Assembly (NCBI GenBank): GCA_028279985.1 | Contig: JANQMR010000015.1 | Span: 1-64,000 of the forward strand | DNA from: Woeseiaceae bacterium | GTDB taxonomy: Bacteria > Pseudomonadota > Gammaproteobacteria > Steroidobacterales > Woeseiaceae | Length of the DNA: 64,000 bases | Reading direction: 5' to 3' | Shown here: positions 1 through 64,000 of the stretch, piece by piece | How positions within the stretch are numbered: position 1 is the stretch's first letter | Layout: the number at the start of each line of letters is the position of its first letter | Notes under the pieces: model-generated | Seen by the model: only the letters and a program-made list of their open reading frames with translations | What the model was told of the DNA's origin: nothing | Databases searched by the model: none | Made by a program: the position numbers and the translations under genes

Positions 1-213
1 GTCGTCATCGTTGGTTTCGTGGAGTTCGTAGTAGGTTGCGCCCGTCGAACTGCCCCAGGACAGTGTAAACGTGCCATCGTCGTCACTGTCCGGACCAAAT
101 GGCCCCGTCGGTGTGGGCGGCGGTGTCGCAAACACCGCTTCGGCTGACCACAACAGCAACACCGTAAGCGCGTGCAGGCAGAAAGACGCTCGACCAACGC
201 GTCGATGCTTCAT
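1..213 (-). CDS. Secreted protein with FN3-like start (5' end only)
   Basis: The reading frame starts at the ATG complementary to 211-213 and is still open at the left edge, so only the first 71 codons are visible. An AGGGAGG ribosome binding site lies just upstream of the ATG. Residues 1-30 look like a Sec signal peptide: basic start (MKHRR), a leucine-rich core, and a likely cleavage near VFA. A Pro-rich linker and a segment containing FTLSWGSSTGATYYEL follow, which resembles the first strands of a fibronectin type III domain. The protein is probably extracellular or cell-surface. The function cannot be judged because the rest is outside the window. Confidence 0.7.
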   Translation of the reverse strand, partial: MKHRRVGRASFCLHALTVLLLWSAEAVFATPPPTPTGPFGPDSDDDGTFTLSWGSSTGATYYELHETNDDD

Positions 214-598
214 GATCCCAGCCTCCCTAAGTTCCTTTTCGGGAAACTAAGTCAAACGAGTGGTGAAAGTCTAAGTATGCGCAAACATGACCATCAGAAG
301 TATTTCATTCCGCTGTTCAGTTTCTCGTCGAAGTATTTGGGAACAAAGGCCTTTTGCACGGCAGGAACAAGCCCGCATACAAGAGTTGCGAATTTGCGAC
401 CGTCGGTAACATTGCGTTCACGATCAGCCTGATCGTAACAAATGTTGCGGTCGTCCAACTCTGACGTGCGATATGGGTACATCGACCGAACTGTTGTCTA
501 TACGGTACAACACCCAAATCGCAGTTCTTCCAAGTGGTTGGGTTTAACTACCCGAACCTTGGGCTGTCACCGGGCGTTTATACCACTTCTGCGTTCAG
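214..598. other. Intergenic stretch without a convincing gene
   Basis: This 385-nt gap lies upstream of the minus-strand secreted protein and beyond the 3' end of the hemerythrin gene. It is visibly less GC-rich than its surroundings. Small open frames exist on the minus strand (for example 294-482) but lack a good ribosome binding site and overlap each other in different frames, so none is called. The only clear structure is the 17-bp palindrome listed separately. The promoter of the leftward gene should lie near 213-270. Confidence 0.5.
420..436. repeat. 17-bp perfect palindrome, core ATCAG-N-CTGAT
   Basis: The sequence ACGATCAG, one central base, then CTGATCGT is a perfect 8+1+8 palindrome. 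Its 11-bp core ATCAG-N-CTGAT recurs inside another perfect 17-bp palindrome at 45606-45622. A repressor or activator binding site is possible; no regulator is identified. Confidence 0.45.
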
Positions 599-1183
599 TC
601 AGCGCGCCATGGCCGCCTTAGCCTCGAATCTGACCCGCTCGAACAGCTTCGCAAACGGCGATTGCGCCTCACCGCCGAATACCGGATCGTTGGCGGAGAG
701 ATGTGATACGTCCACGCTGGCACTGCGGTCTTCGGCACACATCCTGTCGGCACGTTTGAACAGGTCGCTTTCCTCCCATTGCATGTGATCTCGCAGCCGG
801 CGGGTATATTCGTCGGCATCCCCGATCACCTGTTCCCGCTGCACGGCCGTGCCCGAGATGACGGCGTCGAAGTCGTTACGCAGCCTGATGCTGAGCACCG
901 CAATCTCCTCGTGGTCCGGTTCTATGCCGTCCAGGCCGTCGGCGAAGCCGCCGCCGCGGGACCGCATCTCGGCATAGACCAGGTCCTCCCGCGGATGGTG
1001 AATTGCGTCGGCGTATACCGCCATGTAGTGCATGATGTCGTGCAGGAGCTCGAAATCCGGTTCCTCGTCGTCCTCGACCCGCTGTATCTCATGTTCCATC
1101 AGCCGGAGCAGCATCGCCATGTTGCGGTGGTCGCTGCGGAGTGCGGCCAATACCTCCGATACTTTCGATACTTTCGCGGTCAT
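599..1183 (-). CDS. Hemerythrin-like (HHE) domain protein
   Basis: This 194-residue cytoplasmic protein has the spaced His/Glu pattern of hemerythrin HHE-cation-binding domains: DHRNMAML near the start, then HDIMHYMAVYADAIHHPRED, EPDHEEI and DHMQWEESDLF. These supply the ligands for a di-iron centre. Such proteins bind oxygen or nitric oxide, or sense redox and iron; which applies here is not visible. The start is the ATG complementary to 1181-1183, because GAGGA lies just upstream and homology begins there; the frame continues 5' to 1273 without family-like sequence. It is divergent from the PhoB-like regulator, so the 158-nt gap should hold both promoters. Confidence 0.82.
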   Translation of the reverse strand: MTAKVSKVSEVLAALRSDHRNMAMLLRLMEHEIQRVEDDEEPDFELLHDIMHYMAVYADAIHHPREDLVYAEMRSRGGGFADGLDGIEPDHEEIAVLSIRLRNDFDAVISGTAVQREQVIGDADEYTRRLRDHMQWEESDLFKRADRMCAEDRSASVDVSHLSANDPVFGGEAQSPFAKLFERVRFEAKAAMAR

Positions 1184-1341
1184 GCGGCGTCCTCGTGCCG
1201 GGCTGCTGCTCGGCTGTGAGCATACTGGATTCGGGATTGCTGCGTCGGTAATAATCGAGTAACAAAACCGCAATACATGCGTAAACCGGCTGTAAAGCGC
1301 CTGTGGTGTTCTGCTCCGTCAATCTCTTGCGAGCAGGTACG

Positions 1342-2034
1342 ATGACCTTGGCTTCGATTCTGGTTGTAGACTCCGACTCCGCGACCCGCGCGCGGATGGC
1401 GGCGGAGCTGCGTGAGCTCGGTCACGACGTGAGCGAGAGCGAGGATGCAGGCTCGGCGCTCAGGCTCGTCCGCCGCAAGAAGCCGGATCTGCTCGTCTGC
1501 GATTTCACCTTGCCGGACCTCGCCGGGGTCGAGTTGCTGAGCGACGTGCGCAGCAGCGACGAGCTCAAGTCGATGCGCGTGCTGATGACCTCGGCGCGCT
1601 CGGATTCCGACGACGTGGTCACGGCGCTCGAGTCCGGGGCCGACGATTTCATCGGCAAACCGATTAATACGCTGGAATTACGCGCCCGCGTCGGCGCCTG
1701 TCTCAGGCGGCCGGCCAACCTGTCCCAGGCCCGGGAGATCCGTGCCGGCGGCATTATGATCGACAACGTCGGCCATCGCGTTGTCGTGGACGGCAATTTC
1801 GTGTCCCTCGCGCCGCGCGAATACCGCCTGCTCCTGTTTCTGCTTTCCAACCAGGACCGGGTGTTCAGCCGCAAGCAATTGCTGGTCCACGTCTGGGATC
1901 GCGACGTTGCGGTCGGCGCCAGGACCGTGGATGTGCACATCCGCAGGCTGAGGGGCCTGCTGGAGCCTTTCGGCTACGATCGGTACCTGCAAACCGTCCG
2001 CGGCAGCGGCTACCGGTTTTCGCTCGAATCCTGA
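1342..2034 (+). CDS. PhoB-like response regulator with altered acidic pocket
   Basis: At 230 aa it matches the length of PhoB. Residues 1-120 are a receiver domain with phospho-acceptor Asp54 (VCDFTLPD), Ser84 at the switch Thr/Ser position and Lys106 (IGKP). Residues 135-230 are an OmpR/PhoB winged helix; the end (RTVDVHIRRLR, LQTVRGSGYRFS) is very close to E. coli PhoB. The acidic pair that binds Mg2+ (Glu9-Asp10 in PhoB) is here Asp10-Ser11, so one key acid is missing and phosphorylation may be weak or absent. No histidine kinase is adjacent. The start ATG follows AGCAGGT; an upstream in-frame start (1303) lacks family homology. The next genes downstream are preceded by a candidate Pho box, so this may be their local regulator (inference). 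Confidence 0.85.
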   Translation: MTLASILVVDSDSATRARMAAELRELGHDVSESEDAGSALRLVRRKKPDLLVCDFTLPDLAGVELLSDVRSSDELKSMRVLMTSARSDSDDVVTALESGADDFIGKPINTLELRARVGACLRRPANLSQAREIRAGGIMIDNVGHRVVVDGNFVSLAPREYRLLLFLLSNQDRVFSRKQLLVHVWDRDVAVGARTVDVHIRRLRGLLEPFGYDRYLQTVRGSGYRFSLES

Positions 2035-2056
2035 GGCGTTCCGTGCCGTAATGATT

Positions 2057-2074
2057 TCGTAATATTTTTGTCAC
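2057..2074 (+). promoter_or_regulatory. Candidate Pho box
   Basis: Two 7-bp half sites, TCGTAAT and TTGTCAC, are separated by 4 bp (ATTT). This is the 11-bp direct-repeat spacing of the enterobacterial Pho box (CTGTCAT-N4-CTGTCAC). By eye 4 of 7 and 6 of 7 bases match. It lies about 245 nt upstream of the lipoprotein ATG and just after the PhoB-like gene. The distance to the start codon is long, so a leader or a second promoter is possible. Confidence 0.35.
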
Positions 2075-2319
2075 ACGCCATCCACATAGCACCGATAGAG
2101 TTTCGTGCACGGTGGCCAGCGCCGGGGGAGCGCAAGCGCGAGTGGCATGGCGCATACCGGGCGTCACCAGGGAAATATCTACCAGGAAAACAACAACGAC
2201 GACCCGACAGCCGAGCTGGCCGAAACACTGAAACGTCACAATACGCCTCGTGCGAGGTGTGGCGAATCGCTTACACGAACACGAAATTGCTTACACGTTA
2301 TAAAGTCTGGAGAGGATTA

Positions 2320-4005
2320 ATGAATCGCAGCAAACTGTTCGCCGTCGTGGTTGCCGGTGGTTTCGTAGCCGCCTGCGACAGCGGGGACATCAACATCGCG
2401 CCGTCGACCACCGTGACGGATAGCAACAACACGACGATCGAAGGCGGCACCGGCGATCCGAATGCCAATTGTGCCTCTTACATCCGCGCCGGTCAGGAGA
2501 TCTCCGGCACGTCGGACGGCAACGGCAACTGCACCTACGGTTCGGCCTTCGTCGGGCCCAAGAACAACCTGACGGAAGACCTGTTCATTCGGGCGCTTCC
2601 GGACGGCGGTGCGCACATCTTCACGTCCAGCCTGTTCGTCGGGGAAACCTTCCGCACCCAGGCCGAGCTGGCCGCCGCCGGTATTTTCGAAGGCGGCGAC
2701 GGTCCGACGCTGACGATCGAGGCCGGCGCGACGCTGGCGTTCCAGACCAACAAGGATTTCGTCATCATCAACCGCGGCTCGCGCATCCTGGCCGACGGCC
2801 GTGCCGATGCGCCGATTACGTTCACGTCGGTGTCCGACGTGAACGGCACCGTATCGCCGGAGGACGTGCAGCAATGGGGCGGCATGGTCATCAACGGTTT
2901 CGGTGTCAGCAACAAGTGCGATTATGACGGCGTGCGTGGCGAGCCTGGATTTCAGTTACGGGCCGGCGAAGAGTGTTCGATCGAAGCCGAGGGCTCGGCC
3001 GGCGACGACGAATCGCAGTATGGCGGCGACAACGACGACGACGATTCGGGCATCATGCGCTACGTCGTCGTCAAGCACACCGGCGCCGAGGTGGGCAACG
3101 GCGACGAACTGAACGGTATTTCCTTCGGCGGCGTCGGCCGCAGCACGGTCATCGAGAACCTGCAGGTGTATTCGACCTACGACGACGGCATCGAGATGTT
3201 CGGCGGTTCGGTGAACTTCACGAACTTCGTTGCGCTATACGTTCGTGACGATTCGATCGACATGGACGAGGGCTACAATGGCACGATCACCAACGCGTTG
3301 GTCGTGCAGCAGGCAGAGGACGGCAACACCTGCATCGAATCGGACGGTATCGGCAGTTACGGCGACGCCTCTGAGGCGAAAAGGCAGGACATCATTGCCC
3401 GCGGTCTCAACAGCGCGCCGACGATCAACAGCCTGACCTGCATCATCTCCCCCAACCGGCCGGGTACGCACGACGCCGGCGCAGGCTGGCGCTTCCGCGA
3501 GGGTATCGAGCCGACGATCAACAATTCGATAATCGTATCCACGTACGCGGCCAACAACACCGACGACGACGACGACAACTACTGCCTGCGGATCGACAAC
3601 GAGGAAACGCAGAATGCAGCCATCGCCGGCGACCTGTCGCTGAACGGCGTAATCATCGCCTGCCAGGAGCCGGAAAAGGGTAACGCTTTCGGCACCTTTG
3701 CCGGCGAACGGGAATTCGCCGAATCCGGCAATGCCCAGTTCTCCGCCGAGGCGGCAGCGGCAAACGGTGCGGCGCTGGACCCGACCACGGGTAGTCTGGT
3801 GTTGCTCGAGGGCGCGCAGGGCATCTATTCGGTGCCGCTTGCCTCCGTCATCGTCGATGGCGCGGCGCCTACAGTGACGGCTGTCGAAGTGGATGGGGTG
3901 ACGCCCGACTTCCTGGGTGGTGTCAGCGCTGCTGACGACTGGACGGCCGGTTGGACCTACGGCATCGATCCGGCGAACCGCGGCCAGGCGTTGCCCTGGG
4001 AATAA
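2320..4005 (+). CDS. Large outer-membrane lipoprotein paired with TBDR
   Basis: This 561-residue lipoprotein has a lipobox VAAC with Cys19. The start ATG at 2320 follows AGAGGA; upstream in-frame codons are not protein-like. The mature part is rich in Asp, Gly and Asn and has repeated short beta-strand motifs, suggesting a beta-helix or similar all-beta fold. WGGMVINGF (about 188), a YGG..DDDDSG segment, NGISFGGVG and YDDGIEMFGGSVNFTN match a conserved family of surface lipoproteins often encoded next to TonB-dependent receptors in Proteobacteria and Bacteroidota (recalled from general knowledge). The acidic DDDD runs could bind calcium. It probably captures a substrate at the cell surface for the receptor encoded 117 nt downstream. 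The substrate is unknown; the Pho-box-like site upstream hints at a phosphorus compound. Confidence 0.72.
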   Translation: MNRSKLFAVVVAGGFVAACDSGDINIAPSTTVTDSNNTTIEGGTGDPNANCASYIRAGQEISGTSDGNGNCTYGSAFVGPKNNLTEDLFIRALPDGGAHIFTSSLFVGETFRTQAELAAAGIFEGGDGPTLTIEAGATLAFQTNKDFVIINRGSRILADGRADAPITFTSVSDVNGTVSPEDVQQWGGMVINGFGVSNKCDYDGVRGEPGFQLRAGEECSIEAEGSAGDDESQYGGDNDDDDSGIMRYVVVKHTGAEVGNGDELNGISFGGVGRSTVIENLQVYSTYDDGIEMFGGSVNFTNFVALYVRDDSIDMDEGYNGTITNALVVQQAEDGNTCIESDGIGSYGDASEAKRQDIIARGLNSAPTINSLTCIISPNRPGTHDAGAGWRFREGIEPTINNSIIVSTYAANNTDDDDDNYCLRIDNEETQNAAIAGDLSLNGVIIACQEPEKGNAFGTFAGEREFAESGNAQFSAEAAAANGAALDPTTGSLVLLEGAQGIYSVPLASVIVDGAAPTVTAVEVDGVTPDFLGGVSAADDWTAGWTYGIDPANRGQALPWE

Positions 4006-4030
4006 CGGGCAGCTCGCAAAGCCATGAGCA

Positions 4031-4067
4031 GGGCACCTGTTCCCGCAGGCGGAGCGGGTGCCCTTTT
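4031..4067 (+). terminator. Hairpin terminator between lipoprotein and TBDR
   Basis: GGGCACC (4031-4037) pairs with GGTGCCC (4057-4063) and is followed by TTTT. Because it sits inside the probable operon, it may act as a partial terminator that lowers receptor expression relative to the lipoprotein, or the receptor may have its own promoter. Confidence 0.6.
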
Positions 4068-4122
4068 GCGATTCAAGAGCGGCGGGTTCGTCTAAAGCCG
4101 CTCCGACAAGACAGGCTCAAGC

Positions 4123-6936
4123 ATGAAAACAAACGCTAACAGCAAGAAGTTGCCGCTGGCCTTCGCCATCGCGGCAGCGATGGCCGCCTGGCATCTCCCG
4201 GCAGTGGGGCAGGAAGCCGACGAAGACGCAGTTCCGTCACCGACGACCCCCACCGAGGAGGCCGAGATCGAGGAAGTCGTCGTACTCGGCCGGTTCATCA
4301 GCTCCAGCCAGCAGCTCGTCAACGAACGTATGAGCGATGCGTTCGCCACCGACCTCCTGGGCGCCGATACGATCAGTCGCCTCGGCGATTCCACGGTCGC
4401 CGCCGCGCTGCGGCGCGTACCGGGTTTGACCCTGGTTCAAGACAAGTTCGTCTATATCCGCGGATTGGGCGAGCGCTATTCGCAGACGACCTTGAACGGC
4501 GCTTTCATTCCGTCACCCGACCTGACGCGTAACGTGATTCCGCTGAACGTCTTTCCGACTTCGGTGGTCGAGTCGCTCAGGGTGCAGAAATCCTATTCGC
4601 CCGGGCTGTCCGCCAACTTCGGCGGCGGCGCGGTGGACATCCGCACCAAGGGGATTCCCGATGCCTTCACACTGCGCTTCGAGGCCGGCATTGGCGACAA
4701 CAGTGAAAACCCGGGCAGCGTCCTGACCTACAACGGCGGCGGCGACGACGATTTTGGCACCGACGACGGCTTCCGGGCCTTGCCGCAGTCCATTCGCGAC
4801 GGCATTGCCGAGTTCCAGGGTAATCCCAGCGTCAACCAGATCCTGACTTTCCTGCAGCGCCAGGACCCGTCCGCTGGTCTATTCGACGCCCAGACCGTCA
4901 ACCGGCAGTTTGCCCTGGCGCTGAACCGGGACGTGAGCGTACGCGAAACCAGCGCCGATCCCGATTACAAGCTGCGCGGCAGCATCGGTAACGCTTTTCA
5001 GTTCGGCAGCGACTGGGAAGCCGGGTTTGCGCTCGGCGCCTCGTACGAGACCGACTGGCGTTTCCGCCGCACCCGGACCGCGACCTTCGCGCTGCCGGAG
5101 GAACAAAACGGCATCCGCGAGGAAACGACGCGCAGCGTCAACATCTCGGGCACGGCGAACTTCGGGCTCAAGTTCCTGGCGGATCACGAGATCGAGACCA
5201 CGACGCTGTTCCTTCGGAACACGGACGATGAGACCGAGATCTTCGATTTCTTCAACGAGAACCGGCAGCGCTCGGGTAACCGCGGCTTTCGCGACTACCG
5301 GCTGGAGTTCGAAGAGCGCAACATGACCACCAACCAGATTCGCGGCACGCACTATCTCGGCACGGATACCCGCGAGCGGTTGCCTTTCGTAGGCACGCTG
5401 TTCGGCTGGCTGCCGACCGAGACGATGGTCGAGTGGTTCTATTCCGACTCCACCGCGGAAACCGACATCCCCAATCGCGTCATCGTTCGCTCCGACACCG
5501 AGACCGAGAACGGCGTCGTCCAGGACGAGTCCGTGCGTCTCGGCTCGTCCGCCGCCGACTATCGTTTCACCGAGCTCGAAGACCAGGTCGAGAACTATGG
5601 CTGGAGCGCAATGCTGCCGTTGGAGTTCGGCAACAACATTCTCGAGCTGAGCGGCGGCTACGATCATGCGCAAAAGGCGCGCACGTACGCGCAGACCGAA
5701 ATCAGCCTCGGTTATCTGGACGTATCCGACCTTTCGGTGCTGGAAGGCTCGCTGAGCGGCGTGTTTTCGGACGGGAATATCACGGCCAGGCTGCCGGACA
5801 ATCCGCTGACGGCCATCGACGAGTCGCGCAACTATGTGAACAACATCGTCTTCGACCGCCAGGGCGCGAATACCAACAGCTATATCGCCGCGACGATGAC
5901 CGACTCGATCTGGGGCAAGTTCGATTGGACGATTGCCGACACCTGGCGGATTGCCGCGGGTGCCCGCTGGGAGGACTACCGGCAGGCGTCCGTGCCGTGG
6001 AACCCGTGGGGTTTCTCGGAGGACGATCCGCAGGTGCGTATCGACGCCGAAGACGAGGACTTCGATCCGAGCGAGTTCGCGTTCAACGAGGACGAGATTT
6101 ACCCGGCGGCCGCCTTGACCTACATGGGAAGTTTCTGGGCGGACACCTTCCAGCTCCGGCTCGGCTACAGCGAGACGGCCGTGCGTCCGGATCTTCGCGA
6201 AATCACGTTCTCGAGTTACATCGATCCGATTACCGACACGCTGACCCAGGGTCAACCGGGCCTCAGGCCGTCGGAAGTCGAGAACATCGATCTGCGCGCC
6301 GAATGGTACTTCGCGAACAGCGACACGCTGTCGATCACGGTGTTCCAGAAGGACATCACCGACCCGATCGAATTCGTCGAGATCCCGGCTTCGGATACGA
6401 CCATCGCGCGCCGTATCCAGAACCTGGAGTCGGCCAGCATCCAGGGCATGGAGTTCGAGTTCCTGAAAGAGCTGGCCTTCCTCGGCGGCTATTGGGACAC
6501 ACTCTTCGTCCAGGGTAACTTCACCTATCAGTGGGATAAAGACCTCGAGGCCGGACCGAACGGTAGCGACCTGTTTTGCGCGCAGACCGACGCCGATCCG
6601 GCGCCGCCTTCCTGTGAGCTCTCGGGCGCCTCGGAGCTGGTTGCCAATTTCATGTTCGGCTACGACTCGCGCGACTCCAGGCACACGGCCTCGCTGATCC
6701 TGAATTACTTCGACGAGCGCCTGTTTTCCTTCGGCCGTTTCGGGCCCGACGCGATCGAGCAGCCGTTCACGTCGCTGGATTTCACGTATTTCTGGTATCC
6801 CACCGACCGGCTGACGCTCAAGGCCAAGGCGCAGAACGTCCTGAACGAGACCGTCTCGATCGAACGCGAAGGCGTTGTCGTCTTCGAGGAAGACCCGGGA
6901 ACCACGTACTCGCTCGCGCTGCAGTGGGGGTTCTAA
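4123..6936 (+). CDS. TonB-dependent outer-membrane receptor
   Basis: 937 aa. Residues 1-30 form a signal peptide. A TonB-box-like stretch IEEVVVLGRF is near residue 48, and a plug domain follows (DTISRLGDSTVAAALRRVPGL, YIRGLGERYSQTTLNG, NFGGGAVDIRT). The remainder is rich in alternating aromatic strands and ends in ALQWGF with a terminal Phe, as expected for a 22-strand barrel recognised by the BAM complex. It imports a ligand into the periplasm using TonB-ExbBD energy. The RGLGERY form of the plug is common in receptors paired with the large lipoprotein family encoded immediately upstream, so the two are best read as a capture-and-import pair. The ligand is unknown. The ribosome binding site is weak (ACAGGCTC). 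Confidence 0.9.
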   Translation: MKTNANSKKLPLAFAIAAAMAAWHLPAVGQEADEDAVPSPTTPTEEAEIEEVVVLGRFISSSQQLVNERMSDAFATDLLGADTISRLGDSTVAAALRRVPGLTLVQDKFVYIRGLGERYSQTTLNGAFIPSPDLTRNVIPLNVFPTSVVESLRVQKSYSPGLSANFGGGAVDIRTKGIPDAFTLRFEAGIGDNSENPGSVLTYNGGGDDDFGTDDGFRALPQSIRDGIAEFQGNPSVNQILTFLQRQDPSAGLFDAQTVNRQFALALNRDVSVRETSADPDYKLRGSIGNAFQFGSDWEAGFALGASYETDWRFRRTRTATFALPEEQNGIREETTRSVNISGTANFGLKFLADHEIETTTLFLRNTDDETEIFDFFNENRQRSGNRGFRDYRLEFEERNMTTNQIRGTHYLGTDTRERLPFVGTLFGWLPTETMVEWFYSDSTAETDIPNRVIVRSDTETENGVVQDESVRLGSSAADYRFTELEDQVENYGWSAMLPLEFGNNILELSGGYDHAQKARTYAQTEISLGYLDVSDLSVLEGSLSGVFSDGNITARLPDNPLTAIDESRNYVNNIVFDRQGANTNSYIAATMTDSIWGKFDWTIADTWRIAAGARWEDYRQASVPWNPWGFSEDDPQVRIDAEDEDFDPSEFAFNEDEIYPAAALTYMGSFWADTFQLRLGYSETAVRPDLREITFSSYIDPITDTLTQGQPGLRPSEVENIDLRAEWYFANSDTLSITVFQKDITDPIEFVEIPASDTTIARRIQNLESASIQGMEFEFLKELAFLGGYWDTLFVQGNFTYQWDKDLEAGPNGSDLFCAQTDADPAPPSCELSGASELVANFMFGYDSRDSRHTASLILNYFDERLFSFGRFGPDAIEQPFTSLDFTYFWYPTDRLTLKAKAQNVLNETVSIEREGVVVFEEDPGTTYSLALQWGF

Positions 6937-7012
6937 CCCCCCGGTAATCGGTCGCGCCCCGGTAACCGGAATCGACCTGGTGACCGGGCCGGCCAAGCCG
7001 GCGTATCATCGA

Positions 7013-7042
7013 AGGCCCTGCCGGTAACGGCGGGGCCTTTTT
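7013..7042 (+). terminator. Strong intrinsic terminator after TBDR
   Basis: AGGCCCTGCCG and CGGCGGGGCCT form an 11-bp stem with a GTAA tetraloop (7024-7027), followed by TTTTT. It ends the lipoprotein-TBDR transcription unit. Confidence 0.85.
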
Positions 7043-7194
7043 CGTTGACGTCGGAGGATGACCCGAATGCGTCTAAGGCTGGCCGTCGCCATTGCAGGTC
7101 GTATTGCCGCGCGGCCCGCTCGGCATCATGGCGGGCCGGGGCCGCTGAACGGTCCGCAGCCCCGGCCGGGTTGCTGGATAAAGCGCTCTCCCCG

Positions 7195-7977
7195 TTGCAG
7201 AATGACCGCCGTCACCGGTTCGTAACGCCGCCATTGTCGATTCTTCGCTACACGATCCCGAACGGCTTCACCGCATTGAGCCTCTTGCTCGGCGTCGCCT
7301 CGATTGCGACCGCGCAATTCGGCAGCCTGGAGCTCGCGGCGTGGATCATCGTTTGGTGCGGCCTGCTCGATACGATGGACGGGGTCGCGGCCCGGCTGCT
7401 CAAGGCAACCTCGGAGTTCGGCGCCGAATTCGATTCGATGGCCGATCTGGTCGCTTTCGGGGTCGCCCCGGCCGTGCTGGTGCTCAACGCCGGCCTCGAC
7501 CTGGCCGGCGTCGAATACGACACGGGTCAGTTCTACGTGCTCGCCGCGGCCTGCGGCGTATTCGTGCTGGCCGGCGCCATGCGGCTTGCGCGCTTCAACA
7601 TCGCAACGTCCAGGCCCAGGGCCGGCTGGTTCATCGGCGTGCCCATCACGGCGGCAGGTGGCGGCATGTTGTCGTCCACGGTCCTGGTCATGTCGTATCA
7701 TCCGGAGGTCGCCGCGTCGCTGCCGCTCAATCTGTACCTGCCGATACTGATGTTCGTGCTGGCCTTGCTGATGATCTCACGGCTGCGTTTCCCGAAAGCG
7801 ACCATCCGCAAAAGCCGTTTCATCAACGGCTTTCAAGCGGTTAACATCGCGCTGATCTTCTACTGTGCCATCACGCGATCCTGGCCCGAGTACCTGTTCG
7901 GCATTGCCGTTTTCCTGCTGATTGCGGGCGTGATCGCCGGCCGTATCGCCAAGGACACCGACGAAGTCCGGCGTTAG
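7195..7977 (+). CDS. pssA: CDP-diacylglycerol-serine O-phosphatidyltransferase
   Basis: A multi-spanning inner-membrane enzyme that makes phosphatidylserine, the precursor of phosphatidylethanolamine. The CDP-alcohol phosphatidyltransferase signature is complete near residues 59-81: D-x2-D-G-x2-A-R-x8-G-x3-D-x3-D (starting LLDTMDG, ending FDSMAD). Six to eight hydrophobic helices follow, and [13 protein letters not shown] before the signature is typical of the family. The start is uncertain. I place it at TTG 7195, giving 260 aa; the frame is open back to TTG 7045, but that extension is Arg/Ala-rich and looks non-coding, and no candidate has a good ribosome binding site. A GGAGGA site near 7053 precedes an ATG (7067) of a 52-aa ORF in another frame. 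It lies 8 nt before deoB. Confidence 0.82.
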
Positions 7978-7985
7978 GAGACCAC

Positions 7986-9185
7986 GTGACCAGGGTAATT
8001 GTCCTCGTGCTCGATTCTTTCGGCATCGGTGCCGCCAGGGACGCCGACCGCTTCGGCGACGCCGGCGCCGATACGCTGGGCAGCATCGCGCGCGTACGTG
8101 CCGCGGGCGAAAACGGGGCGCTAAGGCTGCCGAATCTCGCAAGCTTAGGCCTATACGAGGCGGGCAGGGAAAGCACGGGCCGCTACGCCGAGGGTGTCGA
8201 AACCGAGGTCGAGATCCGCGGTGCCTATGGATATGCCGAGGAGCTTTCCAGCGGCAAGGATACGCCCAGCGGTCACTGGGAGCTCGCCGGCGTGCCGGTA
8301 TTGTTCGAGTGGGGCTACTTCAAGAACGCGACCGACTCGTTCCCTCCCGCGTTGCTGAACAAACTCACCCAAAAAGCCGCATTACCCGGCATCCTGGGCA
8401 ACTGCCACGCATCCGGCACCGCCATCATCCACGAGCTCGGCGACGAACACGTCCGCACCGGCAAGCCGATCGTCTACACCTCCGCCGACAGCGTGTTGCA
8501 GATTGCCTGTCACGAGGAGGCGTTCGGCCTGGAGCGCCTGTACGCCTTGTGCGACATCGCACGCGAGCTGGTCGATGAGTACCGGATCGGTCGCGTCATC
8601 GCGCGGCCTTTCGTCGGCGATTCCGCCGATACTTACGTCCGGACCGGCAACCGCCGCGATCTGACGACGCCGCCACCGGCGCCGACGGTGCTCGACAAGC
8701 TCGTCGAGGCCGGCGGCGAGGTCATCAGCATCGGCAAGATCGCCGACATCTACGCCCATCGCGGCATCACGCAAAAGATCAAGGCAACCGGCAACGCCGC
8801 GTTGTTCGACGCCACCCTGGATGCGCTGGCCGAAGCCCCCGAGCGGTCGATCGTCTTCACGAACTTCGTCGATTTCGACATGCTCTACGGTCACCGCCGC
8901 GACGTCGAGGGTTATGCCGCGGCGCTCGAGTATTTCGACGAACGGTTGCCCGAGTTGCTCAGGCGAATGCGGGACGAGGACGTGCTGTTCCTCACGGCCG
9001 ATCACGGTTGCGATCCCACCTGGCCGGGCACCGATCACACCCGCGAACATGTTCCGGTGCTGGCCTATGGACGCCGCGTGAGTCCCGGTTCGCTGGGTAA
9101 GCGTAAAACCTTTGCCGACATCGGCCAGAGTATCGCGACGCTCTTCGAGCTCACGCCGATGGACTACGGCAGGAGCTTCCTATGA
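7986..9185 (+). CDS. deoB: Phosphopentomutase
   Basis: 399 aa, the usual length of DeoB. It interconverts (deoxy)ribose 1-phosphate and 5-phosphate, linking nucleoside phosphorolysis (DeoA/DeoD in this window) with DeoC. Alkaline-phosphatase-superfamily metal sites are visible: [14 protein letters not shown] at the start, [16 protein letters not shown], and near the C-terminus [19 protein letters not shown], which carries the Asp/His ligands of the two Mn2+ ions. The GTG start is supported by AGGAGA about 5 nt upstream. It is co-directional with pssA (8-nt gap), so they may be co-transcribed even though the functions are unrelated. The other deo genes are in separate units at 14 kb and 22.7 kb. 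Confidence 0.95.
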
Positions 9186-9307
9186 ACCCGATTGCAGTGA
9201 GGATCCGACCGCAAAGGTTCCCACGGTCCGGTAGAGCAAGGCACGGGTAGCGGAGCGGCCCGACCCGTAGGAAGCCGCGGGGGCTGCCCCGAAAAACTCA
9301 AAGTCAA

Positions 9308-11320
9308 TCAGGCAAAGGAGGCACGGTGCCGCCTTCGCCGCGCCAGCCCTATCAGGGCGAGCAAACCCAGCACCCAGGGACCGGCTGCACCGCCACCGCT
9401 GTCGTCGCCGGTGCTCGCCGCATTGACGCTCACGCTGAGGTCCAGCGAATTGTTGGACGGGTCCAGGTCCGTCTGCGCGGCGGCAGTCGACAGCGAGAGC
9501 GCTTGCAGGCCCACCGTCGTGCCTGTCAGGCGAAGCTCCAGCGCCGACGACGACTGCGCCGCGAGCCGCGTCGCCTCGCAGTCGACGGCCGTCGCGGAGA
9601 CGTTACAGCTACCCGCCGACCAGCTCGCGCCGTTCGCGCGCAGTCCGGCATCCAGCGTAACGTCGATCGACACGCCGGTCGCGTCCAGCGTCGATTCGTT
9701 GCCGAGCGACACGTTGATCGTCACGGTCCGGTCCACCGTTACTTCGGAAGTAGCAGGCCCCGCGAGCGTCAATTCGACCGCCGGCTCGACGTCGAGCTGA
9801 ACGGACTGCCGATCGTTCCCGGCGTTGCCGTCGTCGCTTGCGCTGACCGTGGCATTGAAGGACGCGGTGCCGACGTCCACCGTCATGACCGTCACGGTTA
9901 CCGTATTCGTCGCGCCGCCTTCGACGTTGCCCAGCGAACAATCGACGAGACCGGCGCCGTCGGTGCAGGTCCCGACCGAGCTTGCGGCAGACGTCAATGA
10001 CACACCGTTCGGAATCGAGACCTCGACGGCGACGTCGGATGCGGCCAGCGTGCCGCTGTTCTCCACGTCGAAGCCGATCGTCGCCGAGTTGCCGAGCAAA
10101 ACGCTCGGCGCCGGGTCCGGCGTCGTGATACTCATGTCCACCGCCGGCAGCGGCGTGATACAGGCGCCGGCGCGGGCGATGTCGTCCGACATCTGGTCGA
10201 TGCTGCATTGGGAGAAGGTCGTGTTCGACGGACTGAGCGACGTCGCCATGATGAAGGTCGACGGCGTGGACTCGCAGGGCCCCGAAACGCCGTCGTGCGG
10301 CGCGCCGAAGTTGTGGCCGATCTCGTGCGCGGCAATCAGGCTATCGAAGGTCGTGCTGCGATTCCCTTCGCTCAAGCCCGCACCGAAAAAGCTGTGGCAC
10401 AGCGTGCCGACGAAGGCAATACCGACCGTGTTTCCGTCGAGATCGCGGCCCGTGTAGAGATGCGTCAGTCCCAGGCTCCTCTGCCCGGCAGTGTTTTGCC
10501 GATAGCCGGCGAGCTCGTCGAGCAGCGCGCCGGCGTCGCCGGTGTCGGAGAACGGATCGTCGGTATCGCCGAAGGTCTCGATCAGCGGAACGTTGATCTG
10601 TATGCCGAGTTGCTCGCTGAAGATGCCGTCCACGTTGTTCAGCCGGTTGACGATCGCGCTCTCGGCATTACTGCCCTTGCTGCTCGTGAACTCGAAGTCG
10701 GCGACGGCGCCCATATCGATCTGCGATACGGCGCCCTCGGCGCGGGCCACCCGTACCGACAGCTCGTCGATCAGCGCGGCGTACGCTTTGTCGCCGCTGC
10801 CGTGCAAGCTGCCGGCGCCGCAGCTCATCGTACCGGGCGCTATGACGACGTCCGACAGCCGGTAGATCACCGGAGCGCCGCTTGCGACGATGCTGTCGCC
10901 CGGAGACTCGATGGCATAAAGCTCCGCGCCGTCCCAGACCAAACCGGCGGGCCGGCCGTCGGTGAGTACGATGCGTGTCCAGGAGCCGGCAACGCCGGCA
11001 ATGTTGCCGCGGTAAGCCGCGATACCCGCCGGCAAGTCCTCGCGAGCCGTATCGGAGAGCAGCCGGGAATTCGGCGCGAGCTCGAGCTCGAAGCGCCGTC
11101 CCAGTGCATCGAAACGCATCGTCGCGGCCCCGGCGCTCGCGGCCGATCGCGTTTTCTGGTGACCGCCGGATTCGGTCGACGAAAGAGCCGCAGCCTCGGA
11201 GATCGTCAAAGCCTCGAGCGGTTCGTAATGCGTCAGGGAGATACCGTCGGCCGCGTTCGAAAAACCGGGCACCGCAAGCGCCAGCAGCATGCCGGCAAGA
11301 CTGCTTCTGAAGACCGTCAT
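9308..11320 (-). CDS. Secreted reprolysin-like metalloprotease, GlyGly-CTERM
   Basis: 670 aa with a signal peptide (about 1-23). Residues 332-343 read HEIGHNFGAPHD, the metzincin zinc site in the adamalysin/reprolysin form (HExxHxxGxxHD). The Met-turn is probably STFIMATS about 25 residues later, followed by FSQCSIDQM as in ADAM-type enzymes. Two DUF11-like beta-sandwich repeats follow (DVENSGTLAASDVAVEVSIP; NVSLGNESTLDATGVSIDV). The C-terminus has a Gly-rich stretch (SGGGAAG), a hydrophobic helix and RRRRHR, the GlyGly-CTERM sorting signal processed by rhombosortase in type II secretion systems. It probably degrades extracellular protein. GGAGGG precedes the ATG. It is transcribed toward deoB, and the 122 nt between them hold no clear terminator. 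Confidence 0.88.
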   Translation of the reverse strand: MTVFRSSLAGMLLALAVPGFSNAADGISLTHYEPLEALTISEAAALSSTESGGHQKTRSAASAGAATMRFDALGRRFELELAPNSRLLSDTAREDLPAGIAAYRGNIAGVAGSWTRIVLTDGRPAGLVWDGAELYAIESPGDSIVASGAPVIYRLSDVVIAPGTMSCGAGSLHGSGDKAYAALIDELSVRVARAEGAVSQIDMGAVADFEFTSSKGSNAESAIVNRLNNVDGIFSEQLGIQINVPLIETFGDTDDPFSDTGDAGALLDELAGYRQNTAGQRSLGLTHLYTGRDLDGNTVGIAFVGTLCHSFFGAGLSEGNRSTTFDSLIAAHEIGHNFGAPHDGVSGPCESTPSTFIMATSLSPSNTTFSQCSIDQMSDDIARAGACITPLPAVDMSITTPDPAPSVLLGNSATIGFDVENSGTLAASDVAVEVSIPNGVSLTSAASSVGTCTDGAGLVDCSLGNVEGGATNTVTVTVMTVDVGTASFNATVSASDDGNAGNDRQSVQLDVEPAVELTLAGPATSEVTVDRTVTINVSLGNESTLDATGVSIDVTLDAGLRANGASWSAGSCNVSATAVDCEATRLAAQSSSALELRLTGTTVGLQALSLSTAAAQTDLDPSNNSLDLSVSVNAASTGDDSGGGAAGPWVLGLLALIGLARRRRHRASFA

Positions 11321-11439
11321 AACGCCCTCCGCGGACGGGCTTTCCGCCGCTATTCATAGCTAAGCAAACGGATACCGCCGCGGCAAGGCAATCTCTGTCG
11401 GCTCCTGGCGACAAATGCGCGAGAAGTGTGTCGCAGTTC

Positions 11440-11850
11440 TCAGTTCGGGCGGTTTTGCCGGGCCAGCGCGCAGGGGTCGCGCCGGCCGCTCTCGATCATG
11501 CGCCGGTGCTCGCCGGTGGTGAGCAGGTAGGCGGCGGAGCCGCTTTCCCGATGCACGTACAGCGGTTCCAGTGTACGACCGTCGTTCGCCGCGAGCTCGA
11601 GCCGTTTGCCGTCCCGGGAATAACGGCCGTAAATCGGATAATCCGGAAACGGATCGATCCGATTGCCGCGAGAGTCGATTTCCACCGCATCGGTGAACCG
11701 GTCCCAGACGAATTCCCCACCGTCGAGCGTGATGACGTCACCCTCGAAGGCGGGGCAATCCGGCCGGTAAACGCCGTCGATCGAGGCCGCGCAACCGCCG
11801 AGACTCGCGGCGAGCAGGCAAGCGGCAGCCGCGACGAAACGTCCGTTCAT
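11440..11850 (-). CDS. Small lipoprotein of unknown function
   Basis: 136 aa. The N-terminus is a lipoprotein signal with lipobox LGGC (Cys20). The mature part has short repeated strand-like stretches (VITLDGGEFVWDRF, YPIYGRYSRDGKRLEL, LEPLYVHRESGSAAYLLTTGEH) that look like a small beta-barrel or lipocalin-type fold reporting a threshold property; this is only a visual impression. Two conserved-looking Cys (CPAFEG and DPCALARQ) may form a disulfide. The start ATG overlaps the stop of the upstream thioesterase gene by 4 nt (ATGA), so the two are translationally coupled. Confidence 0.68.
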   Translation of the reverse strand: MNGRFVAAAACLLAASLGGCAASIDGVYRPDCPAFEGDVITLDGGEFVWDRFTDAVEIDSRGNRIDPFPDYPIYGRYSRDGKRLELAANDGRTLEPLYVHRESGSAAYLLTTGEHRRMIESGRRDPCALARQNRPN

Positions 11851-12305
11851 GCGCGCCAGCTAGGCGGCACGCGCACCGCGACCACCTCGCCTTTGGCCGT
11901 CATCTTGCCGTCGGACGAGACCGTACACTCGAGCACGGTTTTTCTCTCGGTACTGTCGATCACCGTAGCGCGAAGCTCGACCGGCCGGTCGATCGGCGTG
12001 GGTTTGACGTAGCTCACCGTCAGGCTGCCGGTGACGCACCAGATCGGCTCACCCTCGCCGATCTCCCGGCCTTCGCGCCGGTAATGCGCCGCGATGGCCG
12101 TGCTGACGCAGTGGCAGTCGATCAGGCTTGCGATCGTGCCGCCGTAGACGAACTGCTCGGGACCGGCGCATTGTTCCGGGCGCGGCTGGTAACGGCAGGT
12201 GGAGACCGCGCCGTCCCAGTAGCTCTTGATCCGCATGCCGGCCGGATTCTCGGGCCCGCAGCCGTAACAATGATTGTCCGGGATGCTGTCCTGTATCGCT
12301 TTCAT
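11847..12305 (-). CDS. Hotdog-fold thioesterase (PaaI/4HBT superfamily)
   Basis: 152 aa, single domain. The sequence CYGCGPENPAGMRIKSYW near the start and EQFVYGGTIASLIDCHCVSTA are typical of the small acyl-CoA thioesterases annotated as PaaI-family; the G-G-T-I-A-S-L-I-D stretch carries the usual catalytic Asp/Glu helix. VTGSLTVSYVKPTPIDRPVELRA is the central hotdog beta-sheet. It would hydrolyse an acyl-CoA thioester of unknown chain. It is co-directional and tightly packed between the amidohydrolase gene (adjacent at 12306) and the small lipoprotein gene (4-nt overlap), giving a three-gene unit. Confidence 0.82.
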   Translation of the reverse strand: MKAIQDSIPDNHCYGCGPENPAGMRIKSYWDGAVSTCRYQPRPEQCAGPEQFVYGGTIASLIDCHCVSTAIAAHYRREGREIGEGEPIWCVTGSLTVSYVKPTPIDRPVELRATVIDSTERKTVLECTVSSDGKMTAKGEVVAVRVPPSWRA

Positions 12306-13763
12306 TCACCGACCCCGGTTTCTCGACGCCAGCGACCGCTTTATCTCGGCGGCCAGCGCTTCGGCTTCGCGGCGCACGCGTTCGGTGTCTATTGTCAGGA
12401 TCTTGCGATCGTGCATCAGCAACTGCCCGTCCACGATCACGTTGACGACGTCCTGCTCGTCGGTGACATAAACGAGATGTGACACGACGTCGTAAGTGGG
12501 GACGTGATGGACGTCGTCGAAGGCAACCTGAATGAGGTCTGCGCGTTTTCCGGGTTCGAGCGCGCCGATGCCGTCGCCGAGACCGATGGCTTCCGCACCG
12601 CCGCGGGTGGCCATCGTAAGGACGGTCATCGCCGGCAGTTGCTCGGGGTCCATGCTGTCGACTTTTTGCAGGAAGGCGGCAAGACGCATCTCTTCCCACA
12701 GATCGAGATCGTTGTTGCTCGCCGCGCCGTCGGTGCCGATGCCGATGAGTACGCCGGCCTCGAGCATTTTTGCCACCGGCGAGATGCCGGAGGCGATTTT
12801 CATGTTCGAGGTCGGGTTGTGGATCACGCCGATGCGGCGCTCGACCAGTATCGGGATCTCGGCGTCGGTCGGCCAGACGACGTGCGCGGCAATCGTCGGC
12901 CCTTCGAAAAAGCCGATCTCGTCCAGCATCTCGATGCTGGTCTTGCCGTAGGTGTCTTTCGAATACTGTACCTCGAACGGCGACTCCGAGAGATGGATGC
13001 TGATCGGCACGCCGTGTTCGAGCGCCGCGCGCCGCGTGGCCGCAAGCTGCGCGGCATCGAGGGTGTAATTGGCGTGCGGACCGTAGATCGGGGTGATGCG
13101 CGGATGCCGGTTTTTCCAGCGCTCGATATACCCTTCACCCTTGTCCAGGGAGTCGGCGGCGCTCTCCGCGTCGGGGCTGCGCTGGTCGATGACCGTTGTC
13201 GAGATCAGCGCGCGCAGGCCGCAGCGTTCGACCACCTCGGCGATCGTGTCCGGGAAATAGTACATGTCGACGAAGGTCGTCGTGCCGCCGCGGATCATTT
13301 CCCAGCAGGCGAGTTCGGTGCCGATCCGCACGAACTCCGGGTCCACGAACTCGACCTCGGCCGGGAAGATGTAGTTGTTCAGCCAGTCCATCAGCGCGAG
13401 ATCGTCGGCGACGCCGCGCAACAGGGTCATCGCCGCGTGCGAATGGCCGTTGATCAGGCCCGGCATCAGGACGCGCCGCTCGCCGTGCAGCGTCCGGCTC
13501 GCCCGGTATTCGGCGTCGATGGCGGCCGCCGTGCCGACGGCCAGAATGAGGCCGTCGTCGATCGCCACCGCGCCGCCGCCGATGATCCGGCCCGACGCAT
13601 CCATCGTTACGACCGTGTCGCCGTAGACGATCCAGTCGATCGTGCCGTCGTCTTCGATTGCCGCGGTCTCCGCCGGCGGACGCTCGCCGTCGCAGGCAGT
13701 CAGGCCCAGAAGTACCAGCGCCGGCAGCAAGCCGGCGCGAGAGGGGGTTCTCGGAGTGATCAT
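12306..13763 (-). CDS. Lipoprotein-type amidohydrolase (MTA/SAH deaminase group)
   Basis: A 485-aa metal-dependent hydrolase. Family motifs: GHSHAAMTLLRGVADDL (HxH metal ligands), HLSESPFEV (third His), HVVWPTDAE, and IGTDGAASNNDLDLWEEM (catalytic Asp). These match S-adenosylhomocysteine / 5'-methylthioadenosine deaminases and close relatives, which deaminate adenosine-type nucleosides. The unusual feature is the N-terminus: from the ATG at 13763 it reads as a lipoprotein signal with lipobox LTAC (Cys24), so the enzyme should be in the periplasm or outer membrane, while known MtaD-type enzymes are cytoplasmic. An in-frame TTG/ATG extension to 13820 exists, but the signal peptide argues for 13763. 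No strong ribosome binding site is seen. The substrate could be adenosine, MTA, SAH or another amine. Confidence 0.8.
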   Translation of the reverse strand: MITPRTPSRAGLLPALVLLGLTACDGERPPAETAAIEDDGTIDWIVYGDTVVTMDASGRIIGGGAVAIDDGLILAVGTAAAIDAEYRASRTLHGERRVLMPGLINGHSHAAMTLLRGVADDLALMDWLNNYIFPAEVEFVDPEFVRIGTELACWEMIRGGTTTFVDMYYFPDTIAEVVERCGLRALISTTVIDQRSPDAESAADSLDKGEGYIERWKNRHPRITPIYGPHANYTLDAAQLAATRRAALEHGVPISIHLSESPFEVQYSKDTYGKTSIEMLDEIGFFEGPTIAAHVVWPTDAEIPILVERRIGVIHNPTSNMKIASGISPVAKMLEAGVLIGIGTDGAASNNDLDLWEEMRLAAFLQKVDSMDPEQLPAMTVLTMATRGGAEAIGLGDGIGALEPGKRADLIQVAFDDVHHVPTYDVVSHLVYVTDEQDVVNVIVDGQLLMHDRKILTIDTERVRREAEALAAEIKRSLASRNRGR

Positions 13764-13975
13764 GGCGCCGTAGTCTAACACCGGCTCGAGATCGACTATT
13801 GCCGTTCGTCGGCCATGCAACGTAGAGTTGAGTCCATGAGTCGTGAACCTGCCGCAACGGACCGCCTGTCGCCGTTCGACGCCCCTGCCGGTGGCAGGCC
13901 GGGCCGGGAGATGCTCGAGACCTGCCGCGGCGGCGTTATACTGATACTGCTGCGCGGCTTCGTGGACTGAGAGCC

Positions 13976-15295
13976 GTGCTATTCACCGACGTCATAAGGA
14001 CCAAGCGCGACGGGGGCGAGCTGTCGGACGAGCAGATCGCAATCCTCGTCGACGGACTCGCGGACGGCAGCCTGCCCGCCGAACAAGTGTCGGCGCTCGC
14101 GATGGCGATCTTCCTGAACTCGATGAGCTTGGAGGAAGCCGGCAAGCTGACCCTGGCGATGGCGTCGTCGGGTACCGTGCTGGATTGGTCGGACGCCGGC
14201 CTCGACGGTCCGGTCGTGGACAAGCACTCCACCGGCGGCGTCGGCGACAAGGTTAGTTTTCTGCTGGCGCCGATCGTCGCGGCTTGCGGCGGCTACGTGC
14301 CGATGATCTCGGGGCGCGGCCTGGGTCATACCGGCGGGACCACCGACAAGGCCGAGAGCATACCCGGATACAATACTGCCCCCGACTTCGATGTTTTCCG
14401 CAAGGTCGTCGCGTCGGTCGGCTGCGCCGTCATCGGCCAGACCGCGGACCTGGCGCCCGCGGATCGCCGCTTTTATGCGATCCGCGACGTCACCGGCACG
14501 GTCGAATCGATACCGTTGATCACCGCCTCGATCCTGGCCAAGAAGATTGCGGCGGGCCTGGAGGCCCTGGTCATGGACGTCAAGGTCGGCAACGGCGCGT
14601 TCATGCAAACGCCCGACAGGGCACTGGCGCTCGCGAACAGCATCATCGGCACGGCGGCGAGGGCCGGTCTCGTGACCCACGCGGTGGTCACGGACATGAA
14701 CGAGGTGCTCGGGAGCACCGCGGGTAACGCCGTCGAGATTGCCGAGTCGGTCGCCTATCTTCGAAACGAGCGGCGGGAGCGGCGCCTCGACGAGGTCACG
14801 CTGGCTCTTTGCGCCGAAATGCTCGTCGTCACCGGTCTCGCGGACGACCGTGAGACGGCGAGACGAGCTTGCGATCGGGCCGTGACCAGCGGTCGCGCGG
14901 CGGAGGTGTTCGCCCGGATGGTCGCAGCGCTAGGCGGTCCGGGCGACTTCGTGGACGACTATCGTAGCCACCTGCCGGCCGCGTCCGTCGTTCGCCCGGT
15001 CCACGCCGAGGGGTACCTCACGGCGATGGACACGCGGGTCGTCGGCAACACGATCATCGAGCTGGGCGGGGGCCGTCGCCGGGTCGGCGAAACCCTGGAC
15101 CTGTCGGTCGGCTTTACCGACATCGCGGCCGTCGGCACCCGGCTCGACGCCGACACGCCGCTGGCGCTGGTACACGCGGCGTCCGAGGCAGATGCCGATC
15201 GGGCGGCCGGGCTGCTGCGTTCGGCCTGCGGTTTCTCGGAACAGGCACCCGGTGCGCGGCCGGTCGTGACGGACATCCTGGGCGCCCGGCCGTAG
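13976..15295 (+). CDS. deoA: Thymidine phosphorylase
   Basis: 439 aa, the usual DeoA length. It splits thymidine and deoxyuridine with phosphate into base and deoxyribose 1-phosphate. Family signatures: DKHSTGGVGDKVS (about 82), the SGRGLGHTGGT phosphate-site motif with TDKAESIPG, and ILAKKIAAGLEALVMDVKVGNGAF. The GTG start at 13976 fits homologous N-termini (LFTDVIRTKRDG); a TGAGAG lies just upstream. A TATACT at 13937-13942 could be its -10 box. A 44-aa ORF (13836-13970) ends just before it without a convincing ribosome binding site. nupC follows after 76 nt in the same direction, so uptake and phosphorolysis of pyrimidine nucleosides are probably co-expressed. Confidence 0.95.
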   Translation: MLFTDVIRTKRDGGELSDEQIAILVDGLADGSLPAEQVSALAMAIFLNSMSLEEAGKLTLAMASSGTVLDWSDAGLDGPVVDKHSTGGVGDKVSFLLAPIVAACGGYVPMISGRGLGHTGGTTDKAESIPGYNTAPDFDVFRKVVASVGCAVIGQTADLAPADRRFYAIRDVTGTVESIPLITASILAKKIAAGLEALVMDVKVGNGAFMQTPDRALALANSIIGTAARAGLVTHAVVTDMNEVLGSTAGNAVEIAESVAYLRNERRERRLDEVTLALCAEMLVVTGLADDRETARRACDRAVTSGRAAEVFARMVAALGGPGDFVDDYRSHLPAASVVRPVHAEGYLTAMDTRVVGNTIIELGGGRRRVGETLDLSVGFTDIAAVGTRLDADTPLALVHAASEADADRAAGLLRSACGFSEQAPGARPVVTDILGARP

Positions 15296-15371
15296 CCGCC
15301 GCGTCGAAACGCCGGGCGCGGGCTTTGCGGTATCCTAGCGCGAAAGAACAACAACACCTCATGGGGGAATC

Positions 15372-16598
15372 ATGCCGGACAGACTGATCGGGCTCCTCGG
15401 AGTCCTGGTAATCCTTGCGATAGCCGTTCTGTTATCCGCCAATCGCCGCGCGGTTAACCTGCGTGTCGTCGGTGCCGCGTTCGCCCTGCAGATCGCGGTT
15501 GCCGTTTTCGTGTTGTATTTCGAGGCCGGCCGGAATGTCATCGATGCGATGTCCGACGGCGTGCTGGCCGTGGTCAATTTCTCCAGGGACGGCATCGACA
15601 TGGTGTTCGGTCCGCTGGCGGACGCGGACATCATCGGCTTCAGTTTTGCCGTCAATGTGCTGCCGATCATCATCTTTTTCTCGGCTCTGATGTCCGTGCT
15701 CTACCACCTGCGGATCATGGAATGGGTGGTCAAGCTCCTCGGCGGCGCCTTGCACCGGATCATCGGCACCGGTGCCGTCGAGTCGATGAACGCAGCCGCA
15801 AACATTTTCGTGGGCCAGACCGAGGCGCCGCTGGTCGTGAGGCCCTATCTGAAGCGCCTGACCGAGCCGCAGATGTTTACAATCATGACTTCGGGCCTGG
15901 CTTCGGTGGCCGGCACCGTGCTGGCCGCCTACATGCTGATGGGCGCCGAGCTCAAATACCTCCTGGCCGCGAGTTTCATGGCCGCACCGGGCGGCCTGCT
16001 GATGGCCAAGCTGATCATGCCCGACCCGAAGACCGAAGGCGGCATCCGGCGCGAGAAACCGGTCATGGAACGCAGCCGCCACGAGAACGTGATACTGGCG
16101 GCGGCCGTCGGCGCCAGCGACGGTCTCAGGCTCGCGGTCAACATCGGTGCGATGCTGATCGCCTTCGTGGCGTTGATTGCCTTGTTCAACGGCCTGGTCG
16201 GCGGTGTGTTCGGCCTGTTCGGCATCGAAGGCATCACCCTGCAACTGATCCTCGGCAAGCTCTTCGCACCGCTGATGTGGACGCTCGGCATCCCCTGGGC
16301 GGAGGCCCAGGCCGCGGGCTCGCTGTTCGGCGAGAAGCTGATCCTGAACGAGTTCGTCGCCTTTTCGCACCTGAACGAATACCTGGCCGGCATGAGCGAG
16401 CGCACGATCGCGATCTCGACGTTCATGTTGTGCGGCTTTGCCAACCTGTCGTCGATCGCGATATTGCTCGGCGGGCTGGGCGTGCTGGTCCCGGAGAAAC
16501 GCGAGCTGATTGCGCGTTTCGGCCTGCGTGCCGTTGCCGCCGGCTCGCTGTCCAACCTGATGAGCGCCGCGCTGGCGGGCCTGTTGTTGACATTCTGA
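15372..16598 (+). CDS. nupC: Concentrative nucleoside transporter (NupC/CNT)
   Basis: 408 aa inner-membrane symporter that imports nucleosides with H+ or Na+. The CNT pattern is clear: an N-terminal three-helix part, then [46 protein letters not shown] (the conserved QTEAPL substrate loop), [26 protein letters not shown], and near the end [10 protein letters not shown] with [29 protein letters not shown] about 6 nt upstream of the ATG is a good ribosome binding site. It follows deoA and converges on cdd, forming a pyrimidine-nucleoside uptake and breakdown set. Confidence 0.95.
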
Positions 16599-16741
16599 CC
16601 AGAGTTTCGATGAGGCGCCGATCAAGCCGCGGTCCATCATTACCGTATTGCTACTACTGTATTGCCGTGCCCGGGCCGGCCGGGTCGATGCCGATGGCTG
16701 CCACGCGCCGCTGACGTCGCCACTGGCGGTCTTCGGCGGCG

Positions 16742-17137
16742 CTACGGCAGCGTAAACCCCTTCGGCAACAAGGCCTCGATCGACCACGCGCGCCATTCCT
16801 TGCCGTCCAGCAGCAGGACGCGCGTGTCGCCATCGGCGAACTCGCTAATACGCTGGCGGCAGCCGCCACAGGGCACACAGTCACTCAGTGTTTCGCCGCC
16901 GCCGGCGACGGCAATCGTCCGGATGCGCCGTCCGCCGGCCGCGACCATCGCGGCAATCGCGCCCGTCTCGGCACAGGTGCCGAGCGGATAAGATGCGTTT
17001 TCGACGTTGCAGCCGACGTGTAGCCCGCCGGTGTCGTCCACGATAGCCGCGCCGACCCGGTAGCCGGAGTACGCGGCATACGCGGCGTCCCGCGCTTCGA
17101 TCGCCGCGTCGATGACGGTCTGGTTGTTGTTCGTCAT
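16742..17137 (-). CDS. cdd: Cytidine deaminase
   Basis: 131 aa, the short homotetrameric type. It converts cytidine and deoxycytidine to uridine and deoxyuridine, which DeoA-type phosphorylases can then split. The zinc site is complete: NVENASYPLGTCAETGAI supplies the first Cys and the catalytic Glu, and CVPCGGCRQ supplies the other two Cys. The start is the ATG complementary to 17135-17137; an open frame extends further 5' but runs through the terminator of the upstream unit and is not coding. It converges on nupC, with about 140 nt between stops in which no terminator is evident. Confidence 0.95.
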   Translation of the reverse strand: MTNNNQTVIDAAIEARDAAYAAYSGYRVGAAIVDDTGGLHVGCNVENASYPLGTCAETGAIAAMVAAGGRRIRTIAVAGGGETLSDCVPCGGCRQRISEFADGDTRVLLLDGKEWRAWSIEALLPKGFTLP

Positions 17138-17195
17138 TGCTTCGTGCCTCGAGGCTGGCCTGCCGTTCCAACTATAGCCCGGATGGCAACCGACC

Positions 17196-17225
17196 AAAAA
17201 AAAGACCCACGGCGAGCCGTGGGTC
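17196..17225 (-). terminator. Intrinsic terminator for minus-strand TBDR remnant
   Basis: A perfect 10-bp stem (GACCCACGGC / GCCGTGGGTC) with a 2-nt spacer at the loop is followed on the minus strand by eight T (17196-17203). It lies 46 nt past the stop of the TBDR remnant and upstream of cdd. Confidence 0.88.
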
Positions 17226-17270
17226 GTAAGTCGTGGGCGACCACCTGCCGCCCCGTTTAGCCGGTGGATG

Positions 17271-17822
17271 TCAGAACCGATAACGGACGCCGAGCTGGAT
17301 CCGGTACACGGAGTCGTCAACGTCGCGTCTGTTGATCGGGTCGAACCCGAAATTCGAGCTGTTGCGGCCGCCCGGGTTGAAGTTGTCGTAGACGTACTGG
17401 GTTCCGTCGGCGCTGAGTGACGCATCCAGCAACGGCACGCCTTCCTGCACGTCGCCGTCGTCGATGAACCGGCGGATGTTGTCGTTATCGGAGAACAGGT
17501 TCAACACGTTCTCGATGTCGAGGAACACCTCCAATTCGTGCTCCAGCCACGGCAACGGGAAGTCCTGCTGGATACGCAGGTCGATATCCGTGATATACGG
17601 CTCGTTGAAAGCGTTCTTAGGCGCAATCGAGCCGGCGTAGGCGCTGAGACCCGACGCCTGGAGGAAATCGAAAAAGGCCTCGGTCGTGCCGTCGGCGTCC
17701 AGCCCCGAGAAGTCGACCAGCGGATCGTTGGGGCCGGTCGGGACGTAGAACAGGTTACGTTCTTCGTTGTCCGAGTCGCCGAACAGGGTCGTCGGGGTGT
17801 TGTTGTCGTAAAAGCGCAGAGC
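17271..17822 (-). pseudogene. 3' remnant of an Oar-like TonB-dependent receptor
   Basis: A 183-codon minus-strand frame bounded at its 5' side by an in-frame TAA at 17823-17825 and without any start context. The translation is typical of the C-terminal barrel of large (about 1000 aa) Oar/carboxypeptidase-regulatory-type receptors: RFYDNNTPTTLFGDSDNEE, FNEPYITDIDLRIQQDFPLP, ELEVFLDIENVLNLFSD, and a terminal QLGVRYRF with the barrel-closing Phe. At least 2 kb of 5' sequence, including plug and signal peptide, is missing. The DNA upstream (17826-18041) is AT-richer and holds no receptor sequence. The terminator downstream is intact. This looks like a deletion remnant. A split gene or an assembly junction is the alternative. 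Confidence 0.75.
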
Positions 17823-18041
17823 TTAGATCCCAAATGTGACAAAAAGATGTCGGCACGGGATTGACTACGGTCGTTTCGCCGCCTCCGAAATGTTTTCCGA
17901 AATCTTATCGAAACATTACAGTAAACAATTTAGCTCAGGAAAATTGCTTGTGCAATAAAGACTTGTGCAGCCTCGGGCCGCCAAGCCTCGAAATACCCGA
18001 CGTCGAGCTGCACGTTATCGAGAGCCCATATTACGATAGTG

Positions 18042-19148
18042 TCACAAGCTCTTGTTTTTCGATGATTCGATTGAGATCGTCAGAGGCCAGTGATCCGAAA
18101 CCCCGGCGCCACCCGGCATCTCGAAGCGCCAGGGCGTGCCATCGGTTCGCGTCTGGCCCGGCGCCCGATTCGGGATGCGCACGGATTTTTCGTCCAGCCG
18201 CCATGTTGCGTCTTCGCCACGCGCGCCGCCCGGCGACCAGAGAATCATGTCCAGGAACGACCAGTCGTCGCGGGGTGCGAAGTACGAAGTCCCGCGGCAA
18301 GCTTCGCAGCCGACTTCGTGAGCAACGATCCAGTGGGGACGAACGTACCGGGCCAACATGTTCTTGTCGCGGTCTTCGACCGATGTCGTGTTGAAATCCC
18401 CGGCGGCGAACGTCGCCCGGCCCGGCGGTAAGGCTGCTTTGAGCGCGTTCAGGTGCTCGTAAGCCACTTCGCGCATCGGGGTCGGGTGAAACGGCGCCGG
18501 GAAATGCACGGAGAAGCCGGTCAAAAGACTGCCGTCAGGCAGCAGGAAAGTCGCCTCGAGGATGCCGCGGGTGTCGTCCACTCGCGCCTGCTCGACGCGC
18601 GGAAACTCGGGATGGTGCAGCCTCGCCGGTTCGGCGAGCTCCAGTCTGGACAGGAATGCGACGTCGATGCCGCGCCGGTCGTTACCCTCGATCAGGATCG
18701 CGGGGCCGTAAGCCGCGTCGGCGAGGTATTCGGTGCGCAGGCGCTCGAGGATGCCGAGGTTTTCGACTTCCTGCAAGGCCACGATATCGGGTCCCCGTCC
18801 GTCTCCGACCTGCAGGATCGCCCCTGCCACAGCCGAGAGCTTGCGGTCGATCGTCGCATCGCTCCAGTCCCAGTCCAGGCATTGCTTCCGCCAGCGCTCG
18901 ACCTCGATCTTCGCGCACTCGGCTTTGTGCGCCGCCGACCGTTTCGCCGCGATCGGCAGGAAGGTCTTGTCGTCCTTGTCCGGATCGTCGCGATTGTCGA
19001 ACAGGTTCTCGACGTTGAAGGCCATGATCGAAACGCTCGCGACCGGCTCTTCGCCGGGGCGGGCATCGGTGGGCCGCTGGCCCGGGCAGCCGGCAAGCGC
19101 GAGCAGTATCAGCGCGCCGGGGATCCATACTCTGATGTCTTTGCTCAT
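18042..19148 (-). CDS. Exported lipoprotein of the EEP hydrolase superfamily
   Basis: 368 aa with lipobox LAGC (Cys21), so it is attached to a membrane facing the periplasm or outside. Endonuclease/exonuclease/phosphatase motifs appear in order: MAFNVENLFDN (Asn ligand), DIVALQEVEN (catalytic metal Glu), NDRRGIDVAFLSR, ATFAAGDFNTTS (Asp/Asn pair) and GVSDHWPLTISI (catalytic Asp-His). The fold covers DNases, sphingomyelinases and inositol phosphatases; the substrate cannot be read from sequence. Its position among nucleoside genes and TBDRs makes a nuclease or phosphatase for external nucleic acids attractive, as inference. Its ATG overlaps the stop of the upstream propeller-like gene by 4 nt. 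A weak hairpin with T-run (about 17940-17956) may end the transcript. Confidence 0.85.
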   Translation of the reverse strand: MSKDIRVWIPGALILLALAGCPGQRPTDARPGEEPVASVSIMAFNVENLFDNRDDPDKDDKTFLPIAAKRSAAHKAECAKIEVERWRKQCLDWDWSDATIDRKLSAVAGAILQVGDGRGPDIVALQEVENLGILERLRTEYLADAAYGPAILIEGNDRRGIDVAFLSRLELAEPARLHHPEFPRVEQARVDDTRGILEATFLLPDGSLLTGFSVHFPAPFHPTPMREVAYEHLNALKAALPPGRATFAAGDFNTTSVEDRDKNMLARYVRPHWIVAHEVGCEACRGTSYFAPRDDWSFLDMILWSPGGARGEDATWRLDEKSVRIPNRAPGQTRTDGTPWRFEMPGGAGVSDHWPLTISIESSKNKSL

Positions 19149-20107
19149 TCCGGAAACTCACCACTCGTGTCGATACGGATCAAAGGCGGCTGGCGGTGTT
19201 CGATCGTGACGAACACGGTAGCCGCCGTGTCGCCGAAGGCAACGGCCTCGGCATTCGGTATGTTGCCGAGGCCGACGACGGTAGTCGATTCCGCATTCAG
19301 CGCCGCCGGCCAGGTTTCGCCGTCGGCGCGCTCGTAGACGTACACCGCCCGGTAGGTCAGGATCGCGGCGGCCGCGCCGTCCGGCCGGATGTCGAGACCG
19401 GTCGGCTGCCAGTGCCAGTTCCGGGTGATGGGCGCATTCTCGATGTCGCGTTTGCCAGGTTCCGGCAGACTGGTCACCGGACCCAGCCGCGCGGCCGTCA
19501 CGACGCCGTCGCCGTCGGGTCGCAAGGGCACCGAATACAGCACCGGCGGCAGGTCGCGTTTGCTGAGCACCAGCACGGTTTGGCCGGCGATGTCGACGGC
19601 AACCGACTCGGCATCGCGCGGGCCATCCGGATAACGGAAGCGGATTCGCCAGGCATACTCCTGCCGGCGCACCTGCCTTCCATCCGGGTTTGGTTCACCC
19701 GGCGCGGGTTCCTCGACGATGTACAGCGTCAGATGGTCGCGCTTCGCTTCGTTGTCGCCGACATCGGCGACCAGCAGGTAGGGTTTGCCGTCGAGCTCGA
19801 AGCTCGCGAGGTCTTCCCAGTCCACGTTTTCGGCGTTGCCGATGTCGACACGGCCCCGGTTGCCGCCGTCGCGATCGAAGGCATGCAGCCTGGGCGGCGA
19901 ACCGCCGTCGTTGATGGCCCACAACACGCCGTCCGCCCGGTTCGAGCGTGCCAGGCCGCTGGCTTCGATTAGGGACTCGTCCCTGAGCGTGCCCGCCATC
20001 GTGATCTTGGGTCGCTGGCTCTCGGACAGCACGTCGTCCGTGGGCCCGGAACAGGCGCCGACAAACGGCAGCAGGACGGCCGGCAGGGCAGGGATCAGGC
20101 GGTGCAT
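19145..20107 (-). CDS. Propeller-like lipoprotein, function unknown
   Basis: 320 aa with lipobox VGAC (Cys19). Repeated four-strand-like blocks, such as EASGLARSNRADGVLWAINDGG, NVDWEDLASFELDGKPYLLVADVGDN, DAESVAVDIAGQTVLVLSKRD and QPTGLDIRPDGAAAAILTYRAVYVYER, suggest a beta-propeller. The blocks W-E-D-L-A and A-D-V-G-D-N recall secreted phytase- or esterase-like propellers, but I cannot assign a family. It overlaps the EEP lipoprotein by 4 nt, so the two are co-translated and probably act on the same external substrate. A good bidirectional terminator separates it from the TBDR upstream. Confidence 0.72.
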   Translation of the reverse strand: MHRLIPALPAVLLPFVGACSGPTDDVLSESQRPKITMAGTLRDESLIEASGLARSNRADGVLWAINDGGSPPRLHAFDRDGGNRGRVDIGNAENVDWEDLASFELDGKPYLLVADVGDNEAKRDHLTLYIVEEPAPGEPNPDGRQVRRQEYAWRIRFRYPDGPRDAESVAVDIAGQTVLVLSKRDLPPVLYSVPLRPDGDGVVTAARLGPVTSLPEPGKRDIENAPITRNWHWQPTGLDIRPDGAAAAILTYRAVYVYERADGETWPAALNAESTTVVGLGNIPNAEAVAFGDTAATVFVTIEHRQPPLIRIDTSGEFPE

Positions 20108-20193
20108 CGGTTCCTCCGGGATGGTTCGACGAACTCACCGGACAGGACACTAGCCGAGCCGGATGACAGCGGCAATCTCATGCCCGGTAACGA

Positions 20194-20220
20194 AAAGCCC
20201 GGCCACACTGGCCGGGCTTT
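20194..20220. terminator. Bidirectional intrinsic terminator
   Basis: AAAGCCCGGCC and GGCCGGGCTTT form an 11-bp perfect stem with a 5-nt loop (20205-20209). It lies 58 nt past the TBDR stop and upstream of the propeller-like lipoprotein gene on the same strand. Confidence 0.8.
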
Positions 20221-20277
20221 GTCGATCGACGGTTTCCCGGAGTCTATTCCTCTATTCCCGGCGCCTACTCCTGGAGC

Positions 20278-22500
20278 CTAGAACGAACCGAAATTCACCC
20301 GGAACGTCGCACCGACGATCCGCCGGTCGTTGACGAAGCCCGTGTTGTTGTTGAAGTCGATGACGCCCTTGAGGTTCTCTTCGTCGGTGATGTTGCGGCC
20401 GAAGATGCTGGCCTGCCAGCGGCCGCTGCCGGCGATGTAACCGGCGCGCACGCCGCCCTCGTAGGTGCCGCCGCTGTTGAACTCCGCCGTGTCGTAAATC
20501 AGGAACTGCATGTCGCTCTGGTACATCCAGTCTGTGGCGAGAAACAGCTCTCCGGCGGCCAGCGGCACCGTGTACTGCAGGCGCAGGTTGGCGTTCCATT
20601 CCGGCGCGTTGGGCAGGGGATTGCCGTCTACGAACGCGAAGCCGTCGGCATCGACCGGATCCAGCACGGTACAGGCGCCGGAGCCGCAGCTTGCGATCCT
20701 GAGCGCGGGGTCGTCGATCTCGGTGTCGTTGTATCCCACCGCAAGCTGCGCGAGGAGGTTCTCGGCCAGCAGTGCGTCGATGTCCAGGTCGAAACCGAAG
20801 GCCGTGACCTTGTTCGCGTTGACGAGCTGGATCGCGTTGGTCGCGCCGCCGACGGCGGTGATCTGCTGATCGTCCACCTGGTAGTAGAACACGGCGCCGT
20901 TGATCCGGAACCGGTTGTCGGCCAGGGTGGTCTTGAAGCCGAACTCGGTCGAGGTAATCGTCTCCGAGTCGGCGGTCGTCGGCCCGCCGAAAAATGCGAT
21001 GTCACGTCCCTGGATCGATGGCCCGCGGAAGCCGCTGGCGACACGCCCGTAGTAGTTCGTATTGTCGCCGGCGGCGTAGGCGAGGCTCAGGTCCCAGCTC
21101 ACCTGCTCGTCGCTGACGTTGACCGGGTCGCCGACGATCGGTGCCGCGACCGTCGTCAGGTCCTTCTCGTCGCTGGTGAAACGCAGGCCCGCCGTCAGGT
21201 TCCACCGGTCCGCCATGTCGTAACTGAATTGGCCGAATATCGCATAAGCCTCGCTTTCGTGTTTACGGGTCGTCGCATCGACGAAAAACGGATCGGTGAC
21301 GACGTCGAATTCCTCGGTGAAATAGAACAAACCGGCCTGCCAGAACAGTCGCTCGCTGGCATCGGAGGCTAGCCTCACTTCCTGTGTGAACTGGCTCAGG
21401 TCCTCGATGCCGTCCGCCGTCTGCGACTGGAAGGGGATGAACCCCGGACCGTCCGGATTGCCCCCGTCGATGTCGCCCAGGCTGTCGTCCTCCGCGGTCT
21501 CGATCGCCGTGATCGTCGTCAAGCTGAGCCTGTCGTTCAGGTCGAAGTCCAGCCTCAGCGAGCCGCCGGCGGCCTCCGCCCCCTGCGGGTTGTTGTCGCC
21601 CTCGTTGAAGGCGACGACGTCGCGGTCGAAGTTCTCGTTGAGCTCGTCGCTGCCGGTGGTCAGTATGTTGGCGCGGAAGATCTCGGACGTGCCCGAGTAG
21701 TCGCGATAATGCACCTTGAGATGGGCGCTCATGGCTTCGCCGATCATCGTGAGCTGGCCGCGGACCGCGAAGTCCTCGTTTTCGCCCAGTGCGTCGTTCT
21801 CACCCGTGAAGCTGTTGTCGATCCAGTCGTCGCGGCTCAGGCTGAATACCGAAAGGCGCCCGAGCATCGTTCCCTCGGCGTTCAGGCCGCCGCCGACGGC
21901 GCCTTCGAAGTTCAGCGTGCCGGCCTCCCCGACCGTGGCCTGGAAATAACCGTCGAGCGCCTCGCTAGGCCTGACCGAATCGAATTTGATGATGCCGGCC
22001 GGGGTGTTGCGGCCGAACAGGGTACCCTGCGGCCCGCGCAGTACCTCGACCCGCTCCTGGTCGAATATCGGGAAACTCTTCAGTATTACGTTGTCCTGCA
22101 CCACCTCGTCCATGACGATCAGCACCGGCTGCGAAGCCGCCAGGTCGAAGTCCGTATTGCCGAGCCCACGGAGGTAGAAGCGCGGCGCAACCCGGCCGTT
22201 GGACGACTCGGCGTTGAGACCCGGGACGCGCCCGGCCAGGGCCCGGATGTCCTCGCCGCCCTCGAAAATCGTCCTGAGGTCGTCGCCGGTCATCGTCGAT
22301 ATCGAGATCGGCACATCCTGCAGGCGTTCCTCGCGGCGCTGCGCGGTGACGGTGATCTCTTCGAGCACGCCCTCGATTTGATTTTGCGCCTGGGCCGGCG
22401 CGCCGGCGAGTGTGATGCATAGCGCGAGCGCCGCGGGCGCCAGGAATCCCGGCCTGAGCGTCGCGGACTCCTTGCAGATTGTTGTGAATTGGCAACACAT
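20278..22500 (-). CDS. TonB-dependent outer-membrane receptor
   Basis: 740 aa from the ATG complementary to 22498-22500, chosen because GGAG lies 8 nt upstream; the frame stays open 300 nt further but without receptor sequence. The signal peptide ends near APAQA (about residue 39). A TonB box (EEITVTAQRREERLQDVPISIS) leads into the plug domain (GEDIRALAGRVPGL, RFYLRGLGNTDFDL, VEVLRGPQGTLFGRNTPAGIIKFDS). The barrel ends in RVNFGSF with a terminal Phe. This is the iron-complex/vitamin/glycan receptor type common in Sphingomonas-like and marine gammaproteobacteria. The ligand is unknown. It is divergent from deoD, which suggests but does not show a nucleoside-related ligand. Confidence 0.92.
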   Translation of the reverse strand: MCCQFTTICKESATLRPGFLAPAALALCITLAGAPAQAQNQIEGVLEEITVTAQRREERLQDVPISISTMTGDDLRTIFEGGEDIRALAGRVPGLNAESSNGRVAPRFYLRGLGNTDFDLAASQPVLIVMDEVVQDNVILKSFPIFDQERVEVLRGPQGTLFGRNTPAGIIKFDSVRPSEALDGYFQATVGEAGTLNFEGAVGGGLNAEGTMLGRLSVFSLSRDDWIDNSFTGENDALGENEDFAVRGQLTMIGEAMSAHLKVHYRDYSGTSEIFRANILTTGSDELNENFDRDVVAFNEGDNNPQGAEAAGGSLRLDFDLNDRLSLTTITAIETAEDDSLGDIDGGNPDGPGFIPFQSQTADGIEDLSQFTQEVRLASDASERLFWQAGLFYFTEEFDVVTDPFFVDATTRKHESEAYAIFGQFSYDMADRWNLTAGLRFTSDEKDLTTVAAPIVGDPVNVSDEQVSWDLSLAYAAGDNTNYYGRVASGFRGPSIQGRDIAFFGGPTTADSETITSTEFGFKTTLADNRFRINGAVFYYQVDDQQITAVGGATNAIQLVNANKVTAFGFDLDIDALLAENLLAQLAVGYNDTEIDDPALRIASCGSGACTVLDPVDADGFAFVDGNPLPNAPEWNANLRLQYTVPLAAGELFLATDWMYQSDMQFLIYDTAEFNSGGTYEGGVRAGYIAGSGRWQASIFGRNITDEENLKGVIDFNNNTGFVNDRRIVGATFRVNFGSF

Positions 22501-22528
22501 TGGGGTATCTCCAATAAAGAATGGCTGC

Positions 22529-22553
22529 AGTATACCGCCGACGTACCGGTATA
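22529..22553 (-). promoter_or_regulatory. TATACT -10-like box within an inverted repeat
   Basis: TATACCG (22531-22537) and CGGTATA (22547-22553) form an inverted repeat with a 9-bp spacer. On the minus strand the left arm overlaps TATACT (22529-22534), a good -10 hexamer for the TBDR gene about 30 nt from its ATG. No good -35 is seen, so an activator or an ECF sigma factor is possible. It lies in the 221-nt divergent gap shared with deoD. Confidence 0.35.
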
Positions 22554-22721
22554 TCGGCGTTTCACAAGCGTTTCGTCGGCGGTTCGTTAGCGATTCGGCT
22601 GCCACCCGGCGCCGGCCCGAAGTGTGGCTTGCAGACCACGGTTCGTTTTGTGGCAGTGCCAGGGGGCTCCCAATACCGGGATTTACGCGGTAAGGTCTCG
22701 ATTCACCCCGGGCGAGCAACG

Positions 22722-23453
22722 ATGAGCACCAAACACATAAACGCGGCAGCGGGCGACTTCGCTGAAACCGTGCTGATGCCGGGCGATCCGCTGCGGGCAC
22801 GGTATGTCGCCGAGTCCCACCTCGACGGCGCGCGACGGGTGACCGACGTCCGCAACATGTGGGGATACACCGGCGAGTACAAAGGCCTGCCGGTCTCGGT
22901 CATGCCGCACGGCATGGGTATTCCGTCGGCGTCGATCTACGCCACCGAGCTGATCGAGGCTTACGGGGTCAAACGTCTGATCCGGGTGGGAAGCTGCGGT
23001 ACCTCGCACCCGGCCGTCAAGCTTCGCGACATCGTCATCGGCATGGGGGCCTGCACCGATTCGAACGTCAACCGCATGCGTTTCGGCGGTTACGATTTCG
23101 CGGCTATCGCGAGTTTCGACCTGCTGCAAAAAGCCGTTGCCACGGCGCGCGATCTCGGCGTGCGTTACCATGTCGGCAACCTGTTCTCGGCGGACCTGTT
23201 TTACACACCGGACCCCGGGATGTTCGAGACCATGGCGAGATACGGCGTTTACGGTATCGAGATGGAAGCGGCCGGCATCTACGCGATCGCAGCCGAACAC
23301 GGCGTCGAAGCCCTGGCGATCTGCACCGTTAGCGACGATATCCCGTCCGGCGACGCGCTGAGTTCGGACGAGCGCGTCACGACCTTCGACGAGATGATCA
23401 CGGTGGCGCTGGAGACAGCCATTAGACGGCCATTACCTGAGCCGGGCCGATGA
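22722..23453 (+). CDS. deoD: Purine nucleoside phosphorylase (hexameric)
   Basis: 243 aa, close to E. coli DeoD. It splits purine (deoxy)ribonucleosides with phosphate into base and (deoxy)ribose 1-phosphate. Motifs: [11 protein letters not shown] near the start, the phosphate-site [14 protein letters not shown], and the base-binding [10 protein letters not shown] with the late catalytic Asp in TVSDD. The ATG at 22722 follows a weak GGCGAG; upstream in-frame sequence does not fit the family. Its stop overlaps the deoC start by 4 nt (ATGA), showing an operon with deoC and the two ALDH genes. Confidence 0.95.
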
Positions 23454-24376
23454 GCGTAAGCGCACTCGAAACCAGACCGATCCTGCCGGACCTGAGCAAA
23501 GTGCCGGCGGTCGACGAAGTCGGTGTCGACGAACGGGTCGCGCGGTTTTGCAGCCGGTCGATCAAGACGACCGCCAAGCTCGAGGCCCTGAAGCTCGCAT
23601 TGAGCATGATCGACCTGACGACCCTCGAGGGCCAGGACACGCCCGGCAAGGTCCGTCAGTTGTGCCAGAAGGCGATACACCTGCACGACGCGATGCCGGG
23701 CCTGCCGCAGGTTGCCGCCGTCTGCGTGTATCCGACCATGGTCGGCGTCGCGCGCAAGGCCCTCGAAGGGCACGACATCAACGTCGCCTCGGTGGCGACC
23801 GCCTTTCCTAGCGGCATGGCGCCGCTTAACGTCAAGCTCGAGGACACGCGGATGGCCGTCGCGGAAGGCGCCGACGAGATCGACATGGTGATCTCGCGCG
23901 GCGCATTCCTGGCCGGCGAATACGGTTTCGTGTTCGACGAGATCGCCGCGATCGAGGAGGCCTGCGGCGACGCCCATCTCAAGGTGATACTCGAAACCGG
24001 CGAGCTCGGTACCCTGGACCGGGTGCGACGGGCGAGCGTGCTCTCCATGCACGCCGGCGCGGACTTCATCAAGACCTCCACCGGCAAGATCCAGCCGGCG
24101 GCGACGATGCAGGTGACTCTGGTCATGTTGCAGGCGATTCGCGACTATTTTCGCGAAACGGGACGCCGGGTCGGCATGAAGCCGGCCGGCGGCATTTCGA
24201 ACGCCAAGCTCGCGATACACTACCTGGTCATGCTCAAGGAAACCCTGGGCAACGCGTGGATGACGCCTGAACGATTTCGTTTCGGCGCGAGTTCGCTGGC
24301 CAACGACCTGCTGATGCAATTGATGAAACAGTCCACCGGCGCGTATCAGTCGGCGGACTATTTTTCCAAGGATTAG
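23450..24376 (+). CDS. deoC: Deoxyribose-phosphate aldolase
   Basis: 308 aa, longer at the N-terminus than E. coli DeoC (259 aa), as in other bacteria with the extended form. It splits deoxyribose 5-phosphate into acetaldehyde and glyceraldehyde 3-phosphate. The Schiff-base lysine is Lys208 in [11 protein letters not shown], and the second catalytic lysine is Lys244 in [20 protein letters not shown] and VCVYPTMV are the usual early motifs. It overlaps deoD by 4 nt. The following aldehyde dehydrogenase gene is a natural partner for removing acetaldehyde. The 3' end carries short repeats that also provide the ribosome binding site of the next gene. Confidence 0.95.
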
Positions 24377-24408
24377 TAAGGAAAGGATTTAGTAAGGATT
24401 AGTAATGG
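24366..24408 (+). repeat. Near-tandem AAGGATTAGTAA repeats at the deoC 3' end
   Basis: The last codons of deoC (AAG GAT TAG) belong to a unit close to AAGGATTAGTAA that appears about three times, the middle copy with one extra T. The last copy runs into the ATG of the aldehyde dehydrogenase gene and supplies its TAAGGA ribosome binding site. Confidence 0.75.
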
Positions 24409-25874
24409 CGACCCCGGAAAATACTCTGGCTTTCGACGGCGGCTGGGAATACGCGCCGGCGCCCGAGAGCACGGACCACGTCGAAATCGACAAACGTTAC
24501 GGGCTTTTCATCGGCGGCGATTTCGTCAAGCCGGAAAAGGGCCGCTACTTCGACACGATCAATCCGGCCACCGAAGAGCGCCTGGCGCGGATTGCGGAAG
24601 CCGACGCCGCCGACGTCGATCGCGCCGTCAAGGCGGCGCGCAAGGCTTTCGGTCCCTGGTCCCGGATGAAAGCGGCCGAGCGCGGCAAATACGTTTACCG
24701 GATTGCGCGGATCATTCAGGAACGCGCACGCGAGTTCGCCGCGATCGAATCGCTGGACGGCGGCAAGCCGATCCGGGAATCGCGCGACGTCGACGTACCG
24801 CTGGCGGCGGCGCATTTTTTCTACTACGCGGGCTGGTCCGACAAGCTCGAATACGCGTTCCCGGGCCGGAAAGTAAAGCCGCTGGGCGTCGCCGGGCAGG
24901 TCATCCCGTGGAATTTCCCGCTGCTGATGGCCGCGTGGAAACTCGCACCGGCCTTGGCCTGCGGTAATACCGTCGTTTTGAAACCGGCCGAAACCACGCC
25001 GCTGACGGCATTGAAGCTCGCCGAGGTCATCGCCGACGCGGGATTACCCGACGGTGTCGTCAATATCGTCACCGGTGCCGGTGAGACCGGCGCAGCCGTA
25101 GTCGAACACCCGCGCGTGGACAAGATTGCATTCACCGGCTCGACGGCCGTCGGCCGGGTCATCCAGAAGGCGCTGGCCGGCACCCGCAAGAAATACACAC
25201 TGGAGTTGGGCGGCAAGGCCGCGAACGTCATTTTTGCCGACGCCGCGATCGACCAGGCCGTAGAAGGCATCGTCAACGGCATCTTTTTCAACCAGGGTCA
25301 TGTGTGTTGCGCCGGATCGCGGCTGTTCGTCCAGGAGGCGGTGGCCGACGAGGTCGTCGAGAAGCTCAAGGACCGCATGGAGACGCTGATCGTCGGCGAT
25401 CCGCTGGACAAGAACACCGACATCGGCGCGATCAACTCCGCAGCGCAACTGGAGAAGATCGAGTCCTATCTGGAGATCGGACGCAGCGAGGGCGGCGAGA
25501 TGTTCCAGAGTTCCTGCACCGTGCCCGACACGGGTTACTGGTGCCGCCCGACGATATTCACCGGCGTGTCGCAATCGAACCGCGTGGTCCAGGAAGAGAT
25601 TTTCGGGCCGGTGCTGGCGATCCAGACCTTCCGCAGCTATAGCGAGGCGATCGCCAAGGCCAACAACACGCCCTACGGCCTGTCCGGTGGCGTCTGGACC
25701 GACAAGGGCGCAAAAATCTTCAAGATGACACAGAACGTACGTGCGGGCGTCGTCTGGGCCAACACCTTCAACAAGTTCGATCCGACGTCGCCTTTCGGCG
25801 GCTACAAGGAATCCGGCGTCGGCCGCGAGGGCGGCCTGCACGGGCTGGACGCTTATCTGAGCCTGGAGGCCTGA
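24405..25874 (+). CDS. Aldehyde dehydrogenase, NAD(P)-dependent
   Basis: 489 aa, full-length ALDH. The cofactor domain shows VIPWNFPLLMAAWKLAPALACGNTVVLKPAE and FTGSTAVG; the catalytic Glu lies in LELGGKAAN and the catalytic Cys301 in NQGHVCCAGSR. EEIFGPVLA and PFGGYKESGVGRE close the domain. It starts 28 nt after deoC and probably oxidises the acetaldehyde released by DeoC to acetate, completing deoxyribose use. It is followed after 1 nt by a half-length homologue, with which it may form a hetero-complex (inference). Confidence 0.92.
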   Translation: MATPENTLAFDGGWEYAPAPESTDHVEIDKRYGLFIGGDFVKPEKGRYFDTINPATEERLARIAEADAADVDRAVKAARKAFGPWSRMKAAERGKYVYRIARIIQERAREFAAIESLDGGKPIRESRDVDVPLAAAHFFYYAGWSDKLEYAFPGRKVKPLGVAGQVIPWNFPLLMAAWKLAPALACGNTVVLKPAETTPLTALKLAEVIADAGLPDGVVNIVTGAGETGAAVVEHPRVDKIAFTGSTAVGRVIQKALAGTRKKYTLELGGKAANVIFADAAIDQAVEGIVNGIFFNQGHVCCAGSRLFVQEAVADEVVEKLKDRMETLIVGDPLDKNTDIGAINSAAQLEKIESYLEIGRSEGGEMFQSSCTVPDTGYWCRPTIFTGVSQSNRVVQEEIFGPVLAIQTFRSYSEAIAKANNTPYGLSGGVWTDKGAKIFKMTQNVRAGVVWANTFNKFDPTSPFGGYKESGVGREGGLHGLDAYLSLEA

Positions 25875-25875
25875 C

Positions 25876-26760
25876 GTGGCGACGGCGGCAGAGAAAACAC
25901 GCGAACGCCTGTCGGTCGCAAAGACTTACAAACTCTATATCGGCGGCAAGTTCCCGCGTACCGAGTCCGGACGCTATTTCAAGCTGACGGACAAAAACGG
26001 GGTCGTCGTCGCCAACGTCTGCCGGGGCAGCCGCAAGGATTTTCGTAATGCCGTCGTCGCGGCGCGCAAGGCGCAGCCGGGCTGGGCCGGGGCGAGTGCG
26101 TACCTGCGCGGACAGATTTTGTACCGCATCGCTGAAATGCTGGAGGGGCGCCGCGAGCAGTTCACGGCGGAGCTCAATCGCCAGGGTATTGCCGTGCGTG
26201 CCGCCGAAAAGGAAGTCGACGCGTCGGTCGACCGGCTGGTTTACTACGCCGGCTGGGCCGACAAATACCAGCAGGTGTTTTCGGCGGTCAATCCCGTCAG
26301 CTCCTCACACTTCAATTTCTCGGTACTCGAACCCACCGGGCTGGTCGCGATACTGGCGCCCGAAGACAGCGGTCTGCTGGGCCTGGTATCGAACCTCGCG
26401 CCCGCCATCGTCGGCGGCAACACCGCGGTCGTGCTCGCGTCGGCGTCGCGGCCCCTGAGCGCGATCAGCTTCGCCGAAGTCTTGCACGCTTCGGACCTGC
26501 CCGCCGGCGTTGTGAATCTCTTGACGGGTTACCGCGACGAGCTGACCGAACACTTCGCGTCACACATGGATGTCAACGCGATCGTCTACTGCGACGGCGG
26601 CAAGCGCGCGGCCAGGCAGATCCAGTCGCTGGCCGCAGGCAACATCAAGCGGGTCGTCGAGCGCAGCGGCATCGAGTGGTCCAAGCCGGGCGCCCAGCAC
26701 CCCTACCTGATACGCGATACACAGGAAGTAAAGACTACCTGGCATCCGATTGGTACTTGA
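25876..26760 (+). CDS. Half-length aldehyde-dehydrogenase homologue
   Basis: 294 aa, starting at GTG one base after the upstream ALDH stop, with GGAGG at good spacing. It aligns with the N-terminal cofactor-binding half of ALDH (KLYIGGKFPRTESGRYF, VLEPTGLVAILAPEDSGLLGLVSNLAPAIVGGNTAVVLAS, LPAGVVNLLTG) but stops before the position of the catalytic Cys, and has no LELGG Glu motif. It therefore cannot be an active dehydrogenase alone. The ORF is uninterrupted, has neighbour-like codon use and a tidy end (VKTTWHPIGT), so it may be a maintained regulatory or structural subunit rather than decay. I recall similar ALDH pairs beside deoC in other bacteria. The last codons and stop are duplicated 52 nt downstream. 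Confidence 0.8.
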   Translation: MATAAEKTRERLSVAKTYKLYIGGKFPRTESGRYFKLTDKNGVVVANVCRGSRKDFRNAVVAARKAQPGWAGASAYLRGQILYRIAEMLEGRREQFTAELNRQGIAVRAAEKEVDASVDRLVYYAGWADKYQQVFSAVNPVSSSHFNFSVLEPTGLVAILAPEDSGLLGLVSNLAPAIVGGNTAVVLASASRPLSAISFAEVLHASDLPAGVVNLLTGYRDELTEHFASHMDVNAIVYCDGGKRAARQIQSLAAGNIKRVVERSGIEWSKPGAQHPYLIRDTQEVKTTWHPIGT

Positions 26761-26819
26761 GTGTCGGATAATGCGAATGTTGCAAACCACGCAGCATCCG
26801 ATTGGTACTTGAGTGTCGG
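26742..26819. repeat. 26-bp direct repeat, 52-bp period, over ALDH-like 3' end
   Basis: An identical 26-bp sequence occurs at 26742-26767 and 26794-26819. It begins GCATCCGATTGG and ends GAGTGTCGG. The first copy contains the last codons and TGA of the half-length ALDH gene. The second lies between that gene and the end of the convergent pfkB gene. The 26 bp between the copies is unrelated. Confidence 0.9.
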
Positions 26820-26826
26820 GTCAGTT

Positions 26827-27840
26827 TCATCCCGCATCGGCGTCCCGCCGCTCCTCGTATCGCTCCAGCAGCTCGGGCTCGATCCGGGCGCCGACATGTT
26901 GGATCACGTGGGTGGCACAGTAAGTTCCGAGGCGCGCGCACTCGGCCAGTGAGCGGTCGTCGGCCCAGCCGTACAGGAATCCCGCCGCGTAGGCGTCACC
27001 GGCGCCGGTCGTGTCGACGATTTCGGCTACGGGTGTCGCCGGCTGCTCGACTTTTTTGTCACCGTGCACGATGACCGAGCCTTTCTCCGATCGCGTCACG
27101 ACGAACAGGTTGTCGTAATCGCGGATTGCCTCGAGCGTCGAATCGAAGTCGTCGCACTCGACCAGCGCGTTGATCTCGTCCTCGTCGGCGACGACAATGC
27201 TTGCGCCGTCTTTGATCGCATCCTCGAACGACTGCCGGTGCCGTTGAACGCACAACGCATCCGAGAGCGACAAGGCTACCGTCGTGCCGGTATCCGCGGC
27301 GATGCGCATGGCTTGCTCCGCCAACGCCGGTCCCTCCGGGATGTCCCAAACGTAACCCTCGATCAGCATGACCCTGGGGCTGCCGACCGTGGCGGCCGTG
27401 ATGTCCGCCACGCCGAGCTCGGTACACGCGCCGAGATAGGTCTGCATCGTGCGTTGTCCGTTGGAACTGATCATGACGTAACTGCGTGCCGTCGGCGCAC
27501 CGTCGATTGCCGGTGCCAGACGCACGTCCACGCGGAGCGCGCGCAGGTCGTGATTGAAGACTTCGCCGAACTGGTCGTCGCGAACCTTGCCGATATAGGC
27601 GGCGCGGCCGCCCAGCGTCGCAAAGCCCGCGATCGTATTCGCAACCGACCCGCCCGACACCTCGGTCGCCGGCCCCATGATGTCGTAGATTTCTCGCGCG
27701 CGGTCGCTATCGATCAGTGTCATCGAACCGGGCTCGGCGCCGATTTGCTCGAGAAATCCGTCTTCGACGTGCGTGAGCACGTCTACGATGGCGTTACTGA
27801 TGCCCAGTAGCTGGATAGGCTCGTCCATGATGTCTTTCAT
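26827..27840 (-). CDS. PfkB-family sugar kinase, adenosine-kinase-like
   Basis: 337 aa. PfkB/ribokinase-fold motifs: SGGSVANTIAGFATLGGRAAYIGKVRDDQFG at the substrate lid and sheet, and DTTGAGDAYAAGFLYG, the anion hole with catalytic Asp. The sequence ISNAIVDVLTHVEDGFLEQIGAEPGSMTLID is typical of the bacterial group annotated as adenosine kinase, which makes AMP from adenosine; ribokinase-like activity is the alternative. The start ATG at 27840 has AAGGA at good spacing; an in-frame ATG at 27828 is possible. It is divergent from guanine deaminase and convergent with the deoD-deoC-ALDH operon, in keeping with purine salvage. Confidence 0.86.
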   Translation of the reverse strand: MKDIMDEPIQLLGISNAIVDVLTHVEDGFLEQIGAEPGSMTLIDSDRAREIYDIMGPATEVSGGSVANTIAGFATLGGRAAYIGKVRDDQFGEVFNHDLRALRVDVRLAPAIDGAPTARSYVMISSNGQRTMQTYLGACTELGVADITAATVGSPRVMLIEGYVWDIPEGPALAEQAMRIAADTGTTVALSLSDALCVQRHRQSFEDAIKDGASIVVADEDEINALVECDDFDSTLEAIRDYDNLFVVTRSEKGSVIVHGDKKVEQPATPVAEIVDTTGAGDAYAAGFLYGWADDRSLAECARLGTYCATHVIQHVGARIEPELLERYEERRDADAG

Positions 27841-28033
27841 GCATGTCCTTGTGTCGTTGCCAAAAACGGCGCACAGCCTAACACCGTCGAGTTCGCCGCA
27901 GCGCCGTCTTCGGGTTTCCGCAGCCGGCATTACCGCAGGGTTCTCCGGTTTTCGACCAATATAAATTTTGGCAAGCTTGCCGTCGAGGTACCCGGGTGGC
28001 ATACCACCGCGGCGTTTTGGGAGATCGGACACG

Positions 28034-29326
28034 ATGCAACAGGCTTTCCGCGCGGCAATCCTGCACTGCCTGGCCGATCCGGGCGAATCGGGCGACTCGG
28101 CGGCGCATCAGTATTTCGAGGACGGGATACTCGTCGTCGAAGACGGCCTCGTCGTCATGCTCGGCGAGGCCGAAGCGGTTCTGCCGCAACTGGATGACGG
28201 GGCCGAGCTCCGCGATCGTCGGGGCAGCTTGATCGTCCCCGGGCTGATCGACTGCCATGTGCATTATCCGCAGATCGGCATTGTCGGCGCCTACGGCGAG
28301 AAGCTGCTCGACTGGCTGGAACGTTACGCCTTCCCGGCGGAGCGGCGTTTTGCCGATGCGGACCACGCCCGCGAGGTCGCGCGCATTTTCGTCGAGGAAT
28401 TGATCCGCAACGGCACGACGACGGCGCTGGTTTTCGCGAGCGTGCATGCACATTCGGTGGACGCGGTATTCGAGGCCGCCGCCGCCCGCAACATGCGGCT
28501 GATCGCCGGCAAGGTACTGATGGACAGCCACAGTCCCGAAAGCCTCAGCGACGATGTCGAAACGGGCTACCGGGACAGCCGGGCGCTGATCGAGCGCTGG
28601 CACGGCCGGGGGCGGCTGGGTTACGCGATCACGCCGCGTTATGCGCTGTCGTCGTCCCTGGCGCAACTGGGCTCGGCCGGCCGCCTGGCCGAAGCGTTTC
28701 CGGACACCTGGATACAGACGCATCTCGCCGAAAACGTCGACGAGGTCGCCCGGGTCCGGCGGCGCTTTCCGGACGCGGGCAACTATCTCGACGTCTACGA
28801 CCGGGTCGGCCTGCTTCGCGAACGCGCCGTTTTCGCGCACTGCCTGCACCTGGAGCCGGCCGAGGTCGGCCGGTTGGCGGCGGCCGGCGGCGCCGTCGCG
28901 CACTGTCCGACATCGAATCTGTTCCTTGGCAGCGGTTTGTTCGATCTGCGGACTTTGGCCGACGCCGCGGTGCGGGTCGGTCTCGGCACCGACGTCGGCG
29001 CCGGCACCAGCCTGTCGCTGCTCGCGACGATGTCGGAGGCCTACAAGGTGCTACAGCTTCAGGATCAGACGTTGCCGCCGACGCGGGCCTTGTATCTCGC
29101 GACGCTCGGCGCCGCGCGGGCGCTGTACCTCGACGACGTGATCGGTAACTTCGCGATCGGTAAGGAAGCCGATTTCGTCGTGCTCGATCCGGCCGCCACG
29201 CCTTTCAGCGCGCAGCGGACCCGGGACGTCGAGTCGGTCGAGGCGTTGTTGTCCGCCCTGATCGTCCTGGGTGACGACCGTCACGTTGCGGAGACCTGGA
29301 TCTACGGCCGCGAGCAGACCGTGTAA
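28034..29326 (+). CDS. guaD: Guanine deaminase
   Basis: 430 aa amidohydrolase converting guanine to xanthine, with zinc. Motifs: PGLIDCHVHYPQIGIVGAYGEKLLDWLERYAFPAE (HxH ligands and the GuaD-specific substrate loop), TTALVFASVHAHS, THLAENVDEV (His ligand), FAHCLHLEPAEVGRLAAAGGAVAHCPTSNLFLGSG, and GLGTDVGAGTSLSLL (Asp). The ATG at 28034 fits homologous N-termini; upstream in-frame codons do not. TATAAA at 27960-27965 may be a -10 element. Its product, xanthine, is a possible substrate of the PRTases encoded next. Confidence 0.93.
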   Translation: MQQAFRAAILHCLADPGESGDSAAHQYFEDGILVVEDGLVVMLGEAEAVLPQLDDGAELRDRRGSLIVPGLIDCHVHYPQIGIVGAYGEKLLDWLERYAFPAERRFADADHAREVARIFVEELIRNGTTTALVFASVHAHSVDAVFEAAAARNMRLIAGKVLMDSHSPESLSDDVETGYRDSRALIERWHGRGRLGYAITPRYALSSSLAQLGSAGRLAEAFPDTWIQTHLAENVDEVARVRRRFPDAGNYLDVYDRVGLLRERAVFAHCLHLEPAEVGRLAAAGGAVAHCPTSNLFLGSGLFDLRTLADAAVRVGLGTDVGAGTSLSLLATMSEAYKVLQLQDQTLPPTRALYLATLGAARALYLDDVIGNFAIGKEADFVVLDPAATPFSAQRTRDVESVEALLSALIVLGDDRHVAETWIYGREQTV

Positions 29327-29455
29327 AGCGGGGCGCCGGCCTTTCATTGACCACGCGATCTCATCGGCATGCTCGACGTCGTGACCCAACACCGCCGTCA
29401 CGTGCTGCTCCCGGGACACATCGGGAGGCGGTTCGAGGCGCCCGGCCGGCAGCGG

Positions 29456-29533
29456 CGGGACGTTTGAGCTTTCAGTTGTCCTGGACGAAAGGCTTGAGCC
29501 TTTAGTCTTCTTCCACGAAAGGCCTTAGCCTTT
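29456..29533. repeat. Degenerate 30-bp tandem repeat over PRTase 3' end
   Basis: 29474-29503 and 29504-29533 are adjacent 30-bp units identical at about 23 positions, both carrying ACGAAAGGC...GCCTTT. A third, more degraded copy lies to the left (about 29456-29473). The right copy encodes the last residues of the minus-strand PRTase (RLRPFVEED); the others lie past its stop, so the 3' coding end seems to have been duplicated. Confidence 0.65.
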
Positions 29534-30089
29534 CGATGATCGACCCCAGCTCCGGTCGATTGCGCATCAATTCGTCGATCGACAGGCCGGTGAGCTCGTA
29601 GGGCAATACCAGCCAGTCGCCGGTCTCGTGGACGTAGAAGTCGGGGACGCGCAGCGTCCTCTCGGTGGGTCGATACCAGACCGTCGCGATACGGATGTCG
29701 TGCGGCAGATTGCGCCGCGTCTTGCGGGCGAGCTGGTCGATGACGGCGGCGACGCTGGAGCCCGTGCTGTAGACGTCGTCCACGATCAGTAGGGCGTGGT
29801 GCGAGCACAGGTTCTCGAGCAGGTACTGCAGGCCGTGGACGCGAATTGCGCTGCCGCTGTTCACCATGGCCTGGTAGTCGGCCGCGCCGCTGTAGGACGT
29901 GCGGATCGCAATGTGATCCGTGGCCACGCCGAAGTGCTCCAGGCCCTCCTGCACCGCGATGCCGATAGCGCTGCCGCCGCGCCACAAGCCGACCAGGAAA
30001 TCCGGCCTGAAGCCGCTGTCGTGGACCCGGGCGGCCAGCTCGAACGAATCGCGGAGCAGGTCGTCGGCGGCAATGAAACGTTTGTGCAT
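29502..30089 (-). CDS. Purine-type phosphoribosyltransferase
   Basis: 195 aa type I PRTase. The PRPP-binding signature is HALLIVDDVYSTGSS (about residues 95-109). The loop LVGLWRGGSAIGIAVQEGLEHFG is typical of xanthine/hypoxanthine PRTases, which turn a purine base and PRPP into the nucleotide. The C-terminal VHETGDWLVLPYEL matches the divergently encoded paralogue (VHETGEWLVFPHEL there reads IHETGEWLVFPHEL). Base specificity cannot be read; xanthine, guanine or hypoxanthine would suit the guaD/deoD neighbourhood. The 78-nt gap to the divergent paralogue must hold both promoters. Confidence 0.85.
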   Translation of the reverse strand: MHKRFIAADDLLRDSFELAARVHDSGFRPDFLVGLWRGGSAIGIAVQEGLEHFGVATDHIAIRTSYSGAADYQAMVNSGSAIRVHGLQYLLENLCSHHALLIVDDVYSTGSSVAAVIDQLARKTRRNLPHDIRIATVWYRPTERTLRVPDFYVHETGDWLVLPYELTGLSIDELMRNRPELGSIIERLRPFVEED

Positions 30090-30167
30090 CTGACGGTGGA
30101 CCGTAGAATCGGCAGGACTGCATGATCAGAACTGCATTATATCGACGGCAAAACGCGACGGAGCAAC

Positions 30168-30737
30168 ATGAAGAAAATCGTCCTGTCCGCCCAGGAACTG
30201 CTCGAGGATTCCTTTCGACTCGGATTGAGGGTGCGGGAGAGCGGCTTCGAGCCGACGATGATCATCGCGATTTGGCGCGGCGGCACGCCGGTCGGGATGG
30301 CGGTGCAGGAGATTCTCGCTTACTGCGGGGTCGCGTCGGATCACATTGCCATCCGGACCTCGTCCTATACCGGCGTCGACGAGCGCGGCTACGTCAGCGT
30401 TTACGGCCTGAGTTACATCATCAAGAAGATCTGCCACGACGACCGGGTCTTGATCGTGGACGACGTGTTCGATACCGGACATACGATCCGGGCCGTCATC
30501 GCGGAGCTCAGCCGACTCGCGCGGGACAATACGCCGACCGACATCCGGATTGCGGTGCCCTGGTACAAACCGTCCCGCAACGAAACCGGGCTCGAGCCCG
30601 ACTACTTCATCCACGAGACCGGCGAATGGCTGGTGTTTCCGCACGAACTCGACGCTTTGACGCCCGCCGAGTTACGCCGCGCCCGGCCCGCAATTGCCGC
30701 CATCGTCGAAGGCGTCAAGTCGGCGGCGGCAGGTTGA
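30168..30737 (+). CDS. Purine-type phosphoribosyltransferase (paralogue)
   Basis: 189 aa type I PRTase with PRPP loop RVLIVDDVFDTGHT and early motif IIAIWRGGTPVGMAVQEILAYCG. It resembles the divergent gene at 29502-30089 along its full length, so they are paralogues from an inverted duplication or a very old divergence, and may differ in base specificity. FIHETGEWLVFPHELD near the end is the characteristic hood region. The ATG follows GAGCAAC, a weak ribosome binding site. Role: purine salvage. Confidence 0.85.
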   Translation: MKKIVLSAQELLEDSFRLGLRVRESGFEPTMIIAIWRGGTPVGMAVQEILAYCGVASDHIAIRTSSYTGVDERGYVSVYGLSYIIKKICHDDRVLIVDDVFDTGHTIRAVIAELSRLARDNTPTDIRIAVPWYKPSRNETGLEPDYFIHETGEWLVFPHELDALTPAELRRARPAIAAIVEGVKSAAAG

Positions 30738-30747
30738 GTCCGATGTC

Positions 30748-30769
30748 GCAAGGATTCTTGCAAGGATTC
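30748..30769. repeat. 12-bp period tandem repeat GCAAGGATTC
   Basis: GCAAGGATTC occurs at 30748-30757 and 30760-30769. It sits 11 nt after the stop of the PRTase gene in the convergent gap before the DUF1232-like gene. Confidence 0.6.
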
Positions 30770-30837
30770 GTGTGTACCGAGGGTCCGGCAGCGGCACCCG
30801 CAGCCGTCGATCTCGCGAAGGAGATTGCCCGCTCCGG

Positions 30838-31404
30838 CTACCAGAGCCGCATGTGCCAAAGACCGTTGCCGCCGGGTGTCTGGCGGCGCTTGCGCATCCG
30901 CGCATGCAGGGCCGCGCGCTTGTCGGCGAGCCATTCCTCGCGGCCGACCGAAACGTCTTCGCCACGGCCTTTACGCCGGGCCTCCTCGGCCTTGCGGAAA
31001 GCGCAAAATTCCTCGTAGGGTTCGATCTCGTTGCGCAGCTCGCTGATGACGATCTCTGCGTAAATCGCGTCATCGAGAAAGCCGAGTCCCGGGACGTGAT
31101 CGGGAATCAGGTCCTCGGAGTCGACGAGATAGGCGAGTGCGCTCAGAACCTGGCGCCGTTCTTCATCTCTGAGCTGCCACTCGTCGTCGTTGATCATGTC
31201 TAATACGACGCCGAGTTTTTGCATCCGGCTGGAGATGAAGTCCGGAAGATCCGAAGCGTCGATCTCCCTGATCAGCTTTCGCGCGGCATCTTCGATCTGC
31301 CGGGCCGCGCCTTGGTCTTCCAGGGCTGAACGCGCCTTGTCGACGATACTCTGGAAGCGTTTCAGGTCGTCGTCGCTCAGGGTAAAGGTTACGTCGAGGG
31401 GCAT
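30838..31404 (-). CDS. YkvA/DUF1232-like protein
   Basis: 188 aa. The central segment ALAYLVDSEDLIPDHVPGLGFLDDAIYAEIVISEL matches the YkvA/DUF1232 motif (xxPxDLIPDxxPxxGxLDD), normally embedded in small membrane-associated proteins; here the motif is clear but strong transmembrane helices are not, so the protein may be soluble or peripheral. The N-terminus (SDDDLKRFQSIVDKAR) is helical. The C-terminus is basic (KRAALHARMRKRRQ). Function is unknown. It is separated by 30 nt from the unknown gene upstream on the same strand, suggesting a two-gene unit. Confidence 0.72.
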   Translation of the reverse strand: MPLDVTFTLSDDDLKRFQSIVDKARSALEDQGAARQIEDAARKLIREIDASDLPDFISSRMQKLGVVLDMINDDEWQLRDEERRQVLSALAYLVDSEDLIPDHVPGLGFLDDAIYAEIVISELRNEIEPYEEFCAFRKAEEARRKGRGEDVSVGREEWLADKRAALHARMRKRRQTPGGNGLWHMRLW

Positions 31405-31434
31405 GAGTATCGTCCGTTGTCGTCGTAAAGCCGT

Positions 31435-31902
31435 TCAGGTCCTGTTGTACGGGTCGAAACCCTGTTCCGCGTCAGGCCTGTCGTCGTCCGAGGACTCGTC
31501 CGCGTCGAGCATGCGACGCAGTGCCTGCGTGCTGACCAGGGAGAACTCCGGTTCGCCTTCGGTTCCAAGAGAAACCTGCTCCAGTACGACGTCGCCGGGC
31601 TTCGATTCGGCTTCGGCGCCGCCGGCGCTGTCCAGGGCTGCTTTCAGGTCGTCGTCGTCGATGATCTGGAACTCGCGGCTGACGGTTTCGCGGGCCACTA
31701 TCCCGTCCTTCTGTTGTGCCACCTGCCGCAGACGCTGCTTTCGCGCCTCGTCGCCGGAATCGATCATCTTTGTCAACACCGCCGTGGACAGCAGCTCGAA
31801 CTCGGCGGTTTCGACGGGACCGGTCCAAATCGTGCGGCCGCGCTCGTCGGTTTCGACCCGCGGTTTTCTGATGCGGACTGTCCGCTTGAGCTCGTCCCCC
31901 AT
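31435..31902 (-). CDS. Uncharacterised acidic protein
   Basis: 155 aa from the ATG complementary to 31900-31902 (AGGAG about 10 nt upstream); a start at 31938 is also open but less likely. I do not recognise a family. The sequence starts with a basic strand-like stretch (KRTVRIRKPRVETDERGRTIWTG), continues with two helices (ETAEFELLSTAVLTKMIDSG; EARKQRLRQVAQQ) and ends acidic and disordered (DADESSDDDRPDAEQGFDPYNR). The segment FELLST...LTKMIDS is echoed by FSLVSTQALRRMLDADE, suggesting an internal duplication. It is probably cytoplasmic and co-transcribed with the DUF1232-like gene. Confidence 0.6.
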   Translation of the reverse strand: MGDELKRTVRIRKPRVETDERGRTIWTGPVETAEFELLSTAVLTKMIDSGDEARKQRLRQVAQQKDGIVARETVSREFQIIDDDDLKAALDSAGGAEAESKPGDVVLEQVSLGTEGEPEFSLVSTQALRRMLDADESSDDDRPDAEQGFDPYNRT

Positions 31903-32158
31903 CTCAGGTTCACTCCTCCGCCATGTGACGCCGGTCACAGGGGTCAGCCATCGTATGGCACATCATACCGCCGGTACCTTTGGAATCAATGAGTTAATCT
32001 ACGTATTCGCTGCGGTCCCGGGGTTTCGCCGCGCGGCCTCGGGCAATAACGACCAGAAGCCACGCGGCCGGCTGCCCAAAGCTGAGAAACAGTTCCGGTA
32101 ATCAAAGGTTTAGCGACAGTAATATGGTGCCGATTTTTCGATGCGGGGCCCCGGCTAG

Positions 32159-34114
32159 ATGAGTCTGGACGTAGCACTGGCCATTCTGTTGAGTTTCACG
32201 GCAGCCTGTTACCTGCTGCTGGGGATGCAGCTTGCCTTGGTCCGGCGCGAAACCAGCAGCATGCCTCTGGGGACGCTGTTCCTGGTGATCAGTGTCTGGG
32301 TATTCGGCGGCGCAACCGAGTTGATGGCGACGTCCTTCGACGTGTTCTTGCTCGGTCGTACCGGGCACTTCATCGGCGCGGCCCTGCTGCCGGTGGTGAT
32401 CTACGTCTGTTTCCGCGAATACATGGGTTACGAGACCCCGATGCGCACGATCGTCCTGTTGATGATCATCCCGGTCGTGTCGATCGCGCTGGCGGTAACC
32501 AATCAATACCACGAGTTCATGTGGTACGCGCCCTATGTCGACGCCGACGGAGCGTTCCTGACCCGTCCCGGCAAATGGGGGCCCTGGTTCTTGTTCGTCC
32601 ACGTTCCGCACAGTTACCTCCTCCTGGTGGCGGCGTTGCTGAAACTGTTCCTACACAGCTCGTCCGTCGCCTCCGCCCAGCGGCGCGGCCTGTTCCTGTT
32701 CGTCGCGGTCAGCGTCGTGCCCCTTTGCGCCACCATGGCTTACGACCTGGGCTTCGGGCCGAACACGATGTCCTTCGTGCCGCTTGCGTTTGCGGTCACC
32801 TTGCCGGCTTATGCCTGGTTGATTCTCGGCGAACGCATCGTCGAGTTCGCGCCGCTTGCCTATGAGACCGTGTTCCAGAACATGCGCGATCCGGTCGTGG
32901 TCCTCGACGATCGGAACCGTGTCATAGGCCTCAATCGGGGCGCCGAGGACCTCCTGGAAGTGTCGGAGCAGGATGCCTTGCGCGTGACCCTGGACGGACT
33001 GTTCAAAGACGGCGCCACCGACGTCTTCGAAGCGCTGTCTACCGGGCGGCCGCAAAAGATGATGACCGACACGGGACGTTTCCTGCATGTGCAGGCATCG
33101 CCGATCCAGTCCGGGCGGCGGTCCACGCGCGGCGGCCGGGTGCTGATGTTCCGCGACGTGAGCGACGTGGAAAAAGCCCAGCTCGAGGTGCGCAAGAGCG
33201 AAAAACTGCTCCGAACCCTGATCGACCACTCGGCCAACGGCATCGTCAGGATGCGTTGGGTGCGGGAGGAGGAGAGCGGCGGCCAGAGCTTGCGGTGCAT
33301 ATTCGCGAACGCGGCGGTGGGACGGTTTCTCGGCGTAGACTCCAAAGATCTGGTGGGTCGCCGCGGTGAAGACGTGATCCAGCTTGCCACCAGCGGCATG
33401 AGCGCGGCGGCCGCGCGGGCGACGATGAGGCGGTTTGCCGAGGCCGCCGAACAGGGGATCAGCGTCGACACCGAAGTCCAGCAGGAGTCGGGCGAAAAGG
33501 GCCGCTGGATGCGCCTGATCTGCGAACCGGTGGATGACGATATCGCCGCAACCTTCATCGATATCACCGATCGCAAGGCGAAGGAACGGCAGATGGAGTC
33601 CATCGCCTGGTCGGACCCGCTGACCGGCGTGCTCAACCGGCGCGGGTTCGAGCGCGATGCGGCCAGGCGGCTGAGCGGCAGCGCCGACGATGCGACCGGC
33701 GCGCTGTTGTTCATCGACCTCAACCAATTCAAGCAGATCAACGACCGTTGCGGTCACGAAGTCGGCGACCAGCTTCTGACCATCGCGGCCAAGCGCTTGA
33801 CGCAGGGTTTGCGGCCCCGCGACATCATAGGCCGGCCCGGCGGCGACGAGTTCGTGGCGCTGGTTCCGGACGTCACGACCGACGTCGCCGACCAGCTCGC
33901 CAGGCGCCTGGCCAGATCCCTGGAGGAGCCGTATCTGATCGGCTCGCGATCCTTACGCTGCGCAGCTTCGATTGGCCTTGCGCTTTATCCCGAACACGCC
34001 AACACGCTGACCGGCCTGCTGCGCGAGGCGGACCAGGCCATGTATCGCGCGAAGGCGCGTACGCGCGGACTGTCGGACGCCGGCGATCGGGACCTGTTCG
34101 AGCGCGCCGGCTGA
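32159..34114 (+). CDS. Membrane diguanylate cyclase with 7TM and PAS domains
   Basis: 651 aa. Residues 1-220 are a seven-helix membrane domain of the histidine-kinase N-terminal 7TM type. Two PAS-like domains follow (about 235-345: NMRDPVVVLDDRNRVIGLNRGAEDLL; about 350-475). The C-terminal GGDEF domain (about 485-640) has an intact active site GGDEF at 561-565, preceded by RPRD, a complete RxxD inhibitory I-site five residues upstream, so it should synthesise c-di-GMP with product inhibition. No EAL domain is present. The signal sensed is unknown. A ribosome binding site is not obvious before the ATG. Upstream (31903-32158) no riboswitch is recognised; TAATAT near 32119 could be a -10 box. 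Confidence 0.9.
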   Translation: MSLDVALAILLSFTAACYLLLGMQLALVRRETSSMPLGTLFLVISVWVFGGATELMATSFDVFLLGRTGHFIGAALLPVVIYVCFREYMGYETPMRTIVLLMIIPVVSIALAVTNQYHEFMWYAPYVDADGAFLTRPGKWGPWFLFVHVPHSYLLLVAALLKLFLHSSSVASAQRRGLFLFVAVSVVPLCATMAYDLGFGPNTMSFVPLAFAVTLPAYAWLILGERIVEFAPLAYETVFQNMRDPVVVLDDRNRVIGLNRGAEDLLEVSEQDALRVTLDGLFKDGATDVFEALSTGRPQKMMTDTGRFLHVQASPIQSGRRSTRGGRVLMFRDVSDVEKAQLEVRKSEKLLRTLIDHSANGIVRMRWVREEESGGQSLRCIFANAAVGRFLGVDSKDLVGRRGEDVIQLATSGMSAAAARATMRRFAEAAEQGISVDTEVQQESGEKGRWMRLICEPVDDDIAATFIDITDRKAKERQMESIAWSDPLTGVLNRRGFERDAARRLSGSADDATGALLFIDLNQFKQINDRCGHEVGDQLLTIAAKRLTQGLRPRDIIGRPGGDEFVALVPDVTTDVADQLARRLARSLEEPYLIGSRSLRCAASIGLALYPEHANTLTGLLREADQAMYRAKARTRGLSDAGDRDLFERAG

Positions 34115-34261
34115 CAGCCGCGCGACAAATCGCTTTCACCGGATTCCGGTCGCGTTCGCCGCAGACTGCATCGGCGTCGCGTTGTGCAGCGGCCTCCTGG
34201 CCGGCCCATGCCGGCGATGGTACGCTCTCGGCTTCGTGCCCGTCGCGGGCTGGAGAGCCAC

Positions 34262-34540
34262 ATGGTGACAGCAATCGTCTTGATCAAGGCGGAGACCGAC
34301 CGGATACCGGAACTGGCGCAGAGCATCGCCGAGATGGACGGCGTGCAGGAAGTGTTCTCCGTCGCAGGCCGGCATGATCTGGTTGCCATCGTCAAGGCGA
34401 GCCGCAACGAAGACCTCGCGGATGTCATCAGCGACCGGATGCGCCATCTCGACGGTATCGTCGCCAGCGAGACGCTGATCGCGTTTCGCGCCTATTCCAA
34501 AAAAGAACTCGAGGCCGGCTTCGAGCTCGGCCTCGACTGA
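34262..34540 (+). CDS. Solo Lrp/AsnC ligand-binding (RAM) domain
   Basis: 92 aa, consisting only of the Lrp/AsnC C-terminal ligand-binding domain: VTAIVLIKAETDRIPELAQSIAEMDGVQEVFSVAGRHDLVAIVKASRNEDLADVIS is the alpha-beta sandwich, with GRHD at the effector-binding turn. There is no DNA-binding helix-turn-helix. GGAGAG precedes the ATG at good spacing. Such solo domains form dimers or octamers and may bind amino acids or modulate full-length Lrp proteins; the role here is unknown. It lies between the GGDEF gene and the thiolase gene. Confidence 0.88.
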   Translation: MVTAIVLIKAETDRIPELAQSIAEMDGVQEVFSVAGRHDLVAIVKASRNEDLADVISDRMRHLDGIVASETLIAFRAYSKKELEAGFELGLD

Positions 34541-34638
34541 ACGGCGCCCCGCGGCAGCGGCCGGCATGATGCCGTGCAGGAGAATACCGTCATGAACGTC
34601 CACGAACACGCATCTCCGCCGGCGCGAAGACCAGCGGC

Positions 34639-35847
34639 ATGACCGAGGTCCTGATCTGCGATGCGGTCCGGACGCCGATCGGGCGTTACGGCGGCGCGCT
34701 GTCGGCGGTGCGGGCCGACGACCTCGGCGCGCTGCCGATCCGGGAGCTGCTCAGCCGCAACCCGGAGCTCGATCCGGCGTCGATCGACGACGTGGTCTAC
34801 GGCTGCGCCAACCAGGCCGGCGAGGACAATCGCAACGTCGCCCGGATGTCGTCCTTGCTCGCCGGCCTGCCGGTGACCGTTCCCGCCGGAACGGTCAACC
34901 GATTGTGCGGCTCGGGCATGAACGCGCTGGGCAATGCGGCCGACGGCCTGCGGGCCGGAAGTATCGAGCTAGCGATTGCCGGCGGCGTCGAATCGATGTC
35001 GCGGGCGCCTTTCGTGATGCCCAAGCAGAGCGCGGCGTACGGCCGCAAGGCCGAGATTTACGATACGACCCTGGGCTGGCGATTCGTCAACCGCGAGCTG
35101 GAAAGGCAATACGGCATCGATTCGATGGCGGAGACGGCCGAGAACGTCGCCGCGGACTTCGGTGTGTCCCGCGCCGACCAGGACCGGTTTGCGCTCAGAA
35201 GCCAGCAACGCGTCGAGGCGGCGGTCGCCGCGGGTCGCTTCGACGACGAGATCATGTCGGTGACGATACCGGCTCGCCGCGGGGACCCGGTCGTCGTCAC
35301 CGCCGACGAGCATCCGCGGCCGGGGTCGACCCTCGAGGCGCTACAAAAGCTGAGACCCATCGTTCGCCAGGACGGTTGTGTGACGGCCGGTAACGCGTCC
35401 GGGATCAACGACGGCGCTTGCGCCTTGTTGCTGGCTTCCGACGCGGTTGCGGCGCGACGGGGATTGACCCCGCTGGCGCGCATCGTGAGCTGGGCCGTCG
35501 CCGGGGTGGAGCCGCGGGTCATGGGCATGGGCCCGGTGCCGGCGTCGAAACGGGCGCTCGCGGCGGCGGGCCTTGCGATCGGGCAGATGGATGTCATCGA
35601 GCTCAATGAGGCATTTGCCGCGCAGGGTCTTGCCGTGCTGCGCGAGCTGGGCGTCGACGACGATGCCGAACACGTAAATCCGAACGGCGGTGCGATCGCC
35701 CTCGGTCATCCACTGGGGATGTCGGGGGCAAGGCTCGTCGCGACCGCGGCCCGCGAGCTTGCCCGCAGCGGCGGACGTCATGCCCTGTGCACGATGTGTA
35801 TCGGGGTCGGACAGGGTATTGCGATGATCATCGAGAACGCCGCGTGA
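34639..35847 (+). CDS. Acetyl-CoA acyltransferase (thiolase), PcaF-like
   Basis: 402 aa thiolase. The nucleophile Cys is in VNRLCGSGMNAL (about residue 90), the His in GHPLGMSGARL, and the second Cys in LCTMCIGVGQG. The sequence resembles beta-ketoadipyl-CoA thiolases (PcaF: AVRTPIGRYGGALSAVRADDLGALPI), which split 3-oxoadipyl-CoA into succinyl-CoA and acetyl-CoA in aromatic degradation. No other pca genes are in the window, so a general degradative thiolase is also possible. The nitroreductase gene overlaps its stop by 4 nt (GTGA). Confidence 0.88.
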   Translation: MTEVLICDAVRTPIGRYGGALSAVRADDLGALPIRELLSRNPELDPASIDDVVYGCANQAGEDNRNVARMSSLLAGLPVTVPAGTVNRLCGSGMNALGNAADGLRAGSIELAIAGGVESMSRAPFVMPKQSAAYGRKAEIYDTTLGWRFVNRELERQYGIDSMAETAENVAADFGVSRADQDRFALRSQQRVEAAVAAGRFDDEIMSVTIPARRGDPVVVTADEHPRPGSTLEALQKLRPIVRQDGCVTAGNASGINDGACALLLASDAVAARRGLTPLARIVSWAVAGVEPRVMGMGPVPASKRALAAAGLAIGQMDVIELNEAFAAQGLAVLRELGVDDDAEHVNPNGGAIALGHPLGMSGARLVATAARELARSGGRHALCTMCIGVGQGIAMIIENAA

Positions 35848-36437
35848 GCCGAGTGAGCCGGTCCGCGCCGAGCTTCGAATCGCAGTCGATGCGCGAGCTC
35901 GCGGAGCTGATCCGCAGCCGGCGCACGATCAACCTCTATCTGCAGACAGCGGTGCCCGACGAGCTCGTTCGCGAGGCGATCGACGCGGCGATCTGGGCGC
36001 CGAATCATCACGTTACCGAGCCTTGGCGTTTCTACCTGCTGGGCCGGGAGACGATTGGCCGCTCCGTGGAACTGGTGCGGCAGATCGTCACCGAGCACAA
36101 GGGGCAGAAGGCCGGCGATTTCAAAGCGAAGAGCTGGGCCGAGAAACCGGGCTGGCTGCTCGTTACCTGCCGGCGTTCCGAGGACGAGCTGACACAGCAA
36201 GAAGACTATGCTGCCTGCAGCGCCGCGGTGCAGAATCTGCTGCTGTACCTGTGGCAGGCCGGCGTCGGCTCGAAATGGACCACCGGTCCGATCACCCGCG
36301 ATCCACGTTTTTTCGAACTGCTGGGGATCGATGCGGACGCGGAGCTCGTCGTCGGCTTGATCTGGTACGGTTACGCCAAGGTCACGCCGACGCAGAAACG
36401 CCGGCCTGCCGGCGAAGTGTTGACCGAGCTGCCCTAG
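35844..36437 (+). CDS. Nitroreductase family FMN oxidoreductase
   Basis: 197 aa. The N-terminal helix-loop LAELIRSRRTINLYLQ with AAIWAPNHHVTEPWRFYL and the C-terminal GLIWYGYAK match small FMN-dependent nitroreductases of the YdjA/NfnB superfamily. It reduces an unknown electrophile with NAD(P)H. The GTG start at 35844 overlaps the thiolase stop; GTG 35853 and ATG 35889 are alternatives, the last nearest to the conserved helix. It is translationally coupled to the thiolase gene. Confidence 0.82.
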   Translation: MSRVSRSAPSFESQSMRELAELIRSRRTINLYLQTAVPDELVREAIDAAIWAPNHHVTEPWRFYLLGRETIGRSVELVRQIVTEHKGQKAGDFKAKSWAEKPGWLLVTCRRSEDELTQQEDYAACSAAVQNLLLYLWQAGVGSKWTTGPITRDPRFFELLGIDADAELVVGLIWYGYAKVTPTQKRRPAGEVLTELP

Positions 36438-36478
36438 AAGAAGAAACAACAAAGAAGAAACAATAAAGAAGAAACACA
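36438..36478. repeat. Purine-rich tandem repeat AAAGAAGAAACAAY (3 copies)
   Basis: Three near-identical 14-15-bp units run directly from the TAG of the nitroreductase gene to the REP-like hairpin at 36480. The unit is A/G-rich (AAAGAAGAAACAA). No coding frame is seen. Confidence 0.8.
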
Positions 36479-36479
36479 T

Positions 36480-36509
36480 GGGGTCAGACTCCAAAAACGG
36501 AGTCGGACC
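36480..36509. repeat. REP-like hairpin, copy A
   Basis: GGTCAGACTCC and GGAGTCGGACC form an imperfect 11-bp stem (one mismatch) with a short A-rich loop. The right flank CGCG...GCGTTTC is shared with a related hairpin at 48274-48310. It lies between the nitroreductase gene and the convergent MFS gene. Confidence 0.65.
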
Positions 36510-36589
36510 GCGTTGTTGCGTTTCCGGGCAGTCGCCGCGGTTTTTCGAAAGAATGGCCCGACCCTCGATCAGGGGCGGACCCCACGTTC

Positions 36590-37813
36590 TCAGTCGCGCG
36601 CCAGTTCGTCCGGATGGTGCACCAACGGTTTCCGGCAGATGACCGGCCGCATCAGGAAAACCACGGCGGTCAAGAGGCCGGCGGAACCCATCATCAGCAC
36701 GGCATTGCGAACCGTACCGTCGTAAAGCAGTGCGCCGAACACCGCGCCGCCCGCGCCGATCAGGTTTTGCAGGGTACCGATTATGGACGAGGCAACTCCC
36801 GCGATCGTCGGCAGGGGATCGAGCGCGAGCACCATCGCATTCGACATCAGGATCGGAATCGCGAACATGTACAGGCAGACGCTGCCCCAAAGCCAGGCGA
36901 ACGGCGCGGCGTCCAGCCAGGCGATCAACAATAGCAGCAGGCTCGCCGCCGCGATCAGCGCCGCGCCGAGCGAGATGATCCGTATCGAGTCCAGGCGGGT
37001 GACCAGCAGGCGGTTCAACGCCGAGCCGACCAGGATCGAGAGGCCGGCGCAGGCGAAAATGATCCCGTAGGCGCTGAGCGAGAAGCCGTACATCTCGACC
37101 GTCAACGCGGCCGAGACGGCGATGATCGACATGAAGCCCGCCGGCGGGATCACGATCAGCAGCAGGCCGAAAATGCTTTGCCCATGGGAAAAAAACTCGC
37201 GTGTGCTGTTCGCCAGTTGCCGGACCGGGTGACCCTGCGGATTCGGGTGATGCGTTTCGACCAGATTCAAGCGGATCGCCACCAGCATCAAAACGCCGCA
37301 GATGGCAATCGTCGTGAACGGACCGCGCCAGCCGAATTGCGCGACCAGCAGCGCACCGATCGTGGGTGCTATGACCGGCGCGGCCGTGAAGATCATCGTC
37401 ATCAGCGACATCAGTTTCGCGGCGTCCTTGCCCTGCGCCACGTCGCGCACGATCGCGCGTGACAACACCACCGCGGAGGCGGCGCCCATGCCCTGCACGA
37501 ATCGGGCGGCCAGCATCGTTTCGATATTGCCGGCAAGCGCGGCAACGACCGCGGCGAGTGTGAACAGCGTCATGCCGGCGTAGAGCACCGGCAAGCGTCC
37601 CAGGCGATCGGCAAACAGGCCGGCCGGCACCTGGCCCGCGGCCATACCGGCCATGAACACACCGACGATGAGCTGGCCCTTGGGCAGCGTCGTCGGCAGG
37701 TTGCGGACCATCTCCGGTACCGCCGGCAGGCTCAGGTCGACCGTCAGTGCGGCAACGCCGATCAGAAAACCGAGCGTGACGACAAATCTGCGCTGTTCGA
37801 TCAGGGCGGGCAT
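36590..37813 (-). CDS. Bcr/CflA-family drug efflux MFS transporter
   Basis: 407 aa with about 12 hydrophobic helices. The MFS signature between helices 2 and 3 reads GLFADRLGRLPVLYAG, preceded by the Bcr/CflA-type start TVDLSLPAVPEM. QGMGAASAVVLSRAIVRDVAQG after helix 4 is typical of the DHA1 Bcr/CflA subgroup of proton-driven drug exporters. Substrates are unknown. The annotated start gives a cytoplasmic N-terminus (MPALIEQRRF). It converges on the nitroreductase gene and lies 68 nt from the end of the hutI gene. Confidence 0.9.
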   Translation of the reverse strand: MPALIEQRRFVVTLGFLIGVAALTVDLSLPAVPEMVRNLPTTLPKGQLIVGVFMAGMAAGQVPAGLFADRLGRLPVLYAGMTLFTLAAVVAALAGNIETMLAARFVQGMGAASAVVLSRAIVRDVAQGKDAAKLMSLMTMIFTAAPVIAPTIGALLVAQFGWRGPFTTIAICGVLMLVAIRLNLVETHHPNPQGHPVRQLANSTREFFSHGQSIFGLLLIVIPPAGFMSIIAVSAALTVEMYGFSLSAYGIIFACAGLSILVGSALNRLLVTRLDSIRIISLGAALIAAASLLLLLIAWLDAAPFAWLWGSVCLYMFAIPILMSNAMVLALDPLPTIAGVASSIIGTLQNLIGAGGAVFGALLYDGTVRNAVLMMGSAGLLTAVVFLMRPVICRKPLVHHPDELARD

Positions 37814-37881
37814 GCGCTCTCCGGCGGGGTGGGGCGGGCAGCATAGGCCCGCGGGGTAGATGAGTAAAGCGCCGCGAAGCC

Positions 37882-39102
37882 TCAGCTAAGATCGAATTCC
37901 GCGCCGCCGATCAGAAGTGTCCGCAGCGGCTTGTCGCCGAGCCAGTAGGCAAGATCGCGCGGGTGCTCGAAATCCCAGATCGCGATATCGGCTCGCTTGC
38001 CGGCCTCGAGTACGCCGCGGTCGTCGAGCCCGAGCACGCGCGCCGCTTCGCGCGTGGCGCCGGCAAGACATTCCTCGGGTGTGAGACCGAAAACGCGGGC
38101 GGCCAGTGCCATCGCGACCGGTAACGACGCAAGCGGTGAGGTGCCCGGGTTCAGGTCGGTTGCAACCGCAATCGGCACGCCGGTGCTGCGCATCAGATCG
38201 ACGGGCGGTAGCTGCGTTTCGCCGAGCGTGACGAAGGCGCCGGGCAACAGGACCGCAACGGTGCCGGCTTCGGCCATCGCACGAATGCCGGTTTCCGAAG
38301 CGTATTCGAGATGGTCGGCGGACAGCGCCCCGAAATGTGCCGCGAGTTCCGCGCCGCCGCCGTCGCCGAGCTGGTCCGCGTGCAGGCGCGCCGGCAGTCC
38401 CAGCTCGCGGGCGCGGCGGAAGAGTTTCGCGATCTGGGGTGCGCTGAACGCGAAGGTTTCGCAGTAGGCGTCTACCGCGTCGGCAAGTTCGTGTTCGACG
38501 ACCTCCGGTAGCAGTTTTCCGCAGATCATGTCGATGTACTGGTCGCTTCGGCCATCGAATTCGGCCGGTACCGCGTGGGCCGCGAGCAGGCTGGTTCGAA
38601 TCGTCAGTCCCGAAGACCGCCCGAGGTTTCGGGCAACGGCGAGCATCTTGAGCTCGTTCGCCACGTCGAGACCGTAACCCGACTTGATCTCGACGGTCGC
38701 AACCCCGGTCGCGGCAAGTGTGCGCAGGCGGCGCAGGGCGCTGTCGTAGAGCGTATCGAGGCCGGCCTCGCGGGTCGCGCGGACCGTGGACAGGATCCCG
38801 CCGCCGGCCGCGGCAATCTCGGCGTAACTCGTCCCGCCGAGGCGCTGTTCGAACTCGTCGCCGCGATCCCCGCCGAACACCAGGTGCGTGTGGCAATCGA
38901 TCAGGGCAGGAGTGATGCAGCGCCCGTTGAGCGTTCGGGTTTCTTCGGCGAACCGCTTGGGCAAACGGTCGGCCGGCCCGACCCAGGCGATTTTCTCGTC
39001 CCTGATCGCAAGCGCACCCTGTTCGATCAATCCGTAGGCATCGCCGCCGGCACGCATCGTTGCGATGCGGGCATCGACGAAAAGCAGGTCCCAGTCGGCC
39101 AT
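37882..39102 (-). CDS. hutI: Imidazolonepropionase
   Basis: 406 aa. Third step of histidine degradation: imidazolone-5-propionate to N-formimino-L-glutamate. Motifs: PALIDCHTHLVFGGDRGDEFEQRLGGTSYAEIAAAGGGILSTV (HxH metal ligands and the substrate loop typical of HutI), GYGLDVANELKML, ARLHADQLGDGGGAELA, and ATDLNPGTSPLASLP (metal Asp). GGGAGAACCGGA precedes the ATG. It is transcribed away from hutF; their promoters share the 90-nt gap that holds the HutC-type operator. Confidence 0.95.
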   Translation of the reverse strand: MADWDLLFVDARIATMRAGGDAYGLIEQGALAIRDEKIAWVGPADRLPKRFAEETRTLNGRCITPALIDCHTHLVFGGDRGDEFEQRLGGTSYAEIAAAGGGILSTVRATREAGLDTLYDSALRRLRTLAATGVATVEIKSGYGLDVANELKMLAVARNLGRSSGLTIRTSLLAAHAVPAEFDGRSDQYIDMICGKLLPEVVEHELADAVDAYCETFAFSAPQIAKLFRRARELGLPARLHADQLGDGGGAELAAHFGALSADHLEYASETGIRAMAEAGTVAVLLPGAFVTLGETQLPPVDLMRSTGVPIAVATDLNPGTSPLASLPVAMALAARVFGLTPEECLAGATREAARVLGLDDRGVLEAGKRADIAIWDFEHPRDLAYWLGDKPLRTLLIGGAEFDLS

Positions 39103-39107
39103 TCCGG

Positions 39108-39156
39108 TTCTCCCGGTATCGTAAAGACGGTATTATGGGTCAACCTGTATATACAA
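39108..39156. promoter_or_regulatory. Divergent hut promoters with HutC-type operator
   Basis: CTGTATATACAA (39145-39156) contains the perfect palindrome TGTATATACA, the type of site bound by HutC repressors. For hutF, TTCTCC (39108-39113) and TATTAT (39131-39136) with a 17-bp spacer put the operator near +10. For hutI on the minus strand, a 17-bp spaced -35/-10 pair (complement of 39155-39160 and CATAAT at 39132-39137) places the operator in the spacer. One site could therefore repress both directions. Confidence 0.6.
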
Positions 39157-39192
39157 TTAAGTCCGGACGTTTCCCCGGCTGAGGCGACCCCA

Positions 39193-40680
39193 TTGCCCGC
39201 AGTTTTCGCAGACAAGGCCCTGCTTGTCGATGGCTGGGCCGACAATGTGCGTTTCGAGATTTGCGACGGTCTCGTCACCGGCGTCGAAATCGGCGTCGAA
39301 CCGGCCGCTGGCGACACCGCCGCCGGGATCGTCCTGCCGGGCCTTGCCAATGCCCATAGCCATGCCTTCCAGCGGGCGCTGGCCGGTCACACCGAGCAGC
39401 GCTCGCCCGCGGGCAAGGACAACTTCTGGACCTGGCGCGAACGCATGTACGCGCTCGCCGCTTCGATTGACGCCGCCGCGCTGCATGCGATTGCGCGGCA
39501 GGTGTATTCCGAGATGCTGGCGGCGGGTTACACGGCCGTCGCCGAATTCCACTACCTGCATCGGCAGGCAGGGAGCGCCGCGCTGGACGACTCGATGTTC
39601 GAGGCCTTGCGGAAAGCCGCGGAAGAGGCCGGGATACGCCTGACTTACGTACCGGTGCTCTACGAACGATCCGGCTTCGGCGCCGACCGGCCCGACGACG
39701 GCCAGCGCGGTTTTGCGCTGTCGGTGGACGAGTTCCTGGACCATCATGCCGCGGCGGCCGGGCAGGCTCGCGGGTTGATCGGCGTCGGCATCGGTGCGCA
39801 CAGCCTGCGCGCGGTCGGTGAGGTGTCCCTGAACGCGATCGTCGAGGCCCGCAAGGGCGACATGCCGCTGCACATCCACGTGGCCGAGCAACAGCGTGAG
39901 GTCGAGCAGTGCCTGGCGAAGCTCGGCCGGCGGCCCGTGCGCTGGCTGCTGGAGCAATTCGACGTCGATCGGCACTGGTGCCTGGTGCATGCCACGCACA
40001 TGGATTTCGACGAGGTCGAACGGCTGGCGGCAAGCCAGGCGGTGATCTGCCTTTGTCCCAGCACCGAAGCCAATCTGGGCGACGGGCTGTTTCCGCTGGC
40101 CGACTACCTCGAGGCGGGCGGACGGATTGCGATCGGCTCCGACAGCCACGTCTCGATCAATCCTTACGAGGAACTGCGCTGGCTGGAGTACGGCCAGCGA
40201 CTGGCGAGCCGGTCGCGTAACGTCGCCGCGTTCCGTCACAGCCACGTCGGCAGCGAGCTCTACTGCCGGGCGCTTGCCGGCGGCGTGCAGGCCCTAGGAG
40301 GCGTTGGAGTGGGAGGCGCTGGAGTGGGTAGCGTTGGAGCGGGCAGCGCTGGAGTGGGTCACGTCGCAGGGGGTCGTGTTGGAGAGAACGGCGCCGGCGG
40401 CGGCATAGGAGTGGATCGCATCGGCGCCGACGCCGCGCACGCGGGCCTCGAAACCGGATCACCCGCGGACCTGGTCGGCTTCTACAGAGACGACGCGATG
40501 TTCTCGGGCCACGGCGATGCATCGCGGCTGGACGCACTGGTGTTTTCGGGTTACCGGCTCCCCATCGACCGCGTGATGGTGGCCGGCGAATGGCGCGTCG
40601 TCAACGGTCGCCATGTCGAACACGAGAAAGTCCGTAAGGCGTTCGCGGCGACTCTGGATCGCATCGGGGTAACGTCGTGA
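39193..40680 (+). CDS. hutF: Formimidoylglutamate deiminase
   Basis: About 495 aa from TTG 39193. It converts N-formimino-L-glutamate to N-formyl-L-glutamate and ammonia. Motifs: PGLANAHSHAFQRALAGHTE (HxH), FWTWRERMYALA, AEFHYLHR, HIHVAEQQREVEQC (His ligand), ATHMDFDEVERLAASQAVICLCPSTEANLGDG and GSDSHVSINPYEELRWLEYGQR (Asp). TTG is chosen because PAVFADKALLVDGWA matches HutF N-termini; a long open frame further 5' runs antisense through hutI and is not coding. It is about 40 residues longer than usual because of a Gly/Val-rich insert (about residues 368-410) encoded by a 15-bp tandem repeat, located after the active-site Asp motif. Confidence 0.9.
   Translation: MPAVFADKALLVDGWADNVRFEICDGLVTGVEIGVEPAAGDTAAGIVLPGLANAHSHAFQRALAGHTEQRSPAGKDNFWTWRERMYALAASIDAAALHAIARQVYSEMLAAGYTAVAEFHYLHRQAGSAALDDSMFEALRKAAEEAGIRLTYVPVLYERSGFGADRPDDGQRGFALSVDEFLDHHAAAAGQARGLIGVGIGAHSLRAVGEVSLNAIVEARKGDMPLHIHVAEQQREVEQCLAKLGRRPVRWLLEQFDVDRHWCLVHATHMDFDEVERLAASQAVICLCPSTEANLGDGLFPLADYLEAGGRIAIGSDSHVSINPYEELRWLEYGQRLASRSRNVAAFRHSHVGSELYCRALAGGVQALGGVGVGGAGVGSVGAGSAGVGHVAGGRVGENGAGGGIGVDRIGADAAHAGLETGSPADLVGFYRDDAMFSGHGDASRLDALVFSGYRLPIDRVMVAGEWRVVNGRHVEHEKVRKAFAATLDRIGVTS
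40296..40400 (+). repeat. 15-bp tandem repeat inside hutF
   Basis: About six degenerate copies of a 15-bp unit close to GTTGGAGTGGGAGGC lie in frame and encode VGVGG / AGVGS / VGAGS / AGVGH-type pentapeptides. The repeat decays toward 40400 but Gly-rich sequence continues to about 40420. Confidence 0.85.
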
Positions 40681-40726
40681 GGGTGCGCCGGTTCGCGGCG
40701 CCGCTCGAGCGGATCGGGTCACGGTC

Positions 40727-41482
40727 GTGAAGCCGCGTTACCAGGCGCTCAAAGACCTGATCGTCGGCCGCATCTCCTCGGGCGAGCTGCGTCCGGGGGA
40801 CCGCGTGCCTTCCGAGCACGAACTGGTCGATACGATGGCCGTGTCGCGCATGACCGCCAACCGCGCGCTGCGCGAACTGACCGACGAGGGTTACGTCGAG
40901 CGCATAGCCGGCCGCGGCAGCTTCGTCGCCGATTATCGCTCCCGCTCGCATGTGCTCGAAGTGCGGAACATCGCCGATGAAATCGAAGGGCGGGGTCATG
41001 TGCACGCCTGCGAGGTCCTGCGTCACTCGTTACTGCAGGCGCGCGGCGAGATCGCGAAAGCCCTGCACGTGTCCCCCGGCAGCGACGTGTTCCGCGTGCT
41101 GCTGGTGCACTACGAGCAGGACGTGCCGGTGCAGGTCGAGGACCGTCACATCCTCGCGTCCTTTGCGCCGGATTGCCTGGCGCAGGATTTCGCGGCCGTG
41201 ACGCCGAGCGCGTACCTGAGCGCGATCGCACCGCTGACGGAAGCGGAGCAGATCGTACGTGCCCAGAACGCCGACCGGGCCACCCGGGCGCGGTTACGAA
41301 TGGCCGACGCCGAGCCCTGCCTGGTCGTACTCAGGCGCACCTGGGCCGACGGCCGCCCGGTGACTTTCGCGCGGCTGCAACACCCGGGCAGCCGGTACGA
41401 GCTTGCCGGGCATTACACGCCGCCCGGCAGGGCAAGATCGGCGCCCGCCGGCGTCGTACAACTCGAGGAGATCAAACCATGA
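40727..41482 (+). CDS. hutC: Histidine utilisation repressor (GntR family)
   Basis: 251 aa. Residues 1-70 form a GntR winged helix ([63 protein letters not shown]). Residues 85-235 form a UTRA effector domain ([32 protein letters not shown]), which binds urocanate in HutC proteins. The GTG start at 40727 is 47 nt after hutF; the ribosome binding site is weak. Its stop overlaps the hutU ATG by 4 nt. The palindrome between hutI and hutF is its likely target, so it also represses its own operon. Confidence 0.93.
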
Positions 41483-43149
41483 AGACCACGCGGATCGTGC
41501 GCGCACCGACGGGCACGCAACGCCGGGCAAAAAGCTGGTTGACCGAAGCGCCGCTCAGGATGCTGATGAACAATCTCGATCCCGACGTCGCCGAGCGGCC
41601 CCGGGACCTGGTGGTCTACGGCGGTATCGGCAAGGCGGCCCGCAACTGGGATGCCTTCGATACGATCGTTGCCTGTCTCGAGCAACTCGACGACGATGAA
41701 ACCCTGCTGGTGCAATCCGGCAAACCGGTGGGCGTGTTCCGCACCCACCCGGACGCGCCGCGGGTCCTGATTGCCAACTCCAATCTCGTGCCGGCCTGGG
41801 CGAACTGGAAGCACTTCCGCGAGCTGGATCGTAAAGGCTTGATGATGTTCGGCCAGATGACGGCCGGCTCCTGGATCTACATCGGCAGCCAGGGCATCGT
41901 GCAGGGAACCTACGAGACCTTTGCCGAAATGGGCCGGCAGCACTACGGCGGCGATCTCAAGGGCCGCTGGATACTGACCGCGGGCCTCGGCGGCATGGGC
42001 GGCGCGCAACCGCTGGCCGCGACGATGGCCGGGGCGTCGATGCTGGCCATCGAATGCCAGCGGGATCGCATCGACAAGCGCCTGGAAACCGGGTATCTGG
42101 ACACCGGTGTCGAAGATATCGACGAGGCGTTGGGGCTGATTCGAAAATCGGTGACGGACGGCGAGCCGATCTCAGTGGGCCTGCTCGGCAATGCCGCGGA
42201 GATTCTTCCCGAACTCGTAGCCCGCGGCGTTCGCCCGGACGCGGTCACCGACCAGACTTCGGCGCACGATCCCGCAAACGGTTACCTGCCGGCGGGCTGG
42301 AGCGTGGCCGAGTGGATCGAAAAACGCGAAAGCGACCCGGACGGCGTCGCGGCCGCGGCCGTCGAATCGATTGCGGTACACGTGCGCGCGATGCTGGATT
42401 TCCATGCCGCCGGCGTGCCCACTTTCGACTACGGCAACAACATCCGCCAGGTGGCGCTGGACCAGGGTGTCGCCAACGCCTTCGACTTCCCGGGCTTCGT
42501 GCCCGCCTACGTGCGCCCGCTGTTCTGCCGCGGTATCGGCCCGTTTCGCTGGGCGGCCCTGTCGGGGAATCCCGAAGACATCTACCGTACCGATGCGAAG
42601 GTCAAGGCCCTGATACCCGACGACGAGCACCTGCACCGCTGGCTCGACGCGGCGGCCGACAGGATTCGTTTCCAGGGATTGCCGGCGCGCATCTGCTGGG
42701 TCGGACTGGGCCAACGCCACCGTCTGGGCCTCGCCTTCAACGAGATGGTCAGAAACGGTGAGCTCGAGGCACCGGTCGTCATCGGTCGCGATCACCTGGA
42801 CAGCGGCTCGGTCGCGAGCCCGAACCGCGAAACCGAGGCGATGCGCGACAGTTCCGACGCCGTGTCGGACTGGCCGCTGCTGAACGCGCTTCTGAATACC
42901 GCGAGCGGTGCCACCTGGGTCTCGATTCACCATGGCGGCGGCGTCGGCATGGGCTATTCGCAACATGCCGGCGTGGTCGTCGTCTGCGATGGCAGCGAGG
43001 CCGCCGACAGGCGTATCGAACGCGTATTGTGGAACGATCCGGCCTCGGGAGTCATGCGACACGCCGACGCCGGTTACGACGAAGCCGTGAGCTGCGCCAG
43101 GGAGCAGGGGCTCAGGCTGCCGATGCTCGATTCGGAGCCTGTCTCGTGA
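41479..43149 (+). CDS. hutU: Urocanate hydratase
   Basis: 556 aa, the usual length. Second step of histidine degradation: urocanate to imidazolone-5-propionate with tightly bound NAD+. Motifs: [65 protein letters not shown] (dinucleotide loop), [20 protein letters not shown] and [13 protein letters not shown] with the catalytic Cys region. GAGGAG lies upstream of the ATG. It is coupled to hutC by ATGA and to hutH by GTGA. Confidence 0.97.
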
Positions 43150-44687
43150 GCCCGGCCGTGAGTTTGGTAATCGACAATCAGCACGTCAATCTGGCGGAGC
43201 TGCGCAGGGTCTGGCTGGGTCCGGTCGCGCTGGAACTCGGTTTGAACGCAAAACGTTGTATCGCGGAGAGCAACGAGGTCGTTCGCGAGCTGATACATGG
43301 GGGCAACGCGATCTACGGCGTAAACACCGGTTTCGGCCAGCTCGCCGGAGTACGCATCGACGACGACGAGCTCGCGCATCTGCAGGAGAATCTCGTGCGT
43401 TCGCACGCCGTCGGCGTCGGCGACGATCTCGACGACGTCGTCGTCAGGCTTGCGATGTTGCTCAAGGTCGTCGCCCTGGCCGAGGGTTTCTCCGGCGTGC
43501 GCCTGGAGCTCGTCGAATCCCTGTGCGCGCTGCTCGACAACGGCATTTATCCGCGGATCCCGGCCAAGGGTTCGGTCGGCGCTTCGGGCGACCTGGCGCC
43601 GCTCGCACACATGGCCGAAGTGCTGATCGGCGTGGGCGAGGCCCGTGTCGACGGCGTCGTCGTCCCGGCACAAACGGCGCTTGAAGCCGCGGGACTGAAG
43701 CCGCTTAAGCTTGCGCCCAAGGAGGGCCTGGCGCTCCTGAACGGCACGCAGGTGTCCACCGCGCTGGCGCTCGCGGCCGTGTTCCGGCTCGAAAACGTGC
43801 TGGCCGCGTCGCTGCTCGCCGGCGCGATGTCCGCCGACGCCGTCAAGGGCAGCGACACGCCGTTCGACCGGCGGATACAGAGCGTCCGCGGTCACGGCGG
43901 CCAGATCGCGGTGGCCGGCGTATTGCGCGAGCTGATGCGCGGCAGCGAGATCCGCGAGTCGCATCGCGGCTGCAGCCACGTGCAGGACCCCTACTCGATG
44001 CGGTGCCAGCCCCAGGTGATCGGCTCCTGTCTGGACGTGTTGCGCCACGTCTGCGGCGTGCTCGAGGTCGAGGCCAACGCGGTCAGCGACAATCCGCTGG
44101 TGTTCACCGAGTCCAAAAGCGTGTTGTCGGGCGGGAATTTCCATGCCGAGCCGGTTGCGATGGCGGCCGATTATCTGGCGCTCGCGGTCGCCGAGATCGG
44201 TGCGCTGTCCGAGCGGCGGGTCGCCTTGCTGATCGATTCGAACCTGAGCGGGCTGCCGGCCTTCCTGGTCGAGCAAAGCGGTCTCAACAGCGGTTTCATG
44301 TTGCCGCAGGTGGCGGCGGCGGCGCTGGCGTCGGAGAACAAGCTGCTCGCGCATCCGGCGAGCGTGGACAGCATCCCGACTTCGGCGAATCAGGAGGATC
44401 ACGTCAGCATGGCGACCTTCGCCGCCAGGCGTTTGCACGACATGATCGACAATACCGCGACGATCGTCGCGATCGAGCTCTTGGCCGCCGCCCAGGGTAT
44501 CGAGTTCCATCGTCCGGCCCGGAGCTCGGATACGATCGAAGCGGCGATCGCGCGGATTCGCGAGCTCTCGCCGCGTTACGTCGAGGACCGGTCCCTGTCG
44601 GCAGACGTGACGCGGGTCGCGGCGCTGGTCGAAGACGGCGTGTTTCTCGACTGCGCCGCGTCGGTGTTGCCGAGCCAGGCGGCGTGA
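43146..44687 (+). CDS. hutH: Histidine ammonia-lyase
   Basis: 513 aa. It deaminates L-histidine to urocanate, the first step of the pathway. The Ala-Ser-Gly at 146-148 ([14 protein letters not shown]) forms the MIO electrophile. [11 protein letters not shown] at the N-terminus, [19 protein letters not shown] and NQEDHVSM are family signatures with active-site Tyr/Asn/Gln/Glu. The GTG at 43146 overlaps the hutU stop; GTG 43158 is an alternative start. It lies between hutU and hutG with 4-nt overlaps on both sides. Confidence 0.97.
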
Positions 44688-45490
44688 CGGCCGTCTTCGA
44701 CTTCTACCGCGGCGAGTCGCCGCTGTTGATCAGCGTGCCGCACGACGGCCGCGAGGTGCCGGAAGGCGTTCGCTCGCGGATGACGGACATCGGACAGGCA
44801 CTGCCCGATACCGACTGGCATGTTGCGCGCCTGTACGGTTTCGCGCGGGCATTCGGCGCTTCGATGCTGGTTGCCAACTACTCGCGCTATGTCGTCGACC
44901 TGAACCGGCCGCCAGACGACGGCAGCCTTTACCCGGGGCAGCTCTCGACCGGAATCTGTCCCTCGAAGACTTTTGCCGGCGAACCGATATACCGGGCCGG
45001 AGCGGGTTTGGAGCCCGGCGAGCAGGCACGGCGGATCGACGTTTATTGGCGGCCGTATCACGTTCGGATTGCCGAGACGCTGGACGAGCTCCGTTCCACT
45101 CACGGTTACGCGCTGCTGTGGGATGCGCATTCGATCCCCAGCCGCGTACCCAGCCTGTTCGAGGGCGAGCTGCCGGTGCTGAATCTCGGCAGTTTCGATC
45201 GCAGGAGCGCCGGTCCCTCGCTCATCGACAAGGTCGCGGCGATCGCCGAAAGCAGCGGTTACCAGTTCGCGTGCGACGGCCGGTTCAAGGGCGGTTACAT
45301 CACGCGGCACTATGGCGCTCCGGCCGGCGGCGTCCACGCGCTGCAGCTCGAGATCGCCCAGCGAGGCTACATGGACGAGAGGACCGGAGAATACGACGAG
45401 GCGAAAGCCGATCGGCTGCGCGCGACACTTGAGGCCATGCTGGCGGCGATGCAGCCCCCGGCGCGGTCCGGTCCGGGCTCGGCGCCTTAA
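44684..45490 (+). CDS. hutG: N-formylglutamate amidohydrolase
   Basis: 268 aa. It hydrolyses N-formyl-L-glutamate to glutamate and formate, the last step of the HutF branch. The metal-site motifs are LLISVPHDGREVPEG near the start, DTDWHVARLYGFA, ANYSRYVVDLNRPP, and ALLWDAHSIPS. The GTG start overlaps the hutH stop. It is the last gene of the hut operon; no clear terminator follows within 60 nt. With HutH, HutU, HutI and HutF the pathway from histidine to glutamate is complete in this window. Confidence 0.95.
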   Translation: MTAVFDFYRGESPLLISVPHDGREVPEGVRSRMTDIGQALPDTDWHVARLYGFARAFGASMLVANYSRYVVDLNRPPDDGSLYPGQLSTGICPSKTFAGEPIYRAGAGLEPGEQARRIDVYWRPYHVRIAETLDELRSTHGYALLWDAHSIPSRVPSLFEGELPVLNLGSFDRRSAGPSLIDKVAAIAESSGYQFACDGRFKGGYITRHYGAPAGGVHALQLEIAQRGYMDERTGEYDEAKADRLRATLEAMLAAMQPPARSGPGSAP

Positions 45491-45723
45491 ACGGCGGACG
45501 ATTCACCATCGATTCAGTCTTCGGCGCTAAACTGGCGCGTCTTCAGTGAGTTATGATGGGTATCCGCAGCGGCGGCCGCCTCGATGTACGAGGCCGGGGA
45601 GCGCCTGCATCAGTCTGATGCAAAATGGGGCCGGCATGACTTGTGCGGAGGCTTCCTTGCAGAAACTCCCTTGCAGGAGTTCTCCAGGCCGCTACGCCCC
45701 ACGACGGTAACAAGGGGAACGAA
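45491..45723 (+). promoter_or_regulatory. Palindrome-rich leader upstream of 45724/45807
   Basis: TATGAT at 45552-45557 is a good -10 candidate. About 170 nt of leader follows before the next ATG. It contains a perfect 17-bp palindrome (45606-45622, core ATCAG-N-CTGAT, shared with 420-436), a hairpin AACTCC / GGAGTT (45664-45681) overlapping a direct repeat of CTTGCAG, and an AAGGGGAA ribosome binding site for a 22-aa ORF. No known riboswitch class is recognised. Confidence 0.4.
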
Positions 45724-45792
45724 ATGTTGAACATGCTCGAGAAGTTTTTTCTTTCGGTCGTGTTGACGGGACAGGACACTAGAGTCCGTTAA
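45724..45792 (+). CDS. Possible 22-aa peptide ORF before membrane gene
   Basis: ATG at 45724 with AAGGGGAA at good spacing opens a 22-codon frame (MLNMLEKFFLSVVLTGQD...), hydrophobic in the middle and ending at TAA 45790-45792, 14 nt before the ATG of the membrane protein. That next gene has no good ribosome binding site of its own, so translation of the short ORF may be needed for it. It could be a leader peptide or a small membrane protein. Confidence 0.4.
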   Translation: MLNMLEKFFLSVVLTGQDTRVR

Positions 45793-45806
45793 CCGGACCT
45801 CGCGGT

Positions 45807-46283
45807 ATGGCCAGGCGAACCGACAAACCGGCCAAGAAGAAAAAGCCCGGCTTCGGCAAGCGCGTGCGTGACCGCGCGCGAACCCTGGGCGAGCTCGGCA
45901 GCGATGTCGTGCATCAACCCCGGGTCATTCCGGGCAAGGCACACGGTTGGTTCCGGCACTGGGCGGGCAAAGTGTGGCGGCTGCGCGGCGGCGGCCTGTA
46001 CGCCTGCGGCTTTATCGTCACCTTCTTGTATCTGGAGACCTTGACGATTTTCGGCGACATCGCCGAAAGCAGCGGCGTGATCGACTTTTTCGCAACCCAG
46101 CTTTTCGAGTTCTTCTTCCGTTTCGTCATCGAATCGCTGATGAACACGATCAGCGCGTTCTTGTGGCCCATTCACGTCATACAGTTCGCGCCCCCATGGG
46201 GTGTGATCGGTCTCGGCCTGGCCTTCGCGCTGTTCGACCGCGTCCTCAAAAAACCTGTAGAGAACTATCTGTTCAAGGACTAA
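45807..46283 (+). CDS. Small inner-membrane protein, basic N-terminus
   Basis: 158 aa, family not recognised. Residues 1-60 are strongly basic (KPAKKKKPGFGKRVRDRARTL) and probably cytoplasmic. Two hydrophobic helices follow (LYACGFIVTFLYLETLTIFGDI and FFRFVIESLMNTISAFLWPIHVIQ), then GVIGLGLAFALFDRVLKKPV as a possible third. It is preceded by the palindrome-rich leader and the 22-aa ORF. Nothing nearby defines its role. Confidence 0.68.
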   Translation: MARRTDKPAKKKKPGFGKRVRDRARTLGELGSDVVHQPRVIPGKAHGWFRHWAGKVWRLRGGGLYACGFIVTFLYLETLTIFGDIAESSGVIDFFATQLFEFFFRFVIESLMNTISAFLWPIHVIQFAPPWGVIGLGLAFALFDRVLKKPVENYLFKD

Positions 46284-46631
46284 GAAGCCGAGGTCTGAGG
46301 TCGACCGACTACGCGATTCCCCTCACCGCTGTCGTATACCACTTATCGGTACTAACCGCGTCCGCGCGGGTGGCGCGGCGTTCACCGTCGACTCTGGCGA
46401 TCTCCACGGCAAGGCTGTCTGCGGTCATGGCTCCCTGCGCCGAATGCTAATAAGAATCGTTCTCAAACATATTGATTTTAAAACGTTTTTCGTTATGCAT
46501 CCGTTCAGCTTCCTCGGTTACAATGCGCGCATCTCGACACCGATTCGGATGCGCAGCCATGCCGCGATTTCCGTTGGCGGCTGCATCGTTCGGTTGCTGA
46601 TGACGCCGCAGATAGAGTCAAGGAGAGTCCG
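46284..46631. other. Intergenic stretch upstream of HiPIP gene
   Basis: 348 nt without a convincing gene. The left part is GC-rich and featureless. The right part is AT-richer and holds the Fur-like box at 46451-46465 and a possible promoter just after it (TTGATT 46472-46477, TATGCA 46494-46499). A frame opening at 46444 would start inside the Fur-like box and is not called. Confidence 0.5.
46451..46465. promoter_or_regulatory. Fur-box-like palindrome
   Basis: TAAGAATCGTTCTCA matches the proteobacterial 7-1-7 Fur motif (TGAGAAT-N-ATTCTCA form) at all but about two positions. It lies 166 nt before the HiPIP start and next to a plausible promoter. Confidence 0.55.
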
Positions 46632-46955
46632 TTGAGCACAATTCCTCGTCGCAAATTCATCCAGTTGTCCGCCGTTGCCGCTGCGGGTTGCCTCGTACAG
46701 GCGGGTCGCCAGGCGCACGCGGAGGACATGCCGAAACTGTCGGAAGACGACCCGATGGCAAAGGGCATGAAGTACGTCCACGACGCGAGCAAGGTCGATC
46801 CGGCAAGTCGTATCAACCCGGCGCCGGAACAAAACTGCGCCAACTGTGCGTTGATCCAGGGCGAAGAAGGTGACGAATGGCGTCCCTGCCAGATCTTCCC
46901 GGGCAAGCTGGTCAATGCCAACGGGTGGTGTTCGGTCTGGGCGCCTAAAGCCTGA
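46632..46955 (+). CDS. High-potential iron-sulfur protein (HiPIP), Tat-exported
   Basis: 107 aa from TTG 46632, supported by AAGGAGAG. The twin-arginine signal (RRKFIQLSAVAAAG) exports it folded with its cluster. The four [4Fe-4S] ligands are Cys69, Cys72, Cys86 and Cys100 (C-x2-C-x13-C-x13-C), with the C-terminal GWCSVW typical of HiPIPs. It is a periplasmic electron carrier, for example to cytochrome oxidases or reaction centres. The Fur-like box upstream suggests iron-dependent expression. An intrinsic terminator follows, so it is a single-gene unit. Confidence 0.93.
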   Translation: MSTIPRRKFIQLSAVAAAGCLVQAGRQAHAEDMPKLSEDDPMAKGMKYVHDASKVDPASRINPAPEQNCANCALIQGEEGDEWRPCQIFPGKLVNANGWCSVWAPKA

Positions 46956-46977
46956 TCGAACGGGAAGCCCCGTCGAA

Positions 46978-47005
46978 AACGCCGGCAGACAGCCGGCGTT
47001 TTTTT
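46978..47005 (+). terminator. Intrinsic terminator after HiPIP
   Basis: AACGCCGGC / GCCGGCGTT stem with a 5-nt loop (46987-46991), followed by a run of T to 47005. Confidence 0.9.
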
Positions 47006-47068
47006 GTGTGTACAATTCCGGCCTCCTCCAAACCACAAACCATCGATAACCGCCACTGGAGCCGAACC

Positions 47069-48250
47069 GTGTTCGAACCGCTGAAGCAGGTGCCGCCCGA
47101 TGCCATACTCGGGTTGATCGCCGAGCATGCAAACGACCCGCGCGAGCAAAAAATCGACCTCGGTGTCGGCGTCTACCGGGACGCGGCCGGCGAGACGCCG
47201 GTGCTCGAGGTCATCAAGGCGGCGGAGCAACGTCTGATCGATACACAGGATAGCAAGGCGTACATCGGTTCCGCCGGCGATGCGGGTTTCAACCGCCGGA
47301 TGCAGGCGCTGACGTTCGCGGGCTCGGCGCCCGACGACCGGCTGGCGACGCTGCAGGCGCCGGGCGGTTCCGGATCGCTGCGCGTCGCCGCGAGCCTGAT
47401 CCTGCGGGCGAGGTCCGATGCCACCGTGTGGGTCAGCGATCCGACCTGGGCGAACCACGTTCCGCTGTTGGGCGGCGCGGGCCTGAAACTCGAGCCGTAC
47501 CCGTACTACGATGCCGAGCGCAACAGCTTGCGTATCGATGCAATGCTCGAAACGCTGCGCGGGGCGCCCAAGGGAGACATCGTTCTACTACACGCCTGTT
47601 GTCACAACCCCAGCGGACTCGATCCCGACGCATCCGAATGGCGTGCGATCGGCGATGTGATCGTCGAACGGGAGCTCGTGCCCTTCATCGACATGGCCTA
47701 CCAGGGGTTTGCCCGAGACATCGACGCCGACGCTTTTGCGATACGTGACCTGGCGGCGCGCGTTCCGGAGATGATCGTCAGCAACTCCTGCTCGAAGAAC
47801 TTCGGCCTGTACCGCGACCGTGTCGGCAGCCTGTCGCTGCTGACCGCGGACGCGGCATCGCGGGACATCGTCCGCTCGCAAGCCAACAACGTCGTGCGCA
47901 CGATCTACTCGGTGCCGCCGGACCACGGCGCGGCGGCGGTGCGTATCGTGCTCGAAGACGAGGCGCTCGAGGCGCAATGGCTGGAGGAACTCGGCGCCAT
48001 GCGTTCGCGGCTCGGTGCCATGCGATCGTTGTTGCACGACGCGCTGGCGGACAAGGCGCCGGATCACGACTTCTCGCACCTGCTGCGGGCGACCGGCATG
48101 TTCTGTTTTCTCGGCGTGTCCGAAGACCGGGTCGAACGCCTGAAACGCGATTTCGGCGTCTACATGGTCGGCTCGAGCCGGATCAACGTCGCCGGCATTA
48201 CCGAGTCGAACGTCGGCTATTTGGCCGATTCGATAGCGGCGGTCCTTTAG
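47069..48250 (+). CDS. Aromatic/aspartate aminotransferase (class I)
   Basis: 393 aa. A PLP enzyme exchanging amino groups between aspartate or aromatic amino acids and 2-oxoglutarate. The PLP lysine is Lys243 in SNSCSKNFGLYRDRVG. Other signatures: KIDLGVGVYRDAAGETPVL, HACCHNPSGLDP (cofactor Asn) and DMAYQGFA. It is close to the AspC/TyrB group; substrate preference cannot be decided from sequence. The GTG start at 47069 is preceded by TGGAG and matches FEPLKQVPPDAILGL N-termini; frame-open codons before it (to 47006) overlap the terminator tail. Confidence 0.92.
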   Translation: MFEPLKQVPPDAILGLIAEHANDPREQKIDLGVGVYRDAAGETPVLEVIKAAEQRLIDTQDSKAYIGSAGDAGFNRRMQALTFAGSAPDDRLATLQAPGGSGSLRVAASLILRARSDATVWVSDPTWANHVPLLGGAGLKLEPYPYYDAERNSLRIDAMLETLRGAPKGDIVLLHACCHNPSGLDPDASEWRAIGDVIVERELVPFIDMAYQGFARDIDADAFAIRDLAARVPEMIVSNSCSKNFGLYRDRVGSLSLLTADAASRDIVRSQANNVVRTIYSVPPDHGAAAVRIVLEDEALEAQWLEELGAMRSRLGAMRSLLHDALADKAPDHDFSHLLRATGMFCFLGVSEDRVERLKRDFGVYMVGSSRINVAGITESNVGYLADSIAAVL

Positions 48251-48273
48251 TCGCCCTTCCAGCCGAATTGCAG

Positions 48274-48310
48274 GGGGTCGGACCCATGGTCGAATCCATG
48301 GGGTCCGATC
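48274..48310. repeat. REP-like hairpin, copy B
   Basis: GGGGTCGGACCCATGG and CCATGGGGTCCGATC form an imperfect stem with a 6-nt loop, followed by CGCGGCGTTTC. Stem order and right flank match the hairpin at 36480-36509. It lies in the convergent gap after the aminotransferase gene. Confidence 0.65.
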
Positions 48311-48365
48311 GCGGCGTTTCGCCGTGAACCGCTCGCGGTTCGGGAATCGCCGCTACATGAATTCG

Positions 48366-48899
48366 TCAGTCCCTGACCAGATAGCTGTTTTCACCGATCG
48401 AAAGTGCCGCGGTCACCCCTGCGTTGAGTTCCAGCACGTATCGAACGGGTTCCGTCGCTCCGATCGGTCTCAGGGACTGCGGTTCGGTGTTTTGCACGAT
48501 GGACGCGACGCTGCCGTCGGCGCGAACGAACAGCATGTCCAGCGGGATGAAGGTGTTTTTCATCCACATCGAATGCAGATCGTCGCGCCCGTGTACGAAC
48601 AGCATCCCGGTCCTCTCGGGGAGACTGCGCACGTACATCAGTCCGCGCCGCCGTTGTTCCGGACTGACTGCGAGATAGACGTCGAACCGGTGGCAACCGA
48701 GCCGGTCCGCGACGACGACCAACACATCGCGATCGAAAGCCTCGTCGAGACCCGGGCCTGCACCCTGTGCCATGGGCCGGCCGGCTGCAAGCATGAGCAG
48801 GACGAGCGCGAGCAACGCGGCTGTCAAGGGGCCGCCGGCGCCGGCCGGCCGGACGGTATCCTCGAGCCTGCCGGAAAAAGATCCGCTAATTCGATGCAA
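48366..48899 (-). CDS. DUF192 family exported protein
   Basis: Up to 177 aa. The DUF192 core is clear: FDVYLAVSPEQRRRGLMYVRSLPERTGMLFVH (the RGLM signature), MWMKNTFIPLDMLFVRADG and RYVLELNAG. An N-terminal hydrophobic stretch (ALLALVLLMLAAG, ending near PMAQG) looks like a signal peptide, so the protein is probably periplasmic. The function of DUF192 is unsettled. The start is uncertain: the longest frame opens with TTG at 48899 without a ribosome binding site, and an internal start just before the hydrophobic stretch is possible. It is convergent with the aminotransferase gene. Confidence 0.82.
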   Translation of the reverse strand: MHRISGSFSGRLEDTVRPAGAGGPLTAALLALVLLMLAAGRPMAQGAGPGLDEAFDRDVLVVVADRLGCHRFDVYLAVSPEQRRRGLMYVRSLPERTGMLFVHGRDDLHSMWMKNTFIPLDMLFVRADGSVASIVQNTEPQSLRPIGATEPVRYVLELNAGVTAALSIGENSYLVRD

Positions 48900-48976
48900 T
48901 GTAACGCGTCCGTTGCGGTCGTAGTTGCTTTGACATCATATCGGGAATTACACCGTGACGGCCTGTCCGCGACCGG

Positions 48977-49005
48977 TTGGCCTGTCCCGGCATCCTCTCT
49001 AGAAT
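48977..49005 (+). promoter_or_regulatory. Sigma70-type promoter of the moxR-bat operon
   Basis: TTGGCC (48977-48982) and TAGAAT (49000-49005) with a 17-bp spacer. Predicted transcription start is near 49012, about 30 nt before the moxR ATG. Confidence 0.5.
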
Positions 49006-49042
49006 AGCGCGCCCTATGTATAGTAAGGCTCCGGAGTGCTTG

Positions 49043-50011
49043 ATGAGCGTCGCAGAACAATTCCAACAACTCGAGGCGCACGCGAGCCGCCTGATTATCG
49101 GTCAGGCGCGGCTGATCAACCGCATGCTGATCGCGCTGTTGTGCGACGGTCATCTGCTCGTGGAGGGCGCGCCCGGGCTTGCCAAGACGCGTGCGATCAA
49201 GGTGCTTGCCGAGAGTATCGAAGGGGATTTCCATCGGCTGCAATTCACACCCGACCTGCTGCCGGCGGACCTAACCGGCACCGACATCTACCGGCCGCAG
49301 GAAGGTACCTTCGAGTTTCGCAAAGGCCCGCTGTTTCACAACCTGATTCTGGCCGACGAGATCAACCGCGCGCCGGCCAAGGTCCAGTCGGCGCTGCTCG
49401 AAGCCATGGAGGAGCGTCAGATTTCGGTCGGAGACAAGAGTTATCCGCTGGACGAACTGTTCATGGTCATGGCGACCCAGAATCCGATCGAGCAGGAAGG
49501 CACCTATCCGCTGCCGGAAGCCCAGCTCGACCGTTTCCTGTTGCACGTGCAGGTCGACTACCCGAGCGCCGGCGACGAACGCCGCATCCTGGTATTGAAT
49601 CGGGACGAAGCGAAGGCGGGTGAGCGCGATGCCTTCCAGCCGCCCGCCGAATTGCCGTCGACCGCGATCAGGCAGGCGCGAAAGGCCATTCTCGAGCTGC
49701 ATCTCGCCGAGGAACTCGAGGAGTACATCGTCAACATCGTCCTGGCGACCCGCGACGGGTCCGCCGTCGATCGATCGCTGGCCGGACAAATCCTCTACGG
49801 CGCAAGCCCGCGCGCGAGCATCGGCATCGATCGCGCGGCACGCGCACACGCATGGCTCGCCGGCCGGGACTACGTCGATCCCGAGGACATTCAGGACGTG
49901 ACGCCCGACGTGCTCAGGCATCGACTGGTGCTGAGTTTCGAGGCCGAGGCCGACGGCGTGGACGCCAACTCGATTATCGCGCGTATCCTGAACGGCGTCG
50001 GGGTGCCCTGA
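49043..50011 (+). CDS. MoxR-family AAA+ ATPase
   Basis: 322 aa. Walker A is GAPGLAKT (42-49), Walker B NLILADEINRAPAKVQSALLEAMEERQIS, and sensor-1 FMVMATQNPIEQEGTYPLPEAQLDRF; these are standard for the MoxR Proper subfamily. MoxR ATPases act as chaperones that mature or activate partners containing VWA domains, here most likely the products of the following genes. The ATG at 49043 has GGAG upstream. Its stop overlaps the next ATG by 1 nt (TGATG). It is the first gene of a six-gene operon. Confidence 0.95.
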   Translation: MSVAEQFQQLEAHASRLIIGQARLINRMLIALLCDGHLLVEGAPGLAKTRAIKVLAESIEGDFHRLQFTPDLLPADLTGTDIYRPQEGTFEFRKGPLFHNLILADEINRAPAKVQSALLEAMEERQISVGDKSYPLDELFMVMATQNPIEQEGTYPLPEAQLDRFLLHVQVDYPSAGDERRILVLNRDEAKAGERDAFQPPAELPSTAIRQARKAILELHLAEELEEYIVNIVLATRDGSAVDRSLAGQILYGASPRASIGIDRAARAHAWLAGRDYVDPEDIQDVTPDVLRHRLVLSFEAEADGVDANSIIARILNGVGVP

Positions 50012-50958
50012 TGCCGCCGCTCGATCGCCTGCCGCCGGACGCGTCGCCGGTCAGCGTGACACAGGCGGGCCTGATCCGTCTCAACGGTCCGGCGCGCCTG
50101 ATCGCGCTCGACGTGCTGCGGGTCAATTCGCTGCAAACCGGCGCCTACGTGTCACATTTTCGCGGGCGCGGCATGGAGTTCGACGAATCGCGCCCCTACC
50201 AGCCCGGCGACGACCCGCGGAGCATCGACTGGCGGGTTACCGCGCGCAGCACGACCGCCTATACGAAGCTGTTTCGCGAGGAACGCGAACGGCCGGTGCT
50301 CGTCGTCACCGACCTGCGCGAGAACATGCATTTCGCCACCCGCGGCTGCTTCAAGTCGGTCAACGCCAGCCGTGCGGCCGCGCTTTTGGCCTGGGCGGCG
50401 CATCATCGCGGCGACCGGCTCGGCGGACTGATCTTCGGCGACGGCAGTCATCGCGAGCTCAAACCGAGGCTGGGGCGCCAGGCGGCGCTGCGTTTCGTTC
50501 ACGCGCTGGCCGAGCATCCGGACTGGCAACGCCGCCCGCGCGTCGACGGTGACGACGGCGAGACGGCGATGACGACCGCGATGGCGGCGCTCAGGCGTGT
50601 CGCGAGGCCGGGCAGCCTCGTCGTCGTCCTGAGCGATTTCGCCGGTTTCGGTCGCGCCGCACAGTCCTACCTGTCGAGCGTGGCGCGCCACAACGAGGTG
50701 CTGGCGGTGTTCCTGAGCGATCCGGTCGAGCGTGATCTGCCGCCGCCCGGCCGCTACCGCCTCGTGTCCGGCGACGACGAGCTGGCCATCGACACCGGCG
50801 CGACCCGCGCCCGCAACGACTATCATGCGGCATTCGAGAAACGCGTCCACGCGCTCGACAGGTTTTGCCAACGTTACGGCGTGCACCTGATGCCGATGTC
50901 GACCGACGCCGATCCGGTCGGCAGCTTGCAGGCCGCGCTCGGTCGACGAACACACTGA
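50011..50958 (+). CDS. DUF58 domain protein
   Basis: 315 aa. The DUF58 core motif is seen as HFRGRGMEFDESRPYQPGDDPRSIDWRVTARSTTAYTKLFREERERPV. The second half is VWA-like (VLVVTDLRENMHF, GSLVVVLSDFAGF) but without a complete MIDAS. DUF58 proteins almost always sit between moxR and VWA genes; their biochemical role is unknown. It is coupled to moxR by overlapping stop and start. Confidence 0.92.
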   Translation: MPPLDRLPPDASPVSVTQAGLIRLNGPARLIALDVLRVNSLQTGAYVSHFRGRGMEFDESRPYQPGDDPRSIDWRVTARSTTAYTKLFREERERPVLVVTDLRENMHFATRGCFKSVNASRAAALLAWAAHHRGDRLGGLIFGDGSHRELKPRLGRQAALRFVHALAEHPDWQRRPRVDGDDGETAMTTAMAALRRVARPGSLVVVLSDFAGFGRAAQSYLSSVARHNEVLAVFLSDPVERDLPPPGRYRLVSGDDELAIDTGATRARNDYHAAFEKRVHALDRFCQRYGVHLMPMSTDADPVGSLQAALGRRTH

Positions 50959-51004
50959 CCGGGACGGGGAGCGAGACGCGTCGAACGAGGAGCTCGAAGC
51001 CAGT

Positions 51005-51496
51005 ATGGATCCAGCCGAGATACCGCTACGCGACCTGCAGCTTCCGGCCGAGATCGGTTGGTGGCCGCCGGCGCCCGGCTGGTGGCTCCTGATCGGCTTT
51101 GCAGGCGTCGGCCTGCTGGCGCTGATCGTGCACCTGCGCAAGGTCCGCGCCTTTAACGCGGCGCGCCGCCACGCGCTCAGGACGCTCGACGAATACGCCG
51201 GCGATTACCGGCGACATCGAAACCCGGTCGTGTTGGCGACCCAGGTCTCGGCCTTGCTGCGCCGGGTCATGCTCGCGTATGTGCCGCGTTCGGAAGTCGC
51301 GGGCCTGACCGGCGACGACTGGCTCAAATGGCTGGACCGCGATCTCGACGACCCGGCTTTCGCGAGCGGGGTAGGTCGTCAGCTACTCGAGCTGCCGTAT
51401 CGGAATCCGGATACGCCGCCCGGCGACTACGACGTCGATGCCCTGCTCGATGTCGTGCGCCGCCGCATCGAAACACCGATCGGAGGCCTCGTCTGA
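51005..51496 (+). CDS. DUF4381 family membrane protein
   Basis: 163 aa. IPLRDLQLPAEIGWWPPAPGWWLL leads into one transmembrane helix (GFAGVGLLALIVHL), then a cytoplasmic helical domain (NPVVLATQVSALLRRVMLAYV). This is the usual architecture of DUF4381 proteins encoded in MoxR-VWA (Bat) operons. No catalytic motif. It starts 46 nt after the DUF58 gene; its stop overlaps the next ATG (TGATG). Confidence 0.9.
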   Translation: MDPAEIPLRDLQLPAEIGWWPPAPGWWLLIGFAGVGLLALIVHLRKVRAFNAARRHALRTLDEYAGDYRRHRNPVVLATQVSALLRRVMLAYVPRSEVAGLTGDDWLKWLDRDLDDPAFASGVGRQLLELPYRNPDTPPGDYDVDALLDVVRRRIETPIGGLV

Positions 51497-52545
51497 TGCT
51501 GACGCTTGCCTGGCCCTGGGTGTTGCTGGTTCTGCCGCTGCCTTTCGTGTTGAGGGCCTTGTTGCCCGAGGCGCGCGGGTTACGGGAAGCCGGCCTCAAC
51601 GTACCCAGCCTGACCGGGTTTGCGATGCTCGCGGATCGCGCGCGGACCGAGGTCCTGTCGAACTGGCGTTTCTGGATTGCGACCGTCGCGTGGCTGTTGC
51701 TGGTGCTCGCCGCCGCCCGGCCGGAACGGGTCGGCGAGGAGCTCGACGTGCCGGTCTCTGGCCGCAACCTGATGCTTGCGGTCGATCTGTCGGGCAGCAT
51801 GGACCAGAAGGACTTCGAGCTCGGCAATCGCAGGGTGGACCGGCTGACGGCCACCAAGGCGGTGGCCAGCGACTTCATCGGGCGCCGCGAAGGCGACCGG
51901 ATCGGGCTGATCCTGTTCGGCGAACGCGCTTACCTGCAAGTGCCCCTGACCCTCGACCGCGAAACCGTCAAGGTCTTGCTGATGGAAGCGTTCATCGGCC
52001 TCGCGGGCGAAAAAACCGCCATCGGCGACGCGATCACGCTGGCGGTCAAACGTATCCACGATCAAGAATCCGACGCCGGCGAGCAGGTGCTGGTGCTGCT
52101 CACCGATGGCGCCAATACCGCGGGCGAGGTCGATCCGCTCAAAGCCGCGGAGCTGGCGGCGCAGGTAGGGCTTCGCGTTTACACGATCGGTATCGGCGCC
52201 GAGCAGCTCGAGGTGGCTTCGATCATCGGCGGGCGGCGCAGCGTCAATCCGTCCGCGGATCTCGACGAGGAAACCCTGACGGGCATCGCGGAGCTGACCG
52301 GCGGGCGTTACTTCCGGGCCACCGACACGGCCACGCTGCAGGACATCTACCGGCTGGTGGACGAGCTCGAGCCCGTGGAGGAACCCGAAACCGGATTCAG
52401 GCCGGTCCAGTCGCTGTACCACTGGCCGCTGGGCGGTGCGTTCGTCCTGGCGTCGCTGGCCTGCCTGATCAGCCTCATTCGCTCGCTCGCCATGCCGGGC
52501 CTCGCGAGGCGCGGCCGACCCGGAGCGCAAACCGATGCCGGCTGA
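51496..52545 (+). CDS. BatA-like VWA membrane protein
   Basis: 349 aa. Two N-terminal helices (WPWVLLVLPLPFVL, WIATVAWLLLVLAA), a von Willebrand A domain with complete MIDAS (DLSGSMD at 97-103, then LPVT-type loop and VLLTDGANTAG), and a C-terminal helix (GAFVLASLACLISLI). The VWA domain would face the periplasm and bind Mg2+ or another ligand. This matches BatA of aerotolerance (Bat) operons. It overlaps the next gene by 11 nt. Confidence 0.92.
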   Translation: MLTLAWPWVLLVLPLPFVLRALLPEARGLREAGLNVPSLTGFAMLADRARTEVLSNWRFWIATVAWLLLVLAAARPERVGEELDVPVSGRNLMLAVDLSGSMDQKDFELGNRRVDRLTATKAVASDFIGRREGDRIGLILFGERAYLQVPLTLDRETVKVLLMEAFIGLAGEKTAIGDAITLAVKRIHDQESDAGEQVLVLLTDGANTAGEVDPLKAAELAAQVGLRVYTIGIGAEQLEVASIIGGRRSVNPSADLDEETLTGIAELTGGRYFRATDTATLQDIYRLVDELEPVEEPETGFRPVQSLYHWPLGGAFVLASLACLISLIRSLAMPGLARRGRPGAQTDAG

Positions 52546-54352
52546 CTTTCATTTCCTGAGACCGGAATGGCTGTGGGCCGTGCCGCTGGCGGTGCTCGCG
52601 GCCTGGACGCTCGCGCGCCGTAGTCTGGGTCCCGGTAGCTGGGAACAGGTGGTCGATCCCGCGCTCGCCCCGCATGTATTGTCCGGCGCGGCCAACCGTC
52701 GCGGCGACGGGCGCTGGTGGTTATTGGGGGTGACCGGCGCCATCGCGGCCGTGGCGCTGGCGGGTCCGGCCTGGGAGCGTGTCGAACAACCCGTGTTTCG
52801 TTCGGACCAGGCCCTGGTCATCGCTCTCGACCTGTCGCGGTCGATGGACGCCCAGGACGTATCGCCGAGCCGCATGGCACGCGCGCGGCTGAAAATTCTC
52901 GACATCCTGGAGCGCCGGGCCGACGGCCAGACGGCGCTGATCGTCTATTCGGCCAATGCGTTCACCGTTACGCCGCTTACGACCGATACCGATACGATCG
53001 CCGCGTTGGTCAACAGCCTCAGCACCGACATCATGCCGAGTCGCGGCAGCTATCCGCTTGCCGCAATGACCAAAGGCCGGGACCTGCTCGACCAGGCCGG
53101 CGTCGGCGCCGGCGAGGTGCTGCTGGTCACCGACGGCGGCTCGTCACCGGCAGCCCAGCGGGTCGCCGGCGATCTCCGGGAACTCGGTTATCGCGTGTCG
53201 GTGCTTGGCGTCGGTACCGCGCAGGGTGCGCCGATTCCGAAGTCCACCGGCGGTTTCGTCACCGATCGGGCCGGCAGGATTGCCGTACCGCAACTCGAGG
53301 AGCGCTCGTTGCGGGCGCTGGCGGCTGCCGGCGGCGGCCGTTATGCGACCCTGACCGCCGACACCCGCGACCTCGATTACCTGTTGTCGGGTGAAGTCGG
53401 CGGTCGCGAGGCCGGCGACGAATCGCTGGCGACGGATCAATGGCGCGAAGAAGGGCCCTGGCTCGCGCTCTTGTTGTTGCCGCTTGCGGCGCTCGCGTTC
53501 AGGCGCGGATGGGTGCCGGTCGTCGCGCTCATGCTGTTCCCGTTTGCCGGGCAGGTCCATGCGTCGGTCTGGGACGATCTCTGGCAAACCAGGGACCAGC
53601 AGGCGCGACGGGCGCTCGAAGCCGGCGATGCGGCTGAAGCCGCCGCGCTGTTCGAGAATTCCGACTGGCAGGCGGTCGCGCGGTACCGCGCCGGCGACTA
53701 CGCGGAGAGCGCCGCGCGATTCGCCGAGCAGGGGGACACGCGTAATCTGTACAACCTCGGCAATGCGCTCGCGAGGCTCGGAGAACTCGAGTCCGCGATC
53801 GATGCTTACGAAACCGTGCTGGAGATGGAGCCCGACCACTCCGACGCCGCTTACAATCGCGATCTGTTGCGCCAGTTGCAGCAACGGCAGCAAGAACAAT
53901 CCGAGCAGCAGGGCCAGGGTGACGAGGAACAGTCCTCCGACCAGCAAGGCGGAGAGAATCAGGAATCGGCCGGTGACGCCGGACAGCAGGGCGAAGACGG
54001 CAGCTCGGCGTCGTCGAGCGAGAACGATGAGTCGTCGCAGCCGAATGAGCGGCAGTCGAGCGAGGAGGACCTCCAGGCGCTGCGGGAGGAGCTCGATCGC
54101 GCCGCCGAGGAAGCCGAGCGCGCCAATCAAGAGCTGACCGATCCGCAATACACCCCGCAATACACAGAAGAACAGCTCGAAGCGCTGCGCCGCGCGCAGG
54201 AGCAACAGCAGGCCATGGAGCAATGGCTGAGGCGCATTCCCAACGATCCGGGCGGCTTGTTGCGCCGCAAGTTCCGTTACCAGTATCAACGCATGGGCAA
54301 GGATCAGGACGGCAACAACCTGTGGCCTGACGACGAGGTGCAGCCGTGGTGA
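52535..54352 (+). CDS. BatB-BatC fusion: VWA plus TPR protein
   Basis: 605 aa. N-terminal helices frame a VWA domain with MIDAS DLSRSMDAQD (from residue 99) and VLLVTDGGSS. A helix pair near 310-345 (LALLLLPLAALAFR; WVPVVALMLFPFAGQVHA) ends the BatB-like part. The second half is BatC-like, with TPR-type helices (YNLGNALARLGELESAIDAYETVLEMEPDHSDAAYNRDLL). It is followed by a low-complexity Gln/Glu/Ser-rich segment (about 450-545) and a C-terminal helix with QWLRRIPNDPGGLLRRKF, a conserved end of BatC. BatB and BatC are separate genes in many bacteria; here they are one frame. The stop overlaps the batD start by 7 nt. Confidence 0.92.
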   Translation: MPADFHFLRPEWLWAVPLAVLAAWTLARRSLGPGSWEQVVDPALAPHVLSGAANRRGDGRWWLLGVTGAIAAVALAGPAWERVEQPVFRSDQALVIALDLSRSMDAQDVSPSRMARARLKILDILERRADGQTALIVYSANAFTVTPLTTDTDTIAALVNSLSTDIMPSRGSYPLAAMTKGRDLLDQAGVGAGEVLLVTDGGSSPAAQRVAGDLRELGYRVSVLGVGTAQGAPIPKSTGGFVTDRAGRIAVPQLEERSLRALAAAGGGRYATLTADTRDLDYLLSGEVGGREAGDESLATDQWREEGPWLALLLLPLAALAFRRGWVPVVALMLFPFAGQVHASVWDDLWQTRDQQARRALEAGDAAEAAALFENSDWQAVARYRAGDYAESAARFAEQGDTRNLYNLGNALARLGELESAIDAYETVLEMEPDHSDAAYNRDLLRQLQQRQQEQSEQQGQGDEEQSSDQQGGENQESAGDAGQQGEDGSSASSSENDESSQPNERQSSEEDLQALREELDRAAEEAERANQELTDPQYTPQYTEEQLEALRRAQEQQQAMEQWLRRIPNDPGGLLRRKFRYQYQRMGKDQDGNNLWPDDEVQPW

Positions 54353-56046
54353 TACCGGCGGTTCGACGGCGTCGCTACGCCTGCTTGTTGGCGGCCGTCA
54401 TTCTGCTGCCGGGCGCCGACGCGCTTGCCGCGGTCGCGGCGAAGCTCAGCCGTTCCAACGTCGAGCTCAACGAGTCGTTTACGCTCGAAATCGTCGCCGA
54501 TATGCAGGCCGTCTCCGGATCGCCCGATGTTTCGCCGCTGTACGCGGATTTCGACGTCGGTCAGAGCTTGCAGCAAGAAAACACGACGATCGTCAACGGA
54601 CAGATCAGCCGCACGCTGACCTGGAGTTACGCGCTGATGGCAAAGCGAACCGGACAGCTCGAGATACCGCCGATCACCGTCGGCAACGCACAAACCCGGC
54701 CGCTGACGATCGTCGTCAACGAACCCAGCGAGCTGCCGCCGGGCGAGGCCGATGTGTTCATCACCGCCGAGGTGGACCAGGAATACACCTACGTGCAGGC
54801 GCAGGTCCTGTACCGGATCAAGATCTATCGCGCCGTGCCGACCCGGCAGCCGGCCTTACGCGATCCGGGCTTCACAGGCGCCGAGGTACTGGTCGAAAAC
54901 GCCGGCGACGATCGCAGTTACGAGGCAATCCTGAACGGCCGGGCCTACAATGTCGTCGAGAGAACCTACGCCGTCTTTCCGCAGCAAAGCGGTGAAATCG
55001 CGATATCGCCCGCCCGCTTCGAGGCACGTGTGCTGCGCAACGGGCGAATCACCGGGCGCAAGGTCTTCGAGTCGGAGGCGCTCACAATCGATGTGCAGCC
55101 GATCCCGCCGCCGCCGGCCGAGTTTCCGGACGCGGTCTGGTTGCCTGCCCGCGATCTCGAGCTCAGTGAGGACTGGTCGCGCGATGTCGACGAGCTGACT
55201 GCGGGCGAGCCGATCACACGCAACCTGACGATCAGCGCGCTGGGCCAGCTCGAAACGCAGATCCCGCAAATCGATCCGCCCGAGGTTGCAGGCGTACGTA
55301 TCTATCCCGACAAACCCGAACTGTCGCGCCTCGTTCAGGCCGGCGGCATTCGCGGCCAGCGCAAGGATGAATATGCGCTGATCGGAGTGAGCGCGGGTAT
55401 CGTCGAGTTGCCCGAGATGGCCCTGCCCTGGTGGGATGTCTCCGCCGGCGAATGGCGCGTGGCGCGCCTGCCGGGCCGGATGTTCAGCATACTGGCGGCT
55501 TCCGATCCGGCGCCTGCTGAGCCCGTCACGAGGACGGTCGAGACCGAGCTCAGCGCGGAGCCGGGCACCCTGACGGTGTACTCCGGTTTCTGGCGTCGAG
55601 TCAGCGAGGCCCTGGCCGTGGCGTGGCTGCTCACAGTAGTCGCCTGGTGGTGGTCGTCGCGCCCGGCGCGCGACAGGCCGACCGCCAGGCGCCAGGAACC
55701 CGGGACGCCGCCGCACAAGCAACAAACGCAAGCCCTGAAGGCGGCGCGCAAGGCAGCGCTCGCCGGCGACCCCAAGACCCTCAGGCGTGCAATGCTGCAA
55801 TGGGCCGAGCTCGAATGGCCGGGCCGGGCGCCGCGCAGCATCGGCGCGCTCGCCACGCGCGTTTCCGCGCCCCTGGCCGACGAGCTCAGACGCCTGTCCA
55901 GCGCGAGTTACGGCCCCGGCGCCGCGGATTGGGACGGTCAGGGCCTGGCGAAAGCCTTGCGCTCGTTCTCGGTCGTCGATGCCGTCGACGTCGACAATAG
56001 CGGCCGCGCAGCGCAGCGCCTGCCGCCTTTGATGCCGTCGAGCTGA
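54346..56046 (+). CDS. BatD-like oxygen tolerance protein
   Basis: 566 aa. A signal peptide (LLAAVILLPGADALA) precedes repeated beta-sandwich domains typical of BatD: VAAKLSRSNVELNESFTLEIV, PLYADFDVGQSLQQENTTIVNGQ, SYALMAKRTGQLEIPPITV and QVLYRIKIYR. A C-terminal helix (ALAVAWLLTVVAWWW) and a basic cytoplasmic tail end the protein. It would form the periplasmic part of the Bat complex. Start GTG 54346 (or 54349) overlaps the previous stop. It closes the moxR-bat operon proper; a hydrolase gene follows after 35 nt. Confidence 0.9.
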   Translation: MVIPAVRRRRYACLLAAVILLPGADALAAVAAKLSRSNVELNESFTLEIVADMQAVSGSPDVSPLYADFDVGQSLQQENTTIVNGQISRTLTWSYALMAKRTGQLEIPPITVGNAQTRPLTIVVNEPSELPPGEADVFITAEVDQEYTYVQAQVLYRIKIYRAVPTRQPALRDPGFTGAEVLVENAGDDRSYEAILNGRAYNVVERTYAVFPQQSGEIAISPARFEARVLRNGRITGRKVFESEALTIDVQPIPPPPAEFPDAVWLPARDLELSEDWSRDVDELTAGEPITRNLTISALGQLETQIPQIDPPEVAGVRIYPDKPELSRLVQAGGIRGQRKDEYALIGVSAGIVELPEMALPWWDVSAGEWRVARLPGRMFSILAASDPAPAEPVTRTVETELSAEPGTLTVYSGFWRRVSEALAVAWLLTVVAWWWSSRPARDRPTARRQEPGTPPHKQQTQALKAARKAALAGDPKTLRRAMLQWAELEWPGRAPRSIGALATRVSAPLADELRRLSSASYGPGAADWDGQGLAKALRSFSVVDAVDVDNSGRAAQRLPPLMPSS

Positions 56047-56048
56047 GC

Positions 56049-56076
56049 AGCCGACGCGCCCTAGCCGACGCGCCCT
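56049..56076 (+). repeat. 14-bp tandem duplication AGCCGACGCGCCCT
   Basis: Two perfect adjacent copies (56049-56062, 56063-56076) start 2 nt after the batD stop and end 5 nt before the ATG of the hydrolase gene. They displace any ribosome binding site for that gene. Confidence 0.9.
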
Positions 56077-56081
56077 CGCCG

Positions 56082-56993
56082 ATGCCGCCGGTTCATACGC
56101 CGCTGATTCTTTACGTTCCCGGGCTGTTGCCCAAGCCCGAGCCGTCCTTGCACAAGGACGCGTTGTTCCGCTGTCTGATCGCGGGCGTCGAAAGGCAGGC
56201 GCCCGCGGTTGCGGCCTCGCTGCGCGAAACCGGGCGGAGCTTCGACATCGTCGCCTGGACCTACGATTTTTATCGACGGCATCGCGATATCGGGCTCGAC
56301 CGCGATGCCATCGAAGTCGTCATTACGCGGGCGGGAGCCACCGAAGCCGACATCGTCGAGGCGGCGTCGCCGACCCGCCGCGTGCTCCGCTCCCTGTATC
56401 GCGCGGGTAACCTGTTTCCGTTCCTGATTCCGCATCTCGCCAACGAACGGATCCAGCTACATCTCCGCGATCTCCGGCGGTATTCGGCCGACCGCAACGG
56501 CATCGCCGAACACGTACGCGAGATGCTCAAGGTCCCACTCAGGGCGGCCCGTGCCTCCGGCAGAAAGATTCTGTTGATCGGCCACAGCATGGGCTCGGTG
56601 ATCGCCTACGACAGCCTCTGGCAGTTGACACACGAATCCCGCGGCGACGTGGAAATCGACCTGTTCCTGACGATGGGGAGTCCCTTAGGCCAGAACTACG
56701 TGCGGCGGCACATACTCGGGCGGGACAGGCGGGGTGCGGCGCGTTATCCGGCGGGGATTCGCCGCTGGGTGAACCTGACCGCCGTCGGCGACATGACCGC
56801 GATCGACCCGAGGCTCGCACGCGACTTTGCCGAGATGACCGAGCTGGGCCTGGTACCGGCGATCGAGGACATCGAGGTGTTCAACTATTTCCGGCTGAAC
56901 GGGGAGCTCAACGTGCATGCGGAGTACGGTTATCTGGTGAACGACGTCACCGCCCGGGTCGTCGCGGACTGGTGGCGAGCGCAGGCGGGCTGA
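56082..56993 (+). CDS. Alpha/beta-hydrolase, lipase-like
   Basis: 303 aa. After IILYVPG-type first strand (LILYVPGLLPKPEPSLHKDALFRC) the nucleophile elbow is LLIGHSMGSVIAYDSLW (Ser169). LFLTMGSPLGQNYVRRHI follows, as in lipase/esterase-like alpha/beta hydrolases. The Asp and His of the triad are probably AVGDMTAIDP and the late NVHAEYGYL. No signal peptide, so probably cytoplasmic. Substrate unknown. It lies 35 nt after batD, and may be co-transcribed although no ribosome binding site is seen in the duplicated spacer. Confidence 0.82.
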   Translation: MPPVHTPLILYVPGLLPKPEPSLHKDALFRCLIAGVERQAPAVAASLRETGRSFDIVAWTYDFYRRHRDIGLDRDAIEVVITRAGATEADIVEAASPTRRVLRSLYRAGNLFPFLIPHLANERIQLHLRDLRRYSADRNGIAEHVREMLKVPLRAARASGRKILLIGHSMGSVIAYDSLWQLTHESRGDVEIDLFLTMGSPLGQNYVRRHILGRDRRGAARYPAGIRRWVNLTAVGDMTAIDPRLARDFAEMTELGLVPAIEDIEVFNYFRLNGELNVHAEYGYLVNDVTARVVADWWRAQAG

Positions 56994-57000
56994 AAGACTT

Positions 57001-57021
57001 GGGGGCTTCCGGAAAGCCCCC
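57001..57021. terminator. Hairpin between convergent genes
   Basis: GGGGGCTT (57001-57008) and AAGCCCCC (57014-57021) form an 8-bp stem with a 5-nt loop; only three T follow on the plus strand. Probably terminates the hydrolase transcript. Confidence 0.55.
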
Positions 57022-57025
57022 CTTT

Positions 57026-57052
57026 AGGATGGCCAGGATGGCTAGGACGGCT
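57026..57052. repeat. 9-bp tandem repeat AGGATGGCY (3 copies) at gene 3' end
   Basis: AGGATGGCC, AGGATGGCT and AGGACGGCT are adjacent. The third copy encodes the last residues of the minus-strand OmpA-domain protein and the second overlaps its stop. Confidence 0.8.
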
Positions 57053-58508
57053 CGAGATTCGGCTTGATCACGATGTCGATGCGGCGGTTCTTGTCCCGCC
57101 CCGACGCCGTTTCGTTACTGGCGACCGGGCGCGTCTCGCCATAGCCGGTGGCGATCAGGCGATAACTCGGGATGCGCATCGCGTTGATCATGTATTGCTG
57201 CACCGACTCGGCACGCTCCTGTGACAGCTTCTGATTGAAATCGTCGCCGCCGAAGGAATCGGTATGGCCTTCGATCGTGAGCTCGCTGCGCGGGAATACG
57301 TCGATGGCTTTCTCGACCTTGCCGAGCAGGCCGAAATTCGCCGGGTCGAGTTCGGATTCGCCGCTGTCGAAGCTCAGGCCGACGAGTCTCAGTATCACCG
57401 AGTCGCCCTGGCGGAACACACGCGCCTCTTCCGCGGTGAATATCTTCTCGACGCGTTCGAATTGTTCCTTGACGCGAGCCTGCGCCTCGAGGCGCTGGAT
57501 CAGTGCGGCGCGCTCCGCCGTCGCGCCGCCCAGCCGTTCGTCCAGGACCCTGAGCTCCTCTTCCATGTCCGCGAGCCTGACCTCGTTCTCCGACTGCTCC
57601 TGTTCGAGGCGTTGAATGTTTGCGCGCAAGGTATCGACATACGCGATGAGCTCGGCCGCCAGGCGTTCCGGTCCGTCCTGCATGTCGGGCACGATGTCGG
57701 CGGCGCCGGCGATCGCGGTGAGTGTCTGCTCCCATTCGAGCACGATCTCTTCCACCGTGACGTCGCGGTCGCGTTCCCGGCCGACGATCTCTGCCAGGTA
57801 AATGGCGTGCTTGGCCTCGTAATTCGCCCGTTTGGCCAGGCTGCGCGGCAGGTCCGTATCGTAGCGGTTCTCGTTGAGCTCCCGCTCGGCGTCGGCAAGC
57901 AGTTGCTTGGCCCTGCCGAGCGTGATCGGCGCGTAACGGCCGATGCGCATGCGTTCGGCGTCGGCAAGCAGCTCGCGCGTCTCGGTCAGATACTGCGCCT
58001 TGATCGCAAACAGTTCGGCATCGCGGTACAAGGCGGTCGCCTCGATGCCCCGGCGTTGGGCGAGCTTGAGGTCGCCTCGCTCGAGAATGCGGATCGTCTC
58101 GCCGAACTTGCGTTGCGCCTCCTGCCAGATCTCGGCCGATAGCTCGGGCGCCAGCGCGTTGGCGGCATCCTGGCGGCTTTTCATCACCTGGGCCAATGTC
58201 GTTGTCGCGAGTCCGGCGGCATCGGTCGCCGCCTCGAAGTGGCTCGTCGCCTCGCCGGCCTTGTCGCGGACGACGTCGATGTTGCGGCCTCGTTCCAGCG
58301 CCAACTCGGCGTCGCGATACTCCTTCATGCCGCGTTCGTAGCTGCGCGGCGCCAGCAGCGGGGCGTCGGCTTCGTCTGCCGCGGCCCTGGCGGCATCGGC
58401 CTCCCTGAAGAAAGTTTCTCTGAGCTCGTTCTGAGCACCGACCGGAGCGACAAGAAACAGCAGTGCGCCGAGGGCACACAGCACCGAATTCGTCGTTTTT
58501 GCGACCAT
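57042..58508 (-). CDS. OmpA-domain envelope protein with long coiled coil
   Basis: 488 aa with a signal peptide ending near GAQ (about residue 26). Residues 30-330 are almost entirely helical, including a DUF4398-like stretch and a coiled coil (about 285-350: RANIQRLEQEQSENEVRLADMEEELRVLDERL). Residues 370-485 are an OmpA C-terminal peptidoglycan-binding domain: LSFDSGESELDP, LTIEGHTDSFGGDDFNQKLSQERAESVQQYM, and GYGETRPVASNETASGRDKNRRIDIVI. It has no beta-barrel, so it is a soluble periplasmic or lipid-independent linker to the cell wall. Function is unknown. Confidence 0.88.
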   Translation of the reverse strand: MVAKTTNSVLCALGALLFLVAPVGAQNELRETFFREADAARAAADEADAPLLAPRSYERGMKEYRDAELALERGRNIDVVRDKAGEATSHFEAATDAAGLATTTLAQVMKSRQDAANALAPELSAEIWQEAQRKFGETIRILERGDLKLAQRRGIEATALYRDAELFAIKAQYLTETRELLADAERMRIGRYAPITLGRAKQLLADAERELNENRYDTDLPRSLAKRANYEAKHAIYLAEIVGRERDRDVTVEEIVLEWEQTLTAIAGAADIVPDMQDGPERLAAELIAYVDTLRANIQRLEQEQSENEVRLADMEEELRVLDERLGGATAERAALIQRLEAQARVKEQFERVEKIFTAEEARVFRQGDSVILRLVGLSFDSGESELDPANFGLLGKVEKAIDVFPRSELTIEGHTDSFGGDDFNQKLSQERAESVQQYMINAMRIPSYRLIATGYGETRPVASNETASGRDKNRRIDIVIKPNLEPS

Positions 58509-58793
58509 AGACGGGTCCCCGTTGTGTGTAGATCGGAGAACTGCCCGATATTACATATCCCACGCGGCAAAAACTGTGCATTGTGTCGCCTAAATGCCGC
58601 GGCTTTTTCGTATGGAACCTCGATTCCACGGAGCCGCGCCAGGCTTATGCAGAAGCTACCTGGTTTCCTTCCGGTGAAATCGTCGAACCATTCGGCGTGC
58701 CTTTTCACATCCGGCGGCCATGGCGGGCACGAACTCCGAATTTGTGCTGCACCTCACAGACGGGCCGGCCCCCGATGCGTAGTCTTATCCCGC

Positions 58794-58991
58794 ATGTCGG
58801 CCAAGTACTACACCCAGTTCGTATTGACGGACGCCCAGTATCGCGGTGGCAATGAATTCAGCGGTGTAGTCGAGCTCAGCCATCCGATGGAGGAGAACTC
58901 GGACAAACGGGACATCGAGGCGGTGTTGGCCAAGAATTTCGATCTGGCGAAGAGCGCGGTGAAGCTCGTGAGCTGGTCGCGACTGCACTGA
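58794..58991 (+). CDS. Small protein of unknown function (65 aa)
   Basis: The frame from ATG 58794 encodes 65 residues beginning MSAKYYTQFVLTDAQYRGG and ending KLVSWSRLH. It is well-formed in sequence (mixed charge, no low complexity) and is followed 33 nt later by a strong terminator, which supports a real transcript. The frame is open upstream for several hundred bases, but that part overlaps the OmpA-domain gene antisense. No family assigned. Confidence 0.65.
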   Translation: MSAKYYTQFVLTDAQYRGGNEFSGVVELSHPMEENSDKRDIEAVLAKNFDLAKSAVKLVSWSRLH

Positions 58992-59024
58992 ACATTCTGG
59001 ATCCGGTTAATTCCCCCCTGACTC

Positions 59025-59049
59025 TCCCGGCTTCGGCCGGGATTTTTTT
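59025..59049 (+). terminator. Intrinsic terminator (TTCG tetraloop)
   Basis: TCCCGGC / GCCGGGA 7-bp stem, TTCG loop (59032-59035), followed by seven T (59043-59049). Confidence 0.92.
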
Positions 59050-59069
59050 GCCTGAGGCGAACCGCGGCC

Positions 59070-59158
59070 GCCGAAGAGACAGGTCGGGGGATGTTTCATT
59101 CGCTCAAACGGCTTCGCAAACTCGCTCGGTGAAACATCCCCCGACCTGCCTCTTCGGC
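59070..59158. repeat. Near-perfect 29-bp inverted repeat
   Basis: The arms 59070-59098 and 59130-59158 are complementary at 28 of 29 positions (mismatch at the tenth base) and surround a 31-nt loop. The left arm starts GCCGAAGAG and contains GGTCGGGGGATGTTTCA. It lies between the terminator of the 65-aa gene and lipA. A MITE-like remnant, a structured RNA or a dispersed repeat are possible; target-site duplications were not evident. Confidence 0.9.
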
Positions 59159-59256
59159 TTCGAGCCCGTGTGCCGGGAATGGGACTCGTTGCGGCAAGTA
59201 TGAGACAATGACCAGTTCTACTTGCGCCTCAATTTTTTCCCGCATGTTTTCCCCGC

Positions 59257-60267
59257 ATGGCCAACAGTAAACAGTTCCGCGGCATTCCCATCGTCGAGAG
59301 CGGCAGTAAGTACCGAACCGATGCCGGCTTCTCCGCGATCAAAAACGGCGTCAAGCAACGCCGGGACAGCGAGCCCGTGGTCGCCGGACAGAAGCCGCGT
59401 TGGCTGAGGGCGAAGATGCCGTCCGGCCATGGTTATTCGGCGGTCAAGGGTATCGTCCGCGAGCATCGCCTGAGCACGGTGTGCGAGGAGTCGATGTGCC
59501 CGAACATCGGCGAATGTTGGAACGCCGGCACCGCGACGATCATGGTCATGGGTTCGGTCTGCACGCGCGCGTGCCGGTTCTGCGCCGTCGATACCGGCAA
59601 TCCGAAAGGCTGGCTCGATCCGGAAGAACCCGTCAACACGGGCAGGGCCGTGAGGCTCATGGGCTTGAGTTACGTCGTGATTACCTCGGTCGATCGCGAC
59701 GATCTGGCGGACGGCGGCGCGGGACACTACGCTGCCTGTGTGCGCGAGATCAAGCGCCTGAATCCCGGCACCGCGGTCGAGGCGCTGACGCCGGACTTCG
59801 ACGGCGTCACCGAACACGTCGCGACGGTCGTCGATTCCGGCCTGGAGGTCTTTGCCCAAAACGTCGAAACCGTGCGTCGTCTGACCCATCCGGTGCGCGA
59901 CCCCCGCGCCGGTTACGAGCAGACGCTGGGCGTGTTGGCGCATGCCAAAAAGCACCGCCCCGACGTGCTCACCAAGACCAGCCTGATGCTGGGTCTGGGT
60001 GAGCGCGACAACGAGATCATGCAGACGATGGACGACCTGCGTGACGCCGGCGTCGATATTCTCACCCTCGGCCAGTACCTGCGGCCGACGCCCAATCATC
60101 TGGCCGTGGAGCGTTTCGTCACACCCGACGAGTTCGACGCCTACCGCCGCGAAGGCCTGGACAAGGGTTTCGTCGAAGTCGTCGCCGGCCCGATGGTGCG
60201 TTCGAGTTATCGCGCCGAGCAGGTACTGCAAGGAAACAACGTCGGTCTCGCGGTCGGTTCGGATTAG
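59257..60267 (+). CDS. lipA: Lipoyl synthase
   Basis: 336 aa. A radical-SAM enzyme that inserts two sulfur atoms into the octanoyl group on lipoyl domains. The auxiliary cluster motif is [12 protein letters not shown] (C-x4-C-x5-C) and the radical-SAM motif CTRACRFC (C-x3-C-x2-C), both in place; the C-terminal RSSYRAEQV holds the conserved Ser ligand. lipB is not adjacent in the window. The ATG at 59257 lies close to a promoter-like GACAATG; no strong ribosome binding site. Co-directional with sohB (78-nt gap). Confidence 0.97.
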
Positions 60268-60345
60268 GCGTTTCGATCCAATGCGAGTAATCCCCGCCGG
60301 GCCGACGAGCCCTTGCGTCCCCGAGCGTCCCCGAACGGATACGTC

Positions 60346-61362
60346 ATGACCGAATTCCTGGCCGAGTACGGCTTGTTCCTGTTGAAAGTCGCGACGGTCG
60401 TCGCGGCCGTTGTCGTCGTCATCGTCGTTGCGGCCGGCGCCGGCAGGAAGTCCGCCGTCGACGGTCTGGAGGTCGAGAGCCTGAACAAGAAGTACAGGAA
60501 GCTCGCCGGCGTCTTGCGCAAGGCCGTGCTGAAAAAAGAGGCGCAAAAAAAACAGGCCAAGGAAGAAAAACGTCATGCCAAGGCGGAGGCGAAAGCCGAC
60601 CCGCGGCCGCGAGGCTTCGTCATCGACTTCAAGGGTGACCTGAAGGCCAGCGGTGCAGCCTCGCTGCGCGAAGAGGTCAGCGCGATCCTCGACGTTGCAA
60701 GCCCCGAAGACCAGGTGATCCTGCGCCTGGAGAACCATGGCGGCATGGTGCACGAGCACGGTCTCGCCGCTTCGCAGTTGGCGCGTCTGAGAGACCGCGA
60801 GATACCGCTGGTCGTTTGTGTAGACAAAGTCGCCGCCAGCGGCGGTTATCTGATGGCTTGTGTCGCGAGCAGGATCCATGCCGCGCCGTTTGCGGTCCTG
60901 GGTTCGATCGGCGTGTTGGCGCAGATACCGAATTTCAATCGCCTGCTCGATCAGAAGGGAGTGGACTTCGAGCAGATCACGGCCGGCAAGTACAAACGGA
61001 CCGTGACGATGTTCGGCAGGAATACCGACGCGGATCGTACAAAACTTCGGGAAGAGCTCGAGGACGTACATGCTCTCTTCAAGTCCGCCGTCAGCCGTTA
61101 CCGGCCGGCGCTGGATCTCGAACGGGTCGCCACCGGCGAACACTGGTACGGTACGCGTGCGCTGGAGCTCGGGCTCGTGGACGAGATCGGCACCAGCGAC
61201 GAGCTTCTGACCGGGCTTGCCGCCGAGCGGGACCTGTTCCGGGTCAGTTACCGGATTCGCCAGCCGATCCAGAAGCGGCTGATGTCCCAGGTCGACGGCG
61301 CCTTGCAGCGCCTGGATGCTGCGCGTTGGCAACGGGACCTCGAGTCCCGGCTGCCGCGTTAG
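60346..61362 (+). CDS. sohB: SohB-type signal-peptide-peptidase-like protease
   Basis: 338 aa, from the ATG at 60346. An N-terminal membrane helix (LLKVATVVAAVVVVIVVAAGAG) is followed by a charged linker and the S49 protease fold. Catalytic Ser165 is in KVAASGGYLMACVA and Lys215 in ITAGKYKRTVTMF. The sequence order (RLENHGGMVHEHGLAASQLARLRD, VLGSIGVLAQIPNFNRLL) matches SohB. It would degrade peptides in the periplasm. The ribosome binding site is weak. Confidence 0.93.
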   Translation: MTEFLAEYGLFLLKVATVVAAVVVVIVVAAGAGRKSAVDGLEVESLNKKYRKLAGVLRKAVLKKEAQKKQAKEEKRHAKAEAKADPRPRGFVIDFKGDLKASGAASLREEVSAILDVASPEDQVILRLENHGGMVHEHGLAASQLARLRDREIPLVVCVDKVAASGGYLMACVASRIHAAPFAVLGSIGVLAQIPNFNRLLDQKGVDFEQITAGKYKRTVTMFGRNTDADRTKLREELEDVHALFKSAVSRYRPALDLERVATGEHWYGTRALELGLVDEIGTSDELLTGLAAERDLFRVSYRIRQPIQKRLMSQVDGALQRLDAARWQRDLESRLPR

Positions 61363-61424
61363 GGACCGGTAGCGCCGGGACGTACTGGAACCGCGACCGT
61401 CCTTGGGGGTCGAATCGAGAGGTA

Positions 61425-61450
61425 CCGATGGCGCTATCCGATGGCGCTAT
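61425..61450 (+). repeat. 13-bp tandem duplication CCGATGGCGCTAT
   Basis: Two perfect adjacent copies (61425-61437 and 61438-61450) upstream of the M48 gene. The second copy contains a false ATG in frame with that gene. Confidence 0.9.
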
Positions 61451-61482
61451 ACTGGGTGCCTGATCTGGAGGTGAGAATCGTC

Positions 61483-62259
61483 ATGCGAGCCGCGAAAACC
61501 ACTGTCGCAGCCGGATTGGCCGCTCTAGTACTGACGGCCTGTGCCACCGTGTCCGAGCAGGACATGGCCGTCGAGGCGGCGAAACAGTTCTCGGAAATGA
61601 AAGCCTCGATGCCGCTGGAAACCGACCGGGCGACGATCGACTACATCGCTTGCGTGGCGAATGCGATTGTCGCCCAGTTGGAGTATCCGTACTCCGAAAT
61701 TGATTGGGAGATGGCGGTTTTCGACCACGAAGCGGTCAATGCCTTCGCAATGCCCGGCGGCAAGATCGGTGTCATGACCGGCATACTCAAGGCCGCGCAA
61801 AACCAGGACCAGCTCGCCGCGGTCATCGGCCACGAGATTGCACACGTAACGGCAAAACATTCCGCCGAGCGGGCGTCGCGTACCAACGTGTCGGGGGTTG
61901 GCATCCAGGTTGCGGCCGTGCTGCTCGGCGGCGGTCACCAGGGCGCAACCTACACGGCATACGAAGCGCTGCAGCAGGGCGCGGCCCTCGGCATCATGCT
62001 GCCGTTCTCGCGGGGGCAGGAAACCGAAGCCGACGTCATCGGCTTGAGTTACATGGCCAGAGCCGGCTTCGATCCGCGCGAGAGCGTAGCTCTGTGGCAG
62101 AACATGAGCGAGGAAGCGGGCAAGGCGCCGGCCGAATTCCTGTCCACACACCCGTCGAGCGAAACCCGTATCGACAATCTGGTCTCGCAGTTCGGCGATA
62201 CGCTCAAGCTTTACAACCAGGCGCTGAACGAAGGGCGCCGGCCGAACTGCGAAAGATAA
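61483..62259 (+). CDS. M48-family metalloprotease lipoprotein
   Basis: 258 aa from ATG 61483 (GGAGGTGA upstream). Lipobox LTAC with Cys20, so outer-membrane or periplasmic lipoprotein. Zinc motif HEIAH (117-121), with the third ligand Glu in GQETEADVIGLSYMARAGFDP. FAMPGGKIGVMTGIL is the typical M48 loop. It resembles LoiP/YggG-like quality-control proteases. A GTG at 61471 is an alternative start; in-frame sequence before that lies in the tandem duplication and is not signal-peptide-like. Confidence 0.92.
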   Translation: MRAAKTTVAAGLAALVLTACATVSEQDMAVEAAKQFSEMKASMPLETDRATIDYIACVANAIVAQLEYPYSEIDWEMAVFDHEAVNAFAMPGGKIGVMTGILKAAQNQDQLAAVIGHEIAHVTAKHSAERASRTNVSGVGIQVAAVLLGGGHQGATYTAYEALQQGAALGIMLPFSRGQETEADVIGLSYMARAGFDPRESVALWQNMSEEAGKAPAEFLSTHPSSETRIDNLVSQFGDTLKLYNQALNEGRRPNCER

Positions 62260-62342
62260 GCCGGCGGCCGGATACCGATTTCCGACATGAGACGATCCGA
62301 AGCCACCGGGCGCGAGGGCGCGCAGCGTGAGGAAGCGCCGCT

Positions 62343-62501
62343 TTGAACGACTGGCTCGACGTCATGCTCGAGGAGATCGCACGCAAGAAACGCGAAGCCG
62401 AAGAGGCGCAGGCGGAGCTCGAACGCCGCGAATCCGACGACGACGGCAAACCGCCCGGCGGTCAACCGATCGCCGACCGGTCGGACGACCAGTCGAGATA
62501 A
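62343..62501 (+). CDS. Small acidic/charged helical protein (52 aa)
   Basis: TTG at 62343 opens a 52-codon frame (NDWLDVMLEEIARKKREAEEAQAELERRESDDDGK...), one charged amphipathic helix followed by a Pro/Gly-rich tail. GAGGAAG is upstream. A 19-aa ORF (ATG 62287) ends by TGA overlapping this TTG (TTGA), which could couple translation. The composition looks protein-like, but the start and reality are uncertain. Confidence 0.45.
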   Translation: MNDWLDVMLEEIARKKREAEEAQAELERRESDDDGKPPGGQPIADRSDDQSR

Positions 62502-62635
62502 GAACGGAACTCCGCCGGCAGCCTGCCGTGGCCAGGCGCGCCAGCGCCGGGAAAGCCGAGGGAAGATAGTCCACACGGGTGTCCGTCATCGTTCTAAAAT
62601 ACTGCCACGTTTGTCTGAACGTCGCGGAGACCAGC

Positions 62636-64000
62636 TTGTCGGACGTGCCCGATCGTGGCATCACGGTCACCGAAATCGCGGCGATGGGGGAGCCCATCGA
62701 CGTGTGGCCCGAAACGTCGGTTGCTTTCATAGGCCGAACGCTGCGCGGCCCGCTGAACACGCCGGTTGCCGTCGGCAGCTTTGCCGACTTTCGCAAACGT
62801 TTCGGCGCCGGTTGGTCCCGGTCGAGCCTCGGGCCGGCCGTAGAGCAGTTCTTCGAGCACGGCGGCCGGAGGCTTACCGTGGTGCGGGTCGCCAACAACG
62901 CGCGCGGTGCGACGATCTGCCTGCCCGCCGCCGGTTCGACCCTGGTGTTACGGGTGCTGGAGCCGGGTTCCACCGAGCGCGTTCGGGCATCGGTGGACTA
63001 CGACGGCGCCGAGGGCGACGCGATTTTCAATCTGGTCTTGCAGCGTATCGATCCGGGAACGGGACTGGTGTCGGACCAGGAAGTGTATCGACGCCTGTCT
63101 TGCCGGGAGCGGGACGACCGTTTCGTCGCCGATGTCCTGCTGAACTCTCGAATGGTCCGCGTCGAGCAGCCGTATCCAAGGCACCGTCCCGAGGCGACGC
63201 TGGCGGGTAATGCCGGTTACGACATCGGCTATGTCGAGCTCGCACAGGCGGGGACGGACGGCGACGAACTGACCGATTACGACCTCGTCGGCTCGCGCAG
63301 CGACGGCACCGGCCTGTTCGCCCTCGAGCAACTCGAACAACTGGACCTGGTGTATCTACCGCCGCCCGGCAAAGGCCGCGACCTCGGTCCGGCGGCGGTC
63401 CTCGCCGCCGAACGCTTCTGTCGTACGCAGCACGCGATACTGGTGCTCGATCCGCCGTCGACCTGGAAGGCCACGGCCGACGTCGTCGCGGGGGTCCGCC
63501 GCGGCGGTCTGCAAAGCGAGAATCTCATTACTTATTTTCCGCGAATGCACCTGCGCGGCGACGTCGATCGGGCGCCGCGTGCGGCCGGCGGTGCGCTGGC
63601 GGGGCTGTTATGTAAAAACGATCGGCTCCACGGCCGCTGGTACGCCCTAGACGACGCGCCCGGGTTCAAACGCGATTTGCGGCCCACGATCGATCTGGAC
63701 GACGAGGCGTCGAGCAGGCTCACGGGTCTCGGCGTGAACGTGATTCGTATCGGGCCGGCCGGTACCGCGCGGCTCGCGGGTTCGGTGACCCTCGGATACG
63801 GTAACGGCATGGACACCGATTCCGCGCGCCTGACGGCGCGGCGCCTGTGTCTCGGCATTGTCTCGAGCGTCGATCGCGCAACGCGGTGGGCCATTTTCGA
63901 ACGGCTGGGCGAGCGCCTGGTCCAAGGCTTAAGGAGACAGTTGAAAACCTACCTTGCGGGCCTCGCCGCCAGCGGTGCGTTCGCCGACGACGGCTTCGAC
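62636..64000 (+). CDS. Phage/eCIS tail-sheath-like protein (5' part)
   Basis: The frame starts at TTG 62636 with CGGAG upstream and stays open to the right edge (455 codons seen). The N-terminus resembles contractile-tail sheath proteins: GITVTEIAAMGEPIDVWPET, VAFIGRTLRGPLNTPVAVGSFADFRKRFG, and VEQFFEHGGRRLTVVRVANN, matching the sheath pattern in which a glycine-introduced strand, an AFIG-R-RGP-N-PV loop and an A-V-xxFF-NGG motif occur. It lacks a signal peptide, as expected for a cytoplasmically assembled sheath. A prophage, tailocin or extracellular contractile injection system could follow beyond the edge. GC content and codon use look like the neighbours. Confidence 0.75.
   Translation, partial: MSDVPDRGITVTEIAAMGEPIDVWPETSVAFIGRTLRGPLNTPVAVGSFADFRKRFGAGWSRSSLGPAVEQFFEHGGRRLTVVRVANNARGATICLPAAGSTLVLRVLEPGSTERVRASVDYDGAEGDAIFNLVLQRIDPGTGLVSDQEVYRRLSCRERDDRFVADVLLNSRMVRVEQPYPRHRPEATLAGNAGYDIGYVELAQAGTDGDELTDYDLVGSRSDGTGLFALEQLEQLDLVYLPPPGKGRDLGPAAVLAAERFCRTQHAILVLDPPSTWKATADVVAGVRRGGLQSENLITYFPRMHLRGDVDRAPRAAGGALAGLLCKNDRLHGRWYALDDAPGFKRDLRPTIDLDDEASSRLTGLGVNVIRIGPAGTARLAGSVTLGYGNGMDTDSARLTARRLCLGIVSSVDRATRWAIFERLGERLVQGLRRQLKTYLAGLAASGAFADDGFD

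Follow-up and report, generated by a model that had tools for sequence, protein, structure and literature searches.

A probable ElpS-type lipoprotein–TonB-dependent receptor gene pair with a conserved Pho box and an orphan PhoB-like regulator in a Woeseiaceae bacterium: a sequence-based comparison

Phosphate-linked lipoprotein–receptor pairs

The closest described system is that of Caulobacter crescentus, where the genes of the lipoprotein ElpS (CC0170) and the TonB-dependent receptor (TBDR) Cc0171 stand in a lipoprotein–TBDR–type II secretion layout with a link to phosphate starvation. According to the extracts of PMC2996285 drawn on here, overproduction of ElpS raised alkaline phosphatase activity, its release depended on the type II secretion system (T2SS), and the purified protein had no phosphatase activity. 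Lipoproteins of this type are described as prominent on the surface of phosphate-starved Caulobacter and Flavobacterium (extracts of PMC2996285 and PMC8115612), and PMC11208175, likewise in extract, was counted as supporting literature beside these two reports. In Flavobacterium johnsoniae, the lipoproteins FI and FII go with the TonB-dependent transporters (TBDTs) Fjoh_3857 and Fjoh_0545 as PUSIII and PUSIV, and Flavobacterium also has the SusCD-like PusCD (extracts of PMC8115612).

The locus described here lies in a stretch of 64 kb (the window). It is like ElpS–Cc0171 in that the lipoprotein gene stands directly before the TBDR gene, in the link to phosphate starvation, and in having homologs in the order with gsp genes, whereas it differs in that no T2SS genes were found in the window and an orphan PhoB-like gene lies upstream, with the Pho box between. 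This likeness is one of layout and published description; alphaproteobacterial homologs in the elpS–TBDR–gsp layout match the window lipoprotein by sequence. FI and FII are described in the extracts as hypothetical lipoproteins with a fold like that of polygalacturonases, each encoded next to a TBDT and induced when Pi runs low, the FII gene lying in the phoBR cluster. The window pair resembles them in its lipoprotein, predicted fold and neighbouring receptor; there, however, the TBDR gene comes first, and the likeness is drawn from the published description. Two Bacteroidales loci (L077 and L081) resemble the FI/FII setting, since one stretch contains the lipoprotein gene together with a TBDR gene and that of a PhoB scoring above cut-off, and the Bacteroidales and Cytophagaceae homologs have ~25–36% identity to the window lipoprotein over part of its length. 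PusCD, in the same extracts, is comparable as a Pi-inducible surface lipoprotein with a TonB-dependent transporter, but the lipoprotein of the window is predicted to form a beta-helix and matched no SusD family. Elsewhere, homologs of the lipoprotein precede TBDR and T2SS genes or have phoBR, PstS and a TonB motor as neighbours, and from this sequence comparison we consider it likely that the locus represents an ElpS/Cc0171-like Pho-regulon pair, hence one of a known kind.

Organization of the locus

On the forward strand, an orphan response regulator (RR) of the OmpR/PhoB family (1342–2034; PF00486 and PF00072), with an atypical receiver in which D-S-D replaces E-D-E, is followed by the gene of a 561-residue lipoprotein (2320–4005), assigned by its lipobox and predicted fold, and, 117 bp after the latter, by the gene of a TonB-Xanth-Caul-like TBDR (4123–6936; PF07715 and PF00593 over cut-off). 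The RR stop codon occupies 2032–2034 and the Pho box (2057–2074) starts 22 bp later, as the initial annotation had it in placing the box directly after a PhoB-like gene, but the RR scores below the PhoB cut-off (see below). The lipoprotein ATG at 2320 lies 263 bp downstream of the start of the box. The open reading frame listing had given a TTG start at 2068, with which part of the Pho box would fall inside the lipoprotein gene; it was dropped, the ortholog alignments beginning at 2320. A terminator search of 1200–7100 returned 5 matches against 4.5 expected, the only one on the forward strand sitting within the RR gene, and no Rfam family was found in 1–20000. No GspD, GspE or GspF match above 70 bits was found across the window, so that the adjacent T2SS genes reported for some ElpS-type members only were not seen there.

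The Pho box and its conservation

The box TCGTAAT-attt-TTGTCAC consists of two half-sites whose starts are spaced 11 bp apart. It was scored with a matrix built from 43 distinct E. coli PhoB ChIP motifs, taken from Table 2 of PMC3465305. With 19.7 bits the site takes first rank when both strands of the 64 kb (127,966 positions) are scanned, which bears out the direct repeat that had been noted by inspection. Because the window base composition is used, A+T-rich genomes get higher bits, and ranks inside one locus are safer than bits. The second-best match in the window (18030–18047, reverse strand) was set aside, as it falls at the 3′ end of a gene of the endonuclease/phosphatase family and has no promoter position for that gene.

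A further half-site, CCGTAAT (2046–2052), begins 11 bp upstream of the box, giving a triple of 7-mers at an 11-bp pitch (2046–2074) which scored 23.1 at pitch 11 against at most 13.1 at pitches 8–10 and 12–14 between 1742 and 2319. Across the 4.1-Mb genome the triple pattern, which was composed after these sites had been seen, occurs exactly once, at the window site, and once more with a mismatch. The two-part pattern YYKTMAYN4YTGTCAY has four exact matches, the window site included, and two for the reversed control pattern; the other exact matches were set aside, one lying ~350 bp before a TIG/RHS-repeat gene and two by unassigned genes. A degenerate fourth register, CATCCAC (2079–2085), can be read from the sequence, followed by a -10-like hexamer, TAGAGT (2096–2101), 21 bp after half-site 3 and 10 bp after register 4. 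In E. coli PhoB promoters the -10 element stands ~10 bp after the last repeat. The promoter scan detected no sigma-70-type promoter at the box.

Conservation of the box before orthologous lipoprotein genes was followed with the matrix, by shuffling upstream regions. A regular expression for the two-part box had recovered few sites, since in many cases the middle half-site reads CnTTAAT. Of identical upstream stretches a single copy was counted; loci with fewer than 300 upstream bases (L033, L082), with no start found (L065, L099, L106, L107, L115) or with no lipoprotein match (L083) were left out. The close set (n = 62) comprised the window, L014–L066 and L085–L105 and the distant set (n = 16) L067–L084, a division that follows locus number and was drawn once the identities were known; L074, labelled Pseudomonadales, falls among the distant homologs. 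All 207 available ATG open reading frames with 250 or more codons from these loci served as controls, TBDR genes included and lipoprotein and RR genes excluded, with 200 shuffles per control gene and 300 per lipoprotein gene.

In the close set the run was found at p ≤ 0.05 in 46 of 62 upstream regions, as against 15 of 207 for the other genes, and pitch 11 was best in 44 of 62 as against 37 of 207; these p-values are not independent, since kinship makes part of the orthologs redundant. The triple is present in each of the 15 orthologs with the RR (at least 60% identity), with p ≤ 0.013 and pitch 11 as the best, and the remaining close orthologs have it at p ≤ 0.05 in 31 of 47, with best pitch 11 in 29 of 47. 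Of the 43 orthologs whose pitch-11 run is significant, 26 have TAnnnT at offset 21, which corresponds to an additional register of 11 bp and then 10 bp, and 6 have it at offset 10; by eye, CCAC or CCAT occupies the fourth register in many close orthologs. Sixteen of the 62, six of them Microbulbifer, had no run at p ≤ 0.05 (L028, L035, L037, L038, L040, L042–L050, L056 and L059), and the distant homologs had one in 3 of 16, not above chance. Conservation was thus found among close relatives. Runs of this kind do occur before a few other genes (5 of 207 controls at p ≤ 0.01), as a chance repeat would have it, but the first rank in the window and the fixed spacing to the -10-like hexamer speak against chance, which can be excluded in practice because the repeat is conserved.

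Settings of the homologs

The genes around the homologs also bear on regulation. On Alteromonas pBGP9 the order is phoB–phoR–PstS-like–2OG oxygenase–lipoprotein–TBDR–DUF3450–ExbB–ExbB–ExbD–TonB, and the three best matrix matches of its 19 kb lie before the lipoprotein gene (26.9 bits), phoB (25.9 bits) and the motor genes (23.6 bits). A phoB product passing TIGR02154 is encoded near the homolog in L036, L061, L062, L063 and L129, one passing NF053854 in L077 and L081, and pst-like genes accompany it in L032. The lipoprotein–TBDR–gsp order was found in Sphingomonas and Indioceanicola, and also in L134, L137 and L139. In 17 further loci, plasmid loci among them, the best upstream match ranks first of its locus in 8 and among the top five in 12 (the lipoprotein starts in L128–L139 being the farthest upstream ATG or GTG in frame); in the other 5 it falls below fifth, including the T2SS loci L134, L137 and L139 and Pseudoalteromonas L124. 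Pho control of the pair is strongly supported at the sequence level by the top-ranked site, by the run and promoter geometry in most close orthologs and by the seven further loci near phoB, and would extend to several gammaproteobacterial groups.

The lipoprotein and its receptor

The initial annotation had described a large all-beta lipoprotein, with which the lipobox and the predicted fold agree. The signal peptide carries the lipobox VAA|C19, a loose lipobox pattern is present in 58 of 59 close relatives, and a conserved CDSGDINI is found after the cysteine. The AlphaFold2 model (pLDDT 89.6, pTM 0.89) predicts a right-handed parallel beta-helix, a fold like that of polygalacturonases and tailspikes (VIA-align), with invariant acidic residues, some paired. 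Searches of the lipoprotein found no Pfam family at E ≤ 5 (no SusD-family either), no NCBIfam family near cut-off, no PDB relative by sequence, only weak profilin-like PDB matches by profile (E 0.2–0.9) and no Foldseek match to the model at E ≤ 0.001. The TBDR scored 222 bits against TIGR01782, under the cut-off of 310; its profile matched in the PDB only the plug region of the colicin I receptor, and the single sequence matched nothing there. The TIGR01782-like class includes known sugar transporters. Taken with the fold, this receptor class would fit an ordinary pectin-type carbohydrate uptake pair with an incidental box, which we hold to be very improbable in view of the conserved Pho runs, the Pho neighbours and, in the extracts of PMC2996285 and PMC8115612, the induction of published relatives by phosphate starvation. 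A carbohydrate role from the fold alone was rejected, as was GH28-type catalysis, though the acidic pairs are invariant. That homologs stand with PstS and a TonB motor in some genomes makes a phosphorus source a better candidate for uptake than a carbon source.

That the lipoprotein is partnered with the TBDR, as had been proposed, is supported by lipobox, fold and adjacency. A TBDR match lies within 700 bp in 75 of 77 close loci, a set in which certain records occur twice, the two exceptions (L031, L102) being sequences that stop just after or within the lipoprotein gene, and the TBDR adjoins it in all 12 further loci, which come from 12 of 29 other genomes with a match; its gene precedes that of the lipoprotein in L132 and L133. 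Among 17 distant homologs a TBDR lies within ~400 bp in 6, at 0.75 and 1.5 kb in two more and ~5.6 kb away in 4, and none was found within the stretch examined in 5, L074 included. The absence of a nearby TBDR gene in 9 of these 17 would suit a lipoprotein that acts as a released enzyme or phosphatase activator, freeing phosphate outside the cell and forming no capture-import complex with the TBDR. So would the invariant acidic residues on a fold common among polysaccharide-active enzymes and, in the extracts of PMC2996285, the T2SS-dependent release of ElpS and its proposed activator role in raising alkaline phosphatase activity. The same extracts report that purified ElpS lacks phosphatase activity, however, and the missing Gsp matches in the window and the close pairing with the TBDR also count against release, which we regard as unlikely.

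Under the preferred reading, an ElpS-type capture and import pair, phosphate starvation would lead a PhoB-type protein to bind the 7-mer run (2046–2085) and to recruit RNA polymerase to the hexamer at 2096–2101, upon which the lipoprotein, and probably also the TBDR 117 bp on, would be made. The lipoprotein would presumably be displayed on the outer membrane, where the beta-helix with its invariant acidic cluster may capture, or help to process, a phosphorus-containing ligand, and the TBDR would import this ligand on TonB/ExbB energy; that it contains phosphorus is plausible. The likely partner is a DUF3450–ExbB–TonB motor whose genes stand, in the same genome, directly before a pstSCAB set. 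Motor and pst genes need not form one unit, because a second DUF3450 gene scores above cut-off in this genome and pstS has a separate Pho-like box, downstream of the motor genes.

The orphan regulator

The RR scored 226.8 bits against the PhoB equivalog TIGR02154 (cut-off 296.2), whereas a canonical PhoB on another contig (G000:C8:21894) passes with 328.8 bits, its gene belonging to a phoB–phoR and pst set at G000:C8. The two proteins are alike in having a receiver and a winged-helix domain, in grouping with PhoB proteins in the tree and in the stretch RTVDVH(I/V)RRLR, which we take to be the recognition helix; they differ in that the RR is under the cut-off, has lost D10, has no adjacent PhoR and clusters with the PhoB proteins on a long branch. 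Of the receiver pocket residues E9, D10, D53 and K105, D10 is replaced by S, P, G or A in all 15 orthologs, whereas D53 is kept in 14 (E in L017) and K105 in all 15. The RR gene is preceded by an array, recognized by eye, of five 7-mers at an 11-bp pitch (CGGTAAT, GAGTAAC, CCGCAAT, GCGTAAA and CTGTAAA; 1246–1296, forward strand), inside which 1257–1274 is the third-best matrix match of the window; here, too, the triple was best at pitch 11, with p ≤ 0.01 in 15 of 15 RR orthologs (mononucleotide shuffles). Every genome in which the RR occurs also has the lipoprotein (12 of 12, adjacent in 11; hypergeometric 7.8e-7, phylogeny ignored).

The suggestion that control is local was upheld in part, in that the RR is tied to the locus, but orthologs lacking an adjacent RR keep the box, so that action of canonical PhoB on the box is no less probable. 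Such orthologs are L018, L055, L092, L095 and L100, and L061 has a canonical phoB–phoR instead. It is conceivable, though on balance doubtful, that the canonical PhoB–PhoR of G000:C8 alone controls the box, the RR being there by descent and acting on other genes or on another signal; the confinement of the RR to lipoprotein-bearing genomes and its retention of the DNA-reading stretch and of a conserved array of its own argue against this. With the RR as a second regulator of the ElpS-type pair, the paralog would bind the same class of site, control its own gene and tune the locus. A more far-reaching proposal, improbable as a whole, is that in this genus a PhoR-independent PhoB paralog with an altered pocket is a private, self-amplifying controller that turns on the ElpS-like lipoprotein and its TBDR, and that the TBDR, driven by the pstSCAB-linked motor, supplies PstS with phosphate or an ester of it; if true, this would amount to active phosphorus transport across both membranes. 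In the literature searched, no report was found of a PhoB-like regulator dedicated to a lipoprotein–TBDR pair, and a dedicated copy beside an ElpS-type pair appears to be new. A cell with two PhoB paralogs, of which one is canonical and the other altered in its receiver, and with a conserved promoter array that either could read, would make a natural test of PhoB specificity. On its other side the RR gene is flanked by a divergent gene for a hemerythrin-domain protein (599–1183, reverse strand; PF01814, E 2.7e-11), which by tblastn synteny adjoins the RR in several relatives too, e.g., L017, L025 and L087.

A Pho Box Upstream of the Lipoprotein Gene

The window is the beginning of a 107-kb contig in a 4.1-Mb genome of 40 contigs, and its best matches among named records are MAGs that carry the labels Woeseiaceae, Gammaproteobacteria, Halieaceae or Proteobacteria. 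The gene for the OmpR/PhoB-family response regulator (RR; 1342–2034, +) is flanked by a divergent hemerythrin-domain gene (599–1183, −) and the lipoprotein gene (2320–4005, +), after which come the TonB-dependent receptor gene (TBDR; 4123–6936, +) and genes for CDP-diacylglycerol–serine phosphatidyltransferase and phosphopentomutase. At 9308–11320 (−) lies a gene for a reprolysin-like metalloprotease of the M12B type that has DUF11 repeats and weakly matches a GlyGly-CTERM family.

The initial annotation had pointed out a Pho-box-like repeat at 2057–2074 and proposed the lipoprotein–TBDR pair as a candidate for Pho control. Using a matrix that is independent of the locus, built from 43 distinct E. 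coli PhoB ChIP-chip motifs (PMC3465305, Table 2), this site scored 19.7 bits and ranked first among 127,966 positions when both window strands were scored, followed by matches of 17.5 bits (18030–18047, −) and 16.7 bits (1257–1274, +). The repeat extends beyond the reported pair, as CCGTAAT-gatt-TCGTAAT-attt-TTGTCAC at 2046–2074, and is followed by a fourth 11-bp register (CATCCAC), then 10 bp, then the hexamer TAGAGT. Within 1742–2319, the top score for a triple of 7-mers is 23.1 at pitch 11, and no other pitch from 8 to 14 exceeds 13.1. Elsewhere in the genome, the 18 kb around the canonical phoB contain a top match of 17.9 bits, with 14.5 bits upstream of phoB itself, and the 17-kb stretch with a second pst set (contig C21) reaches 16.5 bits in a Pho-like box (CTGTCACAAAACGTTCAC, L112:11131–11148) 36 bp upstream of pstS. 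The second-best match in the window sits at the 3′ end of a lipoprotein-like gene of the endonuclease/exonuclease/phosphatase family (18042–19148, −), without a promoter position. A near-perfect Pho box (TTGTCACAAAACTGTCAC) was also seen at G000:C24:56655–56672 (L146), ~350 bp upstream of a TIG/RHS-repeat protein gene.

A scan for triples of 7-mers spaced at pitches of 8–14 covered the 350 bp upstream of the gene in 62 distinct close orthologs and in 16 distant homologs, each region being compared with 300 dinucleotide shuffles. Conservation in related genomes, the expectation attached to the box, was borne out for close orthologs: pitch 11 came out top in 44 of the 62 close orthologs, with p ≤ 0.05 in 46 and p ≤ 0.01 in 33, compared with 37, 15 and 5, respectively, of 207 control genes from these loci (Fisher test on pitch 11, 1.5e-14, kinship uncorrected). 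The triple is present in all 15 close orthologs that carry RR (p ≤ 0.013), and the same scan found no conserved run in the distant homologs (pitch 11 top in 4/16, p ≤ 0.05 in 3/16). Among the 43 orthologs with pitch 11 top and p ≤ 0.05, 26 have a TAnnnT hexamer starting 21 bp past the third 7-mer and six have one 10 bp past it, each other offset occurring in at most two. In E. coli, the −10 element lies 10 bp from the last Pho half-site; 21 bp is one more register. For 17 additional loci (5 plasmid, 12 other), the top Pho match in the 600 bp before the lipoprotein gene was ranked against the rest of its locus: it came first in eight and fifth or better in 12, and only 6th–16th in L124, L133, L134, L137 and L139. 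The box is real and looks functional, and its matrix rank, together with the run conserved in close orthologs, makes Pho control of the pair very likely from the sequence.

The Regulator

PhoB is the top NCBIfam family for RR, yet the score is below the cut-off (226.8 vs 296.2), which the canonical PhoB of the same genome (G000:C8:21894) exceeds at 328.8; the gene for the latter stands before phoR (TIGR02966, 383 bits), and a few genes further along come those for a PstS-like protein (sub-cut-off), pstC, pstA and pstB. A tree built from 34 sequences places the 15 RR orthologs in a single clade (100/100) on a long branch inside a PhoB-containing group (100/98), separate from ten further OmpR-type regulators encoded in the genome. 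The RTVDVHIRRLR stretch is retained in them with small changes, the position of PhoB D10 is occupied by S, P, G or A in all 15, with acidic residues flanking both sides, and D53 is retained in 14. The remaining ortholog (L017:5162–5851) has a glutamate for this phosphorylation-site aspartate, which could mimic the phosphorylated state. A Pfam domain search revealed no kinase among the seven genes tested at 599–11320.

That RR exerts the local control proposed for the pair is an attractive possibility. RR (at least 66% identity) occurs in 12 of 61 family genomes, all of them among the 23 lipoprotein carriers, and adjoins the lipoprotein gene in 11, the two genes being on separate contigs in G001; a weaker relative (51%) in G053 is likewise near the lipoprotein gene. 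The RR gene also has its own 7-mer array (1246–1296), the upstream triple being top at pitch 11 in 15/15 orthologs. This part of the proposal stood only in part, however, since the run is kept in five loci without a close RR gene in the examined stretch (L018, L055, L092, L095 and L100), and in L061 a canonical phoB–phoR takes its place. L018 has a GYRFSLKS-stop stretch resembling the RR C-terminal end ~140 bp upstream of 6001, before the box; no RR match was found in the locus, and the stretch is possibly a remnant of a lost regulator.

The Lipoprotein and Its Receptor

Searches with the lipoprotein gave no Pfam match at E ≤ 5, and its NCBIfam scores were all well below cut-off. An AlphaFold2 model (52-sequence alignment, pLDDT 89.6, pTM 0.89) predicts a right-handed parallel beta-helix, which VIA-align superimposed on Vag8 (Z 22.5, rmsd 3.2, 273 aligned), the mannuronan epimerase AlgE4 (Z 18.5, rmsd 3.6, 285 aligned) and a polygalacturonase (Z 17.9, rmsd 3.6, 270 aligned), with identities of 9–16% across the 50 listed rows. 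Because this is a repeat fold, such Z values indicate architecture, not kinship, and Foldseek returned no match for the model at E ≤ 0.001. Residues invariant in the 52 sequences include D288, D289, E292, D310, D311, D314, E340, D342, R393 and W545; the spacing of the acidic ones suggests a stripe where a metal ion might be bound. After the lipoprotein cysteine, a pattern search found CxSGDINI or variants (2374–2400 in the window) in 54 of 58 close members, the misses being near variants (L036, L051, L053) or an earlier cysteine caught by the pattern (L041). Since it is conserved although the linker behind it varies, CxSGDINI may serve to sort the protein to the cell surface. Homologs of 956–1362 aa with two or three domain copies per chain were seen in Alteromonas, Pseudoalteromonas and Indioceanicola (L125:7381–11451, L124:7342–11430, L126:10276–13146).

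A TBDR match lies within 700 bp of the lipoprotein in 75 of 77 close loci, the sequence stopping too early to show it in L031 and L102. For the 17 distant homologs, it lies within ~400 bp in six, at 0.75 kb in L084, at 1.5 kb in L081 and ~5.6 kb off in four (past the lipoprotein in L069, L070, L071 and L073), with none in the examined stretch in five; ExbB and ExbD matches lie in between in L069, L070 and L071. Across the phylum, 30 of 299 sampled genomes, own included, have a lipoprotein match (E ≤ 1e-20), and the TBDR adjoins it in all 12 loci taken from 12 of these, with GspD/E/F downstream in L134, L137 and L139, phoBR alongside in L129 and a DUF3450–ExbB–ExbD–TonB motor beside it in L130.

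Precedents and Gene Neighborhoods

Because ElpS and F. johnsoniae precedents are published, this kind of system is already known. ElpS is produced under phosphate starvation, surface-anchored and released with the aid of type II secretion (T2SS); it lacks phosphatase activity when purified and raises it when overproduced (PMC2996285). The related F. johnsoniae lipoproteins FI, FII and FIII (31–36% identity to ElpS over about half their length) are all strongly induced by Pi depletion, and their models resemble polygalacturonase; FI and FII adjoin TBDTs, and FI is the most abundant exoprotein (PMC8115612). Deletion of Fjoh_3856 left colony spreading unaffected (PMC7807042), and TBDRs and T2SS are described as part of the Caulobacter PhoB regulon (PMC11208175). 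No dedicated PhoB-like regulator for such a pair was found in the literature searched, and RR would be the feature in which the present locus differs. Our best guess is that the pair imports a phosphorus-containing ligand.

Annotated plasmids of Sphingomonas parapaucimobilis and Indioceanicola profundi carry the lipoprotein gene followed directly by TBDR and T2SS genes, the elpS–cc0171 layout described for Caulobacter and other bacteria (PMC2996285). Alteromonas macleodii pBGP9 has, consecutively, phoB, phoR, a PstS-like gene, a 2OG-Fe(II) oxygenase gene, the lipoprotein gene (three domain copies), the TBDR gene and the motor genes, and its top three Pho matches lie upstream of lipoprotein, phoB and motor genes. 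Motor, lipoprotein and TBDR genes are also together on Pseudoalteromonas plasmids. A PhoB above cut-off is encoded near the lipoprotein in L036, L061, L062, L063 and L129 (TIGR02154) and in L077 and L081 (NF053854), a candidate in L067 falling short of the curated cut-off. In the genome of the window, a similar motor, encoded as a DUF3450–ExbB–ExbB–TonB–TPR run, directly precedes the second pst set, pstSCAB (L112:7301–16138), and another contig holds a second DUF3450 gene. CRISPR-Cas genes (Cas1, CT1975 family; L112:2571–6064) adjoin this pst set.

Follow-up and report, generated by a model that had tools for sequence, protein, structure and literature searches.

A sheath protein of the contractile tail family, encoded at the right edge of the Woeseiaceae window analysed here (a stretch of 64,000 nucleotides), is best explained as a contractile injection system (CIS) sheath that was domesticated as a stand-alone cytoplasmic protein working without a tail, and a probability of about two in three is given to this reading. 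The sheath proteins known so far are components of machines, namely phage tails, tailocins, CISs and T6SSs. The evidence comprises the identity of the protein, its neighbourhood, a shift of constraint along its sequence, its distribution across the Steroidobacterales and its phylogenetic position.

Gene structure and sheath identity

The window (G000:C29:1-64000) lies at the beginning of a contig of 107,432 bases, which continues for 43 kb more. On the forward strand, a frame at 62636-64000, open from before 62636 through the end of the window, extends past the window to its end at contig base 64195. The TTG at 62636 is the predicted start of this frame, giving a product of 519 aa. A probable ribosome-binding site, CGGAGA (62625-62630, forward strand), is located 5 bases ahead of the TTG, and a probable -10 promoter box, TAAAAT (62595-62600, forward strand), was recognized by its match to the consensus. 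When 19 Woeseiaceae loci were aligned with the window, most of them proved to have kept the TTG, the CGGAGA and the -10-like box, the last at its aligned position and, in most relatives, in a TTAGAAT-like form.

The window protein matches the tail sheath family PHROG 23 (E 2.1e-22), and a search of the PDB with the family profile is led by the CIS sheath of Streptomyces coelicolor (8bky, E 3e-72). AlphaFold models of two orthologues, from a Woeseiaceae bacterium (pLDDT 87) and Steroidobacter gossypii (pLDDT 85), retrieved solely sheaths among the PDB matches listed, with best E values of 2e-26 and 6e-28, respectively. These profile matches and the predicted core fold place the protein in the contractile tail sheath family, in agreement with the resemblance that the earlier note had pointed out. 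That note had also called the sequence divergent from common sheaths, and rightly so, because the window protein alone has no Pfam match at E 1e-3 and none of 19 relatives (0/19) matched NCBIfam, so that NCBI family models leave these 19 members unnamed. The solitary protein is thus called a sheath on the grounds of descent and fold, not of function.

The closest solved relative by sequence is Cis2 of S. coelicolor (8bky, 8bl4; PMC10066040), a single-protein sheath of the same fold. Cis2 comes from a complete cluster of genes and encloses a tube, whereas no tube or baseplate gene adjoins the solitary sheath, such genes are undetectable anywhere in most carriers, and the conserved half of the protein is reversed. 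The best structural match of both orthologue models is the haloarchaeal CIS sheath of Halogeometricum borinquense (9ezm), which, unlike the solitary sheath, belongs to a functional contractile system (PMC11566945). Phage and tailocin sheaths (T4 gp18, P1, R-pyocin) share the core fold and are much more distant.

Genomic neighbourhood

The earlier note had taken the frame for the first gene of a domesticated tail or an extracellular CIS (eCIS) and expected tail genes downstream. In the 43 kb past the window, covered by profile scans for part of the proteins and by visual inspection for those farther away, no tail genes were found, which is an outcome that the note itself had named as refuting its reading; this stretch encodes DUF1800 and DUF1501 proteins, an S9 peptidase, a GTPase, PlsB and other housekeeping proteins. 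Whole-genome searches for the sheath, tube and gp25 families returned only the solitary sheath on this contig, with all other matches on contig C21. Several linked eCIS core genes (tube, spike, baseplate, ATPase, cap) were found neither downstream nor at 79 solitary-sheath loci, none of which has a CIS tube or baseplate neighbour. An eCIS or tail beginning at the edge was therefore rejected, as the contig continues and tail genes were not found on it; the term "domesticated" fits, and the view of the sheath as the first gene of a contractile apparatus does not. At related loci the gene is solitary as well. The complete CIS of this genome lies at C21:225-247 kb (L008 and L009, G000:C21:225001-262000) and encodes its own sheath, two gp19-like tubes, a CIS_tube protein, spike, gp25, tape-measure and AAA ATPase. 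The sheath of this complete cluster belongs to the same superfamily as the solitary sheath, but the two are far apart in the tree.

No tRNA was found in the window or in the 43 kb beyond it, that is, on the whole contig, and no integrase, capsid, lysis or other phage genes were found near the sheath, whose neighbours are housekeeping genes. The description in the earlier note of a locus free of nearby tRNA, integrase and phage genes is upheld, and a prophage remnant was rejected, with no phage genes and no close phage relative. A T6SS would have a two-part sheath and a gp25-like TssE along with other Tss proteins; of these features, the sheath and gp25 were compared and do not fit, the sheath being a single chain and most carriers having no detected gp25-family gene.

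Upstream of the sheath gene, an M48 peptidase lipoprotein (61441-62259, forward strand; Pfam PF01435 and synteny) belongs to a conserved LipA-SohB-M48 neighbourhood and not to the sheath function. It is followed by g059, encoding a tiny 52-aa protein (62343-62501, forward strand; cluster k18, 20 loci counting related ones), which has no match in Pfam or PHROG. In several families of the order this small gene directly precedes the sheath, standing at about 20 loci between a YkuD L,D-transpeptidase gene and the sheath. Of the 69 loci for which enough sequence was present, 55 have the YkuD gene among the six genes upstream of the sheath; on the downstream side, 42 of 61 loci have alpha/beta hydrolase, PlsB or GTPase genes at the same distance. 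The window locus (61441-62636) is without the YkuD gene of most relatives and also without the divergent D-cysteine desulfhydrase-like gene of Woeseiaceae. At L063:10765-12063 and at similar loci in many Woeseiaceae, genes judged by eye to encode a probable ECF sigma factor, an anti-sigma-like protein and small periplasmic proteins are located between the sheath and DUF1800-DUF1501. Two groups of neighbours were considered as functional hints and set aside. DUF1800 and DUF1501 are near the sheath solely in part of the Woeseiaceae and absent from the loci examined in other families. For YkuD, M48 and PlsB the synteny is conserved, but no shared function is claimed, because in Woeseiaceae a promoter-like region of its own precedes the sheath.

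Reversal of conservation along the sheath

Tube contact and inter-subunit linking reside in a conserved inner core that is built from both termini of sheath proteins (PMC9230969; PMC5797969). In 11 CIS relatives of the solitary sheath, the N-terminal GVYVEE strand, the KAPAG, LNP and WGARTL motifs and the C-terminal PAEF strand are fixed or nearly fixed. These inner-domain assembly motifs are mostly lost in the 80 solitary sheaths; in Woeseiaceae, a GITVTE strand remains where the CIS sheaths have GVYVEE. Mean column entropy in CIS sheaths is 1.19 for residues 28-140 and 0.66 for residues 301-508, versus 0.70 and 1.51 in the solitary sheaths of Woeseiaceae and 0.99 and 1.64 in those of Steroidobacteraceae, and in every group a difference as large was obtained in 0 of 2000 shuffles. 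As judged from these alignments, conservation is reversed: the CIS relatives keep the C-terminal assembly part most, whereas the solitary sheaths keep the N-terminal half and conserve the C-terminal part least. Regional dN of close pairs agrees weakly with this reversal. All ten solitary pairs change more in the C-terminal stretch, with ratios of 1.08-4.1, the contrast being strong in only two of the ten, while three of five CIS pairs change less in that stretch and the other two depart from the CIS pattern. Relaxation of the C-terminal half is a matter of comparison with the N-terminal half, as dN in the C-terminal half is still far below dS.

These data bear on the main rival explanation, according to which neither tube nor baseplate is needed for the protein to go on polymerising into cytoplasmic tubes (polysheath), which would serve as a scaffold or stress structure. 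Both orthologue models are predicted to have the full sheath fold, and the N-terminal linker is, by eye, about as long as in CIS sheaths; with the fold complete and the linker length nearly kept, some assembly would still be possible, which counts against the best explanation. A phage sheath protein is also reported to self-assemble into long tubes when other phage proteins are missing (PMC6357053). On the other hand, most of the assembly-domain motifs fixed in CIS relatives have disappeared, and conservation is lowest in the C-terminal stretch; polymerisation is considered unlikely, with a probability of about one in five.

Distribution and absence of detectable tail genes

Among 60 relatives, an initial search gave matches in 50, with G043 matching solely through a CIS sheath. 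The family profile matches 209 of 247 near-complete Steroidobacterales genomes, about 205 of them clearly, a clear carrier being defined by an author-set cut of profile E < 1e-50. Carriers include Woeseiaceae, S. gossypii and Povalibacter uvarum. The solitary sheath is mostly present as a single copy at a similar chromosomal place across the order.

The gp25 protein is a baseplate component of contractile tails, eCISs and T6SSs. It was detected in 21 of the 247 genomes: 17 of the roughly 205 clear carriers (8%) versus 4 of the roughly 42 others (10%), the overlap having been tallied by hand from two result tables. As gp25 is no commoner in carriers than in other genomes, the sheath and gp25 are not associated. 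A gp25-type baseplate gene went undetected in 188 of the roughly 205 clear carriers, a figure that depends on profile sensitivity and on genomes that are mostly drafts. In six carriers closed as a single contig, neither gp25 nor a tube gene was found. The tube family was found in 6 of 60 relatives; a tube gene is present in Povalibacter and was not found in S. gossypii.

An accessory or spare sheath acting in trans with a CIS elsewhere in the genome would suit the window's own genome, with its complete CIS. This alternative is disfavoured and has a very low probability, as gp25 is missing from the search results for most carriers and no commoner among them, the six closed carriers yielded neither gp25 nor tube, and the C21 CIS has its own sheath, distant from the solitary one in the tree. 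A role for the sheath in its own genome's CIS was accordingly rejected, the carriers being mostly without a CIS.

Separately, the genome G030 contains a second solitary sheath (L057:9188-10708; G030:C3, about 385 kb), with canonical terminal motifs intact and no tail neighbours, and neither gp25 nor tube was detected in that genome. Perhaps this sheath lost its tail partners more recently.

Phylogeny, origin and selection

A single group in a quick tree (SH-aLRT 97) unites 79 of the 80 solitary sheaths. Only L055 is left out of it, at the base on a long branch, and the grouping of all 80 is supported at 65 only. The sister group (support 100) consists of Streptomyces-type CIS sheaths; besides those from Streptomyces it includes sheaths from other Gammaproteobacteria, and the latter adjoin a tube gene. 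Outside the order, the closest relatives that were found have next to them a tube gene 69-72% identical to tubes in the set. No relatives of the solitary sheath were found in viral contigs or phage records at the sensitivities used, and by tblastn the phage records encode no detectable relative.

Defence genes usually show a patchy spread. The solitary sheath, unlike these, is mostly a single copy at a similar place, passed on vertically through most of the order, which argues against an anti-phage decoy that would poison the tail assembly of invading contractile-tailed phages. A sheath-like protein without other tail parts gives such a decoy general plausibility, but the assembly part needed for co-assembly is the relaxed part and no phage relative was found in the searches above; a decoy is thus quite improbable. 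A functionless, decaying relic of a lost CIS, or a pseudogene, would account for the absent tail partners and the eroded motifs, but it is refuted in practice by purifying selection, with frames intact in about 205 genomes of many families, dN/dS of about 0.04-0.23 among the closest solitary pairs, a conserved start and promoter-like region, and some residues invariant across the order.

Proposed function and significance

For the preferred reading of a domesticated CIS sheath, the following course of events is proposed. An ancestor of the Steroidobacterales would have possessed the sheath of a Streptomyces-type (subtype IId) CIS, which may have been kept as a single chromosomal gene once tube, baseplate and spike were gone. 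Since then, it would have been inherited vertically from its own place in a housekeeping region. The protein most likely works alone in the cytoplasm, retaining the sheath fold and presumably no longer wrapping or contracting around a tube. A cytoplasmic location is suggested by the protein start, at which no signal peptide is visible by eye. The N-terminal half, together with the outer domain next to it, may carry the activity, probably through binding to some other component of the cell; neither a new partner nor a catalytic motif was identified. In a reading that is regarded as rather probable, a contractile sheath has become a stand-alone, vertically inherited protein of the order; tube and baseplate would have been lost, constraint would have moved from the assembly domain to the N-terminal and outer portions, and the protein would have a function distinct from those of all described sheaths.

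Searches of open-licence literature found no account of a solitary conserved sheath, and those on orphan sheaths, Steroidobacter sheaths, Woeseia contractile systems and rhapidosomes did not return a description of the gene. Solitary sheath genes would have been filtered out of a published eCIS survey, in which a minimum of four linked core-type genes was demanded (PMC8213781), and would escape any survey built on several linked core genes.

The retention of a sheath, mostly without other tail parts, at one chromosomal place in most of the Steroidobacterales suggests that it has taken on a new job. Retained by itself across most of an order, with cultured strains such as S. gossypii and P. uvarum among the carriers, the sheath would be a clear example of a tail component turned into an ordinary protein of the cell. 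The solitary sheath makes a general question testable, namely what a sheath can do without a tail.
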